Source: Pempheris klunzingeri (taxonomy: Eukaryota; Chordata; Actinopteri; Acropomatiformes; Pempheridae). From it: a DNA stretch of 64,000 nucleotides. Numbering within the stretch: position 1 is the stretch's first letter; each line of letters begins with the position of its first letter. A program made the position numbers and the translations under genes. The notes below the pieces were generated by a model. That model did no database searches, had not been told where the DNA came from, and saw nothing but the letters and a program-made list of their open reading frames with translations. Location: NCBI RefSeq assembly GCF_042242105.1, contig NC_092032.1, positions 20,128,415 to 20,192,414 on the forward strand, in the 5' to 3' direction. This document shows positions 1-64,000 of the stretch, piece by piece.

Positions 1-60
1 TCAGGTAAACAGAGACAGAGGAAGAGAGATGAACGCCTGCCGTTAATTAACGAGACTCAC

Positions 61-7004
<6,944 letters not shown>

Positions 7005-7599
7005 TGCACAGGAGGCTCAGTCCTCATCCAACGGAGTGATTCGGGATCGGTGTGACAAACACTGGCGAAGTCGTCCTTTGTGTTGGGGGGATTAGCTGGC
7101 TCCGTGTTCCGGCTAGCTGTAACGTTAGCTCGGCGGCTAGCTTAGCAGTTAGCTCAGGAGGAGGCAGCGATTCACTTTGCCGGCTTAGGGGTGGCTAGAG
7201 TCGGCCAACGGAACGAGCTGCCGTTACCCCACTTTAGTCCTGGCTTTAGCGCGGAACACGCTGTGTATACGGATGAACTCACGCCGTTTAATTCTCCCCT
7301 GCGTATAAACAATTAGTCCGATTTCAATGTTTCCGCCTCGGCACAGCTACGGGTTCAAACTGCTCACCGTCTCGCACTCACCGCCCACTACGGCTGCAGC
7401 AGATCCAAGAGGCGCCAAACGTTTGGGCCAATCACAGGCGCCGACGTAAGGGCTTCTCAGTGTGGTGTTGCGCGATTGGTCGAATTGTATCCCAGCGCCA
7501 GCCAATGAGAGCTGGAGCTGCGCCGAGGGGCGGGGGCCTGCAGCGGGGACATGTGGACAGGTTCCCTTTGTTCTCTCATGTGTCAGCGGGCTAAAAAGC

Positions 7600-9205
7600 A
7601 CAAAATAGGCTGCGTGACAGCTAAATTATTAACGGACACACTTTATTTTTTATTTTCCACCACTACCGATGACGCCTGTCAGTTGTCATATTCGTGTCGG
7701 TGAGCTGAAAACGTTTATACCGGCTGAAATCAAGGCGAAAATCTATTAATAGCTGGCTCTGGTTTTAGTTTATAGACACGTGAAGGCATCATTTATTGTC
7801 TAAGTAAACCCCGTCACCTCGGCAGCGGCTCTCCTCCACCTGCTGACAGCTCAGGTGAGAGCAGGGGCGCAGGTGTCCGCTCATTTTAGTTACTATATGA
7901 GTTAGTGGCTGGTAAACAGCGTCGGTTTGTCCAGAAAATACTCACGGAGGCGATAAAGCCGCACTAGTTTGCTAAATGAATGAGATTGAGTGGCCACAGA
8001 CAGCAAGGGCAAGGGTCGCCAAGTTTACTAAGCCCCGCCCCTCCTCAGCAGCCATTGGCTGACAGCGCGACTTCGTCACCATGCTGCGTTCACGACCGTT
8101 GGAATTAAAAGGTACAGTGAAAGTGAAGAACATGAATGAGTTGTTTTCTGTTATTTTGCGTTTTGTTTTTCTTAAAGTGGACAACAATAATAAGTCCTTA
8201 AAGTTAGGGAGGGATGGAGGGGTATGTTTATTTATTTGGCAAGGTATGTTTGTTTATCTTTATTTATTCCTTTACTTAATTACTAATCTTTTGTTTGGAC
8301 TGATCCAGGGGGAAATGACGACTCATTCTTTATTCTTATGTTTTCTTATGTCTCTTGGGGACTTTTGTAATATGAGGAAGTACACTTCACTTGTCTCCTC
8401 TGTGAGTTTTTCACCACATCCCTGCTTTTTTTTTTATTTCACAATTAATGGTCAACAATCAAAAATCGCTAAATAATAAGTAACGTCATTATTATACCTA
8501 TCAAACATAAGCAAAATACCAGATAAAGCCAAAAACAGAGACACTTCCATCCTGTGCAGAACATCCAAGCAAAGTAAAACACTTTTTTTTTTCTAGCAAC
8601 CAGCGACTTAAAATTTTATTAAAATAATAGAACAAGTGGAGGGAGTATTGCATTTCATCTTATCAATATATAATGATTAACATTCAGTAACTCATCTGTT
8701 TTGTGGTTGTTTTTCTTTTGGAGCAAACAAAAACGCCATAAGACACAAAAACAAATGGACACAGTAGCAGGATCAGTCACGTCTGATCAGATGGGGCTAT
8801 TTTCCTTTTCATCCTCCTCTTCCTACTACTAATCAGTAATTTCTAGTAATTTACAGTGATGAGTTATTGTTCTTTTGTGCTGGGGTGGCTCATATGCCCT
8901 TATTGTTTGTATGCATGTGTAAAAAAAAAACAGCATGCAGTCAACAGGAACTCCTGTCAGGCAGCAGGTGGCTCTAAACCTCCACAGAGTTTCCTCCCGT
9001 GTTCGTTCTGCACAAAACACAACAGAGAAATTCCCCCAAACCACATGAACTAGATCACACAGCATCAACAACAGGAAGCTCAATTCAACCAGCCACTTAC
9101 AAGAGTACATTAAAGGTCAACACTCACAGTGAGAGCGTGTTAATGACAAGCATGAACATCAGCCCGTGTTCACAGTGACGTCTGATATGAAACATATGAG
9201 GAGGA
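7600..9205. other. Intergenic stretch between ezh2 and the FIIND-CARD array
   Basis: No convincing gene. A GC-rich patch at 7800-8090 holds a reversed CCAAT box (CCATTGGCTG near 8051) but no coding exon that I can support. The rest is AT-rich with homopolymer runs. Homology to the array spacers starts near 9209, at the sequence GATTCAAATCACAGTCTGAC, so the array's left breakpoint is there. Confidence 0.6.
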
Positions 9206-9282
9206 GGATTCAAATCACAGTCTGACAGGATCAGTGTGGAATCAGCAGAGAGCACAGAGACACTGTGATCATGTCCTGATGT

Positions 9283-11424
9283 TCAGAGGAGGCCGAGGTG
9301 TTCACAGAGGAAGGGGTCGACCTCACACAGGAACTCAATCATCTGTGAACTAGCAGCTCCTCCTTTCTTCCTCACCGTGTCGAAGACAAAACGAGCTTTG
9401 TCTCTCAGGTTTGGGAACTCGTCCGCTGACTCCCTCTCAGGCTCGGCCAGCACCGTTTTCTCAAACAGTTTGTCCAGCAGACTTTTGAGGACAGGTCCCG
9501 ATATCCCATGGATGAAGCTGCTCCGTACCTCCATCAGCCTCTCGTCTGGAGGCAGATTCAGAGCGCTCGGCCCGCAGGACCTTTTTACTCCAGCGGACGA
9601 GAGGCGGACTCGTCTCTCCCAGACACTGCTGGAGCTGCTGGTGTCTCTCAGAAACAGTCTCATGTGCTTCATGACTGTTTCCCAGCTCACCTGGAATGAA
9701 GGGAAGTAGTTGTCATAGTTGTCAGAGTCAAATTCTGCCTCTGCTGGCTGCACTAGGACGGAGTCGTCTCCAGGACCAGCGGTCAGTGTGTATTCCTGCT
9801 TTGGGTGCAGCTTGCAGTGTGGGGACGTCTCTATGTAGACCTCATCTCCAACCAGCTTCCTCCTGGTGCGCAGCACGTCCCGGAGCACCACGTTCCTCGG
9901 CAGCATCAACACATTGAGCAGGGACTCTGGATCAGGATCGGCCGGGGGCCTGTAGAACAGCAGGACCAGCGCTCGGACCGGATCGGGTGGGCAGTCTTCG
10001 TCCTTGACGTTACCGAAAGCAGAAAACCCTGTGACGTTTATAACCACGTGAGTGTCTGTGATCTTATGAGGGGCGATGAACTCCACGCCGTCATCGTGCT
10101 CGTGAGCGACGGACAAGAAGCGCCATCCCCCCGTGGAGCGGATCTCACAGTGTGGGAGGTGAAGCTGACACACAGAGCGCTGCTCACATGTGATGTCAAA
10201 CAGGGGTCCTGCAGGCTGCTTGTGATGTTGGGCCAGCAGCCTCCTGCTCCAAGGGACGGTCCTGTAGACCACGTCCCCCTCTGCCTCCATGTGGAACAGC
10301 AGGCCGGTCACGCTGCACTGGTACAGGCCTGGGCGGCAGCACTGGAACCTGTAGGCTTCCTCCTCTTCATCAGCGCTGATATCGGGGGTGAACTCCTCAA
10401 AGCTGCTTTCTAACAGCACGTCAGGTGAGCTGTTTGCTCGAGTGAAGCTCTTGTTCTCCGCAGAGGGGATGTGACTCAGCGAGGGCAGGCTGTGAGAACG
10501 AGGCAAACGGCCGGAGCCTCTTCCAGCCCAACCGGGACCTGAGGGGGAGCTCGGGGGGCCGGGACGGGCCGGCAGGGTGTTTGTGGCCGAGTAGTTCACA
10601 GCTGTAACAGGTGGCTCCACTTCCATGGGGACAACATCACCTCCTGCCTCACGGTCAGGCTGCTCAGACAGCAGCTGGGAGACAACATGCACTGATGTGG
10701 AGGGAGACTGGAGACTGAGAGCAGAGGGCAGAGCTTTCCTTTTCACTCTGTCAGCCATGACAGAATGTGGTGCTTTTCTCTTTGGTCTGTTACCTGCTGA
10801 AGATGAGTAAGAGAGCTCTTTCCAAGGGCCAATAAAGAGCGATGAGCTTGCTGCTGATCCGATATCGCTTTCTTGAATCAAACACAGCCCACGCTGGGGT
10901 AACAACTCTTTCTCCTCTTTCTCCTCCTCCTCCTCCTCCTCCTCCTTTGTGTTTTCTTGTGGGACATCATCATCTTCACCTCCTGCCTCACTTTCAGACT
11001 CCTCAGATGCATCTGATGCTCCACTTCCTTCAGTGCAGACAGTTGAGTTCTGCAGGACTGCAGACCTGTTCTGTGGACACGGAGGACTAAAAACTGTTTG
11101 GGCTCTGGACTTAGTGGATATGATACTTCCTATATACCCTCGGTGATGTGAAGAGAGTTGTTGATACGTAGAAGGCTGCCTACCGAAGGGGGAAAAGTCA
11201 CGGCCGCATAGTGGGGTAAACAAATCACCGGCGAGGTGGGAAGAGGAAGACCTGCTGTCGATGTGGCTCCTGGAAGAGGAAGACCTTCTGCCGATGTGGA
11301 TCCTGGAAGAGGAAGACCTTCTGCCGATGTGGATCCTGGACAGAGCTCTCCTGATCCATCTGGCTGCCCTGCTGAAACATGACGCTTCTCTTTCTGTTCC
11401 TTCGTCTTCCTCATCTGATGCCAT
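9283..11424 (-). CDS. FIIND-CARD protein, copy 1 (CARD8/NLRP1-like), 713 aa
   Basis: Single coding exon. The start ATG has a good Kozak context (AAAATGG). Order: SR-rich N-terminus with three 11-residue repeats (RIHIGRRSSSS type, ~31-63), a disordered acidic middle with a poly-Glu run, basic PKRKAPHS and VKRKALPS patches, then FIIND (ZU5 ~355-467, UPA ~468-590) and CARD (~628-713). The UPA-type signature GPLFDI..HLPHCEI matches NLRP1 GPLLDI..HLPHF. The predicted self-cleavage site is F467-S468 in GFSAFG, with H441 exactly 27 residues before the serine, the spacing of H1186 and S1213 in human NLRP1. Known members release a UPA-CARD fragment that activates caspase-1; here that fragment would be 246 aa. 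There is no NACHT or LRR, so the layout is that of CARD8. Function in this fish is inferred. Confidence 0.93.
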   Translation of the reverse strand: MASDEEDEGTEREASCFSRAARWIRRALSRIHIGRRSSSSRIHIGRRSSSSRSHIDSRSSSSHLAGDLFTPLCGRDFSPFGRQPSTYQQLSSHHRGYIGSIISTKSRAQTVFSPPCPQNRSAVLQNSTVCTEGSGASDASEESESEAGGEDDDVPQENTKEEEEEEEEKEEKELLPQRGLCLIQESDIGSAASSSLFIGPWKELSYSSSAGNRPKRKAPHSVMADRVKRKALPSALSLQSPSTSVHVVSQLLSEQPDREAGGDVVPMEVEPPVTAVNYSATNTLPARPGPPSSPSGPGWAGRGSGRLPRSHSLPSLSHIPSAENKSFTRANSSPDVLLESSFEEFTPDISADEEEEAYRFQCCRPGLYQCSVTGLLFHMEAEGDVVYRTVPWSRRLLAQHHKQPAGPLFDITCEQRSVCQLHLPHCEIRSTGGWRFLSVAHEHDDGVEFIAPHKITDTHVVINVTGFSAFGNVKDEDCPPDPVRALVLLFYRPPADPDPESLLNVLMLPRNVVLRDVLRTRRKLVGDEVYIETSPHCKLHPKQEYTLTAGPGDDSVLVQPAEAEFDSDNYDNYFPSFQVSWETVMKHMRLFLRDTSSSSSVWERRVRLSSAGVKRSCGPSALNLPPDERLMEVRSSFIHGISGPVLKSLLDKLFEKTVLAEPERESADEFPNLRDKARFVFDTVRKKGGAASSQMIEFLCEVDPFLCEHLGLL

Positions 11425-13229
11425 TTTGCTCTGTTCAGCAGCGTCACAGTCAGAGTCAGTGCAGCCCTCTGTGACTCACCTCTGTGTTTGTTGGACTATT
11501 TCCTCATTCTCGTAATTTCTCCTTAATTTTTACCCTAAAACTTCACTTCACTTTTTTTTACGCCTGTGAGAGTTTCTCAATATGTTTGAACCCTCGTTTA
11601 TTTGTGTCCTTCGTCTTTCTCCGGCTTCACACCCTGAAATACAATTACAAAAGTTAAAATCTCCCAAAAATCTATAGGGTCACAACTACAGTCTGTGTTT
11701 TCCTTGGCAGGGTTTGGAAACTCTGCACAACTCTTCACTGGTTCATTTCGCTCCCACTGGACCGTAGAACGTTTCATGAAAGTTAAAGTAGAAATGTGTG
11801 CTCACACCGTACGGTGCTTTCCTGACTGCTCAGCTCTTCCTCGTGTGATGTGAGGAAACTGAACTTTTCAGACAAACTAACTTCTTGTTAACTCTGTTTT
11901 TAACAAACCGACAATCTCATGTCATATTATAACATTTTAGCCAATAATTCAGATGTTAATACATCAGCTTTGTCTCTGACTCACCGGTGAGCTGCTCTGG
12001 ATGCGTTCAGCCTTCAAACCTTCAGAGGAAAGTGATCATGAGTGGCCGGTGAACTTCTGGTTGTGAAACTTCTGCTTCAGCGTTTTTTCCCTCCTCCCTT
12101 TTAGCACAACGTTCACAGCGACAAAGCTTAGCAGGCTGAATCTTAACAAGACTTCATCCCACCATTTTTAAAAATGCAAATAAAACCAAAACATCCAAAC
12201 TAAAACTTAAAGCCTGTTCTCAGACTAATGAAGACGAGTAACTGGACCAGGACACAACAGAAAAAACATTAGTAGAACTGCACCATCAGTCAAGTCAGAG
12301 AGTCAGATCCTCCTGAGAGTTATTATTAGATCAACGAGGCTCTTGTTTAAAATGTTAAAGTGAATCTTTAAAAAAAAAAAAACCCAGTCTTTATTCTCCT
12401 GGCGTGTCCTTAGTGTGGCAGTGGACGTGTCTTTGTCTCTGCTGGTCTGCATCAGGAGCAACCACAAGAAAAACTACATGAAATACAATGAAGTAAAAGT
12501 CCTAGAAATCTTAAAAAGAGATATTTAACATCGTTGTTGAAGAATTTAACTTCCAGCGTACTGTTGTGTATATTTGAGATTATATATTAATAAATGAATA
12601 TGCTGTGTAAATACATATATTTGACACAGTAACCACAAGACATAAAGCAATAGTTTGGGTATATATCTTTTTTTTTTTAATTGTATGATTTCACAGTTGT
12701 AAAATAACCTTGATGTGACTAAAGTCTCTCCACAGAAGCATCGAAAAACAAATAAAAGTTAGCATCTGTAGCGCAGACATTCAACAAAGCACAAGAACCT
12801 TTCGTCAGATATTGTGTGTCCATCATTTCCTGCTGACATCAGCTCACATAAAAGTGTGATGTTCAGTGGTGGAGAGGAACAAAGCCAATAATATCAATAA
12901 TAATGCTGCAGCTTCCAGATTTAAAATTACAATTTACATTTGCAAAAAAGATTAAAAAAATAATTCTGAGACTGCTTCTTAAAACTGTCCAACAATAAAA
13001 TGAATAAAAACAATATTGTTAAAAAATCAAGATCATTGAGACGATTCTCAAACTGCTTCTTTAAAACTAGCAAACTATAAAATAACTCAAATGTTTGTCA
13101 TCCTCTAAATCTGCACAGGAACCTTTTGATAACTTGTGTATCAGTGCTGACAGGATTCAAATCACAGTCTGACAGGATCAGTGTGGAATCAGCAGAGAGC
13201 ACAGAGACGCTGTGTTCATGTCCTGATGT
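11425..13229 (-). other. Spacer between copies 1 and 2: copy 1 5' exon and intron, copy 2 3' UTR
   Basis: On the minus strand a short 5' exon ends at 11985 (CAGCTCACCG then gtgagtc). A strong acceptor (ttgtatttcag) opens exon 2 at 11633, giving a 350-bp intron in the 5' UTR. The sequence TTTATTCT near 12390 is an AATAAA signal on the minus strand and may end the copy 2 transcript ~835 nt after its stop. No other gene is visible. Confidence 0.65.
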
Positions 13230-15455
13230 TCAGAGGAGGCCGAGGTGTTCACAGAGGAAGGGGTCGACCTCACACAGGAACTCAATCATCTGTGAACTAG
13301 CAGCTCCTCCTTTCTTCCTCACCGTGTCGAAGACAAAACGAGCTTTGTCTCTCAGGTTTGGGAACTCGTCCGCTGACTCCCTCTCAGGCTCGGCCAGCAC
13401 CGTTTTCTCAAACAGTTTGTCCAGCAGACTTTTGAGGACAGGTCCCGATATCCCATGGATGAAGCTGCTCCGTACCTCCATCAGCCTCTCGTCTGGAGGC
13501 AGATTCAGAGCGCTCGGCCCGCAGGACCTTCTTACTCCAGCGGACGAGAGGCGGACTCGTCTCTCCCAGACACTGCTGGAGCTGCTGGTGTCTCTCAGAA
13601 ACAGTCTCATGTGCTTCATGACTGTTTCCCAGCTCACCTGGAATGAAGGGAAGTAGTTGTCATAGTTGTCAGAGTCAAATTCTGCCTCTGCTGGCTGCAC
13701 TAGGACGGAGTCGTCTCCAGGACCAGCGGTCAGTGTGTATTCCTGCTTTGGGTGCAGCTTGCAGTGTGGGGACGTCTCTATGTAGACCTCATCTCCAACC
13801 AGCTTCCTCCTGGTGCGCAGCACGTCCCGGAGCACCACGTTCCTCGGCAGCATCAACACATTGAGCAGGGACTCTGGATCAGGATCGGCCGGGGGCCTGT
13901 AGAACAGCAGGACCAGCGCTCGGACCGGATCGGGTGGGCAGTCTTCGTCCTTGACGTTACCGAAAGCAGAAAACCCTGTGACGTTTATAACCACGTGAGT
14001 GTCTGTGATCTTATGAGGGGCGATGAACTCCACGCCGTCATCGTGCTCGTGAGCGACGGACAAGAAGCGCCATCCCCCCGTGGAGCGGATCTCACAGTGT
14101 GGGAGGTGAAGCTGACACACAGAGCGCTGCTCACATGTGATGTCAAACAGGGGTCCTGCAGGCTGCTTGTGATGTTGGGCCAGCAGCCTCCTGCTCCAAG
14201 GGACGGTCCTGTAGACCACGTCCCCCTCTGCCTCCATGTGGAACAGCAGGCCGGTCACACTGCACTGGTACAGGCCTGGGCGGCAGCACTGGAACCTGTA
14301 GGCTTCCTCCTCTTCATCAGCGCTGATATCGGGGGTGAACTCCTCAAAGCTGCTTTCTAACAGCACGTCAGGTGAGCTGTTTGCTCGAGTGAAGCTCTTG
14401 TTCTCCGCAGAGGGGATGTGACTCAGCGAGGGCAGGCTGTGAGAACGAGGCAAACGGCCGGAGCCTCTTCCAGCCCAACCGGGACCTGAGGGGGAGCGCG
14501 GGGGGCCGGGACGGGCCGGCAGGGTGTTTGTGGCCGAGTAGTTCACAGCTGTAACAGGTGGCTCCACTTCCATGGGGACAACATCACCTCCTGCCTCACG
14601 GTCAGGCTGCTCAGACAGCAGCTGGGAGACAACATGCACTGATGTGGAGGGAGACTGGAGACTGAGAGCAGAGGGCAGAGCTTTCCTTTTCACTCTGTCA
14701 GCCATGACAGAATGTGGTGCTTTTCTCTTTGGTCTGTTACCTGCTGAAGATGAGTAAGAGAGCTCTTTCCAAGGGCCAATAAAGAGCGATGAGCTTGCTG
14801 CTGATCCGATATCGCTTTCTTGAATCAAATACAGCCCACGCTGGGGTAACAACTCTTTCTCCTCTTTCTCCTCTTTCTCCTCTTTCTCCTCCTCCTCCTC
14901 CTCCTCCTCCTTTGTGTTTTCTTGTGGGACATCATCATCTTCACCTCCTGCCTCACTTTCAGACTCCTCAGATGCATCTGATGCTCCACTTCCTTCAGTG
15001 CAGACAGTTGGGTCCTGCAGGACTGCAGACCTGTTCTGTGGACACCGAGGACTAAAAACTGTTTGGGCTCTGGACTTAGTGGATATGATACTTCCTATAT
15101 ACCCTCGGTGATGTGAAGAGAGTTGTTGATACATAGAAGGCTGCCTATCGAAGGGGGAAAAGTCACAGCCGCATAGTGGGGTAAACAAATCACCGGCGAG
15201 GTGGGAAGAGGAAGACCTGCTGTCGATGTGGCTCCTGGAAGAGGAAGACCTGCTGTCGATGTGGCTCCTGGAAGAGGAAGACCTGCTGTCGATGTGGCTC
15301 CTGGAAGAGGAAGACCTTCTGCCGATGTGGCTCCTGGAAGAGGAAGACCTTCTGCCGATGTGGATCCTGGACAGAGCTCTCCTGATCCATCTGGCTGCCC
15401 TGCTGAAACATGACGCTTCTCTTTCTGTTCCTTCGTCTTCCTCATCTGATGCCAT
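13230..15455 (-). CDS. FIIND-CARD protein, copy 2, 741 aa
   Basis: Same design as copy 1 with five 11-residue repeats instead of three; the last three are RSHIDSRSSSS. The acidic run has two extra EEK units. Cleavage site F495-S496, with H469 27 residues upstream. The middle segment is of the LLPQRGL..SDIGSAASSS type, shared with copies 1 and 4. From the FIIND on it is almost identical to copy 1 (R for K in the SAGVRRS stretch), which suggests recent duplication or gene conversion. Confidence 0.93.
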   Translation of the reverse strand: MASDEEDEGTEREASCFSRAARWIRRALSRIHIGRRSSSSRSHIGRRSSSSRSHIDSRSSSSRSHIDSRSSSSRSHIDSRSSSSHLAGDLFTPLCGCDFSPFDRQPSMYQQLSSHHRGYIGSIISTKSRAQTVFSPRCPQNRSAVLQDPTVCTEGSGASDASEESESEAGGEDDDVPQENTKEEEEEEEEKEEKEEKEEKELLPQRGLYLIQESDIGSAASSSLFIGPWKELSYSSSAGNRPKRKAPHSVMADRVKRKALPSALSLQSPSTSVHVVSQLLSEQPDREAGGDVVPMEVEPPVTAVNYSATNTLPARPGPPRSPSGPGWAGRGSGRLPRSHSLPSLSHIPSAENKSFTRANSSPDVLLESSFEEFTPDISADEEEEAYRFQCCRPGLYQCSVTGLLFHMEAEGDVVYRTVPWSRRLLAQHHKQPAGPLFDITCEQRSVCQLHLPHCEIRSTGGWRFLSVAHEHDDGVEFIAPHKITDTHVVINVTGFSAFGNVKDEDCPPDPVRALVLLFYRPPADPDPESLLNVLMLPRNVVLRDVLRTRRKLVGDEVYIETSPHCKLHPKQEYTLTAGPGDDSVLVQPAEAEFDSDNYDNYFPSFQVSWETVMKHMRLFLRDTSSSSSVWERRVRLSSAGVRRSCGPSALNLPPDERLMEVRSSFIHGISGPVLKSLLDKLFEKTVLAEPERESADEFPNLRDKARFVFDTVRKKGGAASSQMIEFLCEVDPFLCEHLGLL

Positions 15456-17264
15456 TTTGCTCTGTTCAGCAGCGTCACAGTCAGAGTCAGTGCAGCCCTC
15501 TGTGACTCACCTCTGTGTTTGTTGGACTATTTCCTCATTCTCGTAATTTCTCCTTAATTTTTACCCTAAAACTGAACTTCACTTCACTTTTTTTTACGCC
15601 TGTGAGAGTTTCTCAATATGTTTGAACCCTCGTTTATTTGTCTCCTTCGTCTTTCTCCGGCTTCACACCCTGAAATACAATTACAAAAGTTAAAATCTCC
15701 CAAAAATCTATAGGTCACAACTACAGTCTGTGTTTTCCTTGGCAGGGTTTGGAAACTCTGCACAACTCTTCACTGGTTCATTTCGCTCCCACTGGACCGT
15801 AGAACGTTTCATGAAAGTTAAAGTAGAAATGTGTGCTCACACCGTACGGTGCTTTCCTGACTGCTCAGCTCTTCCTCGTGTGATGTGAGGAAACTGAACT
15901 TTTCAGACAAACTAACTTCTTATTAACTCTGTTTTTAACAAACTGACAATCTCATGTCAGATTATAACATTTTAGCCAATAATTCAGATGTTAATACATC
16001 AGCTTTGTCTCTGACTCACCGGTGAGCTGCTCTGGATGTGTTCAGCCTTCAAACCTTCAGAGGAAAGTGATCATGAGTGGCCGGTGAACTTCTGGTTGTG
16101 AAACTTCTGCTTCAGCGTTTTTTCCCTCCTCCCTTTTAGCACAACGTTCACAGCGACAAAGCTTAGCAGGCTGAATCTTAACAAGACTTCATCCCACCAT
16201 TTTTAAAAATGCAAATAAAACCAAAACATCCAAACTAAAACTTAAAGCCTGTTCTCAGACTAATGAAGACGAGTAACTGGACCAGGACACAACAGAAAAA
16301 ACATTAGTAGAACTGCACCATCAGTCAAGTCAGAGAGTCAGATCCTCCTGAGAGTTATTATTAGATCAACGAGGCTCTTGTTTAAAATGTTAAAGTGAAT
16401 CTTTAAAAAAAAAAAACCCCAGTCTTTATTCTCCTGGCGTGTCCTTAGTGTGGCAGTGGACGTGTCTTTGTCTCTGCTGGTCTGCATCAGGAGCAACCAC
16501 AAGAAAAACTACATGAAATACAATGAAGTAAAAGTCCTAGAAATCTTAAAAAGAGATATTTAACATCGTTGTTGAAGAATTTAACTTCCAGCGTACTGTT
16601 GTGTATATTTGAGATTATATATTAATAAATGAATATGCTGTGTAAATACATATATTTGACACAGTAACCACAAGACATAAAGCAATAGTTTGGGTATATA
16701 TCTTTTTTTTTTTAATTGTATGATTTCACAGTTGTAAAATAACCTTGATGTGACTAAAGTCTCTCCACAGAAGCATCGAAAAACAAATAAAAGTTAGCAT
16801 CTGTAGCGCAGACATTCAACAAAGCACAAGAACCTTTCGTCAGATATTGTGTGTCCATCATTTCCTGCTGACATCAGCTCACATAAAAGTGTGATGTTCA
16901 GTGGTGGAGAGGAACAAAGCCAATAATATCAATAATAATGCTGCAGCTTCCAGATTTAAAATTACAATTTACATTTGCAAAAAAGATTTAAAAAATAATT
17001 CTGAGACTGCTTCTTAAAACTGTCCAACAATAAAATGAATAAAAACAATATTGTTAAAAAATCAAGATCATTGAGACGATTCTCAAACTGCTTCTTTAAA
17101 ACTAGCAAACTATAAAATAACTCAAATGTTTGTCATCCTCTAAATCGGCACAGGAACCTTTTGATAACTTGTGTATCAGTGCTGACAGGATTCAAATCAC
17201 AGTCTGACAGGATCAGTGTGGAATCAGCAGAGAGCACAGAGACACTGTGATCATGTCCTGATGT
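15456..17264 (-). other. Spacer between copies 2 and 3
   Basis: Near-identical to the 11425-13229 spacer. The copy 2 5' exon donor is at 16019-16018, and the acceptor puts exon 2 at 15669. It carries the same candidate polyadenylation signal (near 16430) for copy 3. Confidence 0.65.
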
Positions 17265-19445
17265 TCAGAGGAGGCCGAGGTGTTCACAGAGGAAGGGGTC
17301 GACCTCACACAGGAACTCAATCATCTGTGAACTAGCAGCTCCTCCTTTCTTCCTCACCGTGTCGAAGACAAAACGAGCTTTGTCTCTCAGGTTTGGGAAC
17401 TCGTCCGCTGACTCCCTCTCAGGCTCGGCCAGCACCGTTTTCTCAAACAGTTTGTCCAGCAGACTTTTGAGGACAGGTCCCGATATCCCATGGATGAAGC
17501 TGCTCCGTACCTCCATCAGCCTCTCGTCTGGAGGCAGATTCAGAGCGCTCGGCCCGAAGGACCTTTTTACTCCAGCGGACGAGAGGCGGACTCGTCTCTC
17601 CCAGACACTGCTGGAGCTGCTGGTGTCTCTCAGAAACAGTCTCATGTGCTTCATGACTGTTTCCCAGCTCACCTGGAATGAAGGGAAGTAGTTGTCATAG
17701 TTGTCAGAGTCAAATTCTGCCTCTGCTGGCTGCACTAGGACGGAGTCGTCTCCAGGACCAGCGGTCAGTGTGTATTCCTGCTTTGGGTGCAGCTTGCAGT
17801 GTGGGGACGTCTCTATGTAGACCTCATCTCCAACCAGCTTCCTCCTGGTGCGCAGCACGTCCCGGAGCACCACGTTCCTCGGCAGCATCAACACATTGAG
17901 CAGGGACTCTGGTTCAGGATCGGCCGGGGGCCTGTAGAACAGCAGGACCAGCGCTCGGACCGGATCGGGTGGGCAGTCTTCGTCCTTGACGTTACCGAAA
18001 GCAGAAAACCCTGTGACGTTTATAACCACGTGAGTGTCTGTGATCTTATGAGGGGCGATGAACTCCACGCCGTCATCGTGCTCGTGAGCGACGGACAAGA
18101 AGCGCCATCCCCCCGTGGAGCGGATCTCACAGTGTGGGAGGTGAAGCTGACACACAGAGCGCTGCTCACATGTGATGTCAAACAGGGGTCCTGCAGGCTG
18201 CTTGTGATGTTGGGCCAGCAGCCTCCTGCTCCAAGGGACGGTCCTGTAGACCACGTCCCCCTCTGCCTCCATGTGGAACAGCAGGCCGGTCACACTGCAC
18301 TGGTACAGGCCTGGGCGGCAGCACTGGAACCTGTAGGCTTCCTCCTCTTCATCAGCGCTGATATCGGGGGTGAACTCCTCAAAGCTGCTTTCTAACAGCA
18401 CGTCAGGTGAGCTGTTTGCTCGAGTGAAGCTCTTGTTCTCCGCAGAGGGGATGTGACTCAGCGAGGGCAGGCTGGGAGAACGAGGCAAACGGCCGGAGCC
18501 TCTTCCAGCCCAACCGGGACCTGAGGGGGAGCTTGGGGGGCCGGGACGGGCCGGCAGGGTGTTTGTGGCCGAGTAGTTCACAGCTGTAACAGGTGGCTCC
18601 ACTTCCATGGGGACAACATCACCTCCTGCCTCACGGTCAGGCTGCTCAGACAGCAGCTGGGAGACAACATGCACTGATGTGGAGGGAGACTGGAGACTGA
18701 GAGCAGAGGGCAGAGCTTTCCTTTTCACTCTGTCAGCCATGACAGAATGTGGTGCTTTTCTCTTTGGTCTGTTACCTGCTGAAGATGAGCAACAGGGCTT
18801 TCGCTCAAAGCCAATAGGGAGTGATGGCCTTGCTGCTGAACTGATTATCATCTGATCACTGAGTAGGTAATGCCTTCTCGGGGGGATAGGGGGATGGGCA
18901 GCATAGTAAACGTAATCATTACCGTCGTCGTCGTGGTCGTCCTCCTCCTCGTCCTCCTCCTCGTCCTCCTCCTCCTCCTTTGTGTTTTCTTGTGGGACAT
19001 CATCATCTTCACCTCCTGCCTCACGTTCAGACTCCTCAGATGCATCTGATGCTCCGCTTCCTTCAGTGCAGACGGCTGAGTTCTGCAGGACTGCAGACCT
19101 GTTCTGTGGACACGGAGGACTAAAAACCATTTGGGGTCTGGGCAGAGAGGATATGATCGCGCTACCTGGGGGAAGTATGGAGATTGGTGTATTTATAGTG
19201 GAGGGCTTTTCGGCAGGGGAACACTCATAGCTGCATTCTCTTTTAAGATAATCATCGTCCAAGTTGAAAGAGAAACACCTGCCGGTGATGTGGATCCTGG
19301 AAGAGGAAGACCTTCTGCCGATGTGGATCCTGGAAGAGGAAGACCTTCTGCCGATGTGGATCCTGGACAGAGCTCTCCTGATCCATCTGGCTGCCCTGCT
19401 GAAACATGATGCTTCTCTTTCTGTTCCTTCCTCATCTGATGCCAT
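17265..19445 (-). CDS. FIIND-CARD protein, copy 3, 726 aa
   Basis: Two RIHIGRRSSSS units and a third degenerate one (RIHITGRCFSF) that runs into NLDDDYLK. The middle segment is of a second type (DYVYYAAHPPIPPRRHYLL..MIISSAARPS), shared with copy 5 and with the giant frame at 53-64 kb. The RIHITG unit bridges the RxHIGRRSSSS repeats of the array and the SQITGKSASS repeats of the giant frame. Cleavage site F480-S481, histidine H454. The start context lacks two codons (ED) found in copies 1, 2, 4 and 5. Confidence 0.93.
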   Translation of the reverse strand: MASDEEGTEREASCFSRAARWIRRALSRIHIGRRSSSSRIHIGRRSSSSRIHITGRCFSFNLDDDYLKRECSYECSPAEKPSTINTPISILPPGSAIISSLPRPQMVFSPPCPQNRSAVLQNSAVCTEGSGASDASEESEREAGGEDDDVPQENTKEEEEDEEEDEEEDDHDDDGNDYVYYAAHPPIPPRRHYLLSDQMIISSAARPSLPIGFERKPCCSSSAGNRPKRKAPHSVMADRVKRKALPSALSLQSPSTSVHVVSQLLSEQPDREAGGDVVPMEVEPPVTAVNYSATNTLPARPGPPSSPSGPGWAGRGSGRLPRSPSLPSLSHIPSAENKSFTRANSSPDVLLESSFEEFTPDISADEEEEAYRFQCCRPGLYQCSVTGLLFHMEAEGDVVYRTVPWSRRLLAQHHKQPAGPLFDITCEQRSVCQLHLPHCEIRSTGGWRFLSVAHEHDDGVEFIAPHKITDTHVVINVTGFSAFGNVKDEDCPPDPVRALVLLFYRPPADPEPESLLNVLMLPRNVVLRDVLRTRRKLVGDEVYIETSPHCKLHPKQEYTLTAGPGDDSVLVQPAEAEFDSDNYDNYFPSFQVSWETVMKHMRLFLRDTSSSSSVWERRVRLSSAGVKRSFGPSALNLPPDERLMEVRSSFIHGISGPVLKSLLDKLFEKTVLAEPERESADEFPNLRDKARFVFDTVRKKGGAASSQMIEFLCEVDPFLCEHLGLL

Positions 19446-20243
19446 TTTGTTTGTTCAGCAGCGTCACAGTCAGTCAGTGCAGCCCTCTGTGACTCACCTC
19501 TGTGTTTGTTGGACTATTACAAACTTCACTTCACTTTTTTTTTTACACCTGTGAGAGTTTCTCAATATGTTTGAACCCTCGTTTATTTGTCTCCTTCGTC
19601 TTTCTCCGGCTTCACACCCTGAAATACAATTACAAAAGTTAAAATCTCCCAAAAATCTATAGGGTCACAACTACAGTCTGTGTTTTCCTTGGCAGGGTTT
19701 GGAAACTCTGCACAACTCTTCACTGGTTCATTTCGCTCCCACTGGACCGTAGAACGTTTCATGAAAGTTAAAGTAGAAATGTGTGCTCACACCGTACGGT
19801 GCTTTCCTGACTGCTCAGCTCTTCCTCGTGTGATGTGAGGAAACTGAACTTTTCAGACAAACTAACTTCTTGTTAACTCTGTTTTTAACAAACCGACAAT
19901 CTCATGTCATATTATAACATTTTAGCCAATAATTCAGATGTTAATACATCAGCTTTGTCTCTGACTCACCGGTGAGCTGCTCTGGATGTGTTCAGCCTTC
20001 AAACCTTCAGAGGAAAGTGATCACAGGTGGCAGGTGAACTTCTGCTTATGAAACTTCTGCTTCAGCGTTTTTTCCCTCCTCCCTTTTAGCACAACGTTCA
20101 CAGCGACAAAGCTTAGCAGGCTGAATCTTAACAAGACTTCATCCCACCATTTTTAAAAATGCAAATAAAACCAAAACATCCAAACTAAAACTTAAAGCCT
20201 GTTCTCAGACTAATGAAGACGAGTAACTGGACCAGGACACAAC
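19446..20243 (-). other. 5' flank of copy 3
   Basis: Carries the copy 3 5' UTR exon, the acceptor near 19620 and the donor near 19970, as in the other spacers. The 4-kb spacer unit is split here by the LINE at 20260-23376 and resumes at 23393. Confidence 0.6.
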
Positions 20244-20310
20244 AGAAAAAACATTAGTAAAACCAAGTAAACCTCCAACTGAATGCTCCTCCTATAGGGG
20301 AATTAGTCTC

Positions 20311-21480
20311 ATGGGATGTGATACAAAGATATTGTGCAAGGCCGTCTCTAGGAGACTAGACAAATGTACACCCAAATTGGTAGTTGATGATCAACAAGGT
20401 TTTATTAAAAAAAGACAGGGCTATCATAATATCAGACGCGTCCTAAATATACTATATGAAAAACATAATACAAAGGACACAGCAATGCTGGCATTAGATG
20501 CATGCCAAGCATTTGACAGAATAGAGTGGAATTACCTCCTGGAATTGCTTCCAAGATATGGAATAGGTGCAACATTCCTCCAATGGATTCGATTACTGTA
20601 CACAAATCCTACTGCACAAATTTTAACTAATAACAATATTTCAAAACCCTTTAGCCTACAGCGATCAACTAGACAGGGCTGTCCTCTGTCGCCATTACTT
20701 TTCACTTTAGCAGTAGAACCTTTGGCCATAGCGGTGAGAGCACATACAGGAATATCAGGTATCAGGATTGGAGAAAGAGATCATCTCGTTTCCTTATTCG
20801 CAGATGATATCATATTTTTCCTGACAGATTTAAGAAATAGTATTCCTAATCTGATGAGGTCAATAGAAGACTTTGGAGACTTTTCTGGGTATAAAATTAA
20901 CAACTCTAAAACAGTATTAATGTTCCTTAATGAAGAGGAGAGAAAAAATCCCACTATAAACACTCCATTTGCGACAGCTACCGAAGGCTTTAAGTATTTA
21001 GGTATCAAAATTACTCCAGAACTCAATAAAATAATTCCAGCAAACTACAACCCCCTAGTAGATGAGGTTGAGGAGATGTTAAACAGATGGACTAATTTGC
21101 CTATATCGATGATGGGACGAATAAATATTATAAAAATGACAATTTTACCCAAATTTCTGTACTGTTTCCAAACACTTCCACTGCCATTACCAGCTTCGTT
21201 TTACGACAGATTAAACAAATTGTTCAGTCAATTTATTTGGAACAATAGGAAAGCAAGACTTCGTTTAAAGTTATTATATATGCCTTATGAGAGGGGAGGA
21301 CTTCAGCTCCCAAACCTTAGATGGCATTATATGGCTGCCCAGCTAACATCAGCTACACATTATTTCTATACAACCTCACCCCCAGCTTGGGTGAGCATTG
21401 AACAAAAGTCCATTCCAGAGTTACCTTTACAGAGCTATCTATACTCTTCAGATGCAAAAACACTAAAAAAAACGTACTAA
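20311..21480 (+). pseudogene. LINE reverse transcriptase fragment
   Basis: 389 residues of L1-type reverse transcriptase. Motif A is ALDACQAFDR (D63), the RQGCPLSPLLF motif lies at ~121-131, and the catalytic FADD is at 163-166. The N-terminal endonuclease and the start of RT are missing because the element is 5' truncated. The open frame stops at the TAA at 21478, but LINE sequence goes on in another frame. Confidence 0.92.
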
Positions 21481-21927
21481 AAATCCATTTCTGAAAAATA
21501 CAATTTCAGTATGGCACACTGCACACAAGCATGTAGGAGACCTTCCAGCACTCTCTCAGTTTGCCCCTATTTGGGGAAATGAACAGTTCACACCTGGAAA
21601 AAAAGATGGAGGGTTTAGACTATGGAATATGAAGGGCATCCAGAAAATTAAGGATCTGTACACGGATGGAGTTTTACTTACCTTTGAGTAACTATGTGAA
21701 AAATATCAAATTCCCTCAAAACATTTCTTTAAATATTTACAGCAAAAAAATTATATGTCATCCAGATCCAGACAGATTATGAATACCCCGTCATTATCAA
21801 AAATAGAAGAAGTCTCCCAAACAGAAGGGAAAGGTATGCTCTCTAGATATTATGATGTACTAATGTCTACTTCCAAAGATTCAGCAAGGGACAAACTAAA
21901 CGCCTGGAGAAGTGACATCCAAGAAGA

Positions 21928-22245
21928 CAGGTTCCTGTGGATCCTGTGGATCCTGGTCCTGGCCCTGCTGATGTGGTTCTCTGGTTCCTGTGGGTCCTGG
22001 TCCCGGTCCCGCTGATGTGGTTCTCTGGTTCCTGTGGATCCTGGTCCTGGCCCTGCAGATGTGGTTCTCTGGTTCCTGTGGGTCCTGGTCCCGGTCCCGC
22101 TGATGTGGTTCTCTGGTTCCTGTGGATCCTGGTCCTGGTTCTGCTGATGTGGTTCTCTGGTTCCTGTGGATCCTGGTCCTGGTTCTGCTGATGTGGTTCT
22201 CTGGTTCCTATGGATCCTGGTCCTGGCCCCGCTGATGTGGTTCTC
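21928..22245 (+). repeat. 44-bp minisatellite inside the LINE
   Basis: About seven copies of a 44-bp unit (ATGTGGTTCTCTGGTTCCTG and onward). The ATGTGG marks fall at 21971, 22015, 22059, 22103, 22147, 22191 and 22235, exactly 44 bp apart. Confidence 0.95.
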
Positions 22246-22585
22246 CACCAGCCAATGGATGTGCGTCTGTCCAAGGCTACAGCCTGTCCGTCCTTGGGAG
22301 CTGGATCTCTCCTTCACTGTGGTGCTCCCGGAGGTTTCTCTTTTCCCACTGGGTTTTTTGAGTTTTTCCTTCCCGAAGAAGGAGGGTCATAAAGGGCAGG
22401 TGATGCCTCGGACTGATCCATCGGACTGATCCACTGGCCTCATCGACTGCTGGACTCTTTATTAGATTGTTTGTTCGCTTACACTTGTTTATTTCAGTGA
22501 ACTTTGTAAAGCACTATGAGACACTCTGTTGTGATATTGGGCTATACAAATAAAATTGAATTGAATTGAATTGAATTGAATAGAT
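22246..22585 (+). mobile_element. Dispersed fish repeat with (GAATT)n tail
   Basis: It contains the CCACTGGGTTTTTTGAGTTT core and ends ATATTGGGCTATACAAATAA followed by five (TTGAA) units. This 3' end is very common in spiny-rayed fish genomes. With the 44-bp minisatellite it forms one insertion that splits the LINE between ...DIQED and DWNEAC. Family not assigned. Confidence 0.7.
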
Positions 22586-22588
22586 GAA

Positions 22589-23125
22589 ATGGACTGGAAC
22601 GAGGCCTGTTTAAAGGCACAAAAGCAATCTATAAATACACGGTTTAGGCTACTTCAATATAAGTGGCTGATGAGGATGTATATGACCCCTGTTAAACTTC
22701 ATCATATGTCCGATAATATTCCAGATACATGTACCAAATGTCTCACTGAAAAAGGAACTATTCTTCACTGTCTATGGGAACGTCCAAAGATTCAGAAATT
22801 CTGGAATGATGTCATCAAATGTCTGTCAGAGGTGTTTAATATCAACATCCCCTTCAATGCTAAACTTTGTGTACTTGGAATCTACCCAGTGGGCTTCACA
22901 CAAACAGAGAAACAGACTAAATTGCTGGACTTCGGATTTTTACAAGCCAGGAGAGTGATTGCATTACGTTGGAAAAGTCTGGATGCTCCCTCTATACAAC
23001 AGTGGATAAAAGAACTCTCGGAATGTATTGGTCTGGAAAGACTAACCTACATTGTGAAAGGAAAACGAAGGGAATTTGTGTACCTCTGGGAACCATATAT
23101 GACTATTATAGAAGCCGGAAAGTAA
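22589..23125 (+). pseudogene. LINE ORF2 C-terminus
   Basis: 178 residues starting MDWNEACLKAQKQSINTRFR. It includes a CTKC..GTILHCLW cysteine-histidine knuckle typical of L1 ORF2 C-termini. It is the 3' half of the LINE, cut off from the RT by the nested repeat. Confidence 0.88.
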
Positions 23126-23392
23126 GCCACAGTTATAAAAATATGGATAATGTGTCTATTCAGTTATGTATGCATTTTATTTTAGACTATTTTATGTTAT
23201 TGACATATAATTTGTGCAAGTCTAGCATGTGCGTGTGTGTGTGTGTGTGTGTGTATGTCCGAATGATCATATGTTTGAGCGGTGACCTATGTTAATGTGG
23301 TCCAATTGTTCATTTAATCTGTTGGTTTTTTTTCTCTTTATGTAACAACAAACAAATGTCAATAAAAATATTGGAGAGAAAAAACATTAGTA

Positions 23393-24346
23393 GAACTGCA
23401 CCATCAGTCAAGTCAGAGAGTCAGATCCTCCTGAGAGTTATTATTAGATCAACGAGGCTCTTGTTTAAAATGTTAAATTGAATCTTTAAAAAAAAAAAAC
23501 CCAGTCTTTATTCTCCTGGCGTGTCCTTAGTGTGGCAGTGGACGTGTCTTTGTCTCTGCTGGTCTGCATCAGGAGCAACCACAAGAAAAACTACATGAAA
23601 TACAATGAAGTAAAAGTCCTAGAAATCTTAAAAAGAGATATTTAACATCGTTGTTGAAGAATTTAACTTCCAGCGTACTGTTGTGTATATTTGAGATTAT
23701 ATATTAATAAATGAATATGCTGTGTAAATACATATATTTGACACAGTAACCACAAGACATAAAGCAATAGTTTGGGTATATATCTTTTTTTTTTTAATCG
23801 TATCATTTCATAGTTGTAAAATAACCTTGATGTGACTAAAGTCTCTCCACAGAAGCATCGAAAAACAAATAAAAGTTAGCATCTGTAGCGCAGACATTCA
23901 ACAAAGCACAAGAACCTTTCGTCAGATATTGTGTGTCCATCATTTCCTGCTGACATCAGCTCACATAAAAGTGTGATGTTCAGTGGTGGAGAGTAACAAA
24001 GCCAATAATATCAATAATAATGCTGCAGCTTCCAGATTTAAAATTACAATTTACATTTGCAAAAAAAATTAAAAAAATAATTCTGAGACTGCTTCTTAAA
24101 ACTGTCCAACAATAAAATGAATAAAAATAATATTGTTAAAAAATCAAGATCATTGAGACGATTCTCAAACTGCTTCTTTAAAACTAGCAAACTATAAAAT
24201 AACTCAAATGTTTGTCATCCTCTAAATCTGCACATGAACCTTTTGATAACTTGTGTATCAGTGCTGACAGGATTCAAATCACAGTCTGACAGGATCAGTG
24301 TGGAATCAGCAGAGAGCACAGAGACGCTGTGATCATGTCCTGATGT
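23393..24346 (-). other. Rest of the spacer after the LINE (copy 4 3' flank)
   Basis: Resumes the standard array spacer and ends at the copy 4 stop. It includes a candidate minus-strand AATAAA near 23506. Confidence 0.6.
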
Positions 24347-26521
24347 TCAGAGGAGGCCGAGGTGTTCACAGAGGAAGGGGTCGACCTCACACAGGAACTC
24401 AATCATCTGTGAACTAGCAGCTCCTCCTTTCTTCCTCACCGTGTCGAAGACAAAACGAGCTTTGTCTCTCAGGTTTGGGAACTCGTCCGCTGACTCCCTC
24501 TCAGGCTCGGCCAGCACCGTTTTCTCAAACAGTTTGTCCAGCAGACTTTTGAGGACAGGTCCCGATATCCCATGGATGAAGCTGCTCCGTACCTCCATCA
24601 GCCTCTCGTCTGGAGGCAGATTCAGAGCGCTCGGCCCGCAGGACCTTCTTACTCCAGCGGACGAGAGGCGGACTCGTCTCTCCCAGACACTGCTGGAGCT
24701 GCTGGTGTCTCTCAGAAACAGTCTCATGTGCTTCATGACTGTTTCCCAGCTCACCTGGAATGAAGGGAAGTAGTTGTCATAGTTGTCAGAGTCAAATTCT
24801 GCCTCTGCTGGCTGCACTAGGACGGAGTCGTCTCCAGGACCAGCGGTCAGTGTGTATTCCTGCTTTGGGTGCAGCTTGCAGTGTGGGGACGTCTCTATGT
24901 AGACCTCATCTCCAACCAGCTTCCTCCTGGTGCGCAGCACGTCCCGGAGCACCACGTTCCTCGGCAGCATCAACACATTGAGCAGGGACTCTGGATCAGG
25001 ATCGGCCGGGGGCCTGTAGAACAGCAGGACCAGCGCTCGGACCGGATCGGGTGGGCAGTCTTCGTCCTTGACGTTACCGAAAGCAGAAAACCCTGTGACG
25101 TTTATAACCACGTGAGTGTCTGTGATCTTATGAGGGCCGATGAACTCCACGCCGCCATCGTGCTCGTGAGCGACGGACAAGAAGCGCCATCCCCCCGTGG
25201 AGCGGATCTCACAGTGTGGGAGGTGAAGCTGACACACAGAGCGCTGCTCACATGTGATGTCAAACAGGGGTCCTGCAGGCTGCTTGTGATGTTGGGCCAG
25301 CAGCCTCCTGCTCCAAGGGACGGTCCTGTAGACCACGTCCCCCTCTGCCTCCATGTGGAACAGCAGGCCGGTCACACTGCACTGGTACAGGCCTGGGCGG
25401 CAGCACTGGAACCTGTAGGCTTCCTCCTCTTCATCAGCGCTGATATCGGGGGTGAACTCCTCAAAGCTGCTTTCTAACAGCACGTCAGGTGAGCTGTTTG
25501 CTCGAGTGAAGCTCTTGTTCTCCGCAGAGGGGATGTGACTCAGCGAGGGCAGGCTGTGAGAACGAGGCAAACGGCCGGAGCCTCTTCCAGCCCAACCGGG
25601 ACCTGAGGGGGAGCTCGGGGGGCCGGGACGGGCCGGCAGGGTGTTTGTGGCCGAGTAGTTCACAGCTGTAACAGGTGGCTCCACTTCCATGGGGACAACA
25701 TCACCTCCTGCCTCACGGTCAGGCTGCTCAGACAGCAGCTGGGAGACAACATGCACTGATGTGGAGGGAGACTGGAGACTGAGAGCAGAGGGCAGAGCTT
25801 TCCTTTTCACTCTGTCAGCCATGACAGAATGTGGTGCTTTTCTCTTTGGTCTGTTACCTGCTGAAGATGAGTAAGAGAGCTCTTTCCAAGGGCCAATAAA
25901 GAGCGATGAGCTTGCTGCTGATCCGATATCGCTTTCTTGAATCAAACACAGCCCACGCTGGGGTAACAACTCTTTCTCCTCTTTCTCCTCCTCCTCCTCC
26001 TCCTCCTCCTTTGTGTTTTCTTGTGGGACATCATCATCTTCACCTCCTGCCTCACTTTCAGACTCCTCAGATGCATCTGATGCTCCACTTCCTTCAGTGC
26101 AGACAGTTGGGTCCTGCAGGACTGCAGACCTGTTCTGTGGACACGGAGGACTAAAAACTGTTCGGGCTCTGGACTTAGTGGATATGATACTTCCTATATA
26201 CCCTCGGTGATGTGAAGAGAGTTGTTGATACGTAGGAGGCTGCCTATCGACAGGGGAAACCTCACAGCCGAATGGTCGCAGGTGAGAATAATCTTCGAGG
26301 TGGAAAGAGTTAGACCTTCTGCCGATGTGGCTCCTGGAAGAGGAAGACCTGCTGTCGATGTGGATCCTGGAAGAGGAAGACCTGCTGTCGATGTGGATCC
26401 TGGAAGAGGAAGACCTTCTGCCGATGTGGATCCTGGACAGAGCTCTCCTGATCCATCTGGCTGCCCTGCTGAAACATGACGCTTCTCTTTCTGTTCCTTC
26501 GTCTTCCTCATCTGATGCCAT
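24347..26521 (-). CDS. FIIND-CARD protein, copy 4, 724 aa
   Basis: Four 11-residue repeats: RIHIGRRSSSS, two RIHIDSRSSSS, then RSHIGRRSNSF. The last leads to HLEDYSHLRPFGCEVSP, a segment not found in copies 1 and 2. Middle segment of the LLPQRGL type. Next to the catalytic histidine the sequence is AHEHDGGVEFIGPH instead of AHEHDDGVEFIAPH. The histidine (H452) and F478-S479 are intact, so self-cleavage is still expected. Confidence 0.93.
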   Translation of the reverse strand: MASDEEDEGTEREASCFSRAARWIRRALSRIHIGRRSSSSRIHIDSRSSSSRIHIDSRSSSSRSHIGRRSNSFHLEDYSHLRPFGCEVSPVDRQPPTYQQLSSHHRGYIGSIISTKSRARTVFSPPCPQNRSAVLQDPTVCTEGSGASDASEESESEAGGEDDDVPQENTKEEEEEEEEKEEKELLPQRGLCLIQESDIGSAASSSLFIGPWKELSYSSSAGNRPKRKAPHSVMADRVKRKALPSALSLQSPSTSVHVVSQLLSEQPDREAGGDVVPMEVEPPVTAVNYSATNTLPARPGPPSSPSGPGWAGRGSGRLPRSHSLPSLSHIPSAENKSFTRANSSPDVLLESSFEEFTPDISADEEEEAYRFQCCRPGLYQCSVTGLLFHMEAEGDVVYRTVPWSRRLLAQHHKQPAGPLFDITCEQRSVCQLHLPHCEIRSTGGWRFLSVAHEHDGGVEFIGPHKITDTHVVINVTGFSAFGNVKDEDCPPDPVRALVLLFYRPPADPDPESLLNVLMLPRNVVLRDVLRTRRKLVGDEVYIETSPHCKLHPKQEYTLTAGPGDDSVLVQPAEAEFDSDNYDNYFPSFQVSWETVMKHMRLFLRDTSSSSSVWERRVRLSSAGVRRSCGPSALNLPPDERLMEVRSSFIHGISGPVLKSLLDKLFEKTVLAEPERESADEFPNLRDKARFVFDTVRKKGGAASSQMIEFLCEVDPFLCEHLGLL

Positions 26522-28331
26522 TTTGCTCTGTTCAGCAGCGTCACAGTCAGAGTCAGTGCAGCCCTCTGTGACTCACCTCTGTGTTTGTTGGACTATTTCC
26601 TCATTCTCGTAATTTCTCCTTAATTTTTACCCTAAAACTGAACTTCACTTCACTTTTTTTTACACCTGTGAGAGTTTCTCAATATATTTGAACCCTTGTT
26701 TATTTGTGTCCTTCGTCTTTCTCCGGCTTCACACCCTGAAATACAATTACAAAAGTTAAAATCTCCCAAAAATCTATAGGGTCACAACTATAGTCTGAGT
26801 TTTCCTTGGCAGGGTTTGGAAACTCTGCACAACTCTTCACTGGTTCATTTCGCTCCCACTGGACCGTAGAACGTTTCATGAAAGTTAAAGTAGAAATGTG
26901 TGCTCACACCGTACGGTGCTTTCCTGACTGCTCAGCTCTTCCTCGTGTGATGTGAGGAAACTGAACTTTTCAGACAAACTAACTTCTTATTAACTCTGTT
27001 TTTAACAAACCGACAATCTCATGTCAGATTATAACATTTTAGCCAATAATTCAGATGTTAATACATCAGCTTTGTCTCTGACTCACCGGTGAGCTGCTCT
27101 GGATGCGTTCAGCCTTCAAACCTTCAGAGGAAAGTGATCATGAGTGGCCGGTGAACTTCTGGTTGTGAAACTTCTGCTTCAGCGTTTTTTCCCTCCTCCC
27201 TTTTAGCACAACGTTCACAGCGACAAAGCTTAGCAGGCTGAATCTTAACAAGACTTCATCCCACCATTTTTAAAAATGCAAATAAAACCAAAACATCCAA
27301 ACTAAAACTTAAAGCCTGTTCTCAGACTAATGAAGACGAGTAACTGGACCAGGACACAACAGAAAAAACATTAGTAGAACTGCACCATCAGTCAAGTCAG
27401 AGAGTCAGATCCTCCTGAGAGTTATTATTAGATCAACGAGGCTCTTGTTTAAAATGTTAAAGTGAATCTTTAAAAAAAAAAAAAACCAGTCTTTATTCTC
27501 CTGGCGTGTCCTTAGTGTGGCAGTGGACGTGTCTTTGTCTCTGCTGGTCTGCATCAGGAGCAACCACAAGAAAAACTACATGAAATACAATGAAGTAAAA
27601 GTCCTAGAAATCTTAAAAAGAGATATTTAACATCGTTGTTGAAGAATTTAACTTCCAGCGTACTGTTGTGTATATTTGAGATTATATATTAATAAATGAA
27701 TATGCTGTGTAAATACATATATTTGACACAGTAACCACAAGACATAAAGCAATAGTTTGGGTATATATCTTTTTTTTTTTAATTGTATCATTTCACAGTT
27801 GTAAAATAACCTTGATGTGACTAAAGTCTCTCCACAGAAGCATCGAAAAACAAATAAAAGTTAGCATCTGTAGCGCAGACATTCAACAAAGCACAAGAAC
27901 CTTTCGTCAGATATTGTGTGTCCATCATTTCCTGCTGACATCAGCTCACATAAAAGTGTGATGTTCAGTGGTGGAGAGGAACAAAGCCAATAATATCAAT
28001 AATAATGCTGCAGCTTCCAGATTTAAAATTACAATTTACATTTGCAAAAAAAATTTAAAAAATAATTCTGAGACTGCTTCTTAAAACTGTCCAACAATAA
28101 AATGAATAAAAACAATATTGTTAAAAAATCAAGATCATTGAGACGATTCTCAAACTGCTTCTTTAAAACTAGCAAACTATAAAATAACTCAAATGTTTGT
28201 CATCCTCTAAATCTGCACAGGAACCTTTTGATAACTTGTGTATCAGTGCTGACAGGATTCAAATCACAGTCTGACAGGATCAGTGTGGAATCAGCAGAGA
28301 GCACAGAGACACTGTGTTCATGTCCTGATGT
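26522..28331 (-). other. Spacer between copies 4 and 5
   Basis: Same structure as the other spacers: copy 4 5' UTR exon and intron (donor near 27087, acceptor near 26738), then copy 5 3' UTR with a candidate AATAAA near 27490. No further genes. Confidence 0.6.
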
Positions 28332-30377
28332 TCAGAGGAGGCCGAGGTGTTCACAGAGGAAGGGGTCGACCTCACACAGGAACTCAATCATCTGTGAACT
28401 AGCAGCTCCTCCTTTCTTCCTCACCGTGTCGAAGACAAAACGAGCTTTGTCTCTCAGGTTTGGGAACTCGTCCGCTGACTCCCTCTCAGGCTCGGCCAGC
28501 ACCGTTTTCTCAAACAGTTTGTCCAGCAGACTTTGGAGGACAGGTCCCGATATCCCATGGATGAAGCTGCTCCGTACCTCCATCAGCCTCTCGTCTGGAG
28601 GCAGATTCAGAGCGCTCGGCCCGCAGGACCTTTTTACTCCAGCGGACGAGAGGCAGACTCGTCTCTCCCAGACACTGCTGGAGCTGCTGGTGTCTCTCAG
28701 AAACAGTCTCATGTGCTTCATGACTGTTTCCCAGCTCACCTGGAATGAAGGGAAGTAGTTGTCATAGTTGTCAGAGTCAAATTCTGCCTCTGCTGGCTGC
28801 ACTAGGACGGAGTCGTCTCCAGGACCAGCGGTCAGTGTGTATTCCTGCTTTGGGTGCAGCTTGCAGTGTGGGGACGTCTCTATGTAGACCTCATCTCCAA
28901 CCAGCTTCCTCCTGGTGCGCAGCACGTCCCGGAGCACCACGTTCCTCGGCAGCATCAACACATTGAGCAGGGACTCTGGATCAGGATCGGCCGGGGGCCT
29001 GTAGAACAGCAGGACCAGCGCTCGGACCGGATCGGGTGGGCAGTCTTCGTCCTTGACGTTACCGAAAGCAGAAAACCCTGTGACGTTTATAACCACGTGA
29101 GTGTCTGTGATCTTATGAGGGGCGATGAACTCCACGCCGTCATCGTGCTCGTGAGCGACGGACAAGAAGCGCCATCCCCCCGTGGAGCGGATCTCACAGT
29201 GTGGGAGGTGAAGCTGACACACAGAGCGCTGCTCACATGTGATGTCAAACAGGGGTCCTGCAGGCTGCTTGTGATGTTGGGCCAGCAGCCTCCTGCTCCA
29301 AGGGACGGTCCTGTAGACCACGTCCCCCTCTGCCTCCATGTGGAACAGCAGGCCGGTCACGCTGCACTGGTACAGGCCTGGGCGGCAGCACTGGAACCTG
29401 TAGGCTTCCTCCTCTTCATCAGCGCTGATATCGGGGGTGAACTCCTCAAAGCTGCTTTCTAACAGCACGTCAGGTGAGCTGTTTGCTCGAGTGAAGCTCT
29501 TGTTCTCCGCAGAGGGGATGTGACTCAGCGAGGGCAGGCTGGGAGAACGAGGCAAACGGCCGGAGCCTCTTCCAGCCCAACCGGGACCTGAGGGGGAGCT
29601 CGGGGGGCCGGGACGGGCCGGCAGGGTGTTTGTGGCCGAGTAGTTCACAGCTGTAACAGGTGGCTCCACTTCCATGGGGACAACATCACCTCCTGCCTCA
29701 CGGTCAGGCTGCTCAGACAGCAGCTGGGAGACAACATGCACTGATGTGGAGGGAGACTGGAGACTGAGAGCAGAGGGCAGAGCTTTCCTTTTCACTCTGT
29801 CAGCCATGACAGAATGTGGTGCTTTTCTCTTTGGTCTGTTACCTGCTGAAGATGAGCAACAGGGCTTTCGCTCAAAGCCAATAGGGAGTGATGGCCTTGC
29901 TGCTGAACTGATTATCATCTGATCACTGAGTAGGTAATGCCTTCTCGGGGGGATAGGGGGATGGGCAGCATAGGAAACGTAATCATTACCGTCGTCGTGG
30001 TCGTCCTCCTCCTCGTCCTCCTCCTCGTCCTCCTCCTCCTCCTTTGTGTTTTCTTGTGGGACATCATCATCTTCACCTCCTGCCTCACGTTCAGACTCCT
30101 CAGATGCATCTGATGCTCCGCTTCCTTCAGTGCAGACGGCTGAGTTCTGCAGGACTGCAGACCTGTTCTGTGGACACGGAGGACTAAAAACCATTTGGGC
30201 TCTGGACGGAGAGGATATGATCATGGAAGAGGAAGACCTTCTGCCGATGTGGCTCCTGGAAGAGGAAGACCTTCTGCCGATGTGGATCCTGGACAGAGCT
30301 CTCCTGATCCATCTGGCTGCCCTGCTGAAACATGACGCTTCTCTTTCTGTTCCTTCGTCTTCCTCATCTGATGCCAT
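28332..30377 (-). CDS. FIIND-CARD protein, copy 5, 681 aa
   Basis: Shortest N-terminus in the array. After two 11-residue repeats it jumps straight to MIISSPSRAQMVFSPPCPQN, missing the segment that follows the repeats in copies 1-4. Middle segment of the DYVSYAAHPPIPPRRH type, as in copy 3. Cleavage site F435-S436, histidine H409. Changes in the CARD half: VCL for VRL and VLQSLL for VLKSLL. It is the most upstream gene of the array and has a different 5' exon from copies 1-4. Confidence 0.93.
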   Translation of the reverse strand: MASDEEDEGTEREASCFSRAARWIRRALSRIHIGRRSSSSRSHIGRRSSSSMIISSPSRAQMVFSPPCPQNRSAVLQNSAVCTEGSGASDASEESEREAGGEDDDVPQENTKEEEEDEEEDEEEDDHDDGNDYVSYAAHPPIPPRRHYLLSDQMIISSAARPSLPIGFERKPCCSSSAGNRPKRKAPHSVMADRVKRKALPSALSLQSPSTSVHVVSQLLSEQPDREAGGDVVPMEVEPPVTAVNYSATNTLPARPGPPSSPSGPGWAGRGSGRLPRSPSLPSLSHIPSAENKSFTRANSSPDVLLESSFEEFTPDISADEEEEAYRFQCCRPGLYQCSVTGLLFHMEAEGDVVYRTVPWSRRLLAQHHKQPAGPLFDITCEQRSVCQLHLPHCEIRSTGGWRFLSVAHEHDDGVEFIAPHKITDTHVVINVTGFSAFGNVKDEDCPPDPVRALVLLFYRPPADPDPESLLNVLMLPRNVVLRDVLRTRRKLVGDEVYIETSPHCKLHPKQEYTLTAGPGDDSVLVQPAEAEFDSDNYDNYFPSFQVSWETVMKHMRLFLRDTSSSSSVWERRVCLSSAGVKRSCGPSALNLPPDERLMEVRSSFIHGISGPVLQSLLDKLFEKTVLAEPERESADEFPNLRDKARFVFDTVRKKGGAASSQMIEFLCEVDPFLCEHLGLL

Positions 30378-31071
30378 TTTGCTCTGTTCAGCAGCGTCAC
30401 AGTCAGAGTCAGTGCAGCCCTCTGTGACTCACCTCTGTGTTTGTTGGACTATTACAAACTTCACTTCACTTTTTTTACGTTGCACAGAGTTTCTGAATAT
30501 GTTCAAACCCTCGTTTATTTGTCTCCTTTGTCTTTCTCCAGCTTCACACCCTGAAATACAATTACAAAAGTTAAAATCAGCCACATTGGCTATTTACAGG
30601 TACAAATAGCATCTGCCAAAGAACCTAAACTCCACTGAATGAAGCTCTGGTTCACAGTATGTGGAGCTGAATAACGTTAGAAGTGGAAAAGAAATCTAAA
30701 AACTACATCAACTCCTCCTGTGCTCCAGTGAGCCAACTAAAGATGATCCAGTGGATCCTCCACAGCCTTATTAACTCCCTCTTGATCGGTACTTTGGAAA
30801 CCTTTCATGACGATTGAATCAGCCACACAGATCTAAAATCACAAATGCCCTCAGAGACTTGTTCTTAGCCACCGGCACAGTTGTTGAGTTTGTCTGTGGC
30901 CTCCATTAGAAACCTTTGGTTGCTGTAAAGAACATCTTAAATATGAGATGGAAAATAAAACATAACTGATCTGCACAGTGCTCCAGGAGTCAGAGCTGTT
31001 ATTAGTCTGGATAAACTCAGTCATTCTCATTATTAACATTATTCCCACAAGCAGTTTTATTTCAGACTCAC

Positions 31072-31141
31072 CCAGCGAGCTGCTGCAGACGAGTTGAGTC
31101 TTCTTGTAATCCGGCCTTCTTCCTGTTGCCTGACTCTTCAT
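31072..31141 (-). CDS. 5' exon of copy 5 with a short reading frame
   Basis: ATG at 31141, 23 codons (MKSQATGRRPDYKKTQLVCS and on), ending in phase 1 before a consensus donor (GCTGG then gtgagtc). The exon 2 acceptor is at 30551 (exon from 30550). Spliced to that acceptor this frame does not enter the main FIIND-CARD frame, so here it is probably an upstream ORF and the main ATG at 30377 is used. An almost identical exon lies in inverted orientation at 52503-52572. Confidence 0.55.
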
Positions 31142-31829
31142 CTAGCATCTCGTCTGACAGGAATGTAGAAGGACGAGAGCAGATTCTGATCATTTCTGGA
31201 GATAGTTGTACTTTACTTGAGGCTTTTCTACTCATGCTGCTTTCTACCTCTACACCACTACACTTATTAGCCGATTAGTCAACTAGGCAGAAAAGTAAAT
31301 GATGTTCTGCTTTTCCCTTCAATGATTTTAATAATTTTTGTGTGTTTTTAACAGTGTTGAGCTTTGGACTGTTTGGACGTTGGGCTCTGGCTCATTGTGA
31401 CGCCATTTCTCCCCATTTTTATACCACCTTTCTGAAGAACACATTTAAGGAAAGACCAAGGAAGATACTGGCGAATGAGACCCTATTCACACTTTACTTT
31501 CTCTACAGTTTTTGCCTGCTGGATTTTCCTTAAAGAAACAAAAAGAGAGAATGAATTGCAGAAGCTTGAAGCAGTGCAGCATCCTTTTCCTTGAGAGGTG
31601 AACACCTCAGGAGCATCACATGTCCAACAGATGGAGATATTTCACCAGATATAGTTCAGTTCGCTGCTTGGCCGAGCCTGACGCTGGTGATGAAGCACCT
31701 GAAGGCACCAGTTTGGACTTCAGAGTCAAAACACAGCATGTAGATGAAGATCAGAAAGTTTACTAGACATGTTTGAACAGTGATGTTTTCCATTTACGCA
31801 TTCACAAAAGGCTCATACTCAAAACAACT

Positions 31830-32095
31830 GTTTTCCCTCCTGCCCTCAGGTAGACGGTACCACAGCCTGAGGGGCAAAACAGTTTTTAACCAACCGCCAT
31901 AAGACTTATAGAATACACTGTAGTAGTGCAATATCCCTTGTCCTTTATTTATTTTATTGTGTACTGTTTTAAAGCCCTATTTATCATCATCACTCACCCT
32001 GTGTTTTTATTCTGTGTTTTCTATTCATGCTGTGCATCAACATCTCGTTCTGTGATGTTAATTACTGAATGACAATAAAAACAAGTCTAAATCAT
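31830..32095 (+). mobile_element. 3' end of a non-LTR retrotransposon
   Basis: CAGGTAGACGGTACCACAGC and CTGAGGGGCAAAACAGTTTT, then a 3' end with AATGACAATAAAAACAAGTC. This is the usual 3' tail of degraded fish LINEs of the CR1/Rex1-like kind; exact family not assigned. The inverted partner is at 49680-49830. Confidence 0.6.
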
Positions 32096-32658
32096 TTTAC
32101 ATTGTGCCACATAGAAAAACAGTCATTTATTTATCTCCCAGCTATAAATGAGTGAGCAGAACATGAAACACAACGTTGTGTTGTCCTCCACACCTACATG
32201 AGCCGGATTAAAAAATGATTACTGCTTCAGGAAGAATCAGGGGTTCTTCTGGCTCAGATCTCTGATTGTCTGCTGCTCTACATCACAGACTCCCACCAAG
32301 CTGGACAGTAACCTCTGTATCCTGACAAGCCGAGGATAAAGATTGAAATCACTGAGTCCACAGAGACACTGGGTTTGTACAACAGCTGGGTTTTATTGGC
32401 ACATTTCTGTCAGCACATGATACAAAGGTTAAAGTGAGACCGAGGGAGCTCTTGCACCAATGAAGAGATACGTTAGTTATTTATGATCATGATTGGCAGC
32501 AATTTTAAACAAACATAATATGGTGCTGATTAAAAAGCAAAGTAAAAGTAGAACCAAAGTGGTGATCACATCCAGTTAAAGATACTTAATCATATCACTG
32601 TCTACAAAGTAACTTCCCAGCACTTTATTGATCTGGTCTAACACATAGAGTCTTCCTG

Positions 32659-34135
32659 CTATTTTGGTAGCATCTCTTTCACTGTTTGCATTAGATTCTC
32701 CACTTGACCTGGACGGGAGACACCGTTCTCAAAAACAACACACCTGTAGCCACATCTTTTAACTATCCCCTGGAGATCAGGCTGGCATTTGTGCAAAAAT
32801 TCATCCAAGCTCATGTTTTCACGCCGCAGATCGTCCCCACGAGTAAACAGGATGATTGTTTGCTCTCTAACATTTCTACCAAAAGCTTCCTCCAGCTTTT
32901 TCAGGATGTTTCTCTCACCGTCTGTAAACCTGCTAACATGCATCACAAGTAAGTACACAGACGGCTCGTTCTGACAGAGATCTATGCACCTTCTCACATG
33001 CTCCTTCTTAATCTGCTCATCAATCTCATCAAAGATGTCTGGAGTATCAATGACACGTACAAGTGTACTACCTGTCTCAGTTTCTGCTTCTTGGCACTCT
33101 GTGGTGACCTTATATGAAGCTGGTTTTGAATCGAACTGTTTCCTTCCCAGGATTGTGTTCCCACTTGCGCTCTTTCCAGTCCCGGCCATCCCCAGCAGGA
33201 CGAGGTTCAGTTTGGCCCCACTGTGCTTTCCTGCTTTGATGTAGAACAACAAGAACTTCACAATTGTCTGTTTCCATGAGTGTGTTTGTTAGTATTGAAA
33301 CACAGCCTACACAAAACTACCACACATTTATTTTGACGATTGACTGTCTGAGCTCTGACGCATCTTAAAACACAGGTCTTACTTTTCAAGCTCTTGTTGG
33401 GCTCAGTGGAGTTCTCTCCTCCATGTCTGCCACCTGAAGCCACCAGATACTGTGACATACCTGGACACATGTCTGACTCATGATGGTCAGCAGGTCTAAA
33501 ATGTAGAGGAAGAGTTAGTTGATCTGTACTGCAATTGTATGCAAACAATTAAAATGCAAAACAGTCTCTCCTTTCAACTTTACCTCTTGTTGGGCTGATA
33601 TCGCTCTTCAGCCAGCCTCCTCAGTTCGCTGAAGAACTGCTCCATGGTGTAGGACTTGGGGAAGGAATCTGTGTCTTCATAGTTGAGAGGCAGCAAAACT
33701 GTGAAGTCTTCTGTGGGTTTTCCAGTTGTTGTCTGAAGCTTTTCTATCTGCTCCCACACCTCCTGTACTGAAAGCCCATCCTCGACCACCAGCAAAGACA
33801 CGTCAGGGTTTGGATTCTCATCAAATACCTTTTTTATATCGCAATCTGTGTTCAGATCTGGTATGAATATGAACTTATATGTATCACTTTCATATATTTT
33901 TTTTTTTTTCTGGCCTCTTTTTTTGGATAAATCTTTGCCAAGGATGGTGGTTATCAGGGTTTTCTTCAAATTTTCTCCAGCTCCCAGGACAACAACTGAA
34001 ACCTTCTCATCTGTGAAAACAACAAACATAATATAATCTTTATGTGATAAATACAATTTAAAGGAGTCTTCCTGGTACAAAGACAGCATTAAAAAACAAT
34101 GAGAAATTATCATGGAACAACTTACTGCGAGACAT
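32659..34135 (-). CDS. GIMAP-like protein with two AIG1 domains, ~373 aa
   Basis: GTPase of the immune-associated (GIMAP/AIG1) family, which in vertebrates acts on membranes in lymphocyte survival and defence. Exons on the minus strand: 34135-34126, 34010-33584, 33495-33383 and 33230-32659; phases agree and total 1122 nt. The first domain (exon 2: EKVSVVVLGAGENLKKTLIT) has lost the P-loop GK[ST], so it is probably nucleotide-free. The second (exon 4) has an intact P-loop GMAGTGKS, a G3 of DTPD instead of DTPG, G4 TRGDD, and the family box (SVYLLVMHVSRFTDGE). A candidate AATAAA signal lies at 32392-32397 on the minus strand. Confidence 0.88.
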
Positions 34136-34323
34136 GTTTGGATCCAGTGCAGCAAAGTCCAGACGAGGTGTGTGGTATCTGTAGAAAGTGCTCTGTTTTA
34201 TATGGAGCTGTTATGTAAATGTTACGGGGCGTGTCAGCTGTGTAGCTGTCATATAACGTCTTCAACAAATGCCTTAAACGTTCCTCTTTGTCATCTTTGA
34301 AGAGACAACAGTGCTGAGAGGAG
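34136..34323. promoter_or_regulatory. Bidirectional promoter between two GIMAP genes
   Basis: Only 188 bp separate the start codons of two divergent GIMAP genes. A TTTTATATGG box lies near 34197. No interferon-response element matching consensus could be pointed out with confidence. Confidence 0.6.
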
Positions 34324-35138
34324 ATGGCAATCCCTGCTGGTAAGACTTTGCTTCTATCACAAAGTGCTCATCACTAAAGTATTTGTACACCAAGCCAATG
34401 ATATACTCTTTAACACAAGTTGTTTAATGTATTGCAGGTCCTGATTTGAGAATTGTGATGATTGGAAAAACTGGTGTGGGCAAAAGTGCTGTTGGAAACA
34501 CCATTCTGGGAGAGAAAAAATTCAAATCCCGTCCCAGTGCACAGTCAGTGACAGAGTCCTGTGAAAAACAAGTGGCACGCTGGGGTAACAGAGTGATTAG
34601 TGTGGTAGACACACCAGGGATCCTGGACACTGGGAAATCCGCAGAATTCATCAAAAGAGAAATCGTGAAATGTGTCAAAGTCTCATGTCCTGGTCCTCAT
34701 GTGTTCCTGCTCGTCATCCAAGTTGGTCGATTCACCCCTGAAGAGAAAAACTCTGTGGAAGCTCTGCAGAAGCTGTTTGGTCCAGAAGCGAACCAGTACA
34801 TGATCATGCTGTTTACCCGTGGTGATGAACTTGGAGACATGTCCATCCAACAGTATGTTCTTGAGAGCAGCCAAGACCTTCAACGAGTCATCCAAAGCTG
34901 TGGAAGCAGGTTCCACGTCTTTGACAACACCAGCAGTGACAGAAGTCAAGTAGTGGAGCTGGTCAAGAAGATCGACGACATGTTTGCTGCAAATGGGGGG
35001 AAACACTACACAGATGACATGTATAAAGAAGTGCAGCGAAAACAAAAGAAGACCAATGAAGATGAAGACCAATATGAATTCATCTCTGCACTGATACATC
35101 GAATCATGCTCTTTCATTATATTCTTGGAAGACAGTAA
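34324..35138 (+). CDS. GIMAP-like GTPase, 238 aa
   Basis: Two coding exons, 34324-34339 and 34438-35138, joined in phase to read [20 protein letters not shown]. Full AIG1 GTPase: P-loop [20 protein letters not shown] (G3), TRGDEL (G4), and the GIMAP conserved box [21 protein letters not shown] lysine/glutamate-rich stretch is followed by a hydrophobic end ([17 protein letters not shown]) that may serve as a membrane anchor. Both splice sites are consensus. Start chosen at the small 5' exon because the second exon continues its frame. Confidence 0.9.
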
Positions 35139-35985
35139 ATAACCACAATCATAACAGCAGCAACAGCTTCTCTCTGTACTCTGCACCTATATGTGGAAAT
35201 ATGGAATATATATATAAAAAAAAGCTTATTGATCAATGAGAAATGTTAGTTTTTAATGCATGATGTATATGAGATAATAGAGGCTCTGATGGGGTACAAA
35301 AGCTAATCATACGTTGATTTTATAATATGTAATTCATGGTGGTTTGGTATGTCAGAATTTAATCATATGCTGTTTGATGTTCCCTTATTGTTGTAACGTG
35401 TGTCTTGAAAAAGTTTTATTTTGGAAATCTAAAAAATCATGTTTCATGTTATTATAATATGAAGGGAGATTATACAACTGATTATTGTTATTACTGCTGA
35501 TATTATGTAAAGCACATTACCCACCTTATTCACAGCAGATGTGAATTACTGCAAATCTTTTCTGATTGCAAAGTATAGGGTCTAAGGGCAGAAGGAATCT
35601 AATGCTGCACACACTGTAAAACCCCTTGAGGTCGATTTGTGATATTGAGCTATATCAATAAAGTTGATTTGAAACATATGTGAATGTTTGACATATAACC
35701 CTGTTTCACTTTCGGCATCCTGGTGTAGCACAGACATGTAAGCACAAGAGGAAATACGTACTTTATAACAACACAACACATAAGCAGAGATGCCCTAAAG
35801 ACATTTAATGGCAGGACTTTACACTCATAACTACTCAGGCATGGATCAATTTATCTACTGAAAATGATGAACCATGTTCAGCATGGACATTATAGTTTGA
35901 CAGCACCAATCACACATAGTGTCCCTCATGTGTTCAAGTGAACAGCTTAGCTTCAGAGACAAACTGAGTGGATTTGCTCATAAGT
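35139..35985. other. Gene-free AT-rich stretch downstream of GIMAP
   Basis: No coding exon seen. A short SINE/LINE-like tail, TATTGAGCTATATCAATAAA, lies near 35641-35672; it resembles the GGGCTATACAAATAAA tail at 22545. Confidence 0.6.
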
Positions 35986-36335
35986 TTACATACGATGGCA
36001 TGATTTTGTGAACTATTGGCCATTTTCTGGAAAATATGACTTATCATGCAGAAAACTTTTCTTTTATTTAGAGATAGTGGTCAGGTGGAGCCATTTATTA
36101 TCACATAATTATGTGTGCCCTTTTAAAACCACAATAACTGAAATAATTCAAATGGCCCTGAATCAAAATGTTTGGCCTGATAATATTCACACAGGTTGAC
36201 ACACACATAAGACATAAGACAAAAAGGTAGTTGAACTTTATAAATCAGGAAAAGGATATAAAAAGATATTCAAAGATTTGAAATTGCCAATTAGTAGTGT
36301 TCAAACTCTGATTTTGTTTTTACAGATATTAACGT
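35985..36335 (+). pseudogene. Tc1/mariner transposon relic
   Basis: It begins with AAGTTTACATACGATGG, like Tc1-type fish elements. At 36215-36330 it encodes DKKVVELYKSGKGYKKI..DL and KLPISSVQTLI, the helix-turn-helix start of Tc1 transposase. Only the N-terminal part remains. Confidence 0.75.
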
Positions 36336-36803
36336 TATGACTTCGTCTGCCTTTAGGTACAAAACAAACCAACGCAGCGTCCCATATTCTGATAATGGTC
36401 TTCAGATTCAAAGAGAAATGGGCAAAAAACATGTAGACTATTTAACTGAATTCACTTTTTACTAAATTCTTGAACAACAATTGCATCACTTACTGTGGAG
36501 AAAACAGCTGAACAACATACTTGGACATCAGATAAACAGCAAAGGTATTTTGTTGTATTAAAACTTTTGCTCTGTGGAATGAGGAGGGACAAGATGACGG
36601 GTGCAGATGGCTCCTTGTAGTGATCTTTGCCTGCTCCTCCCCCGGCACCTTCCCCAGCTCTAGCCATGGGCAAGGATGTCATGTTCATGTTACTAAATGC
36701 ACGCTCCTTTAACAACAAGGCCCTACTGATCAATGACTTAATTACTGACAGAAACATTGATATACTCTGCTTAACTGAGACCTGGCAGAACAAACATGAC
36801 TTC

Positions 36804-37412
36804 TGTCCGAAAGCCTATTTGCGTCTCATCATGTGAACCGCACGTGAACAGTGGATGCAGCACGCTGCCTAGTTGTTCATGCTTGGGGATGATAGCAGAC
36901 ACGGAGAACTATCATTCCCAGTTAATGTGTGCGTTTATGGACAACAAGTAAGTTTATTGCTACTGTTACATGTTCCATATTATTATCAAGATCTTAAGTT
37001 TATGTGTATTAACTTGAGGTATTTTCCTGTGTTCCTGTGCATGACTAATTAGTACTTTTCAATGCTGTGTTGGCCTGTTCATAACCTGAGTGTAATTAGA
37101 GATAGGCTCTCTTTGTGTTTTATATATATATAACTGTGCATGCATGCTGTGCATTTACTGTTCTTTGGGTTTACTGCACTATTTACATATTTAATGTGTT
37201 TATAGGTACAGTAATGTTATTGTTTTACATCTGTATTACGAATTTGTTGCTTATTTTATACAACTATCATACTCATTGTATTATTTATTTTTCTCTTTTT
37301 GTTTCTGTTTAGACGACAAACACACAAACAAATAAAGCTGATAAAAGGATTCTCTGGCCGGAATCTGTCCTTAGTGTTCGCATCCCTAACCGAACCCTGT
37401 CCATATTTTACA
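36804..37412. mobile_element. Solo LTR inside L2 endonuclease
   Basis: 609-bp fossil LTR, TG...CA ends, flanked by the 5-bp duplication ACTTC (36799-36803 and 37413-37417). It has an AATAAAG signal near its 3' side and no internal region. Two other L2 copies in this window retain the empty site. Family (ERV-like or other) not assigned. Confidence 0.82.
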
Positions 37413-37662
37413 ACTTCATCACTTTGAACCAAGCCACCCCCCCAGGCTATGCTTATCTGCAGAGGCTTCGCTCTGTGGGTCGTGGTGGTGGCCTAGCGGT
37501 TATCTATCGAGCCGACATCATGATTAAAGAAATCATAATACCTCCTGCCACCTCATTCGAGTGCCTGGCTTTCACTCTGGCTGGGTCTTCTCAGAGCCAC
37601 GTCATCCTCATATACCGCCCACCCAAAGTCTCCAACTCCACTGACTTCCTGTCTCAGCTGTC

Positions 37663-40600
37663 TGAATTGTTAACAACTGTTTGTTCCGCCTCTGCTTCTC
37701 CATCCACACTCTTGCTCGGGGACCTCAATATACATGTGGACTCCATTCGCCACAGAGTTCCTGTCACTGCTGGACTGCTTCAACTTCACGCAGCATGTAC
37801 AAGGCCCCACCCACACCAAAGGTCATACATTGGACCTCATCTGCACCTCTGGCACACCACCCACCAACCTGCAGTCCCTGGATCTAGCTGTATTGGACCA
37901 CCATGCCATCATTTTCACTGTCCCAGCCTCCCTCCCCAGGCAACGTCGTAAGTGTACCAGATGGCGCTTTCTGTTTCAGTTTAACCCCACGTCATGTTGT
38001 TATCCTTTCATGCATCGCTCGCTCAGATAAATAGCAAAGTTATTTTGTTGTATTAAAACTTTTGTTTTTGTGGAATGAGGAGGGACAAGATGACGGGTGC
38101 AGATGGCTCCTTGTAGTGATCTTTGACAAATAACTGTCATTGTTTGATCTTAGACAGCGTCCTCATGTAGTAACCTGGTTAATCCAGATTGTTCTGTGCT
38201 TGTTTCAGTTTAACCCCATGTCATTTTGTTATCCTTTCATGCATCGCTCGTTTGCCTGCTACACTTTTTGCCTCCATTCGCTCTAAAATGCTGTTCGAAA
38301 CTGTTCACTCAGCCATCAGTTTGATTTGTGAACAGCTGTACTCTGTTATCACTGTTTCTAACTACTTTAAGCAGCACTACACCAGCATTTCACTCCAGAG
38401 CTGGAACAAACTCCCAGAAGAAATGGGGCCTTGCCCTGAATTTGAATCAAGACAAGAACTAAAGAGAAGGAGCACATGATTTTCTTTTAGAAGTCACAAA
38501 AGAAGTCACATGTGATTTTTAAGCTGCTTGTGTTGATACTTGATGGAACATGTGGTGTTATTTAGAAAGGCAAGAGAACAGCAAAGCACCACGCATTTGG
38601 TTGGTATGTTGTGTTAATGTAAGATTTTCTTGCTACTGTTTCATCCGATGCCGGTAGCAGCTATAGCCACTAGCTGCTAGGAAGTAGCAGAGATGATGAT
38701 GCTAACATATTCCTCGATGGAACTTTGGAACCTATTCAGCTTGTCCATCCCAAACTGCCTGGCTGTAATTAAGTCCCTTGGACTCTTGCGTCACCCCAGG
38801 TACGTTCACAGGGGCTCTCGACGCAAGTTCATTTACTCTAACTCACCCATCCCCTCCATACTGTCTGTCAGCCGCTCTGGAGCCGTTCATCACAACAAAC
38901 CCCACGTGCGTACATGCAATCTGCGGACACTGGACTGTGGCGTCAACACTGCTCCTCCCCCGGCACCTGCCCCAGCTCTAGCCATGGGAAAGGATGTCAT
39001 GTTCATGTTACTAAATGCACGCTCCTTTAACAACAAGGCCCTACTGATCAACGACTTAATTACTGACAGAAACATTGATATACTCTGCTTAACTGAGACC
39101 TGGCAGAACAAACATGACTTCATCACTTTGAACCAAGCCACCCCCCCAGGCTATGCTTATCTGCAGAGGCTTCGCTCTGTGGGTCGTGGTGGTGGCCTAG
39201 CGGTTATCCATCGATCCATCTGAATTGTTAACAACTGTTTGTTCCGCCTCTGCTTCTCCATCCACACTCTTGCTCGGGGACCTCAATATACATGTGGACT
39301 CCATTCGCCACAGAGTTCCTGTCACTGCTGGACTGCTTCAACTTCACGCAGCATGTACAAGGCCCCACCCACACCAAAGGTCATACATTGGACCTCATCT
39401 GCACCTCTGGCACACCACCCACCAACCTGCAGTCCCTGGATCTAGCTGTATCGGACCACCATGCCATCATTTTCACTGTCCCAGCCTCCCTCCCCAGGCA
39501 ACGTCGTAAGTGTACCAGATGGCGCTTTCTGTTTCAGTTTAACCCCACGTCATGTTGTTATCCTTTCATGCATCGCTCGCTCAGATAAATAGCAAAGTTA
39601 TTTTGTTGTATTAAAACTTTTGTTTTTGTGGAATGAGGAGGGACAAGATGACGGGTGCAGATGGCTCCTTGTAGTGATCTTTGACAAATAACTGTCATTG
39701 TTTGATCTTAGACAGCGTCCTCATGTAGTAACCTGGTTAATCCAGATTGTTCTGTGCTTGTTTCAGTTTAACCCCATGTCATTTTGTTATCCTTTCATGC
39801 ATCGCTCGTTTGCCTGCTACACTTTTTGCCTCCATTCGCTCTAAAATGCTGTTCGAAACTGTTCACTCAGCCATCAGTTTGATTTGTGAACAGCTGTACT
39901 CTGTTATCACTGTTTCTAACTACTTTAAGCAGCACTACACCAGCATTTCACTCCAGAGCTGGAACAAACTCCCAGAAGAAATGGGGCCTTGCCCTGAATT
40001 TGAATCAAGACAAGAACTAAAGAGAAGGAGCACATGATTTTCTTTTAGAAGTCACAAAAGAAGTCACATGTGATTTTTAAGCTGCTTGTGTTGATACTTG
40101 ATGGAACATGTGGTGTTATTTAGAAAGGCAAGAGAACAGCAAAGCACCACGCATTTGGTTGGTATGTTGTGTTAATGTAAGATTTTCTTGCTACTGTTTC
40201 ATCCGATGCCGGTAGCAGCTATAGCCACTAGCTGCTAGGAAGTAGCAGAGATGATGATGCTAACATATTCCTCGATGGAACTTTGGAACCTATTCAGCTT
40301 GTCCATCCCAAACTGCCTGGCTGTAATTAAGTCCCTTGGACTCTTGCGTCACCCCAGGTACGTTCACAGGGGCTCTCGACGCAAGTTCATTTACTCTAAC
40401 TCACCCATCCCCTCCATACTGTCTGTCAGCCGCTCTGGAGCCGTTCATCACAACAAACCCCACGTGCGTACATGCAATCTGCGGACACTGGACTGTGGCG
40501 TCAACACTGCTCCTCCCCCGGCACCTGCCCCAGCTCTAGCCATGGGAAAGGATGTCATGTTCATGTTACTAAATGCACGTTCCTTTAACAACAAGGCCCT

Positions 40601-40778
40601 ACTGATCAACGACTTAATTACTGACAGAAACATTGATATACTCTGCTTAACTGCGACCTGGCAGAACAAACATGACTTCATCACTTTGAACCAAGCCACC
40701 CCCCCAGGCTATGCTTATCTGCAGAGGCTTCGCTCTGTGGGTCGTGGTGGTGGCCTAGCGGTTATCCATCGATCCATC
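37663..40778 (+). repeat. Tandem duplication, two 1558-bp units
   Basis: Units 37663-39220 and 39221-40778 are almost identical over their full length. Each contains the end of one L2 endonuclease piece, a non-L2 segment and the start of the next L2 piece. The junction TCGATCCATCTGAATTG marks the duplication breakpoint. A third start follows at 40779. Confidence 0.93.
38035..38165 (+). repeat. Local repeat 'AGATGGCTCC', five occurrences
   Basis: A ~130-bp sequence (TTTTGTTGTATTAAAACTTT .. AGATGGCTCCTTGTAGTGAT .. AACTGTCATTG). It occurs at ~36545-36630, 38035-38165, 39593-39725 and 43915-44045, and in part elsewhere. It seems to be an older repeat into which the L2 pieces were inserted. Confidence 0.7.
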
Positions 40779-40782
40779 TGAA

Positions 40783-42245
40783 TTGTTAACAACTGTTTGT
40801 TCCGCCTCTGCTTCTCCATCCACACTCTTGCTCGGGGACCTCAATATACATGTGGACTCCATTCGCCACAGAGTTCCTGTCACTGCTGGACTGCTTCAAC
40901 TTCACGCAGCATGTACAAGGCCCCACCCGCACCTCTGGTGTGCCAGAGGTGCAGATGAGGTCCAATGTATGACCTATACATTGGACCTCATCTGCACCTC
41001 TGGCACACCACCCACCAACCTGCAGTCCCTGGATCTAGCTGTATCGGACCACCATGCCATCATTTTCACTGTCCCAGCCTCCCTCCCCAGGCAACGTCGT
41101 AAGCGTACCATCACCTTCAGGAACACCAAAACAGTGTGTCCACAAGTGCTTTCTACCCTGATAGCGATCAACTTGGCTGTGGCCCCTCCTGACACCACTG
41201 TGGATAACCTGGTGGCCTGTTTCAACTCTGCCTTAACTGTCTGCTTCGACTCTCTGGCCCCCCTCAAAACCAGGACTGTCTCCTTCACCCGTCCTGCCCC
41301 CTGGTTCACCCCTGAGCTCCGCTCCTTGAAGACCACTGGTCGACGGCTAGAAAGGCTCTGCAAAAAAACTGGCCTCACTGTCCATCATCTTGCTTTCAAA
41401 GACCATGTTCAGGCCTACAAGGAAGCTCTTTCTCAGATCAAGGCCCAGTATTACTCAGCTCTCATTGGGACCCAGGAAAACAACCCCAGGATGCTGTTTT
41501 CCACCATCAATCACTTACTCCGCCCCCTCAGCGTCCCCCGCCCTTCAGGTGCCCCCAACCTCTGCTCCAAGTTCTTGGACTTTTTCCAACATAAAGTGGA
41601 TTCCATTCACCAGCAGCTCCCGCCTCCACCACTTCTCTCACTCCCCAGCTACAGGCCATCACCCTTCCAGTTGCATGCCTCCCGCAATACCACCTCTCCT
41701 CCTTCATGCCTGTGGATGCTTCCGTGGTTTGTGAGCTGGCTACCAAGGCAAAAGTTTCCACCTGCTCCCTGGACCCCATGCTCACAGCGTTAGTGAAGGC
41801 TTGCCTTCCTACCCTCTGCCCCATCATAACAGACATTATTAACACCTCACTCAAATCCGGGACTGTACCTACCACTCTTAAAACCACCTCAGTCACTCCC
41901 ATCCAGAAGAAGCCTGGTCTGGATCCTGATGACCTGAGCAATTACCGGCCGATCTCCAACCTTTCTTTCCTCAGCAAGATCTTGGAGAGAGCAGAACAGC
42001 TCTTCGCTGGTTCCAGTCCTACCTATCTAACCGGAAACAGTTTATCACCATTGATGGATCCACTTCCCACCCTGCCCCAGTTAACCATAGGGTGCCACAA
42101 GGCTCCGTCCTTGGTCCCGTCCTCTTCATCATTTACATGCTCCCCCTTGGCCAGATAATCTGCCGCCATGGTTTGCAGTTCTACTGCTATGCTGATGACA
42201 CTCAGCTGTACCTCAACACCTCACCATCCACCCAGCTCCCTCCAC
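40783..42245 (+). pseudogene. L2 LINE endonuclease C-end, linker and RT remnants
   Basis: Frame 40783-41793 covers LLLGDLNIHVD, SDHHAIIFTVP and the linker ...LIGTQENNPRMLFSTINHLL. The RT goes on in other frames (41706-42158, 42092-42283) with [11 protein letters not shown] and [10 protein letters not shown]. Frameshifts make it inactive. Confidence 0.85.
40938..41008. repeat. Perfect 33-bp inverted repeat with 5-nt loop
   Basis: Left arm 40938-40970, loop GACCT, right arm 40976-41008. Only the right arm exists in the sister copies (37832 and 39390 regions). Confidence 0.95.
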
Positions 42246-42253
42246 AGTCCCTC

Positions 42254-42798
42254 TGTTACGGCCCCGGACGTTTTGTTCTGTAATGTGTTGTTATTTCTGT
42301 GTGGTCCTGTGTTGTTTGTTGTTGGTTTGGTTCGTGTTCTTCTTTTTTTTAGTAGCTGTGTTGAACCTGCCCACCTCCAACCAGCGAACGGTGTTGCAGT
42401 GTCATTGGTTCCTGCTGCTGCATCCAAGGGTTTAAATCCAGGGAGTTCCAGTCGCCAGGGGGAACCTCGGCTTGACAGCAGCTACTTGTGTTTTCTGGCG
42501 TTCTCTGAATGAACTTTGTCCTCATATCTTGTTGTAGCTCGGTTGGTAGTAGTGCTCCTATTAGTTTTGTAGTTTGGGTGGTGGTTTTTGATTGTGTCTT
42601 ATTAGTTGTTTGTCTTTGGGAACACTGTACATATATTGAACTATTTCATTTTGTTTTTTTGTTGACTATGGTCCTTTTACCTGCACGTCAGGCCTCTTTC
42701 TGTTAGAACAATACATTTTTAAGTTTGATTTGGAGACAAAGTTTGTTTTTTCTACTCTTTTATCTTGTGTCCCAGCTCCCCCAGACTGGGGTGTAACA
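42254..42798. mobile_element. Solo LTR inside L2 reverse transcriptase region
   Basis: 545-bp fossil LTR with TGTTACGG .. GGTGTAACA ends. Flanks CCCTC and CCCTT look like a 5-bp duplication with one later change. No internal region. Probably Ty3/gypsy-like from its ends, but unproven. It lies near the YADD part of the L2. Confidence 0.75.
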
Positions 42799-43170
42799 CC
42801 CTTGTCAACTGCCTCTGTGAACTCAAAACTTGGATGACCTCTAACTTCCTCAAACTCAACAGCAAAAAAACGGAGCTCTTGTGGCTGAGACCCTAATCCA
42901 TGCCTTCATCACATCCCGGCTGGATTATTGTAATGGAATCCTGTTTGGGGTCACCAATAAAACCCTGGACAGGCTCCAGTACATGCAGAACTCAGCTGCC
43001 AGGGTTCTTACTCGCACCAAGCCTTGGCAGCACAACAACAGCTCAAAAAACATTTGTTCATTCAGGCCTTTGGCAGTTAATCTGTTGTTCTGTTGTTTGT
43101 TATCTGTAAAGTGTCCTTGGGTTTTTTTGAAAGGCGCTATATAAATGTAAATTATTATTATTATTAAGTA
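42799..43170 (+). pseudogene. L2 LINE C-terminus and 3' end
   Basis: Encodes NCLCELKTWMTSNFLKLNSK, then HAFITSRLDYCNGILFGVTN and RLQYMQNSAARVLTRTKPW, the usual L2 C-terminal motifs. A gap separates them. It ends with GGCGCTATATAAATGTAAAT plus ATT repeats. Confidence 0.88.
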
Positions 43171-44430
43171 TTTACTTTCAGGCAGATGCTATTTGCAACT
43201 CGGCTGGAAAAGCCAGTTACACCCAGGTGTATGTTGGAGGGATAGTATTTTGGGTTAAATGTAATTATGTAAATATTTGTATTTGATTTATCTCAACCCA
43301 AACCATTGTCTTTTCCGAACCAAAACCAAGTAGTTTTGGCGCCTAAACCTAACCAAACTGCAACTGAATACTGATGATGATAAAAGAAATCTGACATTTT
43401 CTACAAATAAAGAAATCTCTTCTGACTGTTGGTCCCACAGAGGCTTCAAACCTGTGAGTCCTAGATCTAAAACATTCAGCGACAGCATCCGTCTCTGTCT
43501 GTGGAAGTTAGTGTTCTTTACACTATGTGACTGACTGACCAGCAATACTAATATTTTCGGTACGACAACATTTATGGATGTTGGGACTGAACCAGGTGAG
43601 TGCTCTCCAGTCTGTCAGCAAAGTGCTCTGGAGCTTCATTTCAGTAAAACACAACTCATATCCTGTCTCAGACATCGTGGCATTTATTAGAAATCACATT
43701 ACTAATACATTTGTATTCAACAAACTACTGAGCAGAAAATGGATGGACATTACTGCATTCAATCATAAGACTTGTGACCAAACTGTACTTGTGACTACAT
43801 TTGTCTTTCTAAACGACACAAAATATAACGTGAGACTTGGTTTGCTGACTGCCAGCAGCTGTAATGAGGTGTGACAGATACTTTCATAATGATGGAAAAA
43901 CACATGACCTGCCAAAGGTATTTTGTTGTGGGACAACTTTTCTTTTACAGGAATACAGGGACAAGAGGACAGATGCAGACGGCTCCATGTAGTGATCTTT
44001 GCCAAATAACTGTCATTGTTTGATGTTAAACAGTGTCCTCATGTAGTCACCCGTATATCCACAATGACGGTCTATGTCTGTGGAGATACATTGATCACGG
44101 TCGACCAATGTGTTGTGCATAAAGAAACAACATTGGTCACCACTCTGATGAAATGATTCAGCAAATAAAGCACAATTTGCTGAAGAACACAGCAATCGTT
44201 AATGTAAAAACAATTCTTAATTTTAGGGGATCTGTGTGCTGATGCTCTTTAAGATGAATAAGCAGGAGGTGGTGACCTACTTAAGTCTTATTGTCACAGT
44301 GAGGTTGGTAGATTTAGTCTGCAGGTTCACGGTATTTAAAATTCAAGTAACTGTCTGCTGCTGCTGTGTTTATCTGACCAGTTAGACAGGCTGATGATTT
44401 CTGCACCACTGAAACAACGACTGTGACAAA
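43171..44430. other. Gene-free repeat-derived stretch
   Basis: No coding exon. Contains another copy of the AGATGGCTCC-type repeat (43915-44045) and a GCGCCTAAACCTAACCAAAC motif often seen in fish repeats. Confidence 0.5.
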
Positions 44431-44433
44431 ATA

Positions 44434-45136
44434 CACTACTCACCAAAAGTTAGGGATATTTGACTTTCAGGTGAAATATATGGAAAATGTAAAAAGTGAA
44501 TGCTACAGTGATATTATATCATGAAAGTAGGGCATTTAAGTAGAAGCATGCACTGGTGATTTCTTCATCTTAAACAATTTATTTAAAGAAAATCTACCAA
44601 CAGTGGAGGGTAAACCACAACAAAACATTTTCAGTGTCTCAATAAATTGGGACGTGGCCAAAGGACGTCCACTCCTCTCCTTTCTGTGACTCTTCCAGTC
44701 TCTGTATCACTGTTCCAACCTCCTGATGACACTCTGTGACCCTCTAAGCTCAGTGAACACCTCCGTCTGAGGACTTCCTGTTTGAAGCCTCCAGTGTTGA
44801 GGTGCTGCTGATCAACTGTTAGGTGTCGTCTTGGTCTCATGATGTCAGAATGTGAACAGCAGGATGAGGAGGACTGTTTAAATACCAATTCTAACTGAAG
44901 CAGGAAATGTATTGGTGGATTCATGGATCAAACCTGTTGTGAATGTTGCTGTTAAGCTTCTTGTTAGAGAACAGCAGCTGGTGCAGAAAGTACTGAGACA
45001 CTGAACAGTTGGACATGTGCATTCAAAGGTTTAGAGAAGGTCACATTAAGTTCACCTGGAAAGGTTAGAATGCATTTTAGGTTTATCCTGAAACTTCACC
45101 TGGAAGCTGAATATCCCTGACTTTTAGTGAGGAGTG
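44434..45136 (-). mobile_element. Tc1/mariner-type non-autonomous element, 703 bp
   Basis: Terminal inverted repeats: CACTACTCACCAAAAGTTAG at the left, CACTCCTCACTAAAAGTCAG read inward from the right, both flanked by TA. A minus-strand fragment starts MRPRRHLTVDQQHLNTGG, possibly a remnant of a transposase N-terminus. A piece of the same element is at 49544-49670. Confidence 0.85.
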
Positions 45137-46015
45137 TATGTTTTCTCTCTTCTTTCTGCTTTAACAGTTTCACATTCTTCTTCATTTTCTTTATACTTTT
45201 AAAAGGATTTTCATTTGTCATTCTCTGTTTTGTTTTCGAGAAAAAAACACAGTAGGCAACATGAGGAAGGTGTTTTAAAAGAAATAAGAAGCACTTTATG
45301 GTGCAGCAGGTTTATTCCAGATGAGATCATGACCTCATGTGGTTGAAGTGAAACAATGCATAATAGTTTGGTATTAAAATTTAATTTCATCTGCAAAGGG
45401 ACTTCATTTCCCTCTTATTTAATTGTTCTCATTTTAGCGCATTGATTTTATGCCTTCATCAACCTGACGGGGAAGCCACTTGAAGTCTTTTGGCACAGGT
45501 CCAGAGTGGTGATTTGGTGTTGGACCTCTGTGCTAGGCAGGGATTAGCCATAACAAACACCATGTCCAGTCCGAGTACAGGGTTGCTGTGGACACCATCA
45601 GTGGGGGAAGCCATCAGACTGGAGAATCTCAAGGTGTGTGCCCAGTTTGGGAACCTCAGACTTTAGCTCTTTGTGGGTGATGTGGTCCTATTGGCATCTT
45701 CTCTGACATGTACTGAGACAGCTTGCAGCTAAATGTGAAGGGGAGAACCCCCAAGTCTGAGGCCATGGTTCTGCACGAGAAAAGGGTGGATTTCCCCCTC
45801 CAGGTTGGGTCCCACGTGAGCCGGCTAACTGTCAATTAGCCTTCTGCTAACTTGACTGGGAATAAAATTATAGTCCTCCACACTTCCCAGACATTATTCC
45901 CAGTAATTTTGCAGGGGTAAAATGTATCTGCTGATTTACAGACATCTCTTTCACAATGTGAGTCTCTGGAAAACCTTTTTTTTGGGCCTGCCGGCTTTAA
46001 TGGCCACTATGCTGA
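45137..46015. other. Old LINE reverse-transcriptase fragment and flanks
   Basis: Around 45460-45830 the sequence GTGGGTGATGTGGTCCTATT .. CCAAGTCTGAGGCCATGGTT .. AAAAGGGTGGATTTCCCC matches the common fish LINE RT text (L/VDDVVL..KSEAMVL..EKRVD). It is strongly decayed and has no open frame. Nothing else is recognised. Confidence 0.55.
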
Positions 46016-46026
46016 ATTGGCCTTAA

Positions 46027-46182
46027 AGCCTGGAGGTCTTCCTGGAGGTCTTCCTAGAGGTCTTCTTGGAGGTCTTCCTGGAGGTCTTCTTGGAGGTCTT
46101 CTTGGAGGTCTTCCTGGAGGTCTTCTTGGAGGTCTTCTTGGAGGTCTTCCTGGAGGTCTTCCTGGAGGTCTTCCTGGACGGA
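46027..46182. repeat. 12-bp minisatellite GGAGGTCTTCCT
   Basis: About thirteen tandem copies of GGAGGTCTTCCT/GGAGGTCTTCTT. Both frames stay open because 12 is a multiple of three; not a gene. Confidence 0.95.
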
Positions 46183-46375
46183 CGTCTGATGAGAGGATTT
46201 TCTCAGATGGATACTTTAAAAATCGAGCTTGCTGATTTCTCTGATTCTGCAGTCAGCCTCTGATTTCAGTACTAAATGGGGGAAAAACACAAAACTAGAA
46301 AGAGGACTCAGCTTCTAATCTAACAATCCTCCAATGAATTACTTTTCTCTCTGCATTTGCTCATCTTCCACACTC

Positions 46376-46490
46376 CAGTCCAGTAGGGGGCGGTAAGCTA
46401 CCTGGAAGCTGGTCTGTCCGCCCGCCTGCCGAAGAGGAAGAAGAAGAAGAGGAGGAGGAAGAAGAAGAGGAGGAAGAAGAAGAGCTCTCA
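46376..46490. repeat. GTAGGGGGCGGTAA repeat with (GAA/GAG)n
   Basis: CCAGTCCAGTAGGGGGCGGT followed by CCGCCTGCCGAAGAGGAAGA and a long (GAA/GAG) run. The same pairing is common in fish genomes. Family not assigned. Confidence 0.6.
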
Positions 46491-46510
46491 CCTGCTGTAG
46501 CTGCCTAAAC

Positions 46511-46587
46511 ATGGCTCTCCTGACTTTATCCGTCGTGTTTCTGCAGAAGTGTCCGCTCTGCAGCAGCTCTGTGCGGACGCGTCGGCA
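46511..46587 (+). other. Possible 5' exon of FIIND-CARD copy 6
   Basis: ATG at 46511 opens MALLTLSVVFLQKCPLCSSS VRTRRQQ and is followed by CAG|gtgggc, a fair donor. The next good acceptor (ttgtttgtttttcag) is at 47353, just before copy 6. If used, it would be mostly 5' UTR or an upstream ORF. Weak evidence. Confidence 0.3.
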
Positions 46588-46885
46588 GCAGGTGGGCGGA
46601 GCCCTGAGACCTGAAACCAGGAAGTGCATGTGAAAAGTTAGTCAAAGTCTTTGCTTTGACACCTGTGTGAAACACACCTGCAGCAGAACACGGACAAACA
46701 CACACAGGGTGAAAGGTCGCCATCACTTTTCCTCCTCAGCAGTCCAGGTGTGCATTTTCCAGATGTTGTACCACAACTTCAGTCTGTAGCTACTGGGATA
46801 CTGACAAATACTGGCACTGTTTTCTTATTGGGGGTGTCAGAGAGGTCATAGGCATTATTATACTGTATTATTTCTACTTTTACCC

Positions 46886-46936
46886 ATGTATATTTATACA
46901 TATATATACACATATATATATATGTATAAATATATA
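46886..46936. repeat. AT-rich (TATA)n microsatellite
   Basis: Alternating TATATA/CATATA; near 46980-47035 a LINE-like 3' tail (GACAATAAATCTGATTCTGA) follows. Confidence 0.85.
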
Positions 46937-47392
46937 TTTCTTTTTCTTATTTTTCTATTCATGTCTGTGGGATGTTAGATGGGAGAGGTCAGATGAACTT
47001 TGCTTTATGACGACAATAAATCTGATTCTGATTATATCTAGATTTGGTCTTTGAAGGAAAAATGTGACTAATATTTTAAAGAGGGCAGAAATGAACTTTT
47101 TCTTACTCTTGTGTCGAAGACAATCAGTGGATTTTCTTCTCAGACTAAATTCAAAGATTTAAAGATTTCTGCACGATAAAGAAATGTTTCTGAGGACAGT
47201 TGATGGGAGAGACGTACATGCAGTAGATTTCTGATATTGTATTGTAATAGCATGTCCCGTTATATTGTGATCACTCAGCTCTCTAACAGATATTTTATAA
47301 TGAAACATTTATTCACTATTAATTTTCCATTCTCTGCTTTGTTTGTTTTTCAGGGCTAAGAAACGAGTGTAAACACTGAAGCCAGAAACAAG

Positions 47393-49132
47393 ATGGAAAC
47401 GGAAAAACTGTGTAAGCGGCGGGATAGAAATCGAGCCCGGAGTTTCCGTGGTGATGCTGCGCTTCCATTTTTTGATGTAGCTTCTGAAGAAGCTGCCCTG
47501 CTGCTGTCTGGATGGATAAAAGAGAGAACATCCCACTATCTGTGTGAACTCAGTGCCCCGGTGTACAGGTCTCCTTCCTTTCCCGTCTTTTTTCACGCTG
47601 GCAACAGAAGATATGACCGACAGACGTCCAGATGTTGTAAAGCAGAGTCACAAACCTACAAACCTGCAGTTAGAGAAGATGGCCGACGTCTGGCAGATAT
47701 ACTTTCGACACTCGGTGATGAGCTACAACTTCCTCCCTCCCAGTCCTACATGTCACACATGGTGGACCGCTCTAAGTCCATAATTACTTCTGCTGGACTT
47801 GTCCTCAATAACATTTTCACATGGAAGCACAAGAGTGACCATAAAGAAGAAGAAGAAGCCCCGAAGAAAAAGCAGCTGTCTGAGCAGCCTGACCGTGAGG
47901 CAGGAGGTGATGTTGTCCCCATGGAAGTGGAGCCACCTGTTACAGCTGTGAACTACTCGGCTACAAACACCCTGCCAGCAAACAGCTCACCTGACGTGCT
48001 GTTAGAAAGCAGCTTTGAGGAGTTCACCCCTGATATCAGCGCTGATGAAGAGGAGGAAGCCTACAGGTTCCAGTGCTGCCACCCAGGCCTGTACCAGTGC
48101 AGTGTGACCGGCCTGCTGTTCCACATGGAGGCAGAGGGGGACGTGGTCTACAGGACCGTCCCTTGGAGCAGGAGGCTGCTGGCCCAACATCACAAGCAGC
48201 CTGCAGGACCCCTGTTTGACATCACATGTGAGCAGCGCTCTGTGTGTCAGCTTCACCTCCCACACTGTGAGATCCGCTCCACGGGGGGATGGCGCTTCTT
48301 GTCCGTCGCTCACGAGCACGATGACGGCGTGGAGTTCATCGCCCCTCATAAGATCACAGACACTCACGTGGTTATAAACGTCACAGGGTTTTCTGCTTTC
48401 GGTAACGTCAAGGACGAAAACTGCCCACCCGATCCGGTCCGAGCGCTGGTCCTGCTGTTCTACAGGCCCCCGGCCGATCCTGATCCAGAGTCCCTGCTCA
48501 ATGTGTTGATGCTGCCGAGGAACGTGGTGCTCCGGGACGTGCTGCGCACCAGGAGGAAGCTGGTTGGAGATGAGGTCTACATAGAGACGTCCCCACACTG
48601 CAAGCTGCACCCAAAGCAGGAATACACACTGACCGCTGGTCCTGGAGACGACTCCGTCCTAGTGCAGCCAGCAGAGGCAGAATTTGACTCTGACAACTAT
48701 GACAACTACTTCCCTTCATTCCAGGTGAGCTGGGAAACAGTCATGAAGCACATGAGACTGTTTCTGAGAGACACCAGCAGCTCCAGCAGTGTCTGGGAGA
48801 GACGAGTCCGCCTCTCGTCCGCTGGAGTAAAAAGGTCCTTCGGGCCGAGCGCTCTGAATCTGCCTCCAGACGAGAGGCTGATGGAGGTACGGAGCAGCTT
48901 CATCCATGGGATATCGGGACCTGTCCTCAAAAGTCTGCTGGACAAACTGTTTGAGAAAACGGTGCTGGCCGAGCCTGAGAGGGAGTCAGCGGACGAGTTC
49001 CCAAACCTGAGAGACAAAGCTCGTTTTGTCTTCGACACGGTGAGGAAGAAAGGAGGAGCTGCTAGTTCACAGATGATTGAGTTCCTGTGTGAGGTCGACC
49101 CCTTCCTCTGTGAACACCTCGGCCTCCTCTGA
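47393..49132 (+). CDS. FIIND-CARD copy 6 with a foreign BH3-like N-terminus, 579 aa
   Basis: Inverted relative to copies 1-5. A strong acceptor (ttgtttgtttttcag, ending 47353) precedes the exon, and the ATG lies 40 nt in. Residues 1-160 (METEKLCKRRDRNRARSF and on) share nothing with the other copies and have no 11-residue repeats. Residues 100-111, LADILSTLGDEL, fit the BH3 pattern of pro-death Bcl-2 proteins (compare BIM IAQELRRIGDEF). The family sequence begins at QLSEQPDREAGG (~161). A 44-residue proline/serine linker (RPGPP..FTRA in other copies) is missing in frame, between LPA and NSSPDV. ZU5, H307, F333-S334, UPA and CARD are intact. The native expression and the BH3 role are untested. 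Confidence 0.9.
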   Translation: METEKLCKRRDRNRARSFRGDAALPFFDVASEEAALLLSGWIKERTSHYLCELSAPVYRSPSFPVFFHAGNRRYDRQTSRCCKAESQTYKPAVREDGRRLADILSTLGDELQLPPSQSYMSHMVDRSKSIITSAGLVLNNIFTWKHKSDHKEEEEAPKKKQLSEQPDREAGGDVVPMEVEPPVTAVNYSATNTLPANSSPDVLLESSFEEFTPDISADEEEEAYRFQCCHPGLYQCSVTGLLFHMEAEGDVVYRTVPWSRRLLAQHHKQPAGPLFDITCEQRSVCQLHLPHCEIRSTGGWRFLSVAHEHDDGVEFIAPHKITDTHVVINVTGFSAFGNVKDENCPPDPVRALVLLFYRPPADPDPESLLNVLMLPRNVVLRDVLRTRRKLVGDEVYIETSPHCKLHPKQEYTLTAGPGDDSVLVQPAEAEFDSDNYDNYFPSFQVSWETVMKHMRLFLRDTSSSSSVWERRVRLSSAGVKRSFGPSALNLPPDERLMEVRSSFIHGISGPVLKSLLDKLFEKTVLAEPERESADEFPNLRDKARFVFDTVRKKGGAASSQMIEFLCEVDPFLCEHLGLL

Positions 49133-49405
49133 ACATCAGGACATGAACACAGCGTCTCTGTGCTCTCTGCTGATTCCACACTGATCCTGTCAGACTGTGA
49201 TTTGAATCCTGTCAGCACTGATACACAAGTTATCAAAAGGTTCCTGTGCCGATTTAGAGGATGACAAACATTTGAGTTATTTTATAGTTTGCTAGTTTTA
49301 AAGAAGCAGTTTGAGAATCGCCTCAATGATCTTGATTTTTTAACAATATTGTTTTTCTTCATTTTATTGTTGGACAGTTTTAAGAAGCAGTCTCAGAATT
49401 ATTAT
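49133..49405 (+). repeat. Inverted copy of the array's 3' flank
   Basis: Reads as the reverse complement of the 3' UTR of copies 2-5 (for example 12965-13229) almost base for base. Homology stops near 49405 at a fish repeat. Confidence 0.9.
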
Positions 49406-49670
49406 TATAACAATTTAGAGTTACCAATTAACCTGAGCATGTTTTTGGATTGTGGGAGGAAGCTGGAGTACCCAGAGAGAACCCATGCTAGCATGGGGAG
49501 AACATGCAAACTCCACACAGAAAGACCCCGAGCAAGAGCAACATTCACAACAGGTTTGATCCCTGAATCGACCAATACATTTCCTGGTTCAGTCAGAATT
49601 GGTATTTAAACAGTCCTCCTCATCCTGCTGTTCACATTCTGACATCATGAGACCAAGACAACACCTAAAA
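49406..49670. mobile_element. Two nested repeat fragments
   Basis: 49410-49543 is the common vertebrate repeat with GGATTGTGGGAGGAAGCTGG and GGGAGAACATGCAAACTCCA. 49544-49670 is part of the Tc1-type element seen whole at 44434-45136, in the opposite orientation. Confidence 0.7.
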
Positions 49671-50899
49671 TAGTACACAGTACACAATAAAATAAATAAA
49701 GGACAAGGGATATTGCGCTACTACAGTGTATTCTATAAGTCTTATGGCGGTTGGTTAAAAACTGTTTTGCCCCTCAGGCTGTGGTACCGTCTACCTGAGG
49801 GCAGGAGGGAAAACAGTTGTTTTGAGTATGAGCCTTTTGTGAATGCGTAAATGGAAAACATCACTGTTCAAACATGTCTAGTAAACTTTCTGATCTTCAT
49901 CTACATGCTGTGTTTTGACTCTGAAGCCCAAACTGGTGCCTTCAGGTACTTCATCACCAGCGTCAGGCTCGGCCAAGCAGCGAACTGAACTATATCTGGT
50001 GAAATATCTCCATCTGTTGGACATGTGATGCTCCTGAGGTGTTCACCTCTCAAGGAAAAGGATGCTGCACTGCTTCAAGCTTCTGCAATTCATTCTCTTT
50101 TTTTGTTTCTTTAAGGAAAATCCAGCAGGCAAAAACTGTAGAGAAAGTAAAGTGTGCATTGGGGAGCTGTTATATTCAGTAGCATCATTAGTGGATATTA
50201 AATAAAGTAAAAAAAAAACACATGCATACATCAGCAGAGGTCAGAATCAGCCACAGACAACAGTTCACTGAACACGGCAGCTGTTGGTTTTAAGAGCTTT
50301 AATTGCAGTAAAATTGTTTCTGGACTCCACTGCTTTATTCCAGAAGATCTGACAGATAACCCGGAGATCTGATGTGTAAAAAGATGCAGAATGTAACTTA
50401 CCTGTAGTTCCTGAGCAACTCTATCGCCCTGACAGGATAATTAATAATGATCAATAATCACTGAAGTGCCTGTTCTGAATGTGGAGATGCACGTATTGTT
50501 CCTGCTGCTGTGTGATGCTGACGGGTATTTTATAATTAATATGTGTAAACATATATGTGTACAGCTGTCAAAGACTATTTTTGAAAGGATGCCAGGCGGG
50601 GGAAGTGTTCAGACTGTTAAATAATTAAATAATTACTAATACCACACTGTGAAAATACTGCAGAAGTCCTGCAATGAAGATCTTGCTTGAGTTAAATCAT
50701 GTGAGTGTAAACAGGAAGATGTAGTTTAAGCACTGAAAGTAAAAGTACTCCTTTCAATGATGAAAGCATTGTCTCCATTTCATTTTCTGCTTCATACACT
50801 AATAGAGGTAGAAAGCAGCATAAATAGAAAAGCCTCAAGTAAAGTACAAGTACCTCAAATTTACACTTCAGTATAGTACGTGAATAAATGTGAATGAAT

Positions 50900-51090
50900 A
50901 TCCATATGGTGTTTTTCCACTTGTACCTACTCGGAGCGACTCGACCCGGTTTTTCTGGTTTTCCACCAGGTGATAGTATAATAGGTGATATAGGTGACAT
51001 ATTAAGTGATAGGTGATATTTTAGTCTGGTACCAGGTACTATTTTAGTACCTCCTCGGCCGCAGTGTGGCCAACGCCTCAATAAGGAAAG
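50900..51090. mobile_element. hAT-like MITE fragment
   Basis: GTTTTTCCACTTGTACCTAC, TCGGAGCGACTCGACCCGGT and, near the other end, GGTACCAGGTACTATTTTAG. This TIR-type text is common in spiny-rayed fish. Family is a guess. Confidence 0.5.
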
Positions 51091-51299
51091 TGACACCATC
51101 GCCTAATTTGCATAATGTACATTTTTATGTATTTGCAATGGATGCTGTAGGAGAGAGGAATGAGACAGAAAGTGAGTAAAAGACAAATCAACCGCAAATG
51201 AACTTGTTTTTTAAAATTTTTTTATTTTGCCATTGAAATAGGCCGTCACTTCTCAAAATACCTTCATGACTTAAATGGTTTCGTACCCCTAGACCGGCA

Positions 51300-51610
51300 T
51301 GGACTGAGAGAACCCCCAAAGGAAAGAAGACTTGGTGTGGTGACCAGGAGGCCGACAGGTGTATCACCGCCATCACTTCAGCGTCGTCGGCACCACTTTG
51401 GCCCTTGAGCAAGGCCCTTAACCCCCCCCCCCAAGATTGCTCCCCGGGCGCCTTGTATGGCTGCCCTCTGTTCATATGCATGTGCATGAGTGTGTACATA
51501 TGATGGGTTAAATACAGAGAACTAATTTCAATTTGTAAAGTGTGCTGTGAAGTATGCTGTACAAAAAAATTGACCATTAAAGGATTATTATTATTCTTAT
51601 GTTTGTCTAG
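51300..51610. mobile_element. SINE-like dispersed repeat
   Basis: Carries CCACTTTGGCCCTTGAGCAA, CCCTTAACC, GCTCCCCGGGCGCC and GATGGGTTAAATACAGAG, a standard text in fish SINE-like repeats, ending with an (ATT)n stretch near 51588. Confidence 0.65.
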
Positions 51611-52039
51611 ACCCACATTACATAAATCAATTTTGTCCTGTATTGTTAAATGTTAGAATATCAAATTTAATCAAATTTAATGTCCTTATCTGGGCTTGGG
51701 ACGGATTAGTTTCTAACCTTATGCTCCATTTAGGAGCCTCCAACAAGTCACAATAAACATGAACATTTTTTAACTATGCGTCAAATGCAATGGTTAATTT
51801 CAGTGTGACAGTGAAGCAACATTTATATTTACATCCTTCTCTGTGAGCCAGGACGAGATCAGCGGCGGCTCTTCATAGTTCATCCATCCTCTGTCTCTGC
51901 TCTGACTGCAGTCACGTCAGAGTCTCCAAAACACCAGACCAGTTGTAAAGTCGCCAGTAGATCGATCCTAATAGGCTATCGATATTGATCGATACCAATG
52001 TAATGAGATTGAGATTTAAGTTTCACTTTCTTTTCTGCA

Positions 52040-52335
52040 CGACTGCAGCAGTCTCCTCCTCACTTGTGTTTGATGTTGTACCGTTGACTTGGCGGCGCGA
52101 GGCACCCAAACCACGCCCACCACTACCATCCGGTCCAGCAGCAGCACACACGGCACAGAGAGGAAGAGGAGCTGTTTGGCTGTATTTTCAGGCCGAAAAT
52201 GAAACAATGGCAAGTTGTACGATTTGTAAAAAGGCTGTAAGACACAACAAATTTGTACAAACATTTGAAAAATCATTCAAAAGAAAACGCAGAGTTACAG
52301 AAATGGAGAGAGGAGAAAAACAACATGTGCTATGA
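52040..52335 (+). pseudogene. hAT/ZBED-type transposase fragment with BED zinc finger
   Basis: The plus-strand frame encodes GAVWLYFQAENETMASCTIC and KKAVRHNKFVQTFEKSFKRK, a BED finger start (W-x-F then CxxC). The HxxxH half is degenerate and the catalytic part is missing. Confidence 0.7.
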
Positions 52336-52502
52336 GCAATGAGAGAAAGGTAACAAAGTGATGTTAAACTGAGTCACACACACAATCTGGATTTACCTGG
52401 ACGATGGCTACATGAGGGTATTACTGCTGTGGCAACAACTATCTCCAGAAATGATCAGAATCTGCTCTCGTCCTTCTATATTCCTGTCAGACGAGATGCT
52501 AG

Positions 52503-52572
52503 ATGAAGAGTCGGGCAACAGGAAGAAGGCGGGATTACAAGAAGACTCAACTCGTCTGCAGCAGCTCGCTGG
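52503..52572 (+). CDS. Candidate 5' coding exon of the giant FIIND-family gene
   Basis: ATG followed by MKSRATGRRRDYKKTQLVCS SSL, ending with one base (G) before the consensus donor gtgagtc. Spliced to the AG at 53213-53214 it reads ..SSL-DEEGTEREAS and enters the giant frame in phase. The alternative acceptor, ending 53093 (ttgtatttcag), is stronger but leads to a stop at 53216. Which one is used is unknown. Confidence 0.45.
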
Positions 52573-53213
52573 GTGAGTCTGAAATAAAACTGCTTGTGGG
52601 AATAATGTTAATAATGAGAATGACTGAGTTTATCCAGACTAATAACAGCTCTGACTCCTGGAGCATTGTGCAGATCAGTTATGTTTTATTTTCCATCTCA
52701 TATTTAAGATGTTCTTTACAGCAACCAAAGGTTTCTAATTGAGGCTACAGACAAACTCAACAACTGTGCCGGTGGCTAAGAACAAGTCTCTGAGGGCATT
52801 TGTGATTTTAGATCTGTGTGGCTGATTCAATCATCATGAAAGGTTTCCAAAGTACCGATCAAGAGGGAGTTAATAAGGCTGTGGAGGATCCACTGGATCA
52901 TCTTTAGTTGGCTCACTGGAGCACAGGAGGGGTTGATGTAGTTTTTAGATTTCTTTTCCACTTCTAACATCATTCAGCTCCACATACTGTGAACCAGAGC
53001 TTCATTCAGTGGAGTTTAGGTTCTTTGGCAGATGCTATTTGTACCTGTAAATAGCCAATGTGGCTGATTTTAACTTTTGTAATTGTATTTCAGGGTGTGA
53101 AGCCGGAGAAAGACAAAGGAGACAAATAAACGAGGGTTTGAACATATTAAGAAACTGTAAAAAAAAAAAGTCACAGAGGGCTGCACTGACTCTGACTGTG
53201 ATGCTGCTGAACA

Positions 53214-56200
53214 GATGAGGAAGGAACAGAAAGAGAAGCGTCAGCCAGATGGAGAGCTCCGTCCAACATCCAAATCACCAGCAAGTCTGCCTCTTTAAAC
53301 TTCGACAATGATGGTACACCAATCTCCAGACATCCCCCAGAGTTTCGAGGAAGTATCAGATCCCCTTGGTCCAGAGCACCAACTGTTTTTAGTCCTCCAT
53401 GTCCACAGAGCAGGTCTGCAGTTCTGCAGGACTTAACTGTCTGCACTGAAGGAATCAGTGCAACAGATGCATCTGAGCAGCCTGACCGTGAGGAGGAGAC
53501 ACCTGTCTATGGTTCCTATAAAGTGGTGGAGGAAACAAGAGCAGAGAACCCAAAGGAGGAGGAGAAGGAGACACCTGTCTATGGTGCCTATAAAGTGGTG
53601 GAGGAAACAAGAGCAGAAAACATTAAGGAGGAGGAGAAGGAGACATCTGTCTATGGTTCCTATAAAGTGGTGGAGGAAACAAGAGCAGAAAATATGAAGG
53701 AGGAGGAGAAGGAGACACCTGTCTATGGTTCCTATAAAGTGGTGGAGGAAACAAGAGCAGAAAACATTAAGGAGGAGGAGAAGGAGACACCTGTCTATGG
53801 TTCCTATAAAGTGGTGGAGGAAACAAGAGCAGAAAATATGAAGGAGGAGGAGAAGGAGACACCTGTCTATGGTTCCTATAAAGTGGTGGAGGAAACAAGA
53901 GCAGAAAACATTAAGGAGGAGGAGAAGGAGACACCTGTCTATGGTTCCTATAAAGTGGTGGAGGAAACAAGAGCAGAAAATATGAAGGAGGAGGAGAAGG
54001 AGACACCATTCTATGGTGCCTATAAAGTGGTGGAGGAAACAAGAGCAGAAAACATTAAGGAGGAGGAGAAGGAGACATCTGTCTATGGTTCCTATAAAGT
54101 GGTGGAGGAAACAAGAGCAGAAAATATGAAGGAGGAGGAGGAGGACATTTACTGTGCTGTCCCTCCCTCTAAGGTGAGAAGGTATCACCCATTCAGTCAT
54201 CATGTGACAATCGGATCAGCAACAAAGCCATCACACTCTATTGGCACTAGAAAAGATGAACTCAGTTTCATATCTGCAGTTGAAAGAGCAAAGAGAAAAG
54301 CACGACATTCTGTCATGGCTGACAGAATAAAAAGGAAAGCTCTGCCCTCTGCTCTCAGTCTCCAGTCTCCCTTCACATCAGTGCATGTTGCCTCCCAGCT
54401 GCTGTCTGAGCAGCCTGACCGTGAGGCAGGAGGTGATGATGATGATGTCCTGAAAACAAGAACAGAAAATATGAAGGAGGAGGTGGAGGACATTTACTGT
54501 GCTGTCCCTCCCTCTAAGGTAAGATGGTGTCACCCATTCAGTCATCGTGTGACAATCGGATCAACAACAAAGCCATCACTCTCTATTGGCACTAGAAAAG
54601 ATCAACTCAGCCAAATCACCGGCAAGTTTGCCTCTTTAAACTTCGACGGTGATTGTACACCAATCTCCATGCATCCCCCAAAGTTTCGAAGAAGTATCAG
54701 ATCCCCTTGGTATGGAGCCCCAACTGTTTTTAGTCTTCCATGTCCACAGAGCAGGTCTGCCTCTTCCGGAAGCCAAATCACCGGCAAGTCTGCCTCTTCC
54801 CGGAAACAAATCACCAGCAAGTCTGCCTCTTTAAACTTCGACGGTGATTGTACACCAATCTCCATGCATCCCCCAGAGTTTCGAAGAAGTATCAGATCCC
54901 CTTGGTATGGAGCCCCAACTGTTTTTAGTCCTCCATGTCCACAGAGCAGGTCTGCAGTTCTGCAGGACTTAACTGTCTGCACTGAAGGAATCAGAGCAAC
55001 AGATGCATCTGAGCAGCCTGACCGTGAGAAGGAGACACCTGTCTATGGTTCCTATAAAGTGGTGGAGGAAACAAGAGCAGAGAACCCAAAGGAGGAGGAG
55101 AAGGAGACACCTGTCTATGGTGCCTATAAAGTGGTGGAGGAAACAAGAGCAGAAAACATTAAGGAGGAGGAGAAGGAGACATCTGTCTATGGTTCCTATA
55201 AAGTGGTGGAGGAAACAAGAGCAGAAAATATGAAGGAGGAGGAGAAGGAGACACCTGTCTATGGTTCCTATAAAGTGGTGGAGGAAACAAGAGCAGAAAA
55301 CATTAAGGAGGAGGAGAAGGAGACACCTGTCTATGGTTCCTATAAAGTGGTGGAGGAAACAAGAGCAGAAAACATTAAGGAGGAGGAGAAGGAGACACCT
55401 GTCTATGGTTCCTATAAAGTGGTGGAGGAAACAAGAGCAGAAAATATGAAGGAGGAGGAGAAGGAGACACCTGTCTATGGTTCCTATAAAGTGGTGGAGG
55501 AAACAAGAGCAGAAAATATGAAGGAGGAGGAGAAGGAGACACCATTCTATGGTGCCTATAAAGTGGTGCAGGAAACAAGAGCAGAAAACATTAAGGAGGA
55601 GGAGAAGGAGACATCTGTCTATGGTTCCTATAAAGTGGTGGAGGAAACAAGAGCAGAAAATATGAAGGAGGAGGAGAAGGAGACATCTGTCTATGGTTCC
55701 TATAAAGTGGTGGAGGAAACAAGAGCAGAAAATATGAAGGAGGAGGAGGAGGACATTTACTGTGCTGTCCCTCCCTCTAAGGTGAGAAGGTATCACCCAT
55801 TCAGTCATCATGTGACAATCGGATCAGCAACAAAGCCATCACACTCTATTGGCACTAGAAAAGATGAACTCAGTTTCATATCTGCAGTTGAAAGAGCAAA
55901 GAGAAAAGCACGACATTCTGTCATGGCTGACAGAATAAAAAGGAAAGCTCTGCCCTCTGCTCTCAGTCTCCAGTCTCCCTTCACATCAGTGCATGTTGCC
56001 TCCCAGCTGCTGTCTGAGCAGCCTGACCGTGAGGCAGGAGGTGATGATGATGATGTCCTGAAAACAAGAACAGAAAATATGAAGGAGGAGGTGGAGGACA
56101 TTTACTGTGCTGTCCCTCCCTCTAAGGTAAGATGGTGTCACCCATTCAGTCATCGTGTGACAATCGGATCAACAACAAAGCCATCACTCTCTATTGGCAC

Positions 56201-59200
56201 TAGAAAAGATCAACTCAGCCAAATCACCGGCAAGTTTGCCTCTTTAAACTTCGACGGTGATTGTACACCAATCTCCATGCATCCCCCAAAGTTTCGAAGA
56301 AGTATCAGATCCCCTTGGTATGGAGCCCCAACTGTTTTTAGTCTTCCATGTCCACAGAGCAGGTCTGCCTCTTCCGGAAGCCAAATCACCGGCAAGTCTG
56401 CCTCTTCCCGGAAACAAATCACCAGCAAGTCTGCCTCTTTAAACTTCGACGGTGATTGTACACCAATCTCCATGCATCCCCCAGAGTTTCGAAGAAGTAT
56501 CAGATCCCCTTGGTATGGAGCCCCAACTGTTTTTAGTCCTCCATGTCCACAGAGCAGGTCTGCAGTTCTGCAGGACTTAACTGTCTGCACTGAAGGAATC
56601 AGAGCAACAGATGCATCTGAGCAGCCTGACCGTGAGAAGGAGACACCTGTCTATGGTTCCTATAAAGTGGTGGAGGAAACAAGAGCAGAGAACCCAAAGG
56701 AGGAGGAGAAGGAGACACCTGTCTATGGTTCCTATAAAGTGGTGGAGGAAACAAGAGCAGAAAATATGAAGGAGGAGGTGGAGGACATTTACTGTGCTGT
56801 CCCTCCCTCTAAGGTGAGAAGGTATCACCCATTCAGTCATCATGTGACAATCGGATCAGCAACAAAGCCATCACACTCTATTGGCACTTGGAAAAATGAA
56901 CTCAGTTTCATATCTGCAGTTGAAAGAGCAAAGAGAAAAGCACCACATTCTGTCATGGCTGACAGAATAAAAAGGAAAGCTCTGCCCTCTGCTCTCAGTC
57001 TCCAGTCTCCCTTCACATCAGTGCATGTTGCCTCCCAGCTGCTGTCTGAGCAGCCTGACCGTGAGAAGGAGACACCTGTCTATGGTTCCTATAAAGTGGT
57101 GGAGGAAACAAGAGCAGAGAACCCAAAGGAGGAGGAGAAGGAGACACCTGTCTATGGTTCCTATAAAGTGGTGGAGGAAACAAGAGCAGAAAATATGAAG
57201 GAGGAGGTGGAGGACATTTACTGTGCTGTCCCTCCCTCTAAGGTGAGAAGGTATCACCCATTCAGTCATCATGTGACAATCGGATCAGCAACAAAGCCAT
57301 CACACTCTATTGGCACTTGGAAAAATGAACTCAGTTTCATATCTGCAGTTGAAAGAGCAAAGAGAAAAGCACCACATTCTGTCATGGCTGACAGAATAAA
57401 AAGGAAAGCTCTGCCCTCTGCTCTCAGTCTCCAGTCTCCCTTCACATCAGTGCATGTTGCCTCCCAGCTGCTGTCTGAGCAGCCTGACCGTGAGAAGGAG
57501 ACACCTGTCTATGGTTCCTATAAAGTGGTGGAGGAAACAAGAGCAGAGAACCCAAAGGAGGAGGAGAAGGAGACACCTGTCTATGGTTCCTATAAAGTGG
57601 TGGAGGAAACAAGAGCAGAAAATATGAAGGAGGAGGTGGAGGACATTTACTGTGCTGTCCCTCCCTCTAAGGTGAGAAGGTATCACCCATTCAGTCATCA
57701 TGTGACAATCGGATCAGCAACAAAGCCATCACACTCTATTGGCACTTGGAAAAATGAACTCAGTTTCATATCTGCAGTTGAAAGAGCAAAGAGAAAAGCA
57801 CCACATTCTGTCATGGCTGACAGAATAAAAAGGAAAGCTCTGCCCTCTGCTCTCAGTCTCCAGTCTCCCTTCACATCAGTGCATGTTGCCTCCCAGCTGC
57901 TGTCTGAGCAGCCTGACCGTGAGAAGGAGACACCTGTCTATGGTTCCTATAAAGTGGTGGAGGAAACAAGAGCAGAAAGTATGAAGGAGGAGGAGGAGGA
58001 CATTTACTGTGCTGTCCCTCCCTCTAAGGTGAGATTGTGTCACCCATTCAGTCATCATGTGACAATCGGATCAACAACAGAGCCATCACACTCTATTGGC
58101 ACTAGAAAAGATGAACTCAGTTTCATATCTGCAGTTGAAAGAGCAAAGAGAAAAGCACCACATTCTGTCATGGCTGACAGAATAAAAAGGAAAGCTCTGC
58201 CCTCTGCTCTCAGTCTCCAGTCTCCCTTCACATCAGTGCATGTTGCCTCCCAGCTGCTGTCTGAGCAGCCTGACCGTGAGGCAGGAGGTGATGATGATGA
58301 TGTCCTGAAAACAAGAACAGAAAATATGAAGGAGGAGGTGGAGGACATTTACTGTGCTGTCCCTCCCTCTAAGGTAAGATGGTGTCACCCATTCAGTCAT
58401 CGTGTGACAATCGGATCAACAACAAAGCCATCACTCTCTATTGGCACTAGAAAAGATGAACTCAGCCAAATCACCGGCAAGTCTGCCTCTTTAAACTTCG
58501 ACGGTGATTGTACACCAATCTCCATGCATCCCCCAAAGTTTCGAAGAAGTATCAGATCCCCTTGGTATGGAGCCCCAACTGTTTTTAGTCTTCCATGTCC
58601 ACAGAGCAGGTCTGCCTCTTCCGGAAGCCAAATCACCGGCAAGTCAGCCTCTTCCGGGAACCAAATCACCGGCAAGTCTGCCTCTTTCCGGAAACAAATC
58701 ACCAGAAAGCCTAACTCTTCCGGAAGCCAAATCACCGGCAAGTCTGCCTCTTCCAGAAGCCAAATTACCAGCAAGTCTGCCTCTTTAAACTTCGACGGTG
58801 ATTGTACACCAATCTCCATGCATCCCCCAAAGTTTCGAAGAAGTATCAGATCCCCTTGGTATGGAGCCCCAACTGTTTTTAGTCCTCCATGTCCACAGAG
58901 CAGGTCTGCAGTTCTGCAGGACTCAACTGTCTGCACTGAAGGAATCAGAGCAACAGATGCATCTGAGCAGCCTGACCGTGAGAAGGAGACACCTGTCTAT
59001 GGTTCCTATAAAGTGGTGGAGGAAGCAAGAGCAGAAAACATTAAGGAGGAGGAGAAGGAGACACCTGTCTATGGTTCCTGTAAAGTGGTGGAGGAAACAA
59101 GAGCAGAAAGTATGAAGGAGGAGGAGGAGGACATTTACTGTGCTGTCCCTCCCTCTAAGGTGAGATGGTGTCACCCATTCAGTCATCATGTGACAATCGG

Positions 59201-62200
59201 ATCAACAACAGAGCCATCACACTCTATTGGCACTAGAAAAGATGAACTCAGCCAAATCACCGGCAAGTCTGCCTCTTCCGGAAGCCAAATCACCGGCAAG
59301 TTTACCTCTCCGGGAAGCCAAATCACCGGCAAGTCTGCCTCTTCCAGAAGCCAAATCACCGGCAAGTCAGCCTCTTCCGGGAAACAAATCACCAGAAAGC
59401 CTGACTCTTCCAGAAGCCAAATCACCAGCAAGTCTGCCTCTTCCGGGAAACAAATCACCGGAAAGCCTGACTCTTCCAGAAGCCAAATCACCGGCAAGTC
59501 TGCCTCTTCCAGAAGCCAAATCACCAGCAAGTCAGCCTCTTCCGGGAACCAAATCACCGGCAAGTCTGCCTCTTCCCAAAGTCAAATCACCGGCAAGTCT
59601 GCCTCTTCCGGGAACCAAATCACCGGCAAGTCTGCCTCTTCCAGGAGCCAAATCACCAGCAAGTCTGCCTGTCCCGGAAGCCAAATCACCGGCAAGTCTG
59701 CCTCTTCCGGGAGCCAAATCACCGGCAAGTCTGCCTCTTCCGGAAGCCAAATCACCAGCAAGTCTGCCTCTTCCGGAAGCCAAGTTACTGGCAAATCTGC
59801 CTCTTTATACTTCGACTGTGATGGTACACCAATCTCCATACATCCCCTAGAGTTTCTAGGAAGTATCAGATCCCCTTGGTATGGAGCCCCAACTGTTTTT
59901 AGTCCTCCATGTCCACAGAGCAGGTCTGCCTCTTCCGGGAGCCAAATCACCGGCAAGTTTACCTCTCAGGGAAGCCAAATCACCGGCAAGTCAGCCTCTT
60001 CCGGGAAACAAATCACCAGAAAGCCTGACTCTTCCAGAAGCCAAATCACCGGCAAATCTGCCTCTTCCGGGAAACAAATCACCAGAAAGCCTGACTCTTC
60101 CAGAAGCCAAATCACCAGCAAATCTGCCTCTTTCGGAAGCCAAATCACCAGCAAGTCAGCCTCTTCCGGGAACCAAATCACCGGCAAGTCTGCCTCTTCC
60201 CGAATTCAAATCACCGGCAAGTCTGCCTCTTCCGGGAACCAAATCACCGGCAAGTCTGCCTCTTCCAGGAGCCAAATCACCAGCAAGTCTGCCTGTCCCG
60301 GAAGCCAAATCACCGGCAAGTCTGCCTCTTCCGGAAGCCAAATCACCGGCAAGTCTGCCTCTTCCGGAAGTCAAATCACCGGCAAGTCAGCCTCTTCTGG
60401 GAAACAAATCACCAGAAAGCCTGCCTCTTCCGGAAGCCAAATCACCGGCAAGTCTGCCTCTTCCGGAAGCCAAATCACCAGCAAGTCAGCCTCTTCCGGG
60501 AACCAAATCACCGGCAAGTCTGCCTCTTCCGGAAGCCAAATCACCAGCAAGTCTGCCTCTTCCGGAAGCCAAATCACCGGCAAGTCTGCCTCTTCCGGAA
60601 GCCAAATCACCAGCAAGTCTGCCTCTTCCGGAAGCCAAATCACCGGCAAGTCTGCCTCTTCCGGAAGTCAAATTACCGGCAAGTCTGCCTCTTTAAACTT
60701 CGACGGTGATTGTACACCAATCTCCATGCATCCCCCAAAGTTTCGAAGAAGTATCAGATCCCCTTGGTATGGAGCCCCAACTGTTTTTAGTCCTCCATGT
60801 CCACAGAGCAGGTCTGCAGTTCTGCAGGACTCAACTGTCTGCACTGAAGGAATCAGAGCAACAGATGCATCTGAGCAGCCTGACCGTGAGAAGGAGACAC
60901 CTGTCTATGGTTCCTATAAAGTGGTGGAGGAAGCAAGAGCAGAAAACATTAAGGAGGAGGAGAAGGAGACACCTGTCTATGGTTCCTGTAAAGTGGTGGA
61001 GGAAACAAGAGCAGAAAGTATGAAGGAGGAGGAGGAGGACATTTACTGTGCTGTCCCTCCCTCTAAGGTGAGATGGTGTCACCCATTCAGTCATCATGTG
61101 ACAATCGGATCAACAACAGAGCCATCACACTCTATTGGCACTAGAAAAGATGAACTCAGCCAAATCACCGGCAAGTCTGCCTCTTCCGGAAGCCAAATCA
61201 CCGGCAAGTTTACCTCTCCGGGAAGCCAAATCACCGGCAAGTCTGCCTCTTCCAGAAGCCAAATCACCGGCAAGTCAGCCTCTTCCGGGAAACAAATCAC
61301 CAGAAAGCCTGACTCTTCCAGAAGCCAAATCACCAGCAAGTCTGCCTCTTCCGGGAAACAAATCACCGGAAAGCCTGACTCTTCCAGAAGCCAAATCACC
61401 GGCAAGTCTGCCTCTTCCAGAAGCCAAATCACCAGCAAGTCAGCCTCTTCCGGGAACCAAATCACCGGCAAGTCTGCCTCTTCCCAAAGTCAAATCACCG
61501 GCAAGTCTGCCTCTTCCGGGAACCAAATCACCGGCAAGTCTGCCTCTTCCAGGAGCCAAATCACCAGCAAGTCTGCCTGTCCCGGAAGCCAAATCACCGG
61601 CAAGTCTGCCTCTTCCGGGAGCCAAATCACCGGCAAGTCTGCCTCTTCCGGAAGCCAAATCACCAGCAAGTCTGCCTCTTCCGGAAGCCAAGTTACTGGC
61701 AAATCTGCCTCTTTATACTTCGACTGTGATGGTACACCAATCTCCATACATCCCCTAGAGTTTCTAGGAAGTATCAGATCCCCTTGGTATGGAGCCCCAA
61801 CTGTTTTTAGTCCTCCATGTCCACAGAGCAGGTCTGCCTCTTCCGGGAGCCAAATCACCGGCAAGTTTACCTCTCAGGGAAGCCAAATCACCGGCAAGTC
61901 AGCCTCTTCCGGGAAACAAATCACCAGAAAGCCTGACTCTTCCAGAAGCCAAATCACCGGCAAATCTGCCTCTTCCGGGAAACAAATCACCAGAAAGCCT
62001 GACTCTTCCAGAAGCCAAATCACCAGCAAATCTGCCTCTTTCGGAAGCCAAATCACCAGCAAGTCAGCCTCTTCCGGGAACCAAATCACCGGCAAGTCTG
62101 CCTCTTCCCGAATTCAAATCACCGGCAAGTCTGCCTCTTCCGGGAACCAAATCACCGGCAAGTCTGCCTCTTCCAGGAGCCAAATCACCAGCAAGTCTGC

Positions 62201-64000
62201 CTGTCCCGGAAGCCAAATCACCGGCAAGTCTGCCTCTTCCGGAAGCCAAATCACCGGCAAGTCTGCCTCTTCCGGAAGTCAAATCACCGGCAAGTCAGCC
62301 TCTTCTGGGAAACAAATCACCAGAAAGCCTGCCTCTTCCGGAAGCCAAATCACCGGCAAGTCTGCCTCTTCCGGAAGCCAAATCACCAGCAAGTCAGCCT
62401 CTTCCGGGAACCAAATCACCGGCAAGTCTGCCTCTTCCGGAAGCCAAATCACCAGCAAGTCTGCCTCTTCCGGAAGCCAAATCACCGGCAAGTCTGCCTC
62501 TTCCGGAAGCCAAATCACCAGCAAGTCTGCCTCTTCCGGAAGCCAAATCACCGGCAAGTCTGCCTCTTCCGGAAGTCAAATTACCGGCAAGTCAGCCTCT
62601 TCCGGGAAACAAATCACCGGCAAGTCTGCCTCTTCCAGAAGCCAAATCACCGGCAAGTCTGCCTCTTCCGGAAGCCAAGTTACCGGCAAGTCTGCCTCTT
62701 TATACTTCGACTGTGATGGTACACCAATCTCCATACATCCCCTAGAGATTCTAGGAAGTATCAGATCCCCTTGGTATGGAGCCCCAACTGTTTTTAGTCC
62801 TCCATGTCCACAGAGCAAGTCTGCCTCTTCCGGAAGCCAAATCACCGGCAAGTCAGCCTCTTCCGGAAGCCAAATCACCGGCAAGTCAACTGTTTTTAGT
62901 CCTCCATGTCCACAGAGCAGGTCTGCAGTTCTGCAGGACTTAACTGTCTGCACTGAAGGAATCAGAGCAACAGATGCATCTGAGCAGGCTGACCGTGAGA
63001 AGGAGACACCTGTCTATGGTGCCTATAAAGTGGTGGAGGAAACAAGAGCAGAAAACATTAAGGAGGAGGAGAAGGAGACACCTGTCTATGGTTCCTATAA
63101 AGTGGTGGAGGAAACAAGAGCAGAGAACCCAAAGGAGGAGGAGAAGGAGACACCTGTCTATGGTTCCTATAAAGTGGTGGAGGAAACAAGAGCAGAGAAC
63201 CCGAAGGAGGAGGAGAAGGAGACACCTGTCTATGGTTCCTATAAAGTGGTGGAGGAAACAAGAGCAGAGAACCCGAAGGAGGAGGAGAAGGAGACACCTG
63301 TCTATGGTTCCTATAAAGTGGTGGAGGAAACAAGAGCAGAAAACATTAAGGAGGAGGAGAAGGAGACACCTGTCTATGGTTCCTGTAAAGTGGTAGAGGA
63401 AACAAGAGCAGAAAACATTAAGGAGGAGGAGAAGGAGACATCTGTCTATGGTTCCTATAAAGTGGTGGAGGAAACAAGAGCAGAAAACATTAAGGAGGAG
63501 GAGAAGGAGACACCTGTCTATGGTTCCTATAAAGTGGTGGAGGAAACAAGAGCAGAAAACATTAAGGAGGAGGAGAAGGAGACACCTGTCTATGGTTCCT
63601 ATAAAGTGGTGGAGGAAACAAGAGCAGAGAACCCGAAGGAGGAGGAGAAGGAGACACCTGTCTATGGTTCCTATAAAGTGGTGGAGGAAACAAGAGCAGA
63701 AAACATTAAGGAGGAGGAGAAGGAGACACCTGTCTATGGTTCCTGTAAAGTGGTGGAGGAAACAAGAGCAGAAAACATTAAGGAGGAGGAGAAGGAGACA
63801 TCTGTCTATGGTTCCTGTAAAGTGGTGGAGGAAACAAGAGCAGAAAACATTAAGGAGGAGGAGAAGGAGACACCTGTCTATGGTGCCTATAAAGTGGTGG
63901 AGGAAACAAGAGCAGAAAACATTAAGGAGGAGGAGAAGGAGACATCTGTCTATGGTTCCTGTAAAGTGGTGGAGGAAACAAGAGCAGAAAACATTAAGGA
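53214..64000 (+). CDS. Giant open frame: expanded N-terminal modules of a FIIND-CARD-type gene (partial)
   Basis: An uninterrupted frame (codon starts divisible by 3) runs from just after the TGA at 53208 to the right edge, ~3,595 codons. I checked the phase at twenty module landmarks and all agree. It starts DEEGTEREAS, as in copies 1-5, but the usual ATG is deleted; without splicing the first in-frame ATG is at 53694. Modules: 11-residue SQITGKSASS repeats (equivalent to RSHIGRRSSSS), a TPIS..APTVFSPPCPQSRSAVLQ segment, 24-residue acidic repeats (KETPVYGSYKVVEETRAENI), a DIYCAVPPSKVRRYHPFSHH segment, and RKARHSVMADRIKRKALPS. All have counterparts in copies 1-5 in the same order. The FIIND and CARD, if present, lie beyond the window. 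Coding is strongly suggested, expression is not shown. Confidence 0.75.
53481..54137 (+). repeat. 72-bp repeat block, 9 copies
   Basis: Nine tandem 24-codon units of type EEEKETPVYGSYKVVEETRA plus ENxK. The last-but-one position alternates I/M/P. The block ends in EEEEDIYCAVPPSK. Confidence 0.95.
54138..56600 (+). repeat. 1608-bp in-frame tandem duplication
   Basis: Modules from DIYCAVPPSK to RSAVLQDLTVCTEG at 54150-54990 recur at 55758-56598, exactly 1608 bp later (536 codons). The second unit contains the 10-copy 72-bp block (55024-55746). Confidence 0.92.
55024..55746 (+). repeat. 72-bp repeat block, 10 copies
   Basis: Ten 24-codon units. One unit has GTGCAGGAA (VVQE) for VVEE, and one has PFYGAY instead of PVYGSY. 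Confidence 0.95.
56636..57925 (+). repeat. 429-bp in-frame module, three tandem copies
   Basis: Each copy: two 24-codon acidic units, DIYCAVPPSKVRRYHPFSHH, the IKRKALPS patch, then QLLSEQPDREKETPVYG, where the next copy begins. Offsets of 429 bp (143 codons) are seen at 56811, 57240 and 57669. Confidence 0.94.
58607..58790 (+). repeat. 33-bp (11-codon) repeats, about 5-6 copies
   Basis: Units GSQITGKSASS, GNQITGKSASF, RKQITRKPNSS and so on. A first small 11-codon array; smaller ones are at ~54600-54835 and ~56210-56440. Confidence 0.93.
59248..59805 (+). repeat. 33-bp (11-codon) repeat array, ~17 copies
   Basis: Consensus in the sense frame GSQITGKSASS. Recurrent variants are GNQ, GKQ and RSQ at the start, and ITRKPDSS. 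Repeated almost exactly at 61156-61713. Confidence 0.95.
59925..60696 (+). repeat. 33-bp (11-codon) repeat array, ~23 copies
   Basis: Same unit, with higher-order ordering: a KQITRKPDSSRSQITGKSAS dimer is itself repeated. Its duplicate at 61833-62705 has extra units at its 3' end. Confidence 0.95.
61156..61713 (+). repeat. 33-bp repeat array, second copy
   Basis: Duplicate of 59248-59805, offset 1908 bp. Confidence 0.94.
61833..62890 (+). repeat. 33-bp repeat array, ~28 copies in two parts
   Basis: Duplicate of 59925-60696 extended by several units to 62705, a TPIS..VFSPP spacer, then two or three more units to 62890. Confidence 0.93.
62996..64000 (+). repeat. 72-bp repeat block, at least 13 copies, runs off the window
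   Basis: The longest run of 24-codon acidic units; some read GSCKVVEE with cysteine for tyrosine. Still in frame at the last base. Confidence 0.95.

Follow-up and report, generated by a model that had tools for sequence, protein, structure and literature searches.

A 4,196-codon FIIND-CARD reading frame with a multiplied repeat region in Pempheris klunzingeri

A giant frame in a nine-gene FIIND-CARD cluster

We analysed a stretch of 64,000 nucleotides from the genome of Pempheris klunzingeri (NCBI RefSeq assembly GCF_042242105.1, contig NC_092032.1, positions 20,128,415 to 20,192,414 of the forward strand), hereafter the window, together with the adjoining sequence of the same contig. At the right-hand edge, an open plus-strand frame runs from 53,211 to the window end (53211..64000, 3,596 codons), in agreement with a previous sequence-only reading, and continues through 64001-65801 (window numbering, TGA included) to a TGA stop at 65,799-65,801. 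From stop to stop, this giant frame counts 4,196 codons in a single exon. Neither the window nor the adjoining sequence contains a single N, and stops number between 78 and 252 in each of the five alternative frames of this DNA. As a fact of the sequence, the frame can be regarded as practically certain.

The same reading had proposed that the frame might join a FIIND and a CARD on its right side, and profile matches revealed both. Downstream of the window edge, the plus strand encodes a FIIND (64713-65084, window numbering; Pfam PF13553, 5.6e-45, 152.6 bits for a cut-off of 25.8), a UPA-FIIND (65106-65477; PF23679, 1.6e-24) and a CARD (65544-65792; PF00619, 7e-10), all of them far exceeding the Pfam cut-offs. 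Pfam scans of the frame detected neither NACHT nor LRR, and the nearest listed NACHT on the contig is located ~114 kb away, with 97 of 138 candidates scored. In alignment with human CARD8, equivalents of H252, H270, F296 and S297, for which the available text of PMC3210808 describes roles in autocleavage, are present in the giant, while the E279 and S295 positions are occupied by Ile and Gly, respectively. According to the same text, replacing E279 by Ala lowered cleavage without abolishing it and the effect of S295 was small (PMC3210808); E279 is treated here as modulating rather than defining FIIND-CARD membership. Since the four cleavage-residue equivalents are kept and the CARD part alone matched the PDB chains of ICEBERG and caspase-1, the parts needed for a CARD8-type mechanism are present in the predicted protein.

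Eight paralogues share the cluster with the giant. Five are encoded on the minus strand, namely g1 (9283..11475, FIIND-UPA-CARD, 730 codons), g2 (13230..15506, 758 codons), g3 (17265..19454, 729 codons), g4 (24347..26572, 741 codons) and g5 (28332..30428, 698 codons). The plus strand carries g6 (47360..49132, 590 codons, with a different N-terminus) and, outside the window, g9 (74682-77081, window numbering, 799 codons), while g8 (69483-71777, 764 codons) also lies beyond the window edge. A whole-genome profile scan recovered at least 33 FIIND matches, nine of which cover the model in one piece; all nine (9/9) belong to this cluster, and their FIIND frames are unbroken in every copy. The remaining 24 matches are partial, and many of them come in pairs that separate around profile position 80-90, as though an intron lay there. 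Among these, the loci on C3 (1.39 Mb), C8 (1.65 Mb) and C23 (4.78 Mb) look like NLRP1, because a NACHT match lies about 5-7 kb away, and C8 provided the best match of g5 outside the cluster (53% identity over 74 residues). With its FIINDs unsplit while the other 24 matches are partial, the cluster has the appearance of a retrocopy, or else of a lineage that lost the intron, amplified afterwards.

The conserved cores of the eight neighbours differ from that of the giant at only 3 to 8 of 1,152 bases, and the relationship extends into the region ahead of it. The modules of g1 match along those of the giant and, as had been suggested from sequence alone, the giant's modules are collinear with the coding frame of the neighbours: across four of the eight neighbours, and with repeats matched many times, 94-98% of the aligned bases fall in the same codon phase (4,407/4,595 for g1, 4,001/4,243 for g3, 9,480/9,838 for g9 and 11,263/11,519 for g8). 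Agreement was poorer when whole blastn pieces were considered (23/23, 13/20, 19/43 and 35/57 in phase at their start; 14, 11, 34 and 43 at their end), because local phase shifts arise from gaps near the ends of the pieces; in one inspected piece, a 1-base gap was followed by 5 bases. The T and F blocks of the giant were found by pattern in 4/8 and 6/8 neighbours, respectively. By contrast, the 11-residue unit, counted 98 times in the giant, occurs in 0-8 copies in the neighbours (2 to 8 where present), and the VYG unit of the giant is absent from all eight. As the copy number of the 11-residue unit differs between paralogues, changes in repeat number are a trait of the cluster. When the first 301 bases and a 115-residue module were searched genome-wide, 25/25 and 18/18 of the listed matches, respectively, fell within the cluster, giant included.

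Anatomy, growth and constraint of the repeat region

Ahead of the conserved part, the giant frame comprises ~3,750 codons made mostly of repeats. Motif counts on the translation yielded 98 copies of an 11-residue unit, 46 copies of a 24-residue unit, 12 copies of a module containing EDIYCAVPPSK, seven S blocks and four exact F motifs, with units recurring in repeated order. All of the following elements lie on the plus strand. The 24-residue (72-bp) unit, with peptides such as VVEETRAENIK and no corresponding array in the neighbours, forms arrays of nine copies at 53490..54145 and ten copies at 55026..55753, and a last array of 16 copies in all (in-window part 62997..64000), which ends near 64151 and is followed by the conserved C-terminal part. 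The first of the 12 EDIYCAVPPSK modules occupies 54141..54254, with a splice-like site before 54174, and the twelfth is outside the window. A 429-bp unit is repeated 3.2 times at 56616..57976, its three full copies being identical, and the 11-residue (33-bp) arrays at 59250..62700 are embedded in a nearly identical 1,908-bp duplication.

It had been argued that random repeat growth would quickly break such a frame. This proved too strong, as the 25 largest self-matches printed (25/25) are all offset by multiples of three, as unequal exchange between in-frame units would produce. The unit lengths preserve the reading frame, and the repeat region ahead of the conserved linker probably grew by unequal exchange between in-frame units of 33, 72, 429, 1,608 and 1,908 bp. 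The openness of the frame is beyond chance, although less dramatically than its length implies, since copying an open unit in steps of three yields repeats that remain open unaided. The divergence between copies is uneven: a single codon distinguishes the 1,908-bp duplicates once a short, mismatched 14-codon repeat edge is set aside, the 1,608-bp repeats are 98.1% identical, and mean pairwise identity falls to 93.9% for the 72-bp units and 85.1% for the 33-bp units. Because the 429-bp copies are identical and the 1,908-bp copies nearly so, while the 1,608-bp repeats are ~2% apart, the array has a history, with either very recent last steps or some assembly uncertainty in two places.

Repeat variation provided little sign of protein-level constraint. 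The 72-bp units (46/46) hold 5 synonymous and 14 nonsynonymous distinct variants (N/S relative to expectation 0.93), the EDIYCAVPPSK modules (12/12) 2 and 7 (1.28), and the 33-bp units (98/98) 13 and 18 (0.56), the latter set including module-edge units that inflate its variation. In the 33-bp and module sets, one further single-site change each would alone create a stop; as the frame has none, these changes must co-occur with others in the same codon. For the repeats, ~2.3 stops were expected and none was seen, which is weak evidence. Repeat variation therefore looks near neutral, with no clear constraint on the protein. Across its nine copies, the FIIND-CARD core shows 2 synonymous and 12 nonsynonymous variants and no purifying signal. 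The T and F blocks give opposite dN/dS pictures from too few sites to decide: dS 0.19-0.25 and dN 0.07-0.10 for the T block of the giant against g1, g2, g4 and g9, and dS 0.015-0.046 and dN 0.026-0.047 for the F block against its neighbours (six of eight found, four printed).

Insertions and deletions offered a stronger argument for the openness of the frame than substitutions, but the underlying rate is rough. The upstream pieces show about 0.04 indels per substitution, against 0.27 for all pieces taken together apart from the short one to g1, and 75% of indels were assumed to break the frame. By this rough estimate, 0.5% of neutral divergence would bring 4.7 or more frame breaks (P about 0.009 or less for none). 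Neutral decay would hence break the frame within about 0.5% divergence, so the giant is either translated or was silenced only recently.

The structural nature of the arrays was assessed on composition and by modelling. The two arrays, scoring -0.288 and -0.143 by charge-hydropathy against +0.006 for a C/F/S block, are both likely disordered on this measure, while AlphaFold2 speaks otherwise for the 24-residue array, which, modelled alone, formed a beta-solenoid (pLDDT 82.1, pTM 0.75). As a control, almost the same DNA read in antisense was modelled as helices (pLDDT 60.7, pTM 0.44) with no solenoid artefact, which speaks somewhat for the solenoid. We nevertheless distrust the model, because AlphaFold2 is described in the available text of PMC11795689 as yielding confident but unrealistic solenoids for perfect repeats. 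Foldseek comparison of the solenoid model with the PDB returned no match at E 0.001 or better and 138 at E 10 or better, and a 192-residue part of the last 24-residue array had no sequence relative in the PDB at E 1 or better. A CsoS2_M match of the array (Pfam, 1.1e-9, 38.6 bits, cut-off 22) was set aside as a match of short repeats within a vertebrate-type FIIND-CARD gene; over the whole array no single stretch passes the set limit, and on the 33-bp part alone two stretches pass at 33 bits. UPF0029 and DUF4980 were discarded, both remaining below their Pfam cut-offs.

Loss of the family start and competing explanations

The start ATG (MASDEE...) common to seven paralogues has been removed from the giant by a 16-bp deletion, which also shifted the frame, and an in-frame TGA (53208..53210, plus strand) stands directly before the giant frame, adjoining the deletion. 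Read-in from upstream within the same exon is ruled out by this TGA, and, as it lies after the upstream A-run, a different length of that run would presumably bring no rescue. Just downstream of the lost start, three deletions of 6, 15 and 6 bases keep the frame, the first of them also being found in g3. The first in-frame ATG is codon 162 (53694..53696, plus strand), with an A at -3, and ten out-of-frame ATGs precede it between 53201 and 53653.

These features lend weight to the explanation that the giant is a recently silenced copy, whose array would have grown under translation before the 16-bp deletion took its start codon, leaving too little time for breaks to accumulate. The deleted ATG, the adjacent TGA, the ten out-of-frame ATGs and the near-neutral variation of repeats and core are all consistent with it, and the event could be very young, since the upstream pieces over 600 bp differ by only 1.1-2.9% from those of g5, g8 and g9. 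Against it stand the 12.6 kb without frameshift or stop, given the low probability of such integrity after even slight neutral divergence, and the presence of sequences that may serve as substitute starts. One of these is codon 162. Another would involve a presumed 5' exon, whose end part (52441..52572, plus strand) is followed by a GTGAGT donor and is 95.5-98.5% identical in three paralogues, and a presumed 5' UTR intron (52573..53093, plus strand) with the acceptor TTGTATTTCAG, identical in the 8 aligned copies (g6 not among them). The exon was located in four copies (31072-31203, 52441-52572, 68338-68469 and 73910-74038), in all of which (4/4) its frame of 40 to 41 codons is open to the donor, one copy being 3 bases shorter, in frame. 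Through the shared acceptor, this frame stops one codon past the junction, but an AG before 53,375 would connect it to the giant frame in phase; entry by this alternative 5' exon is only a lead for a way round the lost start. The upstream 1.94 kb of the giant is 98.9% identical to that of the intact paralogue g9, so the two probably have a regulatory region in common. On balance, we give recent silencing a sizeable chance of being correct, though not an even one.

A second explanation retains the giant exon and makes the protein smaller, the array being spliced out in whole modules at AAG|GTRAGA sites to produce in-frame isoforms of variable length. In all 12 EDIYCAVPPSK modules (12/12), CCCTCCCTCTAAG followed by GTRAGA places a strong donor motif beside an acceptor-like one, in codon phase 0 and after a pyrimidine-rich stretch. 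The donors (9 GTGAGA and 3 GTAAGA) reach 10.6-11.1 of a possible 12.7 bits, computed with general donor frequencies; the plus strand of window positions 1-53,000 has 0.40 sites per kb that exceed 8.5 bits. Each of the eight neighbours has a single site above 10 bits, CAGGTGAGC in the UPA part, which is also present in the giant, whereas the 12-fold site is found in the giant only. However, the modules are duplicates of one another and do not count as 12 independent cases, their acceptor side carries a terminal AAG where CAG or TAG would be usual, and a match in sequence need not mean use. We consider modular splicing as the main explanation to be improbable.

Inflation of the copy number of real repeats by the assembly, which the identical 429-bp copies and the nearly identical 1,908-bp duplicates might suggest, is very improbable given the absence of N and the divergence of the other copies, and removing two of the 429-bp copies together with one of the 1,908-bp copies would presumably still leave about 3,270 codons.

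A possible CARD8-type sensor

The giant gene is a real and extreme variant of the CARD8 layout, and it could work like CARD8 if its predicted translation takes place. Like the giant, human CARD8 carries ZU5, UPA and CARD at its C-terminus and lacks NACHT and LRR. The two differ in the N-terminal region, of 161 residues in human CARD8 according to the available text of PMC10249858 and about 3,750 in the giant, within one coding exon, as well as in the E279 and S295 positions and in the loss of the family start codon. With fish NLRP1 (NACHT-LRR-FIIND-CARD; PMC9978379 and PMC11508797, in their available parts), the giant has the FIIND-CARD C-terminus in common but neither the NACHT nor the LRR, and the same parts of these fish inflammasome reviews place FIIND-CARD within NACHT-LRR proteins (PMC9978379, PMC11508797). 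Among open-access PubMed Central titles and abstract openings, no description of a FIIND-CARD protein with a multiplied repeat N-terminus was found, and the accessible portions of PMC6988351 and PMC11192531 hold nothing on FIIND.

We tentatively interpret the giant as a present-day translated sensor of CARD8 type that has lost the family start, a reading in which our confidence stays somewhat below one half. It would be an over-grown member of a nine-gene FIIND-CARD cluster without the FIIND intron, keeping the order of N-terminal region, ZU5, UPA and CARD, with translation beginning elsewhere than at the family ATG, for instance at codon 162 or in the alternative 5' exon. The FIIND would cut itself between F3950 and S3951 (codons numbered from 53,211), and the giant N-terminal fragment would stay clamped on UPA-CARD. 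This fragment would then be lost once a pathogen protease cuts at any point of the repeats or the proteasome attacks the long chain, and the freed UPA-CARD may recruit caspase-1. The many copies of each unit would provide as many equal bait sites and a long proteasome entry. The frame with its C-terminal domains, the kept cleavage-residue equivalents, the CARD matches, the unbroken FIINDs of all nine copies, the variable repeat number of the paralogues, the upstream region resembling that of g9 and the rough indel estimate speak for this reading. The lost start with its ten out-of-frame ATGs, the lack of clear constraint in repeats and core, the residues at the E279 and S295 positions, the share of length owed to identical or nearly identical duplicates and the doubt cast on disorder by the solenoid model speak against it.

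Such a scheme has precedents in the available texts on CARD8, where the disordered N-terminus is described as a tripwire that viral proteases trigger, UPA-CARD being freed when the N-terminal part is degraded (PMC10249858), and where the 20S proteasome is reported to remove disordered N-termini whatever their sequence (PMC9213247). In unstressed cells, trimming by the 20S proteasome reportedly leaves an inhibitory remnant and does not activate the sensor (PMC9213247); a long disordered part therefore need not mean easier firing. The full proposal, i.e. a functional inflammasome sensor some 4,000 residues long with bait repeats multiplied about a hundredfold, its length perhaps tuned by splicing between the 12 in-frame dual splice sites and by differences in repeat number between individuals, appears unlikely.

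Protease sensing by CARD8 and NLRP1 relies on N-terminal stretches that change fast. A natural gene in which this region is more than twenty times as long as in CARD8, flanked by eight genes whose cores are almost identical but which did not grow in this way, would offer a direct test of what sets the threshold of such sensors, the candidates being bait number, chain length and proteasome access. If silenced, the giant would instead illustrate the way in which a gene of this kind can be terminated by expanding repeats and the loss of its start.

Several minor observations concern motifs and neighbouring sequences. The repeated EDIYxxV and VYGSYKVV motifs of the giant resemble tyrosine-phosphorylation sites, which, like the modelled beta-solenoid, offers another candidate reading of what the repeats may do. 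Roughly where the giant has EDIYCAVPPSK, three paralogues (17265-19454, minus; 28332-30428, minus; 74682-77081, plus) carry PPIPPRR, which resembles an SH3-binding motif, after an acidic tyrosine stretch. The N-terminus of g6 (residues 1 to about 160) occurs once in the genome as searched and has no Pfam match at E 1; its stretch LADILSTLGDEL resembles a BH3 motif. The 3' flanks of the giant (65802-67631) and g6 (49133-50962) are 97% identical over 1.83 kb although the N-termini are for the most part different, a pattern suggestive of segmental duplication or conversion. Finally, inspection by eye identified frames resembling GIMAP/AIG1-type immune GTPases between the FIIND-CARD genes (32659-33288, minus; 34428-35138, plus), as well as LINE-like reverse-transcriptase and endonuclease frames within the cluster (20227-21480 and 37313-41793, both plus).
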